A stretch of 40,086 nucleotides of DNA, taken from the IMG/VR virus record IMGVR_UViG_3300025151_000102, positions 1-40,086 of that record. One strand, given 5' to 3'. The notes beneath the pieces were generated by a model, which made no database searches, was not told where the DNA came from, and saw only the letters and a program-made list of their open reading frames with translations. Source of the DNA: a virus. The position numbers were made by a program, and so were the translations under genes. Positions 1 to 40,086 of the stretch are shown piece after piece (positions within the stretch are counted from its first letter, which is position 1; every line of letters begins with the position of its first letter).

Positions 1-1
1 A

Positions 2-610
2 CACAAGAATACTGTTTATGAAAGTGGTTTGAAGAAGGATTTTGATGGTGAAATCACCACAGGAAGATTCCCTGCGAATGTGATTATGGATAAGGAAGCT
101 GGCGAGGTTCTTGATGAGCAAAGCGGGCATTTGAAATCAGGGAATATGGATTCAATAGCTAAAGGCGGGCAATTCAATACCTATGGTGTTCAACAAGAAA
201 GACATACATCCCAGATTGGCGATGAGGGCGGTGCATCTCGATTCTTCTATTGCGCTAAACCATCAGGCAAAGAGAAAGAAGCAGGGTTGGATAATTTAGA
301 AGCTCAAGGAGAGATGGAGAGAAAGAATACCCATCCCACGGTAAAACCTGTAGATCTCATGAAATATTTGTGTAGGCTTGTGACTCCTAAACACGGAATA
401 GTCCTTGATCCATTCATGGGTAGCGGAACAACCGGGATAGCTGCAAACTTAGAAGGATTCAGCTTCATAGGTATAGAGATGGATGAGAATTATGTGAAAA
501 TCGCACGGGCAAGGATAGCTCATTCGGGTGAATACGAAATAACTGAGGATTTGACCATGAAAAGGATCAAACAACCATCACTTCTTGATTTCTTAGGGTG
601 GTCTGAGTGA
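2..610 (+). CDS. Site-specific DNA methyltransferase, N6-adenine/N4-cytosine beta class (5' end missing)
   Basis: C-terminal part of a DNA methyltransferase that transfers a methyl group from S-adenosylmethionine to a base in DNA. The frame is open to the left edge, so the true start lies outside the window; the TTG at 29 is only an internal codon. The SAM-binding motif DPFMGSGTT is coded at 407-433, preceded by HPTVKP (about 332-349) and GRFPANVI (about 62-85), all typical of beta-class enzymes in which the catalytic (D/S/N)PPY motif comes first. That catalytic motif is therefore expected upstream and cannot be judged here. The stop overlaps the GTG start of the next methyltransferase (GTGA at 607-610), which suggests coupled translation. 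The target sequence is unknown. Confidence 0.85.
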   Translation, partial: HKNTVYESGLKKDFDGEITTGRFPANVIMDKEAGEVLDEQSGHLKSGNMDSIAKGGQFNTYGVQQERHTSQIGDEGGASRFFYCAKPSGKEKEAGLDNLEAQGEMERKNTHPTVKPVDLMKYLCRLVTPKHGIVLDPFMGSGTTGIAANLEGFSFIGIEMDENYVKIARARIAHSGEYEITEDLTMKRIKQPSLLDFLGWSE

Positions 611-2067
611 GCTACAGGTTGCTATTAGGTAACTGCCTTGATTCATTACATGAATTAGAGGATGAGTCCATTGATACTTGCATAACATCTCCGCCTTACT
701 ATGGCCTTCGAGATTACGGAACGGCTGAATGGGAAGGGGGCGACCCTAACTGTGAGCATGAAGGCAAGACACTGGGCAACAATAGAAACTTCATTGACAA
801 AGGCGGGCGAGGTAGCAACAAAAAATCTCTCTCAACAGGAAATTGTGTCAAGTGCGGTGCTATACGGATTGATGAGCAGATAGGGTTGGAAGATACACCT
901 GAGCAATTCATAGAAAACTTGGTTGAAGTATTCAGACTGGTAAGAAAGAAGCTGAAGCCAACAGGTAGCTTATGGTTGAACATAGGTGATTCATACTGGG
1001 GCGGTAAAGGTCGTAGCGGTATGAAAGATGCAGAAGTCCAAGCTGCGAGAACAGACAGTCTGAACAAAGCTCATCATAATGCAACAGGCGGTAAGGGCAA
1101 GACAAGGCCAACAGATAGGACTCACGATGAAATCAAGCCAAAAGACTTGATTGGAATACCTTGGATGCTTGCTTTTGCATTACGAGCCGATGGTTGGTAT
1201 CTGCGTTCAGACGTTATTTGGAACAAGCCTAATCCTATGCCTGAAAGTGTTAGAGATAGACCTACTAAATCCCATGAATACATATTCCTACTCACTAAGA
1301 ACAAGAAGTATTACTATGATCATGTAGCAATCAAAGAAAGAGATGGCGGTGGTCGGTCAGGCAATAGCTTCAGAAGTAGGCAGGGCGGTGCAGACCATCA
1401 AGCAGTATCTGGTGGGATTGGTGGTGATGAGTGGGTATCTGACGGTGGCGGTAGAAACAAGCGTTCAGTATGGACTGTTACTACCAAGCCATACAAAGGC
1501 GCACACTTCGCAGTATTTCCACCGGAGCTAATTGAGCCGTGCGTGTTAGCTTCAACATCAGCTCACGGTTGCTGTGGCGAATGTGGCTCACCATATACAA
1601 GAATAGGAAATGATTGGCAACCAAGTTGTGAATGCTTTGGCGAGTTAGTGATGGAAGAAGTAGTAATCCCTGCTGAGATGACACCTGCACAGGTGGCTAA
1701 AACGACATGGGGCGTTACTACAAAAGGAGAGTATTTTGGAGATAATCAGAAGGATTACGAATCTTCAATGGCTCAACCTGCAAGCGATGTAAAGAAGAGA
1801 ATTATAGAAAACAAAACAAAGGATAGAATCAAGACTATGCGGATATACAAAAGCGAGATTCCTCTTGAAGAACACCCAGTCGTTCCCTCAATTGTTTTAG
1901 ATCCGTTTGGCGGTTCGGGAACAACAGCAGGTGTAGCAATATTACACAATAGAAATGCGGTTATCTGCGAGTTGAATGAAGAGTTTGCTGCTTTGATTCC
2001 AGATAGAGTCGCATCTATCGCAAGTGGATTTAGATTGGGGCAGATTAGACTGTCTGATTTTTGGTGA
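607..2067 (+). CDS. DNA methyltransferase, beta class (SPPY type), with Cys-rich inserts
   Basis: Complete 486-residue DNA methyltransferase. Catalytic motif IV is TSPPYY at residues 27-32 and the SAM-binding motif DPFGGSGTT is at 432-440, giving the beta-class order of catalytic motif, target recognition region, SAM motif. SPPY is seen in both N4-cytosine and N6-adenine enzymes, so the methylated base is not decided. Two likely zinc-binding inserts are present: C49, H51, C80 and C83, then C322/C323, C326, C341 and C343; both fall in the region that usually contacts the target. The start is GTG, overlapping the previous stop, and the end overlaps the next GTG the same way. The pair of methyltransferases probably protects viral DNA from host restriction; no nuclease partner is next to them. 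Confidence 0.88.
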   Translation: MSYRLLLGNCLDSLHELEDESIDTCITSPPYYGLRDYGTAEWEGGDPNCEHEGKTLGNNRNFIDKGGRGSNKKSLSTGNCVKCGAIRIDEQIGLEDTPEQFIENLVEVFRLVRKKLKPTGSLWLNIGDSYWGGKGRSGMKDAEVQAARTDSLNKAHHNATGGKGKTRPTDRTHDEIKPKDLIGIPWMLAFALRADGWYLRSDVIWNKPNPMPESVRDRPTKSHEYIFLLTKNKKYYYDHVAIKERDGGGRSGNSFRSRQGGADHQAVSGGIGGDEWVSDGGGRNKRSVWTVTTKPYKGAHFAVFPPELIEPCVLASTSAHGCCGECGSPYTRIGNDWQPSCECFGELVMEEVVIPAEMTPAQVAKTTWGVTTKGEYFGDNQKDYESSMAQPASDVKKRIIENKTKDRIKTMRIYKSEIPLEEHPVVPSIVLDPFGGSGTTAGVAILHNRNAVICELNEEFAALIPDRVASIASGFRLGQIRLSDFW

Positions 2068-3491
2068 GTACAATGCTATCATACCGAGCTATCGCTGAAA
2101 CATGGAGAGTTTTGACTAAAGCTCGAAATCGTTCAGATTTAATTGCTAACAATTTAATCGCTGCATCGAGCAATCAATGGCCTGTGGCCTTTTTCTTCTA
2201 TTCTCCAGCTTCTGAGTTTAGATTGTCTGATGAGGATTTTCGTGAGATGTATTACTTACTGACTGGTGCATTTCCATCTGAGGTTGAGGATAGTCCAGAT
2301 CCATTAGTGTTGCTCAGTCAGCTTTGTGAAAGCGAAGTCACGGATATGTCTATGTTATCAGCCTACACCCGTATAGAGAGCATATTGAAACCAAACATAG
2401 ACAATGAAACAAGGTCTAAGCTTCTTCATCCATTATTCTTCAAGCTCAACAGTCGAGATATGAAGGTGTTTTTGCATAGGTTGAGTGTTAGAGGTGGCCC
2501 TGCAAAGAGGCGTGATATTATCTCCGGGCTTGCTAAGGCCAATGGAGAGAGATTCCATCACATCCGATCATCAATCAACCTAACTGGTTTGAAGAAAACG
2601 GCTATGCTGTTATCGGGTGGAGCTTTTGAGTATGAAGTAATTAGGCCCAGAAATGGTTGGCCTTTGGTGATACCCTCTCCGACCTTTGTTGATGACCCCG
2701 CCTCAATCCAATTCACTAAATGTTTCATTGAAAATGCTGAAGGTGCGTGGGTAACTATACATATCAATGACGACCAATGTTTGGGATTCACAGCATCGGG
2801 TGGCGAGTTGCCCGAAGCCCCCACTACATTGAGAGGATGGGCGCAGGGTGCTAACATACCAAACGGGATTTACCTATGCGATTACGCTGAGATGAGAGAT
2901 AATCCATTGTTGGTTGTTGATTGGCTTACGCCCGATGATACGAAAATGTCATTTGAATCTCGTAGAAAGTGGGTGAAAGAAACAATAGCTCGTTGGGCAA
3001 TCAAGGTTCTTACTGAATTAGATGATCCATTATCGGTTGTTGAGTTATCTGAAAAGAACCCGGTAGTCCTAAGAAATGCGAGAGGGATATTGTCTTATGA
3101 GAATACATCTGATGAGTTGGTTCTAATTAGAGCTGAGAAGAAGCCAAGAGTCTTGAGAGTAACAAGTGGTAAAGTGGTTCAGCTTCAGACAGGAGCTGCA
3201 CCTTATCCAGTCTGGACTGTATCTGCGAGAGATGGTTTGGGGTACTATCCTCTTGGCGAGCTGGAATCAAATGCTGAAGCTACAAAATACATCAAGAGGC
3301 ACATAGAATCCACCTACAAGATGCAAGAGGGGGAGAACATTCGAATTGATACACCGTGCTTTGTTGAGGTAGCTGTTGATGCGGCGGGTTGGGGAGATTA
3401 CGGCCCATACATATCAGGCAGTATAATCAAAGGAAGTCCGTCATCGGGTATTTCAGATGTAATAGGTGTGGAGGAAATAGGATGGAGCTAA
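2064..3491 (+). CDS. Catalytically degenerate ATP-dependent DNA ligase-like protein (tentative)
   Basis: The 475-residue protein resembles archaeal ATP-dependent DNA ligases along its length by eye: an N-terminal DNA-binding-like part (SRDMKVFLHRLSVRGGP followed by a helical region), an adenylation-like part (NAEGAWVTIH near residues 224-233; VVDWLTP then SFESRRKWVKETI) and an OB-like C-terminal part (TPCFVEVAVDAAGWGDYGPY). The nucleotide-binding motif KxDGxR aligns with N224-A-E-G-A-W229, so the lysine that forms the AMP adduct and the arginine are both replaced. The expected EG of motif IV and LKxK of motif V are also not seen. If the assignment is right, it cannot seal DNA and may act as a DNA-binding or scaffold protein. 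The GTG at 2064 is preferred because it overlaps the previous stop, matching the junction before it; TTG 2061 and ATG 2073 are alternatives. Confidence 0.5.
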   Translation: MSTMLSYRAIAETWRVLTKARNRSDLIANNLIAASSNQWPVAFFFYSPASEFRLSDEDFREMYYLLTGAFPSEVEDSPDPLVLLSQLCESEVTDMSMLSAYTRIESILKPNIDNETRSKLLHPLFFKLNSRDMKVFLHRLSVRGGPAKRRDIISGLAKANGERFHHIRSSINLTGLKKTAMLLSGGAFEYEVIRPRNGWPLVIPSPTFVDDPASIQFTKCFIENAEGAWVTIHINDDQCLGFTASGGELPEAPTTLRGWAQGANIPNGIYLCDYAEMRDNPLLVVDWLTPDDTKMSFESRRKWVKETIARWAIKVLTELDDPLSVVELSEKNPVVLRNARGILSYENTSDELVLIRAEKKPRVLRVTSGKVVQLQTGAAPYPVWTVSARDGLGYYPLGELESNAEATKYIKRHIESTYKMQEGENIRIDTPCFVEVAVDAAGWGDYGPYISGSIIKGSPSSGISDVIGVEEIGWS

Positions 3492-3853
3492 CCCCAGAAA
3501 TCAAAGATTTGATTGTGATGGCGACCAACCTTCGTGGCGGTATCAAATGTCAGATAACCAAAGAGATTAGCTGTGGATACATAATCAGACCCGAATTATG
3601 GTTTAATAGGACTAACGAAAGTATTCTCCGAGCTTTGCATAACATCGGTGTAGAAGCAAGAGGATCGTATTCTAAACCCGATGAAATATCATTACTTCTT
3701 GAGGCCATAGATGGTCTTGAGGACTTATCTCCTACTGCTTATGGCATAGAGATGGTTAGAGCCACCAATGGAGAGATTACACAACCAACAACGCATGATG
3801 AAGTTGTAGCTACAATATCCCGCTTAGAACAGCTTCTTGGTGTGAGATGTTAA
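3482..3853 (+). CDS. Small hypothetical protein
   Basis: 123-residue protein of unknown function. The ATG at 3482 is chosen because GGAGG lies seven bases upstream; the frame is open further upstream but only inside the ligase-like gene, which it overlaps by 10 bp. The middle part (GYIIRPELWFNRTNESIL, then a second alpha/beta-looking stretch with DEISLLLEAIDGLEDL) faintly recalls the second half of a LAGLIDADG endonuclease unit, but no LAGLIDADG helix with its acidic residue is visible, so I do not call it a nuclease. Position between the ligase-like gene and a probable single-strand DNA binding protein suggests a DNA-metabolism role only by association. Confidence 0.7.
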   Translation: MELTPEIKDLIVMATNLRGGIKCQITKEISCGYIIRPELWFNRTNESILRALHNIGVEARGSYSKPDEISLLLEAIDGLEDLSPTAYGIEMVRATNGEITQPTTHDEVVATISRLEQLLGVRC

Positions 3854-3904
3854 GTATTGTATGATTATCCGAAGATTCCCCGAACAGTAATTGGAGTGAA
3901 GAGA

Positions 3905-5248
3905 ATGACATACGCACAGGAATTGAAAGCAACAGCAAAAGAAAGAGGATTGTCTAAGGATGAGGTCGAAACAGCATTTACAGAATGGCTGAAGTCGGCT
4001 CTATCAGATCTATGGGTCGCACAGGGCGAATCATTGGATAACTGGGATAAGGATGACAAATTGGATGTATTCAAGCAATACTATGCTGCATCAGCTCGTA
4101 GAGTTGGTGGCGGTAGTGGCTCAGGCGAAACACAAGTTGGCATGATTATCGGATACTTAGGCAGACAAGACAACATGAGAAGGCAAAGGCAGAACGCCAT
4201 TGATGCAGCTGAAATCAATATGGATAATGTTCTCAAGTATGGTATCGTAAATAACGATAAGAACATCCCTGTTGGCCGTGTTTATTTCGATAACGGCAAT
4301 TGGGTTGCCGTTGATGCGACTGATAACAGATTGCATACTGAGCCGGGAACGCAAGAGAACCCACCAAATTGGGTCATACCAATCAATAGCGGTGTGGCTA
4401 ATATTTGTCTATTGAAGCAAGATCGTAAGCCAAAGGTTGCATATCTTTGGAAGGCTCGATGGGTGTTCTCAGGTAATACCATTGACAAGTTTCTATCCGA
4501 AGGCCCACAAGCTCCAGTCGTATTGGAGTGTGCTTTTGATGCGGCTAATGTCAAGTTAGTGATGAATGTTCCAATCAGCTTTAGAGCAGAAGAAGCAACA
4601 TCATGGGGTACAGAAGAGAGAATCTTAGAAGCTCGTAACCTTGACCCTAACTATGGTCTTGATTGGGTTCCAGAAGAAGCGTTGTCTAAGGCCAACGCCA
4701 TGTTCCAACCAGACCAATACATAGCTCAATTTATTCCTGTATGCGCCCTTGAGGACTACATGAATTATCACGATTCAGCCGAGAACAAAATTACCATGAA
4801 CAATGGTGGAGAAATCGGCCCAATATTTGCCGTCATGGGTGAAGTAGATTACATCAATTCTGACGGTAAGCCCGATGAGTATGCAGAAGGCGGTGCAAGG
4901 CATCCTATCGTTCTGACTAATCAAAGCTTGAGAAGGGAAGATCCATCTAACTCAGGTGTATGGGTAAATCTCAATGCTACTCATGTAAATGACCATCATG
5001 CTCACAAGGTAAAGAAGGATGATGGTTGGCATGACTACCAACAAGGCTCAAGAGTATGGTGTGTTGTTCAAACAAGGACATGGATTAGCCGTGATTCGGG
5101 AGATATTAACTACAACATGGATGGATTGAATGTGTATGCACTACCGCTACGCTCGATCGTATCTCCACCCCCACCTGCGGATACCAACGATGTTGCCCAG
5201 TTTGATGGATTCGGCAATTCGGATGACAAGTGGGCGGGATTGCCTTGA
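3905..5248 (+). CDS. Probable single-stranded DNA-binding protein (OB-fold, acidic tail)
   Basis: 447-residue protein. The start ATG 3905 has GGAG eight bases upstream; a TTG at 3857 in the same frame lacks this. The N-terminus is a charged helical region followed by a glycine-serine linker (about residues 75-82). The body contains several beta-rich stretches of the kind seen in OB folds (GRVYFDNGNWVAVDATDN; KVAYLWKARWVFSG; VWCVVQTRTWISRD). The protein ends with a proline run and a flexible acidic tail (DTNDVAQFDGFGNSDDKW) like the protein-recruiting tails of SSB proteins. It sits directly before a Sak4-like ATPase and a Cas4-like nuclease, and SSB genes commonly accompany such recombinases in viruses. 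No family signature is decisive, so the function is inferred. Confidence 0.5.
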   Translation: MTYAQELKATAKERGLSKDEVETAFTEWLKSALSDLWVAQGESLDNWDKDDKLDVFKQYYAASARRVGGGSGSGETQVGMIIGYLGRQDNMRRQRQNAIDAAEINMDNVLKYGIVNNDKNIPVGRVYFDNGNWVAVDATDNRLHTEPGTQENPPNWVIPINSGVANICLLKQDRKPKVAYLWKARWVFSGNTIDKFLSEGPQAPVVLECAFDAANVKLVMNVPISFRAEEATSWGTEERILEARNLDPNYGLDWVPEEALSKANAMFQPDQYIAQFIPVCALEDYMNYHDSAENKITMNNGGEIGPIFAVMGEVDYINSDGKPDEYAEGGARHPIVLTNQSLRREDPSNSGVWVNLNATHVNDHHAHKVKKDDGWHDYQQGSRVWCVVQTRTWISRDSGDINYNMDGLNVYALPLRSIVSPPPPADTNDVAQFDGFGNSDDKWAGLP

Positions 5249-6543
5249 GTGGAACAGGATTCTTTGATAACTTTGAACCGATTGATACCAGCTCAGAAAA
5301 GGGTGCAATCGAAAAGAAGCCATCAACAACACCCACCCAGTCTTTCAATCTCCCTTCGGGGTTTGAGGGTAATGTACCCGAAGCACCCACGAATGATTTC
5401 GTGGCTGAGCTAAAGGATGGTATGCCCGATGAGATGTTAGATGAGATGGAAGCTCTTGAAGAGGAATACAAGAAGGCCACAGGTGCAACAGCACCCACGC
5501 CACCAGTAGCTCCGCAAATCACCAAAGCTGATCCAGAACCTGTTGTAGTCAAGCAGACTGAACCTGCACAGGCTCAGAAGAATTGGATGACTCACAGTAG
5601 CAACCCTGCATGGAATCAAATCAAAGGTGCGAGAAACATAGCACACCTATCTAACAAGCCACCTGTGTTTGTTGGTTGGGCTGCACCGCCTAAATCGGGT
5701 AAGACTGGTTCAAGCCTTGACTCATTGAATGATGAGGAAAAGGCCAACGGTGCTGAGATTCATTTGTTAGATTTTGATACCGCAGGTGAAACGACCAAAT
5801 CAGCTCATCATGGTGGCTCAGCTAATATTGTCGTGTTAGATCCTTGGGTTATTGACCCAGATAGCATGAGTAGGATACCTTACGACTTCCCTGCAACCTA
5901 TCAAAGAGTCATGGATATTCTAAGAGCGCAGATAGAAATGGCAGACAAGCAGAATGAATACTTTAGGCAGCATGGCCGTATGCCCAGTCCTTATCTCAAG
6001 ACTGTGGTTTTTGACGGTGCAGACCAATGGCTGAACATTTGTGAAACCCTCATGAAGGTTGAGGATTTGGGATTGGGTGTTGATGGAATATCTGTATCTG
6101 GTAAGCCTCACAAAGAGCTTCTTGGATCGGGTAGATTCAATTGGAATATCAGAAAGGTGAGATACAATTCGGCTATCACGGCACTTCAAGAGCTATCTCG
6201 AAGAGGCATTCATGTCTATCTTCTAACTCACATGAAGAAGAATTACGATGGCGATGGTAATGTCGTTGTAGGTGGTGAAGTACCTGCTTGGTTAGACGGA
6301 ACAGAAGGTAAGCTGCAACAATTAGTAGTCGGTGAAGTGGTTCAAGAAAGAGATGCGACAGGCAAGCTAACAGGCGTTAGTGAGTCCTTTGCTACTCTTG
6401 TTGAGAATAGAGCGAGCTTGTATGCAACAGGCAGGGTCAAGATATTCAGACGAGATCCCGCAGGTTCGGAATGGTACGGTTGGCCGGGATTAAGAGATGG
6501 TTCGTTTTCACACCCCGATGATGTAAAAGATTCATCGGAGTGA
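5230..6543 (+). CDS. Sak4-like RecA-fold ATPase (single-strand annealing/recombination)
   Basis: 437-residue P-loop ATPase of the RecA/Sak4 (AAA_24) type. Walker A is APPKSGKT at about residues 152-159, with alanine where the first glycine is usual; Walker B is VVFDGAD, with D262. Family members promote annealing or strand exchange during viral replication, usually with an SSB and an exonuclease; here the likely SSB is just upstream and a Cas4-like nuclease just downstream. The first 140 residues are acidic and rich in proline and threonine, and look disordered. The start is uncertain: GTG 5230 overlaps the previous gene by 19 bp, while TTG 5245 overlaps the previous stop as TTGA. The stop overlaps the next frame near 6540. 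Confidence 0.8.
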   Translation: MGGIALSGTGFFDNFEPIDTSSEKGAIEKKPSTTPTQSFNLPSGFEGNVPEAPTNDFVAELKDGMPDEMLDEMEALEEEYKKATGATAPTPPVAPQITKADPEPVVVKQTEPAQAQKNWMTHSSNPAWNQIKGARNIAHLSNKPPVFVGWAAPPKSGKTGSSLDSLNDEEKANGAEIHLLDFDTAGETTKSAHHGGSANIVVLDPWVIDPDSMSRIPYDFPATYQRVMDILRAQIEMADKQNEYFRQHGRMPSPYLKTVVFDGADQWLNICETLMKVEDLGLGVDGISVSGKPHKELLGSGRFNWNIRKVRYNSAITALQELSRRGIHVYLLTHMKKNYDGDGNVVVGGEVPAWLDGTEGKLQQLVVGEVVQERDATGKLTGVSESFATLVENRASLYATGRVKIFRRDPAGSEWYGWPGLRDGSFSHPDDVKDSSE

Positions 6544-6548
6544 GAGGA

Positions 6549-7502
6549 ATGGAAATCAGACCTGCACGATCATATCCCGTGCCGGGTCATCCTGATTTAG
6601 AATCCAGCTACCAATATCATCCCGGTATGCCGGAGAATGTTATACTCAGAATGTCTAAGTCATCAGTAGGAGATTACGCCTTCTGCCAACAACAATACTT
6701 CATCAAGCGGGTTCTTGGTGTCAAAGAACCAGAAACTGAAGCTATGATACGAGGAAGTAATGTTCATGACGCTACTGAGGACTTCTACAATAATCTGAAT
6801 ATTGAAGATGCAGTTGCTCTAAAGAAGCACGGTTATGAAAGAGTCCTCAAGCACTTTCGAACATTCATACCTGATTCCAGTCCTAAGAGAGGAGTCTTTG
6901 AGCTGGGCGAACAAGAGCATCTTGACAAGCTCTTTGTTGCTGAAGCTAAGAGATTCATGGTTAGCAACCCAGAATATTTCAAACCCATAGGTAATGAGAT
7001 TACATTGAATGCTGTGGTTGAGATAGACGGTCAAAAGGTGCATCTTACAGGGATAATAGATAGGATGTTCATGGATGAAGATGGTGCTATTCATCTTCAT
7101 GAGTTGAAAACGGGCGTATTCAAGGATAAGAAAAGCAAGTGGGAATCAATGCGTAAGGAAATGGCGTTCTATGTCTATCTCCTTACTATCTGCGACCATC
7201 CTAAGTTGAAAGGCGTGAATACATCATACTGGGGATGGGATCATACGGGCGGTTTGCTTGACGAATACGATGACCGTGTGTTTAGAGTCATTGAAACCAT
7301 AAAGTCACCAGAAATAGCTCTAATGAAGAAAGACATTAGCGATTTAATCAAATCACATCAAGGATATGATGGTAGCTACAACGGAGATAGCTTTCTATTG
7401 AAGCCGTTGGGAGCTGTGCCGTATATTTGTGAGCCATGGTGCAGGGTCAAGGCATTCTGCCCACGATATGGTGCAACAGCAATACCTTGGGAGGATGAGT
7501 GA
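6549..7502 (+). CDS. Cas4/RecB-like PD-(D/E)XK exonuclease with iron-sulfur cysteines
   Basis: 317-residue nuclease. The N-terminal helix has C46 (SVGDYAFCQQQYF) and is followed by RGSNVHD with H73; the core has D171 (GIIDRM) and E185-L-K187 (HELKTG), the metal-binding residues of PD-(D/E)XK enzymes; and C294, C298 and C304 close the C-terminus. One early cysteine plus three late ones is the pattern that holds a [4Fe-4S] cluster in Cas4 and AddB nucleases. All catalytic residues are present, so activity is expected, probably end resection feeding the neighbouring annealing ATPase and SSB. ATG 6549 is preferred, with GGAGTGA just upstream; GTG 6540 is an alternative. No CRISPR array or other cas gene is near, so the role is replication or recombination. 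Confidence 0.85.
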   Translation: MEIRPARSYPVPGHPDLESSYQYHPGMPENVILRMSKSSVGDYAFCQQQYFIKRVLGVKEPETEAMIRGSNVHDATEDFYNNLNIEDAVALKKHGYERVLKHFRTFIPDSSPKRGVFELGEQEHLDKLFVAEAKRFMVSNPEYFKPIGNEITLNAVVEIDGQKVHLTGIIDRMFMDEDGAIHLHELKTGVFKDKKSKWESMRKEMAFYVYLLTICDHPKLKGVNTSYWGWDHTGGLLDEYDDRVFRVIETIKSPEIALMKKDISDLIKSHQGYDGSYNGDSFLLKPLGAVPYICEPWCRVKAFCPRYGATAIPWEDE

Positions 7503-7624
7503 TGCCGGATCCTAATTGCCCATATCATTCTCAATACTCAAATGAGGACAACCTTCAGCGATCAAAGCTCAAGCAGATGTTATTCAAAGCCTGTACTTGT
7601 AAGAAGGGGGAATCCGATGAATAA
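7502..7624 (+). CDS. Micro-protein with Cys/His residues (40 aa)
   Basis: Short reading frame of 40 residues whose ATG overlaps the stop of the nuclease gene (TGATG at 7500-7504) and whose end overlaps the next small gene. It carries C6-x2-H9 near the start (NCPYH) and C31-x-C33 near the end, which could bind zinc, with a charged helix between. The overlap at both ends is the same arrangement that other genes of this operon use, which supports it being real. Function unknown. Confidence 0.5.
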   Translation: MPDPNCPYHSQYSNEDNLQRSKLKQMLFKACTCKKGESDE

Positions 7625-7745
7625 AGCTATTATTGGTTTGGTGAGCATAGCTATTCAACACATCATGGATGAGAATTACGATAAGGCACAGGACACGCTA
7701 CGAGGTTTGATTATATCATTAGAAGGCGGTGACAAGTATGAGTAG
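7617..7745 (+). CDS. Micro-protein, hypothetical (42 aa)
   Basis: A 42-residue protein beginning MNKAIIGLVSIAIQHIMDEN and continuing as a charged amphipathic helix (DKAQDTLRGLIISLE). The start is supported by a GGGGGAA ribosome binding site upstream; the frame stays open to 7542 but nothing supports an earlier start. It overlaps the preceding micro-gene and the primase start. The pattern of two helices suggests a small helical hairpin, perhaps a partner of the primase; function unknown. Confidence 0.55.
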   Translation: MNKAIIGLVSIAIQHIMDENYDKAQDTLRGLIISLEGGDKYE

Positions 7746-8835
7746 CGTTTTCGATGGCTACCCAAGAGAAGTGGATATGCGTGTAAGGAGAGTTATCCAT
7801 TCTAAGAAAGAGTTTCAAAGATACATCTCAAACACTAACGGCAAAGCAAACCTAACCGTGACGGTATATCCATTCAAAGAAACCAAGCCGGGTGGTAAAA
7901 GATGCGAATATACCACAGCTATTGTCCCCCATTTCGTAGTGGATCTTGACAAAGGCAGGGCCATAGAACAGTTAGGTATGTCTGATGAAGAAGCTGGAGA
8001 AAGATGTGCTGAGGACACTTGGAAGCTATCTGCACATCTTCTGGATAACGGTTGGAAGCACACGGTATTCTTTAGCGGTGGTGGATTCCACATTTGGGTT
8101 CTGTTAGACAAGACATACGATTTACCACCGGATGAGCTTAGTCAGTTGTTGTTCTCTGGTCGGATGATTGTGAATAAGTGGGTTCGTGATTTAGATTTAG
8201 TATCTCTCGATCCTGTCGTATCATTCAGACCCGATAGGCACATTCGAATCCCTAACACATACAATGTAAAGAGGGGTCTTTGGTCTATACCAGTATCTGC
8301 CGAGCTACTATCAAGGGGTTGGGATGCTATCATATTGAAGGCTCAGAAACCGTCAAGTGGTATGCACATTAGAGGCAAGAGAGGTATGCCTCTCAAGCTA
8401 ATCAAGATAGATGACCCAGAATATCGCATGACAGGACTGACAGGATTCTTTGGGAAGTTTGATGCCGCCGAGATTTCGGTGGATATGAAGAATATAGAGG
8501 GAATACCAATGCTACCCTGCCTTCACGCTGCGGCTTGCACCAAAGGTGATAACCCTGCACATCAGCCCCGTGTGTATCTCATGATGTATCTGCTCGATTA
8601 CTTCAGACGATTTGCACGGCCACCTGAAACCAGCTCAATACCAAACAAAGAGGTCGTATCAAAAGCTCACGCATTCATCAAATCACTTGAATGGTCAGAT
8701 TACAAACCAAGTGTTACGCACCAAATGTTATCTCACGGTGCTAACAGGTACTACAAGACTCCCAGTTGCCCTAAGCTTTTCAGCGAGGGCTTATGTGTAG
8801 GGCGTTGCCCGTATTACGATGGAAAGGGGACATAA
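7738..8835 (+). CDS. Archaeal-type DNA primase: PriS-like catalytic domain fused to PriL-like Fe-S domain
   Basis: 365-residue primase of the archaeo-eukaryotic family, which makes the primers for DNA synthesis. Catalytic residues are visible: D69-L-D71 (FVVDLD), the SGGGFH motif with H118, and RPDRHIRIP with H168 and R170. The C-terminal third matches the iron-sulfur domain of the large subunit PriL: C261-x5-C267, a helical region, then C344-x8-C353-x3-C357, ending in CPYY. In cells these domains are on two proteins; here they are joined and compact. ATG 7738 is chosen because AGGCGGTGAC, close to a perfect match to the archaeal 16S tail, ends five bases upstream; GTG 7729 lies within that site. 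This is the strongest sign of an archaeal host. Confidence 0.9.
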   Translation: MSSVFDGYPREVDMRVRRVIHSKKEFQRYISNTNGKANLTVTVYPFKETKPGGKRCEYTTAIVPHFVVDLDKGRAIEQLGMSDEEAGERCAEDTWKLSAHLLDNGWKHTVFFSGGGFHIWVLLDKTYDLPPDELSQLLFSGRMIVNKWVRDLDLVSLDPVVSFRPDRHIRIPNTYNVKRGLWSIPVSAELLSRGWDAIILKAQKPSSGMHIRGKRGMPLKLIKIDDPEYRMTGLTGFFGKFDAAEISVDMKNIEGIPMLPCLHAAACTKGDNPAHQPRVYLMMYLLDYFRRFARPPETSSIPNKEVVSKAHAFIKSLEWSDYKPSVTHQMLSHGANRYYKTPSCPKLFSEGLCVGRCPYYDGKGT

Positions 8836-8837
8836 TT

Positions 8838-9170
8838 ATGACAGACGACATAGATGAAATAAGGAAAAAGAAAGCGAGAGAATTGTTTGAGAGCCTAAAG
8901 AGTGGCAACAAGACCGAAGAAGAATATGCAAAAGATTTGGAAGAAATCAAAGACATACTGCCTTGGTCTTTCAGACTGAATGTATCAACAGGTGTTACTG
9001 AGATATGCCATCACCCTCAGATGAGGCAAAGCCAAGACCAAGCAGATGTTGTAGCATTAGCTATGGATCCTGAATGGGCAGACATGGTTACTGATATGCT
9101 AAATCGAGCTTTCTTAATCCATGAATCAGGTATGTCTGTAGCTGAGATAAATGGTGATGATAATGAGTGA
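8838..9170 (+). CDS. Hypothetical acidic protein
   Basis: 110-residue soluble protein of unknown function with a charged N-terminal helix (DDIDEIRKKKARELFESLK), a middle part with CHHPQ, and an acidic end. ATG 8838 follows AGGGGA with suitable spacing and starts two bases after the primase stop. No catalytic motif is visible. Its place between primase and zinc-ribbon genes suggests a replication-associated or regulatory role, but the sequence itself does not show one. Confidence 0.7.
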   Translation: MTDDIDEIRKKKARELFESLKSGNKTEEEYAKDLEEIKDILPWSFRLNVSTGVTEICHHPQMRQSQDQADVVALAMDPEWADMVTDMLNRAFLIHESGMSVAEINGDDNE

Positions 9171-9405
9171 GATTGTAGTGCCTCAAGGTGTCTGCTCTTG
9201 CATCTTTTGTGGCGAGCAATTGATGTGGAAGTCAGATGTACCCTTTGAGGAAATGGGGTTGCAGGGCGAGGGTATGTTAGTAACACTGGAATGCTCTCAT
9301 TGTGGTGCTATGGCCGCCTTTGTGAATAAGCTAAGCGATAATCAGAAGGCAGACTATCGCTTCGGTTCTGAATGGGAACATTGGTTAGAGAAGGTGGATG
9401 GATGA
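9163..9405 (+). CDS. Zinc-ribbon protein (80 aa)
   Basis: 80-residue protein with two cysteine pairs, C13-x2-C16 (CIFCGEQL) and C44-x2-C47 (LECSHCGA), spaced as in a zinc ribbon. Such small ribbons in viruses often bind nucleic acid or RNA polymerase, but there is no evidence for either here. ATG 9163 is preferred over ATG 9151 because GGTGAT lies four bases upstream of it and it overlaps the previous stop by 8 bp. The stop overlaps the next micro-gene (ATGGATGA region). Confidence 0.7.
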   Translation: MSEIVVPQGVCSCIFCGEQLMWKSDVPFEEMGLQGEGMLVTLECSHCGAMAAFVNKLSDNQKADYRFGSEWEHWLEKVDG

Positions 9406-9524
9406 TCAATCCGTATCAAATGCTGACCTGCCATCAATGCAAAAAGAAGCGTAATCTTGTTTGGGATCCAGAACATAAGGTGTGTTATGACTGTCTAATG
9501 AAAAACAGGGGTGATGATAAATGA
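9402..9524 (+). CDS. Micro zinc-finger protein (40 aa)
   Basis: 40-residue protein with C10-x2-C13 (TCHQCKKK) and C28-x2-C31 (VCYDCLMK), a compact four-cysteine finger with basic residues between the knuckles. The ATG overlaps the stop of the zinc-ribbon gene and its TGA overlaps the ATG of the nuclease gene (ATGA at 9521-9524). An upstream AAGGTGGAT can serve as ribosome binding site. Both overlaps and the intact finger make it a convincing gene in spite of its size. Probably a nucleic-acid-binding accessory; exact role unknown. Confidence 0.65.
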   Translation: MINPYQMLTCHQCKKKRNLVWDPEHKVCYDCLMKNRGDDK

Positions 9525-10228
9525 CAAAGGTATTGTTTATTGATAATAGAGAGCGATCTGGATTAGAGGACTTAGTAAAGAAGTATATTGACAAGAAAGA
9601 TGGTCTGCATCACAAGACTAAGCAGAACATGATTGCAGACTACGCATTCAACAGCGTAGGCATAGAAGCAAAAAGCATTCATGACTACATGGGTAGCATG
9701 ATGAGTGGTCATCTTGAGCAACAGCTCAACAATCTGGATGATAACTACAACAATGCAATACTATTGGTATGGGGTACTCTTGACCAGTATCTCGCCCAAG
9801 TCATGAAGAGTGGTAGGAAAATCAGATACCAACAGGCATGGTCAAGCTATGTCGGCTCTTTAGCAAGGTATTGCACGGACTACGACATACAAATTATCAC
9901 CTTGCCCGATAGATCTTCGGCTGCTCGATTCATTTGTAAGAGATTTGAGAAGGATGGAACGCTTGGTTCATCATCAACATATCGTGTTCTAAGAAAGACC
10001 ACTTCTGAGGACATGAGAGTAGATACACTACGAGCTGCGGGGGCAAGCGAAGCCATAGCTCACAAGCTCCTTGAGAAGTTTGGTTCTGTAGCTGAGATTA
10101 GCTCGGCACCAGTCAAAGAGCTGACGGAGATTGTAGGATTGGGTAAGATTCGAGCAACCCGCATTTCTGAGGTTCTAAACAGCGAAACGAAAATAGCAAG
10201 TGAAAAGGTCAGAATGGCTCGGTCTTGA
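9521..10228 (+). CDS. ERCC4 (XPF/Hef-type) structure-specific nuclease with helix-hairpin-helix
   Basis: 235-residue nuclease resembling the C-terminal half of archaeal Hef/XPF, which cuts branched DNA such as forks and flaps. The N-terminus has FIDNRERS (D8, E11); the usual ERKxxxD motif appears as E49-A-K51-S-I-H-D55, so the arginine is alanine while the acidic residues and lysine remain. After the nuclease core (HLEQQLNNL, LLVWGTLDQYL) come two helix-hairpin-helix units (about residues 175-225; VGLGKIRATRI) that bind DNA. There is no helicase domain, as in crenarchaeal XPF. GGTGAT precedes the start by a few bases. It likely resolves replication or recombination intermediates with the Sak4-like and Cas4-like proteins. 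It ends the first + strand gene string. Confidence 0.87.
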   Translation: MTKVLFIDNRERSGLEDLVKKYIDKKDGLHHKTKQNMIADYAFNSVGIEAKSIHDYMGSMMSGHLEQQLNNLDDNYNNAILLVWGTLDQYLAQVMKSGRKIRYQQAWSSYVGSLARYCTDYDIQIITLPDRSSAARFICKRFEKDGTLGSSSTYRVLRKTTSEDMRVDTLRAAGASEAIAHKLLEKFGSVAEISSAPVKELTEIVGLGKIRATRISEVLNSETKIASEKVRMARS

Positions 10229-10236
10229 GTAAGGTG

Positions 10237-10242
10237 TTATAA
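10237..10242 (+). promoter_or_regulatory. TATA-like box for the helicase gene (probable archaeal promoter)
   Basis: TTATAA lies in one of the few gene-free gaps (10229-10268). Archaeal transcription starts about 25-30 bases downstream of the box, which here falls at or just before GTG 10269. No ribosome binding site precedes either GTG 10269 or ATG 10278, so a leaderless message is likely. No clear BRE purine run is seen. Position-based inference. Confidence 0.45.
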
Positions 10243-10268
10243 TCAGTTGATACTACCGAACATTCCCA

Positions 10269-11726
10269 GTGATTCCCATGCTACTCCGAAACGAATCTCA
10301 GACCACAAGAAAGTGGAGCGATTACAAGTTAATTTCATCGGATTATGAAGGTTCAAAGTTTCTAAAGGAATATCTTAGCAGGTTCAATAGCGTCAGTTAT
10401 TTCAACGAATATGCAGGTATCCTGTCTTTCTTTTTCACTATGGGTTTGATGTGCGCCCCTTACATGAGAATACCTATTCACGGTATTTTCGTTGATTGCA
10501 GATTCCATGTGTATTGGGTTCAAGGCTCAAGATCCGGTAAATCTGTTGCCTATGAGTTTCTTGCTAAGATACTGAAGCTATGCGATATTGAAACAGAAAT
10601 GTTCAGCTCAGGTTCTGATGCTAAGATGATAGGTACGGTCAAAGAAGTCCCATTGTATGATGAGGATGGTAAGCCAACAGGCAAAGTGGATTACGAAGTT
10701 GTTCCCGGTCTGTTGAATGGATATAAATCGCTGACCTTTGATGAAGCAAGCGTGTTGTTGAATGACCAGAAGGCGTATTTCTCAGATAAGATTCTCTATC
10801 TGCAACAGGCTATGGCTCCGATCGGTTCAGAAACAAATGTGTTGGTCAAGCACTTGGTATCTGGAACAGTAAGGACACCATCAGGTGTTTCTATGTGGAT
10901 GACTACATTCCCACCAAAGGACATTATGGTTCATGTGCTTGAGAAAGGATTCTTTCAGCGTGTATTCTTCTATCAAAACGATGTAACAATGGAAACAAGG
11001 CAGACTACAAGCGAACACCGTATGTCCGGCACTTATGTTCCTGTTCCTGATAAGCTATGGGGTTATGAGGACTTAGCCAAGTATCTCATGGAATGCAGGG
11101 ATGAAGTCAAAGGCAGACTGTTGAAAGCTGCGGGTTTGACTGAGGAAGAATGGAAGGCACTATCTGATGGCGAGCGTGAGGATACTGCTATCAGACACGC
11201 ATACGATATATTCAGCGTTGGGCCATCATATCACGCAGCGTTGCTAAATGCTGTTGATGACTACTATGATCTAGTAAGAGGTATATCAAACGATGAAATT
11301 AGAGATACGGCAACCAGCTTCCTACCTAATGTTGAGAATTATACAGTAATAATGGCTAATCACATAGCTACAATCATGAAAAGCTCAGTCATTACTGCGG
11401 AGTATGTGATGATGTCTAAGGAAATCATCTATGACAATCTGTATAACACAATTATTTGGTTGGAACAGAAGCAAAGCGTCAAGACTCGAAAGAGGACACA
11501 GGCCGAGCAACACGCATGGAAGCAAGCATTCAACAAAGTGTCTAAAGAGATTCATCCTAAGACTGGTAGGGAAGTCGTCAAGAAGGCGGAGCTTGAATCC
11601 GTGTATGCTCAGTTGAACGATGTGAGCGTCAAGACGGCACAAAGGCGATTGGATAAGCATATACAGAACAATACTGCCGAGAGGCACATGAAGGGCAGGG
11701 TTGCATACATCCAAATGAATTGGTGA
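10269..11726 (+). CDS. AAA+/DUF3987-like P-loop ATPase, candidate replicative helicase
   Basis: 485-residue ATPase. Walker A is G86-SRSGKS92, Walker B is LTFDE with D158-E159, followed by a sensor-like stretch SMWMTTFPP (about 208-216) and an arginine-finger-like GFFQR with R231. This series resembles DUF3987/primase-associated helicases and is also loosely MCM-like. The C-terminal 100 residues look like a winged-helix DNA-binding region (VYAQLNDVSVKTAQRRLDKH). With a primase upstream and no other helicase in view, replicative unwinding is the best guess. The gene has its own gap, TATA-like box and no ribosome binding site, so it may be expressed separately. GTG 10269 or ATG 10278 could be the start; a leaderless transcript would favour the GTG. 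Confidence 0.72.
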   Translation: MIPMLLRNESQTTRKWSDYKLISSDYEGSKFLKEYLSRFNSVSYFNEYAGILSFFFTMGLMCAPYMRIPIHGIFVDCRFHVYWVQGSRSGKSVAYEFLAKILKLCDIETEMFSSGSDAKMIGTVKEVPLYDEDGKPTGKVDYEVVPGLLNGYKSLTFDEASVLLNDQKAYFSDKILYLQQAMAPIGSETNVLVKHLVSGTVRTPSGVSMWMTTFPPKDIMVHVLEKGFFQRVFFYQNDVTMETRQTTSEHRMSGTYVPVPDKLWGYEDLAKYLMECRDEVKGRLLKAAGLTEEEWKALSDGEREDTAIRHAYDIFSVGPSYHAALLNAVDDYYDLVRGISNDEIRDTATSFLPNVENYTVIMANHIATIMKSSVITAEYVMMSKEIIYDNLYNTIIWLEQKQSVKTRKRTQAEQHAWKQAFNKVSKEIHPKTGREVVKKAELESVYAQLNDVSVKTAQRRLDKHIQNNTAERHMKGRVAYIQMNW

Positions 11727-11730
11727 TAAC

Positions 11731-12453
11731 ATGAAAATATGGTCAAGATTACCCACATGGATGAATACAGAAAAGGTGCTTGCTTTCAGAATATTTAGTA
11801 GTGAAGATCCAGATAAGGACTACTCGAACTTAGACAAGTTTCACATTGATACTGCGGTTTTCTTTAGTGGCGATTGTTTCTTTGTATTCTCAGATGTGTT
11901 GAACAAACCTATCAAACACAAGAGATACGAGTCGGAAATGCTGAGCTTATCGGAATTAGAAGGTTGGTTGAAAGAGCTACCAGAAGATACTACATTGATG
12001 GGATATAACTCAACCAAGCTGGATTACCAGCTCTTAGCAAAAGCATACAGTATCAATTTCAAGACGATTGATTTGATGGATGCCGTTGGATTGACTGGTG
12101 CTGAAGCTTTCAGCCTCGCAAAGAGAAGATACCCCATGAGAGAGGTAATACGATGGAATGGTGTAAAGCAGACATGGCTTCCTCATCTCTCATGGATATT
12201 CAATTCCTTTGAGTTATTTGAGGAATGGTTCAATCAAAGATTTAGAAGCGTAGCCAAGAGCCTATGTGCTGAATGTGAAATGGTAGCTAAGTTTGGTCAT
12301 AAATTGAGGAGGAAGAAGCGTGTGAAGATAATTGACCCCGATACAGGAAGGTTAGAAACCATACCAATTGACATATACGATCATATCTTACCTCAAGCTT
12401 GGATTGAGAATCCAGAATTATTTGAATCAGAACCCGAACTCTCGGAGAGTTGA
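11731..12453 (+). CDS. DnaQ/PolB exonuclease-like (RNase H fold) protein, probably inactive
   Basis: 240-residue protein resembling the 3'-5' exonuclease domain of family B polymerases. The Exo II-like stretch GYNSTKLDYQLL carries N93 and D98, followed by an iDL motif with D114. The Exo I position, normally DIE in a strand such as LAFDIE, reads LAFRIF (R20-I-F), so the two metal-binding acids are missing; no clear Exo III YxxxD was found. If the fold assignment is right, the enzyme is likely dead or uses other residues. GGTGATAAC precedes the ATG directly. It is the last gene of the left arm and overlaps the converging methyltransferase gene by 27 bp. No polymerase domain follows. Confidence 0.55.
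   Translation: MKIWSRLPTWMNTEKVLAFRIFSSEDPDKDYSNLDKFHIDTAVFFSGDCFFVFSDVLNKPIKHKRYESEMLSLSELEGWLKELPEDTTLMGYNSTKLDYQLLAKAYSINFKTIDLMDAVGLTGAEAFSLAKRRYPMREVIRWNGVKQTWLPHLSWIFNSFELFEEWFNQRFRSVAKSLCAECEMVAKFGHKLRRKKRVKIIDPDTGRLETIPIDIYDHILPQAWIENPELFESEPELSES
12427..12453. other. Convergent gene overlap between early and late arms
   Basis: The + strand exonuclease-like gene ends at 12453 and the - strand Dam-like methyltransferase gene ends at 12427, so their coding ends share 27 bp. There is no spacer for a conventional terminator; read-through would yield antisense RNA to each gene. No T-rich stop signal is obvious within it. Confidence 0.85.
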
Positions 12454-13908
12454 TTCTGGTATCTTGAATCCCTTTCTACCCATTCCCGGCCAATCAATAT
12501 CTCTTGTAGCAATCATTTCCAAGACATTCTTGCCTCCGGGTTTGCTCGTCTTTATGTTTCGAGGCCAAGCATCAATGGTAAAATCATCGTCTATCAATGG
12601 ATCTGTTATTTCATGCAACACTTCGCCTGTGTTTGGGTTGGTGAGATAATTTGAGTAAATTACTGGCCCAGCACTATTGATTGCAGCTTCAATTGTTTCT
12701 CTTTGTAATTTTGAATCGGCATCTCTTGAGGATTGTTCTATATTGTCTGCGTAATCAAATGTCCTATGAGGGTATGGTGGGTCAAAGTAAGTAAAGTCCC
12801 ATTCTCCTAATGTAGGTGCTACTTCTTGGAATGGTTTGTTGAGTACAGTCCAATCTCTCGTTAATGGTGCTAATGCCCGAAAGTCCATTGAGATTGATGG
12901 CTCTCCCCTTCCGCCTTGCACCCTTCTTATTCCGGGTTTCATTCTACCCATCCCTTTATTCCAGTCATCATCTAATTTGTAATTCATACTACCTTGAAAT
13001 GCTCTACTATTAGCTGATGTGAATAGCTGAGCTAATTCCATTTTTTCATCAAAGCTCAAAGGCAATTCCAATACATCTCTTTTGTATCGTATCTTGTTTG
13101 CTCTATCTGTTATCTCTTGTAAGACCTCTTTTGTGTTCGGGCCATAATCAGGAACAAACAAACCTTGTTGAGTCATCTCAAGATTATTTACCAAATCAGG
13201 GTTTATTTCAGTATAGAGGCCACTGGGGTTATTCAAAGCGTTCAACATCTGATGCGCCCCGCCAAACATTTCAACGGGTCTATGTGTATTTTTATACGGC
13301 CTAAACATTTCACGAAAGTAATTCCCCAATTGTTGTTTTCCACCCCACCAATTTACTGTTTGAGGTATCCCACCCTTTGAGCGATCAGTCAATCCCGGTA
13401 TCGCATTAAGCATAGCTTGTGTCCCGCCACCGCCTTCAATCATCATTTCTTTCATAGGTTTCTTACGAGCTGCACTTCTAACATTTGCAGGGGGGACACG
13501 GAGCTGAGGTTTTGCTCCTTCTTTGTTTTTCCACGATTCATAATCGCTCATAACTTGATTGACTTTATCCATAATGTCGCTTTCAGACCCCGTTCTGCCT
13601 TCCCATCGAAATTGTTTCATCAAGATCGGCTCATAGCCTTCAGGTCTTAACATCTTACCCCATTCTTTGCTGACTTGCTCTCTTGCCCCACCTGCACCGA
13701 GCTGTCGCCTCATCTTAGGTCGCACATTTCCTCTTGTCTTATTACGAGCATACCTTCTTCTGGTTCTTCTACGCTTATTCTTGCGTGATTGACTCCATGC
13801 ACGGGCTTTGCTTGCCTTGCTATCTCTATCGCTAATATTGTTTCGAGAATATCCTCGGAACTTGCCCTTAGCTACATCCCAAGCTACATCGAAAGGGTCA
13901 GTTACCAT
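12427..13908 (-). CDS. Dam-like (D12 class) DNA adenine methyltransferase with basic N-terminal extension
   Basis: 493-residue protein whose C-terminal two thirds are a D12-class N6-adenine methyltransferase. The SAM-binding parts are WWGGKQQLGNYF (187-198) and VEMFGGA (212-218), then NPDLV, and the catalytic motif is FDPPYP with D376-P-P-Y379. All core motifs are intact, so it should be active. The first 185 residues are unusual: residues 42-68 are very rich in arginine and lysine, suggesting DNA binding or packing. The N-terminus (DPFDVAWDVAKGKF) resembles that of the next gene upstream (DAFDQAWGLAKAYP). The AGGGGGAAG site supports ATG 13908. A methyltransferase at the end of the tail operon, away from the two early ones, suggests late expression and perhaps virion packaging. 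Confidence 0.87.
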   Translation of the reverse strand: MVTDPFDVAWDVAKGKFRGYSRNNISDRDSKASKARAWSQSRKNKRRRTRRRYARNKTRGNVRPKMRRQLGAGGAREQVSKEWGKMLRPEGYEPILMKQFRWEGRTGSESDIMDKVNQVMSDYESWKNKEGAKPQLRVPPANVRSAARKKPMKEMMIEGGGGTQAMLNAIPGLTDRSKGGIPQTVNWWGGKQQLGNYFREMFRPYKNTHRPVEMFGGAHQMLNALNNPSGLYTEINPDLVNNLEMTQQGLFVPDYGPNTKEVLQEITDRANKIRYKRDVLELPLSFDEKMELAQLFTSANSRAFQGSMNYKLDDDWNKGMGRMKPGIRRVQGGRGEPSISMDFRALAPLTRDWTVLNKPFQEVAPTLGEWDFTYFDPPYPHRTFDYADNIEQSSRDADSKLQRETIEAAINSAGPVIYSNYLTNPNTGEVLHEITDPLIDDDFTIDAWPRNIKTSKPGGKNVLEMIATRDIDWPGMGRKGFKIPESTLREFGF

Positions 13909-14429
13909 TTGTACTTCCCCCTTTTTGCTTGATGATGATGAGGTGCAAGCCCCAAAGCAGTATCAACGGCTGTCTTAGTAGGCGACACCCCTGCATCAAG
14001 ATTCTCCCATGTTTTATCATTAGGATCTAAGCGTCTTGGCCTTCTTTGAAATTGTAGTGCTTGGCCGATAATAGCAGGGATTTCATTATGAAGCGGAACA
14101 TCTGATGTTTCTCCGATATTATCCATAGCAACATGAATATCTTCATGCACATCAGATTCCAAATAATCATGAATGAGCCTCAGCTCTTTATCGTCTGGGC
14201 TTTCATTTCTCCTTCTCCTTGATGTTCCTCTCCATAGATTAGGCAAACGAACAAAGCTTGCAGCTTTTTTTCCTTTACTACGACCTTGCTGAGTAGGGAT
14301 TGAGGTGAAGGCACTTGGCCCACTGGTATCAAAGAAATCGCCAAAATCAGGGTCATTGTCTAATTCTTTCGGCCAAAGTAAGGGATATGCTTTTGCTAAC
14401 CCCCAAGCTTGGTCAAAAGCATCGCTCAT
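13902..14429 (-). CDS. HExxH putative zinc metallopeptidase-like protein (late operon)
   Basis: 175-residue protein with HEDIH at residues 95-99 in a helix and HNEIPA with E116 downstream, the arrangement of gluzincin metallopeptidases (two histidines plus a distal glutamate as zinc ligands, E96 as catalyst). The rest is low in complexity, with arginine runs (RRRRN near 71-75; RRPRR) and a C-terminal HHH. It begins with DAFDQAWGLAK, a motif shared with the Dam-like protein that follows. The stop lies 7 bp inside the next gene and its ATG overlaps the zinc-ribbon stop (ATGA), so all three are coupled. Possible roles are processing of virion proteins or cutting of host envelope protein; substrate and activity are inferred from the motif only. 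Confidence 0.55.
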   Translation of the reverse strand: MSDAFDQAWGLAKAYPLLWPKELDNDPDFGDFFDTSGPSAFTSIPTQQGRSKGKKAASFVRLPNLWRGTSRRRRNESPDDKELRLIHDYLESDVHEDIHVAMDNIGETSDVPLHNEIPAIIGQALQFQRRPRRLDPNDKTWENLDAGVSPTKTAVDTALGLAPHHHQAKRGKYKW

Positions 14430-14641
14430 GCTTGACCCACATCGGACAATGATACATGGACTTTAGGTCGAGTTTTCTTCCAAACAGCCTCACATATAGG
14501 GCATTCCCACAGGAATATCCTATCTCTTGACCCTGCATAGAATCCGTTTATTCGAATAGCTAAAACCCGTTGATTGCATTCAGGACAGTCTTGACTAATC
14601 TTATCTTGGTATGCCTTAGCTCTTGCTCGACCAGATAACAT
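14426..14641 (-). CDS. Zinc-ribbon protein (71 aa)
   Basis: Small protein with C19-x2-C22 (CPEC) and C47-x2-C50 (CPIC), a typical zinc ribbon of about 30 residues between knuckles, preceded by a basic segment (SGRARAKAY). It starts at ATG 14641, overlapping the stop of the tail protein upstream (TGATG), and its stop overlaps the HExxH gene start. Function unknown; being between a tail protein and the HExxH protein it may be a small virion or regulatory component. Confidence 0.7.
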   Translation of the reverse strand: MLSGRARAKAYQDKISQDCPECNQRVLAIRINGFYAGSRDRIFLWECPICEAVWKKTRPKVHVSLSDVGQA

Positions 14642-15777
14642 CAGTTATGCCCCGCATGAATGTAGGTGATTTGGATATTGTCTGCACCTGCACTATTGAA
14701 TCCCGTATTAGTAGGGATGGTAATAGCTGTGCCACCACTATTCACATAGAAGTCGTTATTCGTGCCGTCATGCTTACCCTGTATCAATCTCCCTTCAGTC
14801 TTGACCGCATCGGAAGCATCCCAAGCAACAATATCAATCAGATACAAACCAGTATCATCTTGTGATTGTAATGGCTTGTATAGAATATCTGTTCCGAATG
14901 TAATTGTCTTAGCACTACCGGGCGACCATGTGAATTGCTTGATTGATGTTCTATGAGTAGGGGTCAGCTGGTAAGCACCACCACCACCTGCGTATTCTCC
15001 TAAACCTTGATCGGATTGCCAAAACAAATGAAGTTGCCCTGAACCCTGTGCATTTGTAATCCCTGCTGGATCTCTTGCGAATAGGAATCCCAAGTCAGCT
15101 ACAGGTAATGTCCCTGCCTGTGCGCCTGATATGAAATCGTTAGCAGGGAAGCTACCATTTGATGCGTGATTGGTCAATGCGGATAGAGGAACAGGGCCGG
15201 GTCTTACAAACACCCTCTTATCTTCAACAGTAGTAATCTTGACACCACTATTGTATGTGAGTCTGCAAGATGCAAGAACTACTGTTTGATTGGTTAAATG
15301 ACCAGACGGACTTTGAGGGTATGAGCCACCGGATGTGTCTATCTCATCGCCAAAAGCCATTTTGATGTATCCCGATATTGTAGGATCAACATATACCAAT
15401 AGTATTCTTTCATAATCCGCACCCGTGAGGGTAGGTATAGCTCCGCCCAAGAACTTTGAAGCGTTGCCACCTGCTGTAATATCTATCGTAGTGCTTGAGA
15501 TTTCATAGAACATACCATCCAACAGAACAGTACCTACTGCAACCACTACACTTGTATTAGACACATCCTTAGATACCGCACAATTTCCTACTGTATGCGT
15601 ATTTCGATTAGAGTTAGATGTGTGGTAATCATTTATTGTAGTCGGAACTACACCATTCAACAAAGCTCTTTCATTGAAGTTAGTCAGCGTTGGACTGGCT
15701 AACACATCAGTATCTCTTAATCCATCATTCTGATAGGATTGTTCCGCAGCTTCATGCCCTTGACCTAAACCTGCCAT
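14641..15777 (-). CDS. Tail fibre/baseplate-like structural protein
   Basis: 378-residue beta-rich protein following the giant hub gene. The N-terminal region (NDYHTSNSNRNTHTVGNC, VVVAVGTVLLDGMFYEISS, with a long VDPTISGYIK stretch) resembles baseplate wedge or short-fibre head regions in which an attachment module carries a variable tip. The C-terminal part contains YKPLQSQDDTGLYLIDIVAWD and a final beta strand. Glycine, serine and threonine content and lack of catalytic motifs fit a virion protein. It overlaps the starts or stops of neighbours at both ends. Receptor binding is possible but not shown. Confidence 0.6.
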   Translation of the reverse strand: MAGLGQGHEAAEQSYQNDGLRDTDVLASPTLTNFNERALLNGVVPTTINDYHTSNSNRNTHTVGNCAVSKDVSNTSVVVAVGTVLLDGMFYEISSTTIDITAGGNASKFLGGAIPTLTGADYERILLVYVDPTISGYIKMAFGDEIDTSGGSYPQSPSGHLTNQTVVLASCRLTYNSGVKITTVEDKRVFVRPGPVPLSALTNHASNGSFPANDFISGAQAGTLPVADLGFLFARDPAGITNAQGSGQLHLFWQSDQGLGEYAGGGGAYQLTPTHRTSIKQFTWSPGSAKTITFGTDILYKPLQSQDDTGLYLIDIVAWDASDAVKTEGRLIQGKHDGTNNDFYVNSGGTAITIPTNTGFNSAGADNIQITYIHAGHN

Positions 15778-15854
15778 CAGTTATACCCCCTGTCAATCCT
15801 GTCAGCTTTTTTCGGCAAATCGGGGCGGTGGCGAAATTGAGAATATGAGTCCAT
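15777..15854 (-). CDS. Micro-gene, 25 aa, between tail genes
   Basis: The only gap of the tail-tip operon is filled by a 25-codon frame beginning MDSYSQFRHRPDLPKKADR. Its ATG overlaps the stop of the 113-residue gene as TAATG, and its TGA overlaps the next ATG as TGATG. The last codons include AGGGGGT, which can serve as the ribosome binding site of the next gene, so the frame may be a real basic peptide or only a translational relay keeping ribosomes on the message. Confidence 0.4.
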   Translation of the reverse strand: MDSYSQFRHRPDLPKKADRIDRGYN

Positions 15855-16195
15855 TAGCGTACCTCCAGTAAAACATCCACCTTTACTTCATTGGTTGAGT
15901 CCTTTGTGATTGGCATGAATGTAGCACGGTAGGCAGGGGTGTCAAGTGCCGTGTCGCCATGCACCACCAGCTCTTTGATTGATTGAGATGAAGATTGCTG
16001 AGTATCAAATATAGCTGATACAGATAGGGTTCTATCGTCTATCCTTCTCACATTGGGTGTGACTGTAATCTGAGGATTACCTGCCCCCCCGTCTTTACTT
16101 GATGAATCGCCACCCGTTGAACCCAATGTCATCCTTGTAACTAATGTGGAGAGATGGTCGGTAAGAGCTGACTTGAGAGTATCTAACACAGGCAT
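15854..16195 (-). CDS. Small tail protein, hypothetical
   Basis: 113-residue protein with an N-terminal helix (MPVLDTLKSALTDHLSTL) and beta-rich remainder (RMTLGSTGGDSS, NPQITVTPNVRRI, TLSVSAIFDT, EVKVDVLLEVR). The T/S-G rich turn after the first strand resembles small phage tail-tip or fibre-connector proteins with a LGSGT-like start, but no family can be named. It starts at the overlap TAATG with the hub gene, with GGTGA just upstream, and ends as TAATG with the micro-gene. Confidence 0.6.
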   Translation of the reverse strand: MPVLDTLKSALTDHLSTLVTRMTLGSTGGDSSSKDGGAGNPQITVTPNVRRIDDRTLSVSAIFDTQQSSSQSIKELVVHGDTALDTPAYRATFMPITKDSTNEVKVDVLLEVR

Positions 16196-19100
16196 TATTT
16201 CACCACATAAAATATTGATTTTGATTGACCGATAGGCAAAGCTCGCTTGTTCCCACTACGCACACCTATTTTCCCCATTCCTTTTGCCTCTTTCGCACCA
16301 ATGAGGAATCCTCTATTATTCACAGACCGAACCGATATACGATGAACCGCCTTCACTTTGATAGCACCAGATACTGCAAGCTCAACCAAATCTACAATCG
16401 TAGAAGCTGACTCATCTGTTGGTTCATTTGTTGAAGATACTGATTGCAGATCTGATAGCAGACCTTCAATTCCTTTGTCGTATTGACCTACTACAAAGTT
16501 GCTCTCAAGCTGATTGTAATTGTGTTCAGACTCAAAGACAGCATATTCTCCCCTTAGACCATGTAGTGGTAAATCAATGTTAATCATATCTCCGGGCGTT
16601 ATATCTGTAGCTCGAACAGCACCCTTGATTTCTATTACAGGTGTGGTATTCTCCGTTCTTGCTAAGATTGACTTGGCTAACTTCATGGCTTCCTGTTTGG
16701 TTTTCAGACCGGGAATGTTTTGTCTTAGGACTCTTGCTAAGTTAGATGTAGCACCCTTACCTGCTTCACTTCTCATCCTTTCTGGGTCTTTGATAGCAAC
16801 AAACACCTTCTCATTAGAAGCTAAATCATCACCACTAACAATCACCTCATTAGGCGAATCTATCATACGGCTAACTCCAACCGACTTGACGATACTTCCC
16901 ATTCCGATAGTAGCACCCTTATTCTTGAAGGTACTACTGCCGTATATCAGCCCGCCATTTCTTTCATTGACGAGCTGGCGACCATCTAACTGTGTTAGAT
17001 TCTTTATTGCTTCCATGATGCTTATGCCTCTTGTCTTTCGAGCTACAAATGTAGAGGAATGGTCATTGATAATGCGTAATGAGGGATGAGCTTTGAGCGT
17101 ATCAGATATATCCCTATCATTAGCAATCAACGCAGAAGTCGGTGTGACATTGTATCCCGCTACATCAGCTTCAGCGTCATCCAACATCATCAAAGCTGCA
17201 TCTGATGTTCTGATTCCTACATATCCTAACTGGCCCAGAAGAACGCCATTCTCCACATCTAAACCATGATCGGATAATGTATCTGCATTGATATTCTTGA
17301 AGATTAGAGAAGTAGTGTGGTTCTCAACCTTGACCCCACCTACTCTCAATCTCATACCATTCTTATCAAATAGATATGGTGGTGAGAATGTTTCAGACAG
17401 CTCCCTACCATCAATCCTTATCTTTTGAATGGATGTTGATATGTTTTTCAGCTCAGCTATATTCTTGCTGTTGGCTATCTTCAATGGCCTTTGACTGGTC
17501 ATGATAAAGTCGGATGGATCATATTCCAATAAGCCACGATATGTTAGAGATGTTTCTTTTACAGAATCCAATGATGTATCGTATCTTCTCCAGCTATCTG
17601 ATTCTAATTTGGCTATTACAAGTGTGTTATCTGTTAGTGTTGGTATGATCGGATAGGGTAATGTGAGCGACCTTATGTCGTTGATGGTTGATGGTGAGGC
17701 TACTGTTGTGTAATGCAACACCTTGCCTTCTAAATCTCCAACAGATGTGTATCCTGTGATTGTGTTGCCGGATTGCGTGAGCTTGTTGCCCGATTTAGCT
17801 GAGTAGGAAAACTTACCACTTATTCCCGGTATGAATAGGACACCGGATGAGGGGAGTATGCTTGCATCATCAAGTATTAGGAAGGTACTACCCGCAGTAT
17901 AGTGAGATTTGACTACAAACGAAGGATAGGTTCTCATCAACGATTTCATTGAGATGTGCGTGACCTCATCTTCTAATCCATGCTTAGCAAAGTCGCCACT
18001 AATGCCTGTTCCATCGTTGATATAACGAACTTGTGATTGATATATCGGCTCTCCCCCGCCCGGATGAAGCGTTTGAGAATATCGAGGCTCTATCTCTGGA
18101 TTGAATGAGCCATCAATTGTTTTTCGAGCTGCGTCTGACTTGAAGAATTGAAGCATAGATGCTGTTGGAATCAAATGCCACGCTATGTCGTAGTCATTTG
18201 CATCAGGCCAATCCATCGTGAATGCACCTTCGGGGGATCCAACGAAACTGCTGTTACCCAGTCCTTGAGATACATCGGTTTCAAACAAACCGTATCTTCC
18301 ATCTCTTGTAAATGGCTGATATGCTATGTCATCTGTATTGGTTGTCTTACATCTTGCACCATGAGTCCAACCGTCTTGCAGAAGGCTTGATGCAAAACCG
18401 AATAGCTTCAACGGCCTCACGGGTCTGACGATATAATCAACATACTTTCTTCGAGGATGACTGGTCATCGGTTTTCCAGCCGTGCCGAATATCTCAGTAG
18501 ATAATGACCCTTCTTGTGTTCTGTTTAGGTAGCTCTTACGAAGGACATAGACCCCGCCCCAAGCGGGTAAGTCTGCTGAACCCCTAACTGCCCAAGCGTC
18601 AAGTGCGTGGCTATTTGAATGCACTACGGGTTCTTCTGCTGTACCTGTGCCTACGGTTACTGCTACGGTTGCATTAGAACCTGCGTTGCTGAATGCAATT
18701 GTAGGTTCTGACGTATATCCTTGCCCGCCATTTGTAATAGTGACGCTTTTCACAGATCCTGTTGAAGTCATAGAGGCCGTAACTGTTCCATGAGGAATAG
18801 ACAGGGTTGGTGCTGTTTCATACCCTGCACCTGCATTTGTTATTGATACACCACTTAGAGAACGATTAGCAGATGCAAGAGTCGGTGATAGAGATGCGAG
18901 CGTAATTCCCCCAATAAGCAAAGGAGCTGTTATTGTAGGGTTAGATGTGTATCCAGAACCATAGTTAGTAACATGGATTTGCCTTACTGTTCCCGAACTG
19001 GCTGAGGTGTCTAATGTTGCACCTGAATAGCCCACCCCAAATTGCCATGCACTATTTAGTGCGCCATGATCTTCCCAAGTAGAACCATCCAAATACTCTA

Positions 19101-22100
19101 ATGTATATGTGTAAGTATGGTTTGATTGGAAATGGTTGCCCGTAGTGCCTGTGCCACCACTAAATGTTGTACCTGTGCATACACCGCTACTATTCAGGGT
19201 CAGATTTAGAATAGCTTCAGTTGCAGAAGTATTAGGGTAGTAATCACTTCCGCTTTTACTTGCATTTATCCTCAATCTCCATGACATATTCTGCGGAGCA
19301 ACAGGTACTGCAATCAATCTCAAAGCATTTGAACCTTGAACATCAAAGGCCGAAAGAGCGTGTCCCACATAGTAAGTAGCTGCAAAGTTAGATCCGCCAC
19401 CACCCGTTACTCCACAGCTCGCATTGGTGTTGTTGTATCCACTACCCGCAGAAGAAATTGAAATTGAAGAAACCGCAGCACCATCTGATGTAGTCGTATA
19501 TGTTCCTGTAAAGGCCGTTGTAGGATTACCACCCGATACAGATATGCTTCCCCCTGTTTCACTTGAACTATAAGCTCCCGAACCACCGCTATGAGATAAT
19601 GAAGATACAGATTTATTCACTATGTAAGTACCTGCAAAGCTTGAACCCCCACCACCAGAAGCTGTTAATGTTCCATCAGAATATCCCGAACCACCTGCTG
19701 TGAGCGATAGTGCGGTTACTGCTGCACCGCCCATCCCCTTTGCATCATCACTATCTGGACTCCATGTCGGAGCTACATATTCATTTGAGTGGGTGACTGT
19801 GCTACCTGCTCCACCATCAAGTGTGAATGCGTCTTTCTCAAGCTTGGTCTTAACAACCCACGAAGGCGTGATTGGGAAGTGCTGACCTACTGATAGGTCT
19901 GTATTTAGAGAAGTCGCTTTCGTTCCCATGATTTGGTATTCAACCGTTTTATTGAGGTTTCTTTCATTCTCAGTATCAATAATCAATCCTAATCTTGGTT
20001 CGGTTCTTGATTGGACTTGACGATGATCGGCTATCTCGGATAGAGGGATTGCTTTCACGGTTTTAGTAGCGTTATTACTTGAATTGTATGTGGCCTCTCC
20101 CCATCCTGTTGTAGGGTAGTGTGTTTTCTTCTCACCATTAGACGCAGCGAGCTGACGCATTCCCGAATGGTCAATTGCTGACGCATTGGTATGCAAAGCA
20201 TTCCCTCGAAGATGATAGAAGCCACCCGTTACGCCAAATGCCGTTGTTTCACCAACAGCAGAACTTGATTTTGATTGGTCATAGGATTTTGAGCCAGTGT
20301 ATTGCGTTAGGTCAATGAATGGATCTGAGCCTTTGTTGTGAGGTCTTGCTTTCAACGGTGCTTCAAGGTATTCAGTATCCCAAAGACCTGCGGGCATAGA
20401 TGTGGGAAGGGTCATCCCCCCAGATTCAAGCCCTAATGTAATTCCGATACCAATTGGCGATTCACCCGAATTGACGGGCAGATTAGACCTTCTCACTATG
20501 CTTGAATAAGGTGTAGCATCAGCCGTATGCCCGCTAAGGACTAATCCAATAGGGGTTGAACGCTCAACACCGGAGTAATCTTTATCGAAGAACCAAGAAG
20601 CACCGTGATCTGTGGCGTTAGGTATTTTCTGAACAGAATCATGTATTCCACCGTCAAATCTTGCCTTACCATATACTCCTTGTGTATTAGTGCCTTCATT
20701 GGGGTCGCCAGCTAACATATCCAGTGCATCTGAAGCTGTCCTAATCCCCCATGCCCTTATTGGTAATCTCCTACTCATATCATAGGCAACCATACTATCT
20801 CTAACGGCTATATATTTCGTGAAAGTCTGACTATCGGTATCCACATCATAAGATATGATACCCCCTTCCCTCTCTGGATTGATTGCATCTCCTATACCTT
20901 CACCTCTTGAGTATCTTATATTCTCATATTGTTTGAGTAATCTGATAGTGCCGTGCGGTTCTCTAACAGTAGTATGACCCATAAGGACAGCATTTGCACT
21001 ACGCAGACCATCGGTATTCCCATGTCCTCCAGCATTCAATCCATTGTATCCATAATTCTGAAGCCATTGATACACATATAGTCGTTCTATCGGAAGTGCG
21101 TTTTCAGCTTGAGCTGTGGTGGATGCGTGTGAATGATTACGAAGATACAGCCCTCTTACAGGCGGGTAGTTGAGAGAACGAGGCATCCCCGCTTCTCGAT
21201 AGCGGAATGTGAGGAAGTGTTCTCGGCTTGTTCCGAAGAAAGCTGGATGACTGTATTCAGCAAGCCAATTACACAAAAATGCGTCAGGTTTTGCCCCCGT
21301 TCCTGTGTTCGAAGCACTAAGGAGAGCTAAATCTGCGTTGCTTGCCGTTATACCACCACCCCCACTATCCCGTGCGGCTAAATTGACATACTCAGGATCG
21401 TGACACAACAGGGGTGGAACTGTTGCTAACTCCGTGCCGATTCGGGGTACTGCTACGCCTTCTTCCCTTCCTGTTACGAAGTAAGCAGACGAACCAACGT
21501 AGGTAATTGTAGGTATTGGAGAGCCACCACCGAGATGGTAATCCCCAAGCAATATACCGTTTATACTGACTTCTGAGGCTGTGTTATAGCGTGTTCCACC
21601 CGATAATGCAGTAGCTAAAGTGAGCTTCGTAGGGCCAGCTACTGAGAATGAAGCATCTTCGCTTAACGCACCCCTTCTGACTTGATGTCCCGCCCCTAAT
21701 CGCTTGGTGTGTTCCTGTCCGGGTGCAATAAGATAGTCCAAATCATCTCTTGGCGTAACTGAGCTGTATGTAGCTTTCACATCGGGTAATCTGAATCCCT
21801 TAATTTCACCCAATGGAAGCCCGTCTGAGGCGAAAGAGCCTGTTGAGTGGTCATACCCCGTCTGAGCCTTTGTATCAAGCGTATCAAGCTCAAATACGGT
21901 AGTGCTGTTAGAACTCTTACCCGATCCGAACCCGTGATGCTTGTGTTCTGTTTCGGCTTCAAACAATAAAGTGTAGGAAGAACCGTGAGAACGATGCAAT
22001 TGTCGCCTCATAGCAGACGGTGTGCCTCGGTGCATCAAAGGGGTGACAAAGCTGTGTCCTTGCCGTGCAAAGCGTATTCTATGGTGTGGATAGGCATTTC

Positions 22101-24033
22101 CTGTGGGGTTGCCGTTGTTTGTTTGAGTCAATACCGAACCTCTTTCTGCATGGTCGGTTATCCTATGTGCTGAGAATAAGCGTGTTGTACCGCTTGGAAC
22201 AGCTCCAGCGGGGGTGTGGGGGGTCAGACCCTGTTTCGTGCTTAAATCGGGATGCAGAAGCCTTTGTGTGTGGAAAATTAGTGTGCGGTCATGAGTATCA
22301 AACTGAGATGCCTCATTAGAATCCTCAGCTACACCGGGTTTTCGAGGGTCAGGGGCAGTTAATCCACCCAACCCCCAAGTCATGTTTGAATGGGCTTGGA
22401 TGCGGTCATGCCCGCTTCTAACGAATATTTCTCCCGGTATTTCAGATGGGTCTGGAAGCTGAATTGCGAGATTTGGCGTTAATTTGCCGTCTGTTGTTGA
22501 TGGCCCTGTTACTTCTTCTCCCGTAATTGGATCTTCCCTTGTGTTCTGTAGCTTGTAATCCCGAATTACTACACCCCAAGGCGAACCACCGAATAGTGTC
22601 AATATGTTGCCTTGGTCGTCTTTGGTAGTCAAATCATCAAAGACCATATTCTCATTACTTATCTGCAACCCCCTAACTTTGGAAGATGTGTTCAAGGATT
22701 TGGCTGTGAATATGGGTCGAGGGGCGTACCTATCGTTATCATATTTCAGACCTTGAGCTACAAAGTCACCGGAATATGTGGTCACGGATGTTAATTCATC
22801 AGTAGTATGGGCGACTATATTCGTGGATGTGCCTGTTGTTGCCTTGTATCCTTCCTTAGTATGGAGCATATCTCCCGAAGTCATAGGTAGCTTAGTCCCA
22901 TATTCCATATTCGCCATCTTAACTTTGTTAGAACCTGTGGTATCTGAATCAACCTTTGTGATTCCCCTAAGAGATGGTTCTGTTACTGTGTAATCAGGCG
23001 GTGGAATATCGGGCAGGTCGCATGAGTTAAGCCCCTCTATGCTAAATCGAACATATCCATGTCCTGATGAATGAGCTGTTGCTACTGACCCCTTACAATC
23101 GTAATTAGTCGCAGGTAGCCCCATGTTGCCCCCATCCAACGGTTTAGCTAACAGATTCCATGTAGGAACACTTTGCCCCAATCCTTGAATTACTGGGCCA
23201 CCATTAGCTGGCGACCAATAATTGTGATCGCTATCCCAATTCGGGCTTGTAGCCCGTTGTTCCCAAGTAAGCACTATTGTATGCTTCTCCGGCTCACCCG
23301 CAATCTCAAAAGTCGCATCGCTAAGTGTATCGGGATGGCTACTCACTTGAGTAATAGTTGATGATAGGTTTTCTGTAATAGTGAAGTTGGCTTTGCTATC
23401 CTGTCCTGTGACTACATGGCCTAATCGCTTAGGGCCATAGTAATATCCAGATATGTTAGTGTAATTCAAAGTTAGATTTGTATGATTGGAATCGTTGTAA
23501 GTGATTGTTCCTGTTGTAGGTAAATCAGAAGGGAATCCATTTCTGTAAGCTCCGTCAAACCTCAATATCAAATTGCTATCGCTTGTTGTTCTGAACGCAG
23601 ATCCTGTGTATGTCGGCTTCCCCGACATTCTAACATACCTTGCTCGAAGATACCTTGTTCCGTTCTTTGATACCTGTTTTACCCGCCTACTGTTTATTTT
23701 CGCAGCGATAGCTCTTGTTGCTTCTTGGCTTCCTAAGTTGTATGTGAAGCCTGTTCCATTACTGCCCAAATCGGTATTGAGCTGTTTCAAATCAACCACT
23801 ATTACATTGTCAGCTTCAGATGGTGCGGAAGTTGTTGCTAATGGCGTTCTGATAATTACCGTCAGCCCCTGCTTCCAGTTGGTGCTATTAGCACCATACT
23901 GCCAAGTGGTAACATCATCTGCGTATTCAGTATTGGGATAGGTAATGTGCATGGCGAAATAACCGCTTGCCGGATAACCGCCAGCTAATGGTTTGACTAC
24001 TGCGGGGTATAACTGCTTGGTATAACGAGTCAT
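16195..24033 (-). CDS. Giant tail hub / tail-tip protein (2612 aa)
   Basis: Very large virion protein. The C-terminal part (about residues 2330-2530) resembles phage tail hub proteins: IMEAIKNLTQLDGRQLVNE, then SPNEVIVSGDD, later GAVRATDITPGDMINIDLP and a final beta region, the pattern of baseplate hub/tail-associated proteins that cap the tube. The middle (about 1440-1800) has five GxGY-type beta repeats (NGGQGYTSEPT kind). The first 1400 residues are unrecognised, with many short Ser/Thr/Gly loops. ATG 24033 overlaps the previous stop as TAATG with GGCGGTG upstream; an in-frame GTG lies at 24057. Together with the LamG gene upstream it probably forms the cell-contacting tip. No peptidase or lysozyme motif was seen. 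Confidence 0.72.
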   Translation of the reverse strand: MTRYTKQLYPAVVKPLAGGYPASGYFAMHITYPNTEYADDVTTWQYGANSTNWKQGLTVIIRTPLATTSAPSEADNVIVVDLKQLNTDLGSNGTGFTYNLGSQEATRAIAAKINSRRVKQVSKNGTRYLRARYVRMSGKPTYTGSAFRTTSDSNLILRFDGAYRNGFPSDLPTTGTITYNDSNHTNLTLNYTNISGYYYGPKRLGHVVTGQDSKANFTITENLSSTITQVSSHPDTLSDATFEIAGEPEKHTIVLTWEQRATSPNWDSDHNYWSPANGGPVIQGLGQSVPTWNLLAKPLDGGNMGLPATNYDCKGSVATAHSSGHGYVRFSIEGLNSCDLPDIPPPDYTVTEPSLRGITKVDSDTTGSNKVKMANMEYGTKLPMTSGDMLHTKEGYKATTGTSTNIVAHTTDELTSVTTYSGDFVAQGLKYDNDRYAPRPIFTAKSLNTSSKVRGLQISNENMVFDDLTTKDDQGNILTLFGGSPWGVVIRDYKLQNTREDPITGEEVTGPSTTDGKLTPNLAIQLPDPSEIPGEIFVRSGHDRIQAHSNMTWGLGGLTAPDPRKPGVAEDSNEASQFDTHDRTLIFHTQRLLHPDLSTKQGLTPHTPAGAVPSGTTRLFSAHRITDHAERGSVLTQTNNGNPTGNAYPHHRIRFARQGHSFVTPLMHRGTPSAMRRQLHRSHGSSYTLLFEAETEHKHHGFGSGKSSNSTTVFELDTLDTKAQTGYDHSTGSFASDGLPLGEIKGFRLPDVKATYSSVTPRDDLDYLIAPGQEHTKRLGAGHQVRRGALSEDASFSVAGPTKLTLATALSGGTRYNTASEVSINGILLGDYHLGGGSPIPTITYVGSSAYFVTGREEGVAVPRIGTELATVPPLLCHDPEYVNLAARDSGGGGITASNADLALLSASNTGTGAKPDAFLCNWLAEYSHPAFFGTSREHFLTFRYREAGMPRSLNYPPVRGLYLRNHSHASTTAQAENALPIERLYVYQWLQNYGYNGLNAGGHGNTDGLRSANAVLMGHTTVREPHGTIRLLKQYENIRYSRGEGIGDAINPEREGGIISYDVDTDSQTFTKYIAVRDSMVAYDMSRRLPIRAWGIRTASDALDMLAGDPNEGTNTQGVYGKARFDGGIHDSVQKIPNATDHGASWFFDKDYSGVERSTPIGLVLSGHTADATPYSSIVRRSNLPVNSGESPIGIGITLGLESGGMTLPTSMPAGLWDTEYLEAPLKARPHNKGSDPFIDLTQYTGSKSYDQSKSSSAVGETTAFGVTGGFYHLRGNALHTNASAIDHSGMRQLAASNGEKKTHYPTTGWGEATYNSSNNATKTVKAIPLSEIADHRQVQSRTEPRLGLIIDTENERNLNKTVEYQIMGTKATSLNTDLSVGQHFPITPSWVVKTKLEKDAFTLDGGAGSTVTHSNEYVAPTWSPDSDDAKGMGGAAVTALSLTAGGSGYSDGTLTASGGGGSSFAGTYIVNKSVSSLSHSGGSGAYSSSETGGSISVSGGNPTTAFTGTYTTTSDGAAVSSISISSAGSGYNNTNASCGVTGGGGSNFAATYYVGHALSAFDVQGSNALRLIAVPVAPQNMSWRLRINASKSGSDYYPNTSATEAILNLTLNSSGVCTGTTFSGGTGTTGNHFQSNHTYTYTLEYLDGSTWEDHGALNSAWQFGVGYSGATLDTSASSGTVRQIHVTNYGSGYTSNPTITAPLLIGGITLASLSPTLASANRSLSGVSITNAGAGYETAPTLSIPHGTVTASMTSTGSVKSVTITNGGQGYTSEPTIAFSNAGSNATVAVTVGTGTAEEPVVHSNSHALDAWAVRGSADLPAWGGVYVLRKSYLNRTQEGSLSTEIFGTAGKPMTSHPRRKYVDYIVRPVRPLKLFGFASSLLQDGWTHGARCKTTNTDDIAYQPFTRDGRYGLFETDVSQGLGNSSFVGSPEGAFTMDWPDANDYDIAWHLIPTASMLQFFKSDAARKTIDGSFNPEIEPRYSQTLHPGGGEPIYQSQVRYINDGTGISGDFAKHGLEDEVTHISMKSLMRTYPSFVVKSHYTAGSTFLILDDASILPSSGVLFIPGISGKFSYSAKSGNKLTQSGNTITGYTSVGDLEGKVLHYTTVASPSTINDIRSLTLPYPIIPTLTDNTLVIAKLESDSWRRYDTSLDSVKETSLTYRGLLEYDPSDFIMTSQRPLKIANSKNIAELKNISTSIQKIRIDGRELSETFSPPYLFDKNGMRLRVGGVKVENHTTSLIFKNINADTLSDHGLDVENGVLLGQLGYVGIRTSDAALMMLDDAEADVAGYNVTPTSALIANDRDISDTLKAHPSLRIINDHSSTFVARKTRGISIMEAIKNLTQLDGRQLVNERNGGLIYGSSTFKNKGATIGMGSIVKSVGVSRMIDSPNEVIVSGDDLASNEKVFVAIKDPERMRSEAGKGATSNLARVLRQNIPGLKTKQEAMKLAKSILARTENTTPVIEIKGAVRATDITPGDMINIDLPLHGLRGEYAVFESEHNYNQLESNFVVGQYDKGIEGLLSDLQSVSSTNEPTDESASTIVDLVELAVSGAIKVKAVHRISVRSVNNRGFLIGAKEAKGMGKIGVRSGNKRALPIGQSKSIFYVVK
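18716..19700 (-). repeat. GxGY beta repeats inside the hub protein
   Basis: Five segments of the type (T/S)xxGxGYxxxxT, each followed by a Gly/Ala/Thr-rich strand, are spread over about 350 residues. They include GGSGYSDGT, AGSGYNNTN, YGSGYTSNPT, AGAGYETAPT and GGQGYTSEPT. Such units are common as exposed beta modules in virion proteins. Spacing is irregular, with non-repeat sequence between the second and third units. Confidence 0.65.
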
Positions 24034-27000
24034 TACCACACCGCCCTTGAAGCCCACAGCTCACTTACTTCATCATCTGTTAATGGATGATTGAATACTG
24101 CAACATTAGAAAGATAGCAATTGCTTAGGTAATACTCAACCGACTGATCCATACCTGCATGGCCGTTTGAACTGGTAGCGTAAGTGCTTGAGCCTGTTTT
24201 GCCTACATTCATAGGAATATTACTTACAGTACTGTTTGGTGCGCCGTATGTTGCTTGAAACATTCTACCATGAGATTTGTTATTTGCGTCAGAATCATTG
24301 ATGAGGTTCTTTACGGCAGAAAGTCCAATCAAAGTCGTATTAGTCGCAGCAGTTGTTCCTAAAGCTGAAGGTATAGTAGCAGCGGCACTTTGAGCTGGCG
24401 AATAACCAGAATCTGTTGTAGCTCTAAGCCAGTTGTTTATTGAAGCAGTACCGACACCGCCAAGATTTACCTGTGATTGAGTTGTTTTGAAGGGCAAATC
24501 ATTTCCTGTTTTGCTAATTTCTCCATTACCATGACCGGATTTGCCGAACTTAACATACGATTCGTTTGAAAGATATAGTGTAGCGTTGCTTCCTGTTTTA
24601 GTAAATACAACATGAGTCCAAGCATCACGATCCACACGGCAACCAAGCCTCTCAACATCGTGCATAAACAGTATCTTTGTTCCATCAGCTTCACAAGCGG
24701 CCAATGTGAATTGAACATACTGGTCGTTGTTTTCGTTGGTTTCATCGCCACCTGCTAAGAATAGACCCCAAGCTCTACCCCCCGAATCCAAACCAGATAT
24801 TATCGGCCCTGCTGCGGGTTCTCCTGATGCGTCTGCATTATCACATTTGAACCACGCACTAATTGAGAAGTCGCCCCTACAATCAAAATCTTTCATAGGG
24901 CCATACTCAGCTTCAACACCCGAATTGTAATTGTAGGCCGCAACCGCCATTCCATAATCAAATAACAATCCTTTGTCAGTTGTATCCTCCCCATATGCAG
25001 CTCCATTAGTTTGCGTAGATGCTCCTGTGAATGTCAGTCTTAACGGTGAGCCATACAAATCTTCTGTAATTACTGCGTTGCTTTGTGAATATGTTGCAGA
25101 TGAGAATGTATCATTCAATCTCGCATAAAAACGACAGGCATCTGCCATATTGCCCGAACTATCTATTCTGAGCTTATGGTGTATCCCCCTCAATGTGTTT
25201 TCGTTTATCGTATCTTCATTTGTTATGTCTGTAAAATCGAGAACGGCTGAAGCTGTTGATGTTTCGTGTAGGTTTTGAAATCCGCTAAATCCAGTAGGGC
25301 CTTTAGATAGGAAGTGCTTGTAGTCCGATGAGTAATCATTTGCTGTTCCATCGCTTATGTCGAGTACCACACCTGTATGCCCTCCGCCAAAGAATACTAT
25401 TCCATTAGGATCAAGGCGAGGCCACAGTATCTCAACATCTATGTTGTTGATTTCCGTACTTGCATCACCCACATCTTCATAGAAGATTTGATAGAAAGAA
25501 TCCAAATCCTCTCTTGGGTATATTCTTTGAATGTAGAATGAGTTTGTTGATGTTCCAGAACCTACCGATTGACTGATGTATTCAAAATCGGCTAATTGCC
25601 CTTTGACTCGCATTATCCCTTTGTTAGTAGCAGAAGTCAATGCCCCTATCCTCTTCATCCAATCCTCAGTTTTTATGCTAACAGCTAATCCTGAGATATA
25701 TCCTGTTGATACTGCTGATGCTACATCTGCTTGAGGATATACCATCTTGCCATTCCATAGGGTGTAGGTAGCCCCATTAGATACTTGAACAACAGAAGGA
25801 GATGCGACTGTCTTTATCTTGCACACACCACCTAATCCATCGTATGACCTTATGTTGCCCTCAGCATCGTGTATAGAACCGTGTGGTGCGCCTCTAAATG
25901 TGGATATAGGCACATAGGTTTCTCCATCTGATCCTATCGGTAGCGGTGCAGGGAATGAGTTGGGGTGATACGACCTGCTGTTGTTAGCCGATAGCCCACC
26001 ATACCCTACTACCGTAGCTGGTTTGTAGGCATAGGGTGTGTTGTTGTTGATATGTACGCAGAAGTTTCTGCCTGTTGCACCGGGAACGGTGCTGTGTATT
26101 ACGATTGAAACCCCTGCTTCTCCATCCCTGCTCTCAGTATCCTTGCCCCTAAAAGCTCGGACATACCCCATGTGCGTTCCTGTATCTGTATTGGTCGTAG
26201 CAAACAAGGGTGGCGGGTCAAAGGCACTACCACCTTGACTATTCTTAGCTTGAGGATGACCCGCCATGTTAATTCGCCTAATGACTTCTTCAACACATAG
26301 ATTGAAGTCACCCATTTTCACAGCAATATCGTTGAAATCCAGCTCTAATGGCCGAACATAGTCTAATGCAGATCCATCGGATTTCTTGCCTTTTAATGAA
26401 AGGTGGCTACATTTCATTATGACTGGAGGATCGGTATAACGGTCAGCAGATGCCTCTTGAACCTCAGTTATATCCCAATCAAAGGCTTCCATGTTAGGGC
26501 CTTCTTTGATTAGGTATCGAGCTACATTATCAGGGTCTTGTTGTCTTGCAGATGAAGTCTTGCCTAACAGATTACAAGCTGCGGTAGCCATTTCTTCGGC
26601 CAACAATGGTGCTAATTTCGAGAACTCATATCCATCCAATGAGCTTGGAGTACCATGTGCTGAGTTGTAAGCTGTAATTACATCAACCAAATTAGCTATG
26701 AAGTCTGCATTTGTTACTGCGGTTGAGCTGTTGCTACCATCTGCGTTTTGCACATATCCTATGCCAAAGTGTATGTATCCACCCAATGTAGCTACAGAAC
26801 CTGTAAATAGCCCGTTGGGTGTTGTTGAGTCTTGGTCGGCCAATGTTACTGGATGGCGTATGGGGATTCCATTTATTCTCGTTAAGGTGGTAGCGTTGGT
26901 ATATGCAACCTTTACTAATTGACCTAAGCCATCGTTAATCGTAGGGTGGCCTTCACCGATTGTAATCCAAAAAGCAGTATCGCTACAGTATGAGGAATCG

Positions 27001-30000
27001 CCTCTCTCATTAGTGGCTTTAGCGAATGCAGAAGCATCATCCAATGTGAAAACACCATTATTGTAACCCGTAATAACGCCTTGAACCGATGGTCTTTGGC
27101 ATCTTGAAATCCATCTGCCTGTTTCAGCCGTAATGAAATCCCAATACTGGTCTGTAATCTCAATTGAGGCCACATCGTCAGCCATCCCCCAGTCAATAGA
27201 AAACCTGCTTTCGTATGTTTTCATCTGAGGTCTGTTTGTTGCCGTCATGGTGCAATCAATACTCATTTTAGTGGATCTGACTGTGGATAGCGGTGTCCTT
27301 GAATCGTTATCCGAGTTTTCAATTGAATCAACATCGAAAAACATAGAGGGGAATAGCGGTATTTCGGTAATAGCTCTTGTTGAGGCATAATAGGTGGATG
27401 CTTGCTTGTCATTCCTAACTGAGGCATTACCACTACCTACTATTCTGTCCTTCCAACCGGGAAATAGCGGGTGTTCGGTGTATGTGGGTTGAATATCTAT
27501 TCCGCCTTGCCCTAATCCGCCTAAAGTCAAGCTAACTGTCGGTGTTCCTAAATCTCCTATCTCCTTAATCGGAGAACCTTGACTCAAATTGAAATCTCGT
27601 ATTGCCCTGCTATCTGCAATATCCATTAGTATTGAACGCCCCCTCAATACCAATTGAGTAGTACCCATATCGTCAGATATAGGAGCTACTTCTTCGATTC
27701 TTCCTTTCATGAGATTCAATTCAATTATAGCGGTTGATGAATTACTGCCCCCATCCCTTGTAGTCAGTATGTCGTCTAATGTAGCAAATCTGCTTCTCTT
27801 AGCTGGATGGACTAAGACCAAGCTCTCATCTGTTTTGAGATCGTTGTCTATCAAATCAAAGCCTGTTAGATTAGAACGTCTAAATGATGCAGGTGTTTGA
27901 GTTTGGCCTCTATAATCGGTCTGTTTTGACCGTTGTATGTTTTCTATGAATAATGAATGGTATTCCGAGTTGCTTGTGTCATCGGGGGTGTTAGTGCTTG
28001 GAACGGGCTTTGGTCGGCCATATCCTTGAATGCCCGTGCCTACTGTAACTACACAATCTTCGATATTGATGAAAGGAGAGGGTGTTATGTCGCCTGTTGG
28101 TGAAGCTGTTAGTGAATGGCTTGAGAATGTGCCGTTAAATGATGCTGTCGGAACTGAAATTAGCCCGCCCGGAGCTGTAATCTTGAACAGTATGTCTTTG
28201 TGATTAGCAGGTGTGCTTGAAAATGGCTTTCTAAGCCATTCTGAGAGCGACTTAGAGCCAAAGTATGCACTACCGCAGGGAACGGTCTTACGCACGACCA
28301 AATAACCTGTATTCCCTATTGCATGATAGTCGGTAAGCTTGGTGTTAATCCCACTTCTAAGGTTGAACCCTGTTCCAGCTACTACTTCTCCCGTCAAATC
28401 TATTGCATCATAATAAACCAACACTTTCGAAGGGCCACCTGCACTAACAAGTGCGGCTGGTGATTTGATAACTGCAATCCGAGCTTCCTTCTCAGGGGTT
28501 AGGTGTCGGATGTATGCGTCATTGGTGGGAACGCCATTGGATAATTGAGCTGTATGATCTGTATCTAAGCCCTTTAGCATAAATGGCCTAACATCTTCAA
28601 CCGCCAAAGCGACTATTTCATCACGGGTGGATGCAGAAAAGCTGTTTGTATCGTATGCCCCTACCCCTGATTCCGTAATTATCCTATTGAAGGGAACGCT
28701 ACTTGCATCTGTAGCTAATACTGATGATGATGTGTTAATGACTCTTGTAATTCCACCAGAATATACATTCTCAGTAACTTTGACTATATCGTTTTGTCCG
28801 ATTATAGAGCCAATAGACATATCATCGCTAATATATTCAAACGAGTTAGCAATTCCTTGAACGGTCTGCTTCACCGTCTGCTCATCGGGCTGTGGTAATT
28901 TTTTGAGGAAGAAATCACCATCAACCAATGTGTATGATGTTACACCACCCATAGCTGGATATGTATCAGCAGGGTCAGCTAACACAGTAGCACTATTTGA
29001 TGAAAGTGTTCGGCTTTTTGGTGATATAAAATATGCGTCATTGTCAAAACCAGTGCTATCTGAGAATCTTTGATTCTGAGTAAATGTGTATTTTGTGAAT
29101 GTGTCCTTTGCCCTTGTTTTCTGACCGCCTACGCTCGCATGGGTATTCTCATTACCTTGATCTATCAATACATCGGATTTTCCTAATACAAACCATACAA
29201 GTGCATCCGTGCTTGGTGGGAACAATGGCTTTTGAGTTTCGGGGAGATTATCAACGCCATTATTCTGCTCATCATTAGCCAAATGAATAGATGTGTAGCT
29301 CAATTTACTATTTACAAAATCTATTGCAGTAATCCTAACTCTCTCTGGGACTATTGACATGGGATTCATATCAACCGCAGTAGCTGAAGCTGTCGCTACA
29401 TCATCAGCCCATCTTATCATCTTGCTTGCCGGACTGGTGCAAAGACCAGTTAGTGGGTGTGTTCCAGAATGGTTGATTATTGCATTTAATGAAGTTGAGG
29501 CAACACCGCTAAAGTATTCTGCATCGGTCAAGCTTAATGTTCCCGAAGCATACCACGTTTGATTCTTAATGTCCTTCAAATCAACGCCTGTGATGTAAGA
29601 TGCTAACTTTTCTAATGCGGTATAACGATCCACACTTGCATTGGGATTAGCTGGATAATCACGAATCTTGAATGTAGTACCGCTATCGCCTGTGAATGTA
29701 TGTCCTACTGCTACCATAGGCAAAGGCATCAAACCATCATGAGTATCCGGCCCATCTCTCCCTTGATTCGTAACAGCTGCACGGGCATTGTCAAAGAAGT
29801 AAATATCGGGCATTTCAAAATCATCTTCAAATAACCACAGTCCAAGTGTGGTGTCGTTGTTGGTCAATGGTTCTAATTTAGGGTCTGTAATCCCTCGATT
29901 CAATCTTATTGACTCTATTATCCCCCTAAACTCTCCACCTTGACCACCTATAAACAAGTCAGAAGATTTCTCAGCTACTAACGGTTTTTCACCTGCAAGG

Positions 30001-30533
30001 TTTTGTTCAGCAACGAGATCGCCATTGATATAACAGCGAATGAACTGCCTTGTGAATTGAGCTGTGAGCATCACCAATGGTTGTTCTCCAAGAGTAAGGT
30101 CGTGTGGCTTATGCTCACCACCACTATATGTTCCTGAATTGCTTTGAGTAGCTACAGGCACATTGTATGTGGTTTCTAAGCGGTATGTGCGTTCATCCGT
30201 AGTCACATCAAAAACCATCGGCCCAGAAGAAAAGGGATTTCCATAGGTTAGCTTGAACTGACCGGGTTTTTCGAGAACAACACCGCCATAATCTGGGATG
30301 ATACACGCATCAATGGTAAATGCACCTCTAATCGTGTTCAATGGATTGGAAATTGAAGGTTCATGCAATCTACCTATTCTTGGTGCATCGCTCTTAGGCG
30401 ATTTTGCGGTTGCGGCAAATGCAGGGTGTCTTAGATCTATACCCGATTCACGGAACTTGCCTGTCGGCACGACCAATCCATCAGTTAGGCCATTTAGCCT
30501 AACGGCTTTACCATGATAACGAATCAAACCCAT
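24033..30533 (-). CDS. Giant LamG-domain tail protein (2166 aa)
   Basis: Large virion protein with a concanavalin A/LamG-like domain at each end: near residues 60-240 (FTIDACIIPDYGGVVLEKPG ... RCYINGDLVAEQNL ... LFIGGQGGEFRGIIESIRL) and near 1850-2166 (DFSISAWFKCD ... DAWTHVVFTKTGSNATLYL ... VAVFNHPLTDDEVSELW). LamG domains bind sugars or surface proteins, so attachment to host surface glycans is a plausible role. The centre (about 250-1800) is unrecognised and shows no enzyme motif. ATG 30533 begins just after the stop of the upstream gene (TGAGATG); the open frame to 30560 has no better start. Its end overlaps the hub start as TAATG, suggesting the two are made in fixed ratio. Confidence 0.72.
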   Translation of the reverse strand: MGLIRYHGKAVRLNGLTDGLVVPTGKFRESGIDLRHPAFAATAKSPKSDAPRIGRLHEPSISNPLNTIRGAFTIDACIIPDYGGVVLEKPGQFKLTYGNPFSSGPMVFDVTTDERTYRLETTYNVPVATQSNSGTYSGGEHKPHDLTLGEQPLVMLTAQFTRQFIRCYINGDLVAEQNLAGEKPLVAEKSSDLFIGGQGGEFRGIIESIRLNRGITDPKLEPLTNNDTTLGLWLFEDDFEMPDIYFFDNARAAVTNQGRDGPDTHDGLMPLPMVAVGHTFTGDSGTTFKIRDYPANPNASVDRYTALEKLASYITGVDLKDIKNQTWYASGTLSLTDAEYFSGVASTSLNAIINHSGTHPLTGLCTSPASKMIRWADDVATASATAVDMNPMSIVPERVRITAIDFVNSKLSYTSIHLANDEQNNGVDNLPETQKPLFPPSTDALVWFVLGKSDVLIDQGNENTHASVGGQKTRAKDTFTKYTFTQNQRFSDSTGFDNDAYFISPKSRTLSSNSATVLADPADTYPAMGGVTSYTLVDGDFFLKKLPQPDEQTVKQTVQGIANSFEYISDDMSIGSIIGQNDIVKVTENVYSGGITRVINTSSSVLATDASSVPFNRIITESGVGAYDTNSFSASTRDEIVALAVEDVRPFMLKGLDTDHTAQLSNGVPTNDAYIRHLTPEKEARIAVIKSPAALVSAGGPSKVLVYYDAIDLTGEVVAGTGFNLRSGINTKLTDYHAIGNTGYLVVRKTVPCGSAYFGSKSLSEWLRKPFSSTPANHKDILFKITAPGGLISVPTASFNGTFSSHSLTASPTGDITPSPFINIEDCVVTVGTGIQGYGRPKPVPSTNTPDDTSNSEYHSLFIENIQRSKQTDYRGQTQTPASFRRSNLTGFDLIDNDLKTDESLVLVHPAKRSRFATLDDILTTRDGGSNSSTAIIELNLMKGRIEEVAPISDDMGTTQLVLRGRSILMDIADSRAIRDFNLSQGSPIKEIGDLGTPTVSLTLGGLGQGGIDIQPTYTEHPLFPGWKDRIVGSGNASVRNDKQASTYYASTRAITEIPLFPSMFFDVDSIENSDNDSRTPLSTVRSTKMSIDCTMTATNRPQMKTYESRFSIDWGMADDVASIEITDQYWDFITAETGRWISRCQRPSVQGVITGYNNGVFTLDDASAFAKATNERGDSSYCSDTAFWITIGEGHPTINDGLGQLVKVAYTNATTLTRINGIPIRHPVTLADQDSTTPNGLFTGSVATLGGYIHFGIGYVQNADGSNSSTAVTNADFIANLVDVITAYNSAHGTPSSLDGYEFSKLAPLLAEEMATAACNLLGKTSSARQQDPDNVARYLIKEGPNMEAFDWDITEVQEASADRYTDPPVIMKCSHLSLKGKKSDGSALDYVRPLELDFNDIAVKMGDFNLCVEEVIRRINMAGHPQAKNSQGGSAFDPPPLFATTNTDTGTHMGYVRAFRGKDTESRDGEAGVSIVIHSTVPGATGRNFCVHINNNTPYAYKPATVVGYGGLSANNSRSYHPNSFPAPLPIGSDGETYVPISTFRGAPHGSIHDAEGNIRSYDGLGGVCKIKTVASPSVVQVSNGATYTLWNGKMVYPQADVASAVSTGYISGLAVSIKTEDWMKRIGALTSATNKGIMRVKGQLADFEYISQSVGSGTSTNSFYIQRIYPREDLDSFYQIFYEDVGDASTEINNIDVEILWPRLDPNGIVFFGGGHTGVVLDISDGTANDYSSDYKHFLSKGPTGFSGFQNLHETSTASAVLDFTDITNEDTINENTLRGIHHKLRIDSSGNMADACRFYARLNDTFSSATYSQSNAVITEDLYGSPLRLTFTGASTQTNGAAYGEDTTDKGLLFDYGMAVAAYNYNSGVEAEYGPMKDFDCRGDFSISAWFKCDNADASGEPAAGPIISGLDSGGRAWGLFLAGGDETNENNDQYVQFTLAACEADGTKILFMHDVERLGCRVDRDAWTHVVFTKTGSNATLYLSNESYVKFGKSGHGNGEISKTGNDLPFKTTQSQVNLGGVGTASINNWLRATTDSGYSPAQSAAATIPSALGTTAATNTTLIGLSAVKNLINDSDANNKSHGRMFQATYGAPNSTVSNIPMNVGKTGSSTYATSSNGHAGMDQSVEYYLSNCYLSNVAVFNHPLTDDEVSELWASRAVW

Positions 30534-30534
30534 C

Positions 30535-31818
30535 TCAAATACCGACCAATTGCTCAACAACAGCCAAGCTCAATTCATAACTCCAAAATCCATCGCCAGC
30601 TTCGTATGAAGGATTCCAAGTCAGAAGAGTACAAGGTAATGCGACACCTTGTTCCAAATATGGGTTAGGTCGCACTTTTTCGTTATTTACAATTGACACG
30701 GGGTCAAACTCTCTTGTGTTTTGTGAAGCAGAATAATTTGTTCCCGGCCCTGCGGGTACTACGAATTGCCTCAATACTTCTTGGCCTGTGCTTGAACTTG
30801 CTATTGACTCATAAGGAACTCGAACACCTACGATATACTTCTTCACTACATCAGCATCTTCAATTTGTAGGAATCTTGATGCGTCAAAGGATGCAACACT
30901 ATCGGGCAAATCAATTACATCTCCTGTTAGTGTATTTGGAGAGAGTAAAGCACCACCCGCAGACATATTAGCAAGATTCAGTAATTCTTGCACCTTATCG
31001 CCCATCGTCATTTTATTGGAATTAACACCACCAGTCATATTGCTAACATAAAACGCCTTATCCCATTTAGCTCTTGAACCATCAACCAAAGCGTATGTAT
31101 TACTGCCCGCATTTACGCCTTTCTGCACAGTAACTGCAACATCTCCACCCGATCCTACTGATTTGTTTTTGATTAGAATCTGTTCGCCATTATACACGGT
31201 GCTTATGTCGCCTGTTTGGTGGTAATATGAATTATTCATTTGTTGGCCTTTGGCTTGAGATATGGAAAAGGCCGTTGTAAAGGCGGTTGTTGCACCATCA
31301 ATGGTTATATTTGCAGAATTGAGAGCATTCACAATAGTAGTGGCGAGAGAGTCAGATGTGGTTGTTGAGCTGATATTTACACCGATTATACTATCTGCGA
31401 CACTTGATGTTGTAGTGCCGTTGGCGAGTCGTATAGCAGTAGTTTCGCCTAAACCTGCATCAAGTTGCCCCTTTGACTTGAATGAAATCTCAACACCATC
31501 TAAATCCGCTTTTACTGTGTTCCATGAACCTGCTGATGTTGAATACTGCCCATACCATGTTGAGCTGGGGATTGTTCCTGAAGCTTGAGATAGGTCTATG
31601 GTAAAAGCTGATCCTGTTCCCAATACTTCGCTGTCATCATCAGTAACTATGCCCCCTATTGATATACCAACATCTGTAAGATTGGTATCTATGGCGAAAC
31701 GCTGACCTAAGAAAGGAATAGGTGCTACTGTCGTTCCTCGTTTCAAATCAAAGGTGATGGTATTTGCATCTAACTCAATGATTGAGCTATCCCTTCTAAT
31801 AAGTTGTATTTTCGGCAT
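30535..31818 (-). CDS. Tail protein downstream of tape measure (distal-tail candidate)
   Basis: 427-residue protein. The N-terminus (MPKIQLIRRDSSIIELDANTITFDLKRG) and the C-terminus (PCTLLTWNPSYEAGDGFWSYELSLAVVEQLVGI) look like the conserved beta core of tail-tip proteins, with a long Thr/Ser-rich insert between about residues 70 and 260. By position, directly after the tape measure and before the giant tip proteins, it matches the distal tail protein that joins tube to baseplate. The start ATG follows the tape measure stop by two bases and has GGGGTG upstream. The family assignment rests on order, not on a named motif. Confidence 0.6.
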   Translation of the reverse strand: MPKIQLIRRDSSIIELDANTITFDLKRGTTVAPIPFLGQRFAIDTNLTDVGISIGGIVTDDDSEVLGTGSAFTIDLSQASGTIPSSTWYGQYSTSAGSWNTVKADLDGVEISFKSKGQLDAGLGETTAIRLANGTTTSSVADSIIGVNISSTTTSDSLATTIVNALNSANITIDGATTAFTTAFSISQAKGQQMNNSYYHQTGDISTVYNGEQILIKNKSVGSGGDVAVTVQKGVNAGSNTYALVDGSRAKWDKAFYVSNMTGGVNSNKMTMGDKVQELLNLANMSAGGALLSPNTLTGDVIDLPDSVASFDASRFLQIEDADVVKKYIVGVRVPYESIASSSTGQEVLRQFVVPAGPGTNYSASQNTREFDPVSIVNNEKVRPNPYLEQGVALPCTLLTWNPSYEAGDGFWSYELSLAVVEQLVGI

Positions 31819-31820
31819 TA

Positions 31821-33659
31821 TCAGACACCCCTTGTAAAGCCCATTCCTCTTGACCTATTTCTGAATGTGCGTTGAACCTCTTGACTGACGGCCTTAGCTA
31901 TTTCCTTAGCATTACCACCGCCCTTCACAGCAATATTGACTGTGATGTTATCTCCACCGCCACCACCCATGCCTTTGACGGTTACAGGAATCGTTCTACC
32001 ATCTGGAAGAGGAACTACCGCTTCTGTTCCGTGTAATGCAACGGGGTATCCGCTTGTCGGCCCTCTTGATATACCTCCAGACGACCAAGGTGTTAGACTA
32101 CCTAAGAAATCACCTGCCGAATCAGCAATACCGCCCAATGATATTGAATCAATTGCATCAAGCAATTCATTGATTGGATCCATAACAAAACCGATAGCAT
32201 CAGATATTGGGTCTGCTATCGCATCGTAAATTGAATTACCAATACCAAGTAATGAATCTACAAACCAATTAAATGGTGCTAAAATCATTTCACCGATTGG
32301 AGAAACATAATCCAACAAATCACCAAATAAGCCTGTTACATAACCAATAGCGTTTGAGAAAGGGGTAGCTATCGCATTGTATATTGATTCACCCAATCCC
32401 CATAATACACCTGCAACCCAAATAAACGGTGCTGCAATCATTCTTCCAATTGGTGTAAGTAATTCAACCACTTGATTAAATGCGTATATGAATGGTGCAA
32501 GAATAGCTTCTCCAATGTTGAGGAATATAGTAATTAGTGAAGAAAGTAAATCACCAGCTATACCTAACACCGTAGTAATTATCCCCATGAGTATTCCCGG
32601 TATAGCACTCCAATTACCCGTAAAGATAGCCATCCATACATCTGCAATACCACCTAATACTGCAAAGGCGATGCGGAATGCGGCTACTACTATCGCAATT
32701 GCACCTGCAATTAGATTGATGATAATTCTTACCACACTAACAATGCCAACCGCAAGTGGCCCTAAGAAAAATGCAAGAACTTTCGCAGTTAGGACTAATA
32801 TTTCTCCTACTACGATCACAAAGGGCGGTAAGACCGCACCTATCCAACCAATTAAATCCGCAAAGAATAGCAACAAACCGCTATTTATCAAGAAATCAAC
32901 AAAACCACCAAAGATTGTTGATACGGCTGCAAACACCGTATCAAAGTTTATACCAAACGCATTCAATATTTCTCCAATGTATCCGAATACCAACAATACT
33001 GCGGTCAAAATACCTGAATAACCGTCAATAATCGTTTGAAACGCCCCTGTTTCTTCCATATATGCAAATAATTTAGCGAACTCTCCAATTACCATAGCAA
33101 TCACATTGAATGCAAAAACATAGAATTGCATTATTAGCGATATAAGACCCATGATTGCCACTTTAGCTACATTCACCAAAGGCGACCAATCTAATCCAAG
33201 AATTGTAGCTCCTATTTCTTGAAGATGACCAATAACTTCCAATATAGAATCCTTTATGCTTTCAAATGCCGCAAAGAACTCAGGAAATGCGGCTGTAGCC
33301 CCAGCTATTGATCCTGTAAATAACACAAGAGCTGTTGATACTAAAGCAAATATGCCAACAAGGAATAAAATTGACATTTTCATGGCTTGAAGCGTTTTTG
33401 TTAATGGGCTTAATGCGTCATCCAATGCTTCAACAGATTCAGTCATATCATCAACGGTCTTATCTGTGTCTGTAAATGCCTCAGCTAACAGAATAAGATA
33501 CTGCTTTGCTTTCATAAATATATCAGTTACAGGGCCTAATGTCGTGTTCAACGCTTTGTATTTTAATGCGGCCACTTGAGCTTCTTTACTTGATTTCTTC
33601 ATTCCAACCATAGCGTTGGCTAATCCGCTTAATCCGGCTGTAAAATCACCTGCCGCCAT
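31821..33659 (-). CDS. Tail tape measure protein
   Basis: 612-residue protein with the features of a tape measure: alanine/lysine-rich start, several long hydrophobic segments (about residues 95-135, 165-205, 215-345, 350-385), and a C-terminal part with GGISRGPTSGYPVALHG, EAVVPLPDGRTIPV and a glycine-rich DNITVNIAVKG stretch that is common near the ends of tape measure proteins. These proteins set tail length and pass into the host membrane during DNA entry. At about 1.5 angstrom per residue it would give a tail near 90 nm. It follows the chaperone genes, overlapping the frameshift product by 14 bp. Two 51-residue repeats lie near residues 403-504. Length and hydrophobicity suggest a long non-contractile tail, but no sheath gene search is possible here. 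Confidence 0.85.
   Translation of the reverse strand: MAAGDFTAGLSGLANAMVGMKKSSKEAQVAALKYKALNTTLGPVTDIFMKAKQYLILLAEAFTDTDKTVDDMTESVEALDDALSPLTKTLQAMKMSILFLVGIFALVSTALVLFTGSIAGATAAFPEFFAAFESIKDSILEVIGHLQEIGATILGLDWSPLVNVAKVAIMGLISLIMQFYVFAFNVIAMVIGEFAKLFAYMEETGAFQTIIDGYSGILTAVLLVFGYIGEILNAFGINFDTVFAAVSTIFGGFVDFLINSGLLLFFADLIGWIGAVLPPFVIVVGEILVLTAKVLAFFLGPLAVGIVSVVRIIINLIAGAIAIVVAAFRIAFAVLGGIADVWMAIFTGNWSAIPGILMGIITTVLGIAGDLLSSLITIFLNIGEAILAPFIYAFNQVVELLTPIGRMIAAPFIWVAGVLWGLGESIYNAIATPFSNAIGYVTGLFGDLLDYVSPIGEMILAPFNWFVDSLLGIGNSIYDAIADPISDAIGFVMDPINELLDAIDSISLGGIADSAGDFLGSLTPWSSGGISRGPTSGYPVALHGTEAVVPLPDGRTIPVTVKGMGGGGGDNITVNIAVKGGGNAKEIAKAVSQEVQRTFRNRSRGMGFTRGV
32150..32453 (-). repeat. Tandem 51-residue repeat in the tape measure protein
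   Basis: Residues 403-453 and 454-504 of the tape measure align along their length: PIGRMIAAPFIWVAG against PIGEMILAPFNWFVD, then GLGESIYNAIATPFSNAIGY against GIGNSIYDAIADPISDAIGF. Spacing is 153 bp. A shorter third trace precedes them (EAILAPFIYAFNQVVELLTP). Tail length could change by gain or loss of such units. Confidence 0.7.
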
Positions 33660-34020
33660 CCCCTTCCCCTCTCATGTCAGCATTGACACGTTCAAAGAAA
33701 TCTTCCAGCTCCCCCGCATCACTGGTAGTCCGTATAACACGCCCGCCTTTATTGTTACCTTTGTTATACTGCCGTTGTTGCTCTTTACGTTGTTTTTCTA
33801 AGGCTTCTGCCTGTTTTTCTTGCGACACTTGAACGAACATATAATCGAGCATAACACGATCATACGGTTGATTATCCCATGAATGAGGTGGGCAATTGAA
33901 ATGCGTTCCGAGAACAAATCTAATCGTTTGAAAAGTCAAGGCGTTTGTTTGTTCCTTGCTGAAAGGATTGACCTTCCCTTCACTATCAATATACTTCTTC
34001 AAGTTAGGGAAGGTTATTCC
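33646..34020 (-). CDS. Tail assembly chaperone, downstream part made by -1 frameshift
   Basis: This frame continues the chaperone protein after a predicted -1 shift at CCCTTTG. It reads GITFPNLKKYIDSEGK, then ALTFQTIRFVLGTHFNCPP, a charged segment (EALEKQRKEQQRQ) and an acidic end, in all 124 residues. The frame has no ATG and no ribosome binding site at the possible TTG start (34002), and it stays open with protein-like sequence through the overlap, so independent start is unlikely. The fusion with the upstream frame would be about 238 residues. As with gpG and gpGT of lambda, the two products probably coat the tape measure and bring tail tube subunits. It overlaps the tape measure start by 14 bp. 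Confidence 0.72.
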   Translation of the reverse strand, partial: GITFPNLKKYIDSEGKVNPFSKEQTNALTFQTIRFVLGTHFNCPPHSWDNQPYDRVMLDYMFVQVSQEKQAEALEKQRKEQQRQYNKGNNKGGRVIRTTSDAGELEDFFERVNADMRGEGDGGR

Positions 34021-34361
34021 AAAGGGGCTGTGTCGCCACCCATGCTTTCCATCAATTTAGTAAGACTGGGCAATACGGCCTGTAACTTTGAACCGACTTC
34101 GGGTTTTAGCTTATTCAAATCTGACTTTTTGATTTGAGGTTCGGTTCTTACCACGCACTTATTGAGAACATATTTCCAATAGCCACCAAAATCCAATTGG
34201 GGGTTAATATCATCTCCATCCATATTGAACTCAACGAACTTAGTGAGAGCTTCTTGTTGCTCAATCCAAGATAATGGCTTAATCCAAACCTCAAGGTTGC
34301 CCTCATCGGTTTCTATCGTATGATGGTCTGGATCACTACTGATTATGAAACGATTACTCAA
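34014..34361 (-). CDS. Tail assembly chaperone, upstream frame
   Basis: 115-residue soluble protein with the position and size of the first tail assembly chaperone. It has a beta-rich start (FIISSDPDHHTIETDEGNLEVWIKPLSW) followed by helices (EQQEALTKFVEFN; YWKYVLNKCV; SDLNKLKPEVGSKLQ). The start is TTG 34361 with GGTGAT four bases upstream, overlapping the stop of the SAP gene. The last codons contain a slippery heptamer, so some ribosomes are expected to read on into the next frame. Normal termination at 34014 should produce the more abundant short form. Confidence 0.75.
   Translation of the reverse strand: MSNRFIISSDPDHHTIETDEGNLEVWIKPLSWIEQQEALTKFVEFNMDGDDINPQLDFGGYWKYVLNKCVVRTEPQIKKSDLNKLKPEVGSKLQAVLPSLTKLMESMGGDTAPLE
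34020..34026 (-). promoter_or_regulatory. Programmed -1 frameshift site CCCTTTG
   Basis: On the - strand the seven bases C CCT TTG fit the X XXY YYZ slippery pattern in the zero frame of the upstream chaperone gene. Slipping back one base gives CCC TTT and continues in the frame of the downstream chaperone part. The zero-frame stop TAA follows one codon later (34014-34016). Location directly before the tape measure gene is where tail chaperone frameshifts occur in tailed phages. I did not establish a stimulatory hairpin or pseudoknot downstream. Confidence 0.7.
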
Positions 34362-34749
34362 TCATATCACCTTCTGACTCGCCTTCAACCGCTACTTCAT
34401 CAGACTCCCCCGAATCTTCCGTAGCTTCTCCTACTACAACCGCAACACCGTTAGGGTTGGATGCCTCCCAAGCCCTAAGCCGAGCAATTAAGTCGGCCTT
34501 GTTACCATAAATCGGCTCTCCCCTTTCTGTTAGGAGAACTCTCAAATCTACTACTGTTAATTCCTCATAGTTATCAGATACTTCAGCCACTACTTCTTCA
34601 GCTTCAGCATCAACAAGAGCTACAAGCCCACTTACGGCCAAACCAGACGGACTCAAGCCACCCGCAGATGTAATCCCTCCTTCTCCATCAATAGTCCAAT
34701 CAACAAGGTGGCTTGAACCACCAACAATTACCGTTCCGTGTATCCTCAT
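34354..34749 (-). CDS. SAP-domain protein in tail cassette
   Basis: 131-residue protein with a beta-rich start (MRIHGTVIVGGSSHLVDWTIDG), a hydrophobic/acidic linker, and a SAP-like helix-turn-helix near residues 65-95 (LTVVDLRVLLTERGEPIYGNKADLIARLRAWE), followed by a very acidic tail (EDSGESDEVAVEGESEGD). SAP motifs bind DNA in cellular proteins; in tail cassettes they are found in small proteins beside chaperones, where their partner is unclear. AGGTGATACA directly before ATG 34749 is one of the best ribosome binding sites of the window. Its stop overlaps the chaperone start. Confidence 0.72.
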   Translation of the reverse strand: MRIHGTVIVGGSSHLVDWTIDGEGGITSAGGLSPSGLAVSGLVALVDAEAEEVVAEVSDNYEELTVVDLRVLLTERGEPIYGNKADLIARLRAWEASNPNGVAVVVGEATEDSGESDEVAVEGESEGDMIE

Positions 34750-34788
34750 TGTATCACCTCATCTTTCTCTCTTTCATAACCGTTTTCA

Positions 34789-36990
34789 TCATAGTATGAA
34801 GTAAGGCGAGCTTTCTGTTATCTTCATGTGCCTTACCAGTATCTCCACATCAGCCATAACTGGTGATTTATCAGACGGAACTTGGTGTTCCGATTTAGTA
34901 ATCGTATAATCCTCTAAGGTAATAGTTGCTGTTTCTCTTGTTGCATTACTTCCAACCTTAGTCATAGTGATTGTAATGTCGTTTGTATTCTTGTGATGCC
35001 TTCTGGTTCGCAATTCATCCCAAAGCCTTTCATCTTCAACCATTACTTGCATAGAGAAGCTGTATTCTCTCTTGCCCTCAGTAATCTCAAGAGGGAGCTG
35101 TGTTGCACCGTGTTGGATCTGATCGTTATCAACGGTAGTGCCTTCGTATCCTCGAATAAACCATCGTGATTCTAAGTTGTTAGTTACAGATAGACTGAAC
35201 TGTGTTCCTCTAAGGACTGGTCTGCCGAACACTTCAACATTCACATCTTGGAATAGATATGGTTTCTCACCATCTACTGCAATACCTGATATTTTCCTAT
35301 TTACCGCAGATTCAGCAGTATTGTCAAACATCCTGTGAGGTTTCATTGTGTTTGTTGTAGCCGTGTAGTGCCTTGCAGCTTCATAACTTAGGTTTAGTTT
35401 GACTTCACCCTCAGAATCAGCATCAATAGAAGCTTCTGTTGCTTTGCACCCACTATACAAACGAAGCAATTGCTTTGAATCCACATCTGCGTCTTTCTGC
35501 CTAAAGGATTGCTCAACCGTGAATGAAGGTAATACATTGTGTCCGAACAAAGTATGAGTCACACCAAATTGTAGCTCTTTTGATGTTGCATCTATGTGTG
35601 GGCTTCCTCTTTGATTGCTCGTTCCGGTGTATTGTAGCCTCTCAACCCCACAGGATGTAGATGTGTGGTCAAATGTTAGCGGTTCTTCCACATAGATATA
35701 ATCGGCATCATTACCGTTAGATGTGCCTATTGCTATAACTCTTCTAAGCTCATTCTTGAATATCTGACGATCCGTTTCAGCTGCATCTTGCCCCGGTATG
35801 GTGTGCTTGTCTTTGTCTATGATTTGCACATAGCTTGTTCCGGCTGAGAACTTAGCGGCATTGGCTGAACCGACTTTGATTCTAATATCGCCCGCAGATA
35901 TGTTAGCAGTAACGCCACCTAACAGATAAACCGCTTTATCGTCAGTCTGCGCCCTCGCCAAAGCTCCAGAGTCTATATCTGCACAGGTACTCAAAACCGC
36001 CCCCGAAGCTGAACCGTAGGATCCATATAGAACAGCACCCGTAGCCGAGAGAACCTTGAAGATTCCACCCGTTGTAAGGGCGTTTTCAAATGTGGTTGCT
36101 ATTGCAGTATCGAATGTAATGTCCGTGCCTGTATCTGCTGCAACCATTCCGCCTAATAGGAAATTACCCGTCAGGCTATTTCCTGTCATAGTAAGAGCCG
36201 AACTATTTGTTGCGGTAATTGAATTATCTGTATTGTCTGAAACGCCATATCCTTGAGCTGCAAGAGTAGCGGTAACTGAACCTGTTGCGATATTTAGTGG
36301 GAAGCCACCTATCGCTGTCCCTGCTACCGAGCTGTATGCAAACTCACCTTGACTCTTGGCCGAATGACCGCCCAGTGCGTATTTCATCCACCTTAGAGTA
36401 TGTGCATTTAGTTGCATAGAACCGCCCGATAGGGTTTCTCTACCGCTTGTTAGGATATTTACATCTCTTCCAAGACCAACAATGTGCTGTTGCCTAACAT
36501 CAATTTCTGGTTCGGGTATTGCGAACTCATTCAACAGGCCGATGAACTGATCCGTCTTTACCTGCTGATTAGTGGTGGTCATAGATGTTTCAAAGGTGGG
36601 GCAACGATAGAAATCAATTACCAAGTTATCGTCATCTTTAGTCGCTGTTCCGGCAGCCGTCAATAAAGCTGGCTGAACAGTAATCGTACCTGCTCCGGTA
36701 TCGCTTGCAGTAATGTAGTATGTTCTCTTGGTGGATGCAAAGTCATCTGCGGAGTAAGCATCTCCGCCTTCAATCCTCAATGTGCAACCAATTAGTATGT
36801 TATCGGGCAATTTCAAATCAGGGCCTGTTGTAGTCCAGTATTCGTCAGCACCCAATGTCAAAAGACTGGTATTCCCTGATACTGAGGTATGAACCCAATT
36901 AGCTTGAGATGTTTTTCCATCAATTCTAAGTCCGGTTTCTTTGCCGAAGGATACTTCCGCTAAGTCACCTTTGTAAAGCGTGTTCGCCAT
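34789..36990 (-). CDS. Major tail protein (tail tube) candidate, enlarged
   Basis: 733-residue protein placed before the chaperones and tape measure, where the tail tube protein is coded. It starts MANTLYKGDLAEVSFGKETG, like many tube proteins, and has beta sandwich-like stretches (FETSMTTTNQQVKTDQFIGL; EIDVRQQHIVGLGRDVNIL; the C-terminal REYSFSMQVMVEDERLWDEL and VMADVEILVRHMKI). It is much longer than common tube proteins (200-450 residues); the region about 215-420 is Thr/Ala/Gly-rich and looks like an inserted decoration domain. ATG 36990 is preferred though it lacks a ribosome binding site; an in-frame TTG at 37017 has none either. Two stops in a row (TGATGA) end the gene. Confidence 0.68.
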   Translation of the reverse strand: MANTLYKGDLAEVSFGKETGLRIDGKTSQANWVHTSVSGNTSLLTLGADEYWTTTGPDLKLPDNILIGCTLRIEGGDAYSADDFASTKRTYYITASDTGAGTITVQPALLTAAGTATKDDDNLVIDFYRCPTFETSMTTTNQQVKTDQFIGLLNEFAIPEPEIDVRQQHIVGLGRDVNILTSGRETLSGGSMQLNAHTLRWMKYALGGHSAKSQGEFAYSSVAGTAIGGFPLNIATGSVTATLAAQGYGVSDNTDNSITATNSSALTMTGNSLTGNFLLGGMVAADTGTDITFDTAIATTFENALTTGGIFKVLSATGAVLYGSYGSASGAVLSTCADIDSGALARAQTDDKAVYLLGGVTANISAGDIRIKVGSANAAKFSAGTSYVQIIDKDKHTIPGQDAAETDRQIFKNELRRVIAIGTSNGNDADYIYVEEPLTFDHTSTSCGVERLQYTGTSNQRGSPHIDATSKELQFGVTHTLFGHNVLPSFTVEQSFRQKDADVDSKQLLRLYSGCKATEASIDADSEGEVKLNLSYEAARHYTATTNTMKPHRMFDNTAESAVNRKISGIAVDGEKPYLFQDVNVEVFGRPVLRGTQFSLSVTNNLESRWFIRGYEGTTVDNDQIQHGATQLPLEITEGKREYSFSMQVMVEDERLWDELRTRRHHKNTNDITITMTKVGSNATRETATITLEDYTITKSEHQVPSDKSPVMADVEILVRHMKITESSPYFIL

Positions 36991-37020
36991 GGCTATCAAA
37001 TAGACTACGAAGGACAATCG

Positions 37021-37028
37021 TTCTTAAG
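37021..37028 (-). promoter_or_regulatory. Possible TATA-like box before the major tail gene
   Basis: CTTAAGAA on the - strand lies in the gap between the small charged protein and the tail tube gene, about 35 bases before ATG 36990, so transcription would begin some 10 bases before the start codon. The gene has no GGTGAT-type site, unlike several neighbours, which fits a short-leader message. Weak, position-based evidence. Confidence 0.25.
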
Positions 37029-37041
37029 CAGTTGCTAAAAA

Positions 37042-37317
37042 TCATTCTTCTTCAGCGTCTGACTCTTGATTTTCTGGTATAACGCCCTCATCTCTAATGC
37101 GTATTGCGTTCTGAATCTCGTTAATATCGTTCAATAACTGCGTTCTTGCACCATCAACGGCTGCATAGAATCGCTCTAAAGCTCTAACAAAAACCAATCT
37201 ATCGGCTGAAATGACCTCAGATCGCTTGAGCATATCCAAAAGCTCTTCTCCCGATATAACACGCTCTTGAGGTTCTGCCGTTTCTTCGGCCTTTTTGGAC
37301 TTGCCTTTCTTTGCCAT
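37042..37317 (-). CDS. Small charged helical protein, hypothetical
   Basis: 91-residue protein with a lysine-rich start (MAKKGKSKKAEE), a long helix (GEELLDMLKRSEVISADRLVFVRALERFYAAVDGA region) and an acidic end (ESDAEEE). The middle is likely coiled or helical-bundle forming. No family is recognised. No ribosome binding site is seen before ATG 37317 and the gap to the upstream gene is 17 bp. Position suggests a head-tail or tail accessory role. Confidence 0.65.
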   Translation of the reverse strand: MAKKGKSKKAEETAEPQERVISGEELLDMLKRSEVISADRLVFVRALERFYAAVDGARTQLLNDINEIQNAIRIRDEGVIPENQESDAEEE

Positions 37318-37334
37318 TGGTGCATGGGGGTGGC

Positions 37335-37943
37335 TTATGGTTCTTGAATGCTATCATCCTTGACAGGGATGTAAGGCCAATTCCAACCGTTTATGTCGCC
37401 TACGGAATCCCCATACTTCTCAAACATTCTTTGGATGTATTCTTCTATCGGTTCTTTGTGAGTAAGCCAAGTGTCAAACCAAGCAAAATCCCAATAGCTT
37501 CCTTCTGGAACTTCCCATGTGTCTATATCGGCATGAATCAATGTAAATCGGTCATCCCTTGCACAATGTTCCCAAACCAAATCAATAACATCTTGCTCTT
37601 TCTCAATAATAGTAACACTTGTAATATCGTCTGAAGCTAATAGTGGGATGTTAATCATCCCTATCCCTAAGCCACCTATCAACACCGATCCACTTCTCTC
37701 AGTAACCCATTTGTGTTCCCTGCACTCTCTTTCTGTATCTTGCATAATGTTTAGCTTAGCTCGATTTTCACCATAAGCTTCGAATAAAACAGTATATGTT
37801 CCGTCAGCCACATCTGCATATTTACAGTATGTCTGCCAAGACAAAGGAGCTGTTGGTTCTGTATCTACTCTTTGGTAGTCTAATATTTCAATGGAAAATC
37901 GCCCAGATTCCCCTTCTGGTATCCCCTCTACTACCCAACGCAT
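37335..37943 (-). CDS. Class I SAM-dependent methyltransferase (spermidine-synthase-like fold) in tail cassette
   Basis: 202-residue protein with a Rossmann-fold methyltransferase core: VLIGGLGIGM (SAM-binding glycine loop, about residues 87-96), an acidic strand end VTIIEKE, IHADIDTWE, and YWDFAWFDTW as the later strand. The order resembles small-molecule methyltransferases and spermidine synthases. There is no DPPY or NPPY motif, so it is not a DNA base methyltransferase of the three types elsewhere in the window. Substrate is unknown; modification of a virion protein or polyamine-like metabolism are guesses. The first 80 residues are beta-rich. A GGTGTGAT site precedes ATG 37943 and the gene sits five bases after the upstream stop. 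Confidence 0.72.
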   Translation of the reverse strand: MRWVVEGIPEGESGRFSIEILDYQRVDTEPTAPLSWQTYCKYADVADGTYTVLFEAYGENRAKLNIMQDTERECREHKWVTERSGSVLIGGLGIGMINIPLLASDDITSVTIIEKEQDVIDLVWEHCARDDRFTLIHADIDTWEVPEGSYWDFAWFDTWLTHKEPIEEYIQRMFEKYGDSVGDINGWNWPYIPVKDDSIQEP

Positions 37944-37947
37944 AATA

Positions 37948-39888
37948 TCACACCTGTATTTGAATCGTTAGTGCGCTGGCTGCCGTAGAGCCACTACTAT
38001 TGGTAGCATCAGCCAACACATCGTAACTAATTCCATCCCCCGAAGTATTCAACATAAGGTATCCACGCCCGCCTGAATTATGAATCATTCTAACTCTTTT
38101 GCCTATATCACCGCTTGACCCTGTTTCGTCTTGATCAGAAGAATTAGAACCTGTTGTAGTGATTGAACTTAACGCACTATATGTATCTTGATCTATGCTA
38201 AGATTTTTGGTTTCCCAAGCAAAAGATGTAGCCCCTGTAGCTCGAATATAGCCTCTAACTCGTATTTCTAACACTCCGCTATTGGCATTCATAGCCGCTT
38301 CGTAATCGGGACTGTAAGTCAATGTGATGGTAGCTGTGTTTGAGCTAAATCCTGAACCATCCTCAAGAGCGAGAGGTTGTTGCCCGCTACTTCCTACATT
38401 TACATTTTCAACGGATACTGCATTATTGTAATTTCCACTTGAGCTGGTTGCTATGCTTACTCCTGTTGGTGCGCTTGCATTATTCTGAGTAGTTGCGTTG
38501 GCTTCGGATGAGTATGCCCCATCTGCTCCGGGGTCGGTAAATGCACGGACTCGAAAGTAATAGGTAGTATTCAATGTCAATCCTGTTGCCGAAAAAGATG
38601 TTGCACCTAACCCTGCTGTTCCTATTTGTGAAAAGCCCGAACCCGATGATGTAGAGCGTTCAATTTTGTATCCGGCTGCAATCGGCCCTAACCATGACAA
38701 GTTAATTTGGGTGTTTGATGTAGCAGTTGCAGATAGTCCTGTGACTTGACCGGAAGCCGTAAAACGGCTCACTTCACTTGTATATGCACTATTGCCCTCA
38801 GTATTGACAGCTCTAATCTTGTAATAATACCGTATTCCTGTACTCAATCCGGTATCGCTGTATGATGTTGCCGTAACACCTGTCGCAATTTGTGAATAGC
38901 CCGAACCCGATGATGTGGATCTTGATATTTGATATGAATCGGTATCTCCGCCACTTGACCAAGATAGGTTTAGCTGTGAAGTTGAAGCTGTGGTTATTGC
39001 TAAGCTTGTAGGGACACCCGGAACGGCAGCTAACACGACTCTATTGACTTCATCATCTCCTTCTTCTATGATATACAAATAACTCCAATCGTCATCAAAC
39101 CAAATACCCCCACCTGTGCTTAAACCAAAGCTTCCTGATGATGAATGAAATGACGCTGTTGATATATCCCATGCGGTTGAAAGATTGTATTTGTGACATT
39201 TACCATCACTATTGTTATACACTACAAAGGCATATCCATCACTTGAAAAATGGACTCCAGATGTTACTGCTGATTTGGCCGATATGTCAAATGATTGATT
39301 ATGACTCGCTGTGCCTAAGTCATAAGCCGTTGATAAATCATATTCATAAACATTGTCTGGATGGTAGCCAACAACATACAGCTTCTTACCATCATTTCTC
39401 ACATAGCCGTCATACATATGAGATGTTTGACTTGAAACTGATAATGTATTTGTCACATGAGATCCTGTTGAGAGGTCATAAGCGGTGGATAAATCCCATC
39501 TATCAACAACAGTCCTTCCGAATGTGTAGAGCTTGTTACCGTCATCTGCAAAATCAAAACCACCGAGTAGTGTTTCGTAAGCACCGATAGATAAGTGGTC
39601 TGAAGCTGTGCTTGATACGGATGCTGTATCAAGGTCAAAGTTGGTACTCAAAGGATATTCAATCACATAATCGTTGAATGTTCCATTCATTGAACCTGCA
39701 AACAAAATAGAACCGTCTGGTTTCAACCCAACGCCATGAGCGTATGTCGTTTTACTGTCTAAGTCGTAAGTCTGATCAATATTGCTACTGCCTATGCCGG
39801 ATAATGACTTAGCCCAAATATCGGGGTCAGGCACATTTGCGGTTTCTAACTGCTGACAGCATCCGATTTTACCCGTCATGTATGTCAT
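37948..39888 (-). CDS. Beta-repeat plus two fibronectin-III domain virion protein
   Basis: 646-residue protein. Residues about 30-285 hold roughly five repeats of 45-50 residues with a conserved DLSTAYDLSTAS-like strand end (variants NLSTAWDISTAS and PLSTNFDLDTAS), each after a xxDGxxLYVVG-like strand, which suggests a beta propeller. Two fibronectin type III domains follow (about 288-380 and 380-465; KIRAVNTEGNSAY and RVRAFTDPGADGAY are the hallmark strands), then a beta-rich C-terminal part. Such proteins decorate tails or bind cell surfaces. No signal peptide is present: the first residues MTYMTGKIGCCQQ are not hydrophobic enough. GGTGAT precedes ATG 39888. It lies before the tail tube gene in transcription order. 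Confidence 0.72.
   Translation of the reverse strand: MTYMTGKIGCCQQLETANVPDPDIWAKSLSGIGSSNIDQTYDLDSKTTYAHGVGLKPDGSILFAGSMNGTFNDYVIEYPLSTNFDLDTASVSSTASDHLSIGAYETLLGGFDFADDGNKLYTFGRTVVDRWDLSTAYDLSTGSHVTNTLSVSSQTSHMYDGYVRNDGKKLYVVGYHPDNVYEYDLSTAYDLGTASHNQSFDISAKSAVTSGVHFSSDGYAFVVYNNSDGKCHKYNLSTAWDISTASFHSSSGSFGLSTGGGIWFDDDWSYLYIIEEGDDEVNRVVLAAVPGVPTSLAITTASTSQLNLSWSSGGDTDSYQISRSTSSGSGYSQIATGVTATSYSDTGLSTGIRYYYKIRAVNTEGNSAYTSEVSRFTASGQVTGLSATATSNTQINLSWLGPIAAGYKIERSTSSGSGFSQIGTAGLGATSFSATGLTLNTTYYFRVRAFTDPGADGAYSSEANATTQNNASAPTGVSIATSSSGNYNNAVSVENVNVGSSGQQPLALEDGSGFSSNTATITLTYSPDYEAAMNANSGVLEIRVRGYIRATGATSFAWETKNLSIDQDTYSALSSITTTGSNSSDQDETGSSGDIGKRVRMIHNSGGRGYLMLNTSGDGISYDVLADATNSSGSTAASALTIQIQV
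38624..38916 (-). repeat. Near-identical DNA in the two fibronectin-III units
   Basis: A 29-base stretch at 38624-38652 recurs at 38888-38916 with a single difference, 264 bp (88 codons) apart. It codes the SSGSGxSQI loop and strand of each fibronectin domain. Identity at DNA level well above that of the rest of the domains points to recent duplication or exchange between units. Confidence 0.75.
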
Positions 39889-39892
39889 TCAA

Positions 39893-40086
39893 TCACCCGA
39901 TGTAAATCCACTTATCAGCTACAGGGCAAATGTAGGTTCTTGCGGTTTCATCGGCCATAGCTGTGTATGATGTACCTGTTGAGGCACTATCTGTCCAGTT
40001 TGTTGCGATTGCGTTGTTTGTACCTAAGTTGGGTGTTGCCGCACCATTTGTATTGTTGATGATAACGAACTGCTGACCCACTTCGG
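39893..40086 (-). CDS. Partial structural protein (5' end may lie outside the window)
   Basis: C-terminal fragment of at least 62 residues, Asn/Thr/Ala-rich (NNTNGAATPNLGTNNAIATNW) and ending YICPVADKWIYIG. The frame stays open to the right edge; a GTG at 40081 is a possible but unsupported start. It ends five bases before the next gene. Composition suits a virion protein; nothing more can be said. Confidence 0.55.
   Translation of the reverse strand, partial: EVGQQFVIINNTNGAATPNLGTNNAIATNWTDSASTGTSYTAMADETARTYICPVADKWIYIG

Follow-up and report, generated by a model that had tools for sequence, protein, structure and literature searches.

Tail-module genes and overlapping frames

The window analyzed in this study, i.e., the whole stretch of 40,086 nucleotides, represents positions 1 to 40,086 of the IMG/VR virus record IMGVR_UViG_3300025151_000102, and the tail-module genes described here are encoded on its minus strand. 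The following features were assigned:

34354..34749, minus strand: small ORF 5' of G (131 aa, from the ORF list), sharing 8 nt with the start of G
34014..34361, minus strand: G-like tail assembly chaperone in the zero frame (115 aa, TTG start, TAA stop)
34020..34026, minus strand: slippery heptamer C_CCT_TTG (CCCTTTG), in phase, separated from the TAA of G by the codon GAA
33971..34014, minus strand: predicted stimulatory hairpin with the 9-bp stem ACCTTCCCT/AGGGAAGGT, arms 34014-34006 and 33979-33971
33646..34019, minus strand: T-like extension read in the -1 frame (124 aa from the slip to the stop)
complement(join(33646..34020,34020..34361)), minus strand: predicted G-T fusion (114+124 residues), deduced from the frames and their conservation
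31821..33659, minus strand: tape measure protein gene directly 3' of T, overlapping the T frame by 14 nt

The G ORF, whose 3' end reads C-CCT-TTG-GAA-TAA on the minus strand, was matched to phrog_25860 (tail assembly chaperone) with an E value of 3.3e-4, and the 131-aa ORF upstream of it showed a weak match to phrog_33594 (unknown function, E 6.9e-4). The gene at 31821..33659 was assigned to several tape measure families of PHROG (best E 6.3e-11), in agreement with the location just before the tape measure gene given in the initial annotation. For the ORF at 34789-37017 (742 aa), the candidate place of the major tail (tube) protein gene, no informative PHROG match was obtained.

The initial annotation had proposed that ribosomes slip back by one base on CCCTTTG, one codon before the stop of G, and continue into the downstream frame to give a fusion of about 238 residues. 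These frames and the heptamer were confirmed: the heptamer lies in phase at 34026-34020, from 34056 on, the -1 frame meets no stop before the one ending at 33646, and the join, with base 34020 read twice and GGA as the first -1 codon of T, gives exactly 238 residues. At 24033-24057, what could have been a second frame event turned out to be a simple overlap of stop and start (TAATG). An in-phase X_XXY_YYZ has a chance of approximately 6% of occurring in the 43-nt overlap from composition alone, and among 7138 coding segments of this window, each of 45 nt, 101 contain one. The heptamer in one genome alone is therefore only suggestive, and the case rests on its conservation.

Structure models were obtained for both products. 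For the AF2 model of G (pLDDT 79), Foldseek gave a match, within predicted viral models, to the Haloarcula hispanica tailed virus 2 chaperone (E 1.6e-5), and further matches, likewise predicted models, were named tail assembly chaperone, including those of Bacillus phages. No significant Foldseek match was found in the PDB, and a second look at solved structures gave 3klu (Z 6.2), 5ir0 (Z 5.3), and the HK97 chaperone 2ob9 (Z 3.7), none of them being significant by Foldseek. Judging from its model, the G product thus appears to have the fold of tail assembly chaperones, the support among solved structures being weak. The model of T was poor (pLDDT 70, pTM 0.41), and its structure search returned no significant match.

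Conservation of the junction among relatives

To evaluate the conservation of the site, 49 distinct G/T junctions, including that of the window, were compared (38 clusters at 90% amino acid identity; median pairwise identity 48%). The heptamer begins 10 nt before the G stop in all 49 homologues, and its sequence at this exact distance is CCCTTTG in 48 of them, the sole exception being CCCTTTA, in which only the last base differs and CCCTTT and the Leu are kept. Across clusters, the slip codons are CCT in 38/38 and TTG in 37/38 cases; by comparison, four codons are in use in the other near-invariant Pro columns of G, and six in the Leu columns. This provides strong comparative support for the predicted frameshift, as the slip codons are frozen and synonymous freedom is used elsewhere in G, and it bears out the expectation that the heptamer is kept while flanking codons vary. 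Furthermore, T lies in the -1 frame relative to G at 26 out of 26 loci as well as in the window, and this frame is open for 72 to 128 codons in all 49 junctions, the lowest value (72, L042) being cut by the contig end.

Two other candidate elements were rejected. A second in-phase heptamer, TTTGGGN, was present in just 18 of the 49 junctions, and pairing of an internal Shine-Dalgarno-like stimulator, GGTGG, located approximately 7-11 nt upstream, was no stronger than the amino acids require (mean -8.5 kcal/mol compared to -8.1 kcal/mol for synonymous recoding; 30 sequences).

Adjacent frames could also arise from transcriptional slippage, a sequencing error, or a decayed gene. However, the same arrangement recurs in 49 distinct junctions, both frames are conserved as protein, and homopolymers at the window site reach only 4 C and 3 T, too short for slippage of RNA polymerase, so that the probability of any of these origins can be considered negligible.

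The T frame is conserved as protein from the slip onward, with 47-53% identity in 14 out of 15 aligned relatives and 98% in the remaining one, and this conservation starts at about the slip site. The initial annotation had described the -1 frame as protein-like across the overlap, which was not borne out: 24 of the 49 distinct junctions have a -1 stop no more than 6 nt before the heptamer, indicating that coding in the -1 frame does not extend 5' of the heptamer. The same stops bear on the idea that the heptamer is conserved only through the amino acids of both frames, namely Pro-Leu in G, where P and L are indeed invariant, and Pro-Phe-Gly (PFG) in the -1 frame. The -1 Pro-Phe would be translated only if ribosomes had shifted 5' of the heptamer, and in these 24 junctions at most two codons are left for such an upstream shift, making this explanation extremely improbable. 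Since tandem slippage leaves CCC and TTT undecoded as such, their conservation points to the slip itself.

The downstream frame had been described as lacking an ATG or ribosome binding site of its own, and this was corroborated in the window, where the -1 frame has its first ATG 58 codons in and offers no start-like codon before the TTG at 34002, the eighth codon after the slip, which is preceded by no anti-Shine-Dalgarno pairing (+2.6 kcal/mol). If T were nevertheless a separate gene, translated from this TTG or by termination-reinitiation after the G stop, a start would be expected at a comparable position in the relatives. Some observations are in line with this: TTG at codon 8 is the first start-like codon in 18 of the 49 junctions, the window included, L048 has an ATG there, an ATG at codon 12 comes first in another 6/49, and fair anti-Shine-Dalgarno pairing (-5.6 to -5.9 kcal/mol) precedes the first start-like codon in 4 of the 30 sequences tested (L020, L024, L042, and L047). 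Coupled translation of overlapping genes, a common feature of phages, was also counted in its favor. However, codon 8 is TTG in just 19/49 junctions, being CTG, TTA, CTT, GTT, and others elsewhere; no start-like codon occurs for at least 20 codons in 16/49, and in L017 not one ATG, GTG, or TTG appears within 61 codons. Conserved residues, moreover, precede the candidate start, and the frozen CCT TTG codons would be left unexplained. No start codon in the -1 frame was detected at or 5' of the heptamer in any of the 49 junctions, and a conserved separate start of T is absent from this set. A separately initiated T was accordingly rated as very unlikely, albeit slightly less so than the two preceding explanations, and a frameshift at the heptamer remains the preferred reading.

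A hairpin downstream of the heptamer, another element suggested for inspection by the initial annotation, was predicted in the window and in over half of the clusters, but is not universal. In the window, it follows the heptamer after a 5-nt spacer (-15.9 kcal/mol, z -3.44). For structure at slip+12, the mean synonymous-codon-controlled z was -1.85, with 22 of the 38 clusters falling below -2, compared to 1 to 6 of 36-38 clusters in five other segments of T. Three stem pairs were changed on both sides within a subset of seven sequences, which were chosen for their shared register, with the changes coming from two of the seven, and which leave out the window, whose stem represents another register. 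The remaining 16 of the 38 clusters were not below z -2, and the most divergent sequence reached z +1.39. A hairpin common to all relatives was rejected on account of one group of 13 sequences, 11 of which were not below z -2, with a mean z of only -0.6 over 48 nt.

Host and lineage of the virus

The virus had been presumed to infect archaea, and an archaeal host is well supported: thermosome genes occur in 11 of the 23 records studied (22 relatives and the window), and the capsid protein of a near relative matches archaeal viruses only. A group II chaperonin above the thermosome alpha cut-off was found in each of these 11 records, including an 80-kb near relative; in the window itself, no thermosome was detected. 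Two of the chaperonins were compared with NCBIfam; they pass the thermosome alpha and beta models, fail the subfamily model TIGR02339, and score far short of the cut-offs for GroEL, which contradicts the PHROG label groEL. The capsid protein of the near relative matched nine records (six viruses), all of them archaeal, and is 33-34% identical to that of HVTV-1, HCTV-1, and HCTV-5.

The prohead protease of the near relative matched 385 records, the best being haloviruses and most being bacterial phages, and a 1137-aa protein of this relative had no match among phage records. Ten phage records, all with bacterial hosts, matched the tape measure protein of the window over at most 28% of its length. 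No relatives of G were found among annotated phages (tblastn, 50,697 phage records, E 0.01), two scans of cellular genomes revealed no relatives, and no tRNA genes serving as host markers were detected in the window or in 11 pieces of two relatives.

Aoguangviridae (Magrovirales) encode their own replisome with an MCM helicase and a family B polymerase (PMC10768690). Membership in this family was rejected, as neither MCM nor family B polymerase was found in any of 14 records (0/14 each), which may be fragments. Satyavativiridae (Adrikavirales), tailed viruses of Poseidoniales with 87-kb genomes, possibly rely on the host machinery for replication, and their capsid phylogeny is similar to that of Druskaviridae (PMC13108676). 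By description, they would resemble the viruses studied here, whose records reach 108 kb and lack MCM and family B polymerase in 14 out of 14 cases.

Comparison with known systems and proposed mechanism

In phage lambda, the slippery heptamer is G_GGA_AAG, from which the window differs by its C_CCU_UUG, as well as by the predicted downstream hairpin found in over half of the clusters. Both have overlapping frames, a -1 slip (predicted in the window) toward the 3' end of G, and a tail module with a tape measure gene. Lambda G and GT are two chaperone products of overlapping frames, and their partner is the tape measure protein (PMC5009743). Recoding of this type at the tail chaperone junction was already predicted for the haloarchaeal viruses HVTV-1 and HCTV-1, -2, and -5 (PMC5009743). 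The initial annotation's statement that few archaeal -1 cases are described is consistent with a review naming one demonstrated cellular case, along with a few from haloarchaeal viruses (PMC8211752); the tail junction itself, however, was no longer without an archaeal precedent.

Among Druskaviridae, HVTV-1, HCTV-1, and HCTV-5 have archaeal hosts, as is well supported for the virus studied here, and their annotation places a two-piece -1 join, like the one predicted in the window, upstream of the tape measure gene. Unlike in the window, their heptamers are GGGAAAG or GGGAAAC and are located 34 nt before the stop, and HCTV-1 has two ORFs between T and the tape measure gene, whereas none occurs in the window, where T overlaps the latter. 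The G profile gave a weak full-length match to G of HVTV-1/HCTV-5 (13.9 bits) and no significant match to G of HCTV-1. In Saccharolobus solfataricus, fucA1 undergoes -1 frameshifting at a heptamer with a putative stem-loop, with an efficiency of ~10% in vitro; it differs in being a cellular gene with an A_AAA_AAT heptamer, the split gene being reported in two strains (PMC8211752). For West Nile virus WARF4, CCCUUUG/T was predicted to be slippery, with a downstream pseudoknot, in approximately 5% of the genomes that carry WARF4 (PMC3574045); this is a minor variant of a eukaryotic RNA virus with unrelated genes, and no relation to the window is claimed.

The heptamer consensus quoted in the review defines Z as any base but G (PMC8211752). 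With Z being G, the window heptamer falls outside of this consensus, which counts against it; a survey of annotated phage frameshifts found no such limits on the heptamer (PMC10274946). No phage recoding with CCCTTTG appeared among the literature matches listed, at the level of titles and abstract openings, and the match checked for CCCTTTG as "slippery" was an unrelated probe sequence. Likewise, frameshifting in Poseidoniales was not found in the mostly open-access literature searched, and for Magrovirus the only mention of a frameshift was the title of a reference.

Taken as a whole, the frames, the heptamer, its codon-level conservation, the lack of a conserved start, and the predicted hairpin support the interpretation given in the initial annotation, namely that programmed -1 ribosomal frameshifting almost certainly yields two tail assembly chaperones of the lambda G/GT type from one mRNA, a strategy also used by many other tailed phages. 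From this sequence basis, we infer the occurrence of the slippage, its efficiency, the tandem-slip mechanism, and the G/GT roles. Most ribosomes would read G to the TAA and produce the 115-residue chaperone. A minority would pause while CCU is occupied by Pro-tRNA and UUG by Leu-tRNA. Aided by the hairpin, which begins 5 nt downstream, and possibly by the stop close by, the tRNAs would then slip back to CCC and UUU, leading into T and the 238-residue fusion. By analogy to lambda, G may coat the tape measure protein, and tail-tube subunits may be recruited through the T portion of the fusion.

Beyond the single locus, it seems reasonably probable that a large lineage of archaeal viruses possesses a complete canonical -1 signal, composed of heptamer, short spacer, covarying hairpin, and nearby stop, with C_CCU_UUG frozen over deep divergence, presumably due to the archaeal tRNAs of the host. 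A Pro-tRNA with a GGG anticodon, for example, would gain pairing by sliding from CCU to CCC. No use of C_CCU_UUG in tail chaperones or archaea was found in the mostly open-access literature searched. The lineage, the heptamer in tail chaperones (within that literature), and the depth of conservation are new, whereas the lambda-type G/GT arrangement and the haloarchaeal prediction were known.

The annotation of the tail module is corrected accordingly, as T would otherwise be missed or given a false start. If the proposed reading is true, no other case of programmed -1 frameshifting in Archaea would be better supported by comparison, and this lineage would lend itself readily to studies of the archaeal mechanism. 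Recoding is thinly documented in archaea; with dozens of lineages from which the heptamer, its spacing, and the hairpin can be read, the archaeal -1 signal would be open to dissection by reporter assay.

Arrangement of the chaperone frames

On the minus strand of the window (40,086 bases; G+C content 43.5%), the tail assembly chaperone ORF, designated G, is followed by an extension in the -1 frame, designated T, as listed below.

Minus-strand row around the G-T junction
37017-34789, minus: 742-aa ORF, first in the row
34749-34354, minus: 131-aa ORF of the ORF list, between the 742-aa ORF and G
34361-34014, minus: G, 115-aa ORF, 3' end ...GAC ACA GCC CCT TTG GAA TAA
34026-34020, minus: heptamer CCCTTTG, in phase with G as C_CCT_TTG
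34056 to 33646, minus: open -1 frame (containing T), between G and the tape measure gene
33659-31821, minus: tape measure gene, last in the row, after the -1 frame

The position of the heptamer one codon before the G stop was confirmed, and the tape measure gene follows the -1 frame, the location named in the initial annotation. A one-base back-slip, complement(join(33646..34020,34020..34361)), gives a predicted product of 238 residues, in agreement with the fusion of about this size proposed earlier. A tandem slip would likely move the Pro-tRNA from CCU to CCC and the Leu-tRNA from UUG to UUU, and the junction would read ...Thr-Ala-Pro-Leu-Gly-Ile-Thr.... If the Pro-tRNA anticodon is GGG, slipping from CCU to CCC would improve P-site pairing. 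The heptamer in one genome taken alone would be weak evidence: the chance, by composition, of some in-phase heptamer in the 43-nt overlap is approximately 6%, and such a heptamer occurs in 101 of 7138 45-nt coding pieces.

G matched the PHROG tail-assembly-chaperone family (E 3.3e-4), and its predicted structure (pLDDT 79) obtained five BFVD matches at E ≤0.001, including models from Haloarcula hispanica tailed virus 2 and a Bacillus phage that bear the name tail assembly chaperone. Foldseek returned no significant PDB match for this model; a second look at the PDB yielded 3klu (YqbN, Z 6.2), 5ir0 (PICI-like element protein, Z 5.3), and 2ob9 (HK97 tail assembly chaperone, Z 3.7), scores that might by themselves be due to a common arrangement. 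T was predicted to be helical and was poorly modelled, and the structure search with its model gave no matches.

Elsewhere in the window, two very large adjoining ORFs of 2620 aa and 2175 aa occupy positions 16195-30560 (minus strand); a frameshift between them was rejected, their overlap being an ordinary stop-start (TAATG). Positions 9521-10228 (plus strand) encode an ERCC4-domain nuclease with a helix-hairpin-helix domain, a kind of nuclease often encountered in both archaea and eukaryotes.

Conservation of the heptamer and possible separate initiation of T

Seven scans of viral_contigs (IMG/VR) provided 165 loci with a G match, including the window and many repeats of the same contigs, which, once identical 120-nt junctions had been merged, left 49 distinct ones and 38 clusters (90% amino-acid identity). 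In 48 of the 49 junctions, the start of CCCTTTG lies exactly 10 nt upstream of the stop codon of G. The sole exception, L175, is the most divergent sequence, with the lowest identity to the query (36%) in its search table, and carries CCCTTTA at the same position, retaining both the leucine and the XXXYYY pattern. T lies in the -1 frame in the first 26 loci examined and in the window. Among the 38 cluster representatives, the two slip positions hold CCT (38/38) and TTG (37/38; TTA once), while each of the remaining near-invariant Pro columns of G draws on four codons and the Leu column on six. The same pattern was observed in 30 sequences, where the only invariant columns with unvarying codons were the two slip codons and two for Trp, which has only one codon. 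Conservation in these alignments acts on the nucleotides and not on the protein alone. If a tandem slip takes place at the heptamer, CCC and TTT of the -1 frame are not read as codons, and the slip itself is then the best explanation for their conservation. The heptamer conservation to be looked for in homologues was found, and the -1 frameshift interpretation is supported.

The downstream frame had been described as lacking an ATG or ribosome binding site of its own. A -1-frame ATG, GTG, or TTG at or 5' of the heptamer occurs in 0/49 junctions, and no Shine-Dalgarno pairing was detected before the window TTG at 34002. A -1 stop is located ≤6 nt 5' of the heptamer in 24/49 junctions, and 16/49 are free of start-like codons for at least 20 codons; in the relative L017 this stretch covers 61 codons, yet conservation of T begins at residue one. 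Some relatives may make a minor separate T product, because codon 8 is TTG in 19/49 junctions and ATG in 1/49, 6/49 have an ATG at codon 12 as their first start-like codon, and fair Shine-Dalgarno pairing precedes the first start-like codon in four of 30 relatives; however, no start is conserved across the junctions.

Predicted downstream hairpin and other candidate stimulators

A hairpin is predicted in the window 5 nt past the heptamer (stem ACCTTCCCT/AGGGAAGGT), at -15.9 kcal/mol and with a z of -3.44 relative to dinucleotide shuffles. Folding of 48 nt at slip+12, set relative to the slip site, gave a mean z of -1.85 against synonymous-codon controls, with 22/38 clusters below -2, compared to -0.55 to +0.23 and one to six clusters for five other 48-nt windows of T. 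No tree was used in splitting the first 30 sequences by eye into three groups with 13, 13, and 4 members (mean z at slip+12 of -2.98, -0.6, and -2.05), a grouping made after viewing folds and alignment and hence not independent of the folds, as the all-cluster figure is. Seven sequences, picked from their group of 13 for one shared register, form an 8-bp stem in 96.4% of cells. At three of its pairs both partners have changed, in two of the sequences; of 500 shuffles, 1 equalled these values and 19 the count of further pair types. By inspection, the window and L002 in that group have the register shifted by one, and in a further four members the stem is shifted by two and is weaker or bulged. 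For the full group of 13, RNAalifold gave -4.64 kcal/mol and three pairs with double changes. In the by-eye group of L009, L010, L014, L017, L018, L020, L021, L023, L024, L025, L042, L047, and L048, the heptamer is retained and only L020 and L023 show a strong downstream fold. The hairpin is therefore common, but not universal, among relatives. An upstream GGTGG was rejected as a Shine-Dalgarno stimulator, its strength being no greater than its amino acids demand.

Relation to frameshifts already described, and probable host

The mechanism is already known in kind, and earlier predictions exist for archaeal viruses: the records of the haloarchaeal viruses HVTV-1, HCTV-1, and HCTV-5 annotate a tail chaperone join. 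Their heptamers (GGGAAAG, GGGAAAC, and GGGAAAG, respectively) each start 34 nt before the stop, whereas the present family features C_CCU_UUG fixed one codon before the stop, a frequent predicted hairpin, and deep conservation. In a three-sequence database, the G profile of this family gave a weak full-length match to the G proteins of HVTV-1 and HCTV-5 (13.9 bits) and none of significance to that of HCTV-1. C_CCU_UUG has Z = G, outside the slippery-heptamer consensus as quoted in PMC8211752, which leaves this base out; phage annotations surveyed in PMC10274946 showed no such limits. In some genomes of West Nile virus, CCCUUUG has been published as a predicted slippery sequence (PMC3574045); among the papers listed by the literature searches, none was found that describes this heptamer for tail chaperones or for archaea. 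The predicted G-T frameshift is a new example of this known mechanism, with unusually strong conservation.

For an 80-kb near relative, whose G and T share 90% and 98% identity with those of the window, the major capsid protein matched nine phage-collection records representing six viruses, all archaeal (HVTV-1, HVTV-2, HCTV-1, HCTV-5, HCTV-16, and a Methanofastidiosa virus). Its prohead protease matched 385 records, mostly of bacterial phages, the best being the capsid-matched haloviruses. According to PMC8651126, Druskaviridae capsid proteins sit within a clade dominated by marine archaeal-virus sequences. MCM and family B polymerase were absent in 14/14 records searched, unlike Aoguangviridae as described in PMC10768690.

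A group II chaperonin above the thermosome alpha cut-off was detected in 11 of 23 records, a set made up of the window, which has none, and 22 relatives; four of 14 control genomes (given as a count only) exceeded this cut-off, in a set containing four archaea. The relatives' genes include L104:1079-2722 and L100:13764-15368. With the thermosome alpha model, the chaperonins of two records exceeded the cut-off at 632 and 536 bits; they fell below the cut-off of the subfamily model TIGR02339 and far short of the GroEL ones. The best natural solved relatives of one chaperonin were the thermosome subunits of entry 1a6d, from Thermoplasma. Marine Thermoplasmatota such as Poseidoniales are a reasonable inference for the host. 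As a separate observation, the relative G001 (L097-L101) encodes DpdA (deoxypurine-in-DNA protein A) and several DNA methyltransferases, which suggests DNA modification against restriction. The viral thermosome genes are useful for marking the host and may assist folding during infection.
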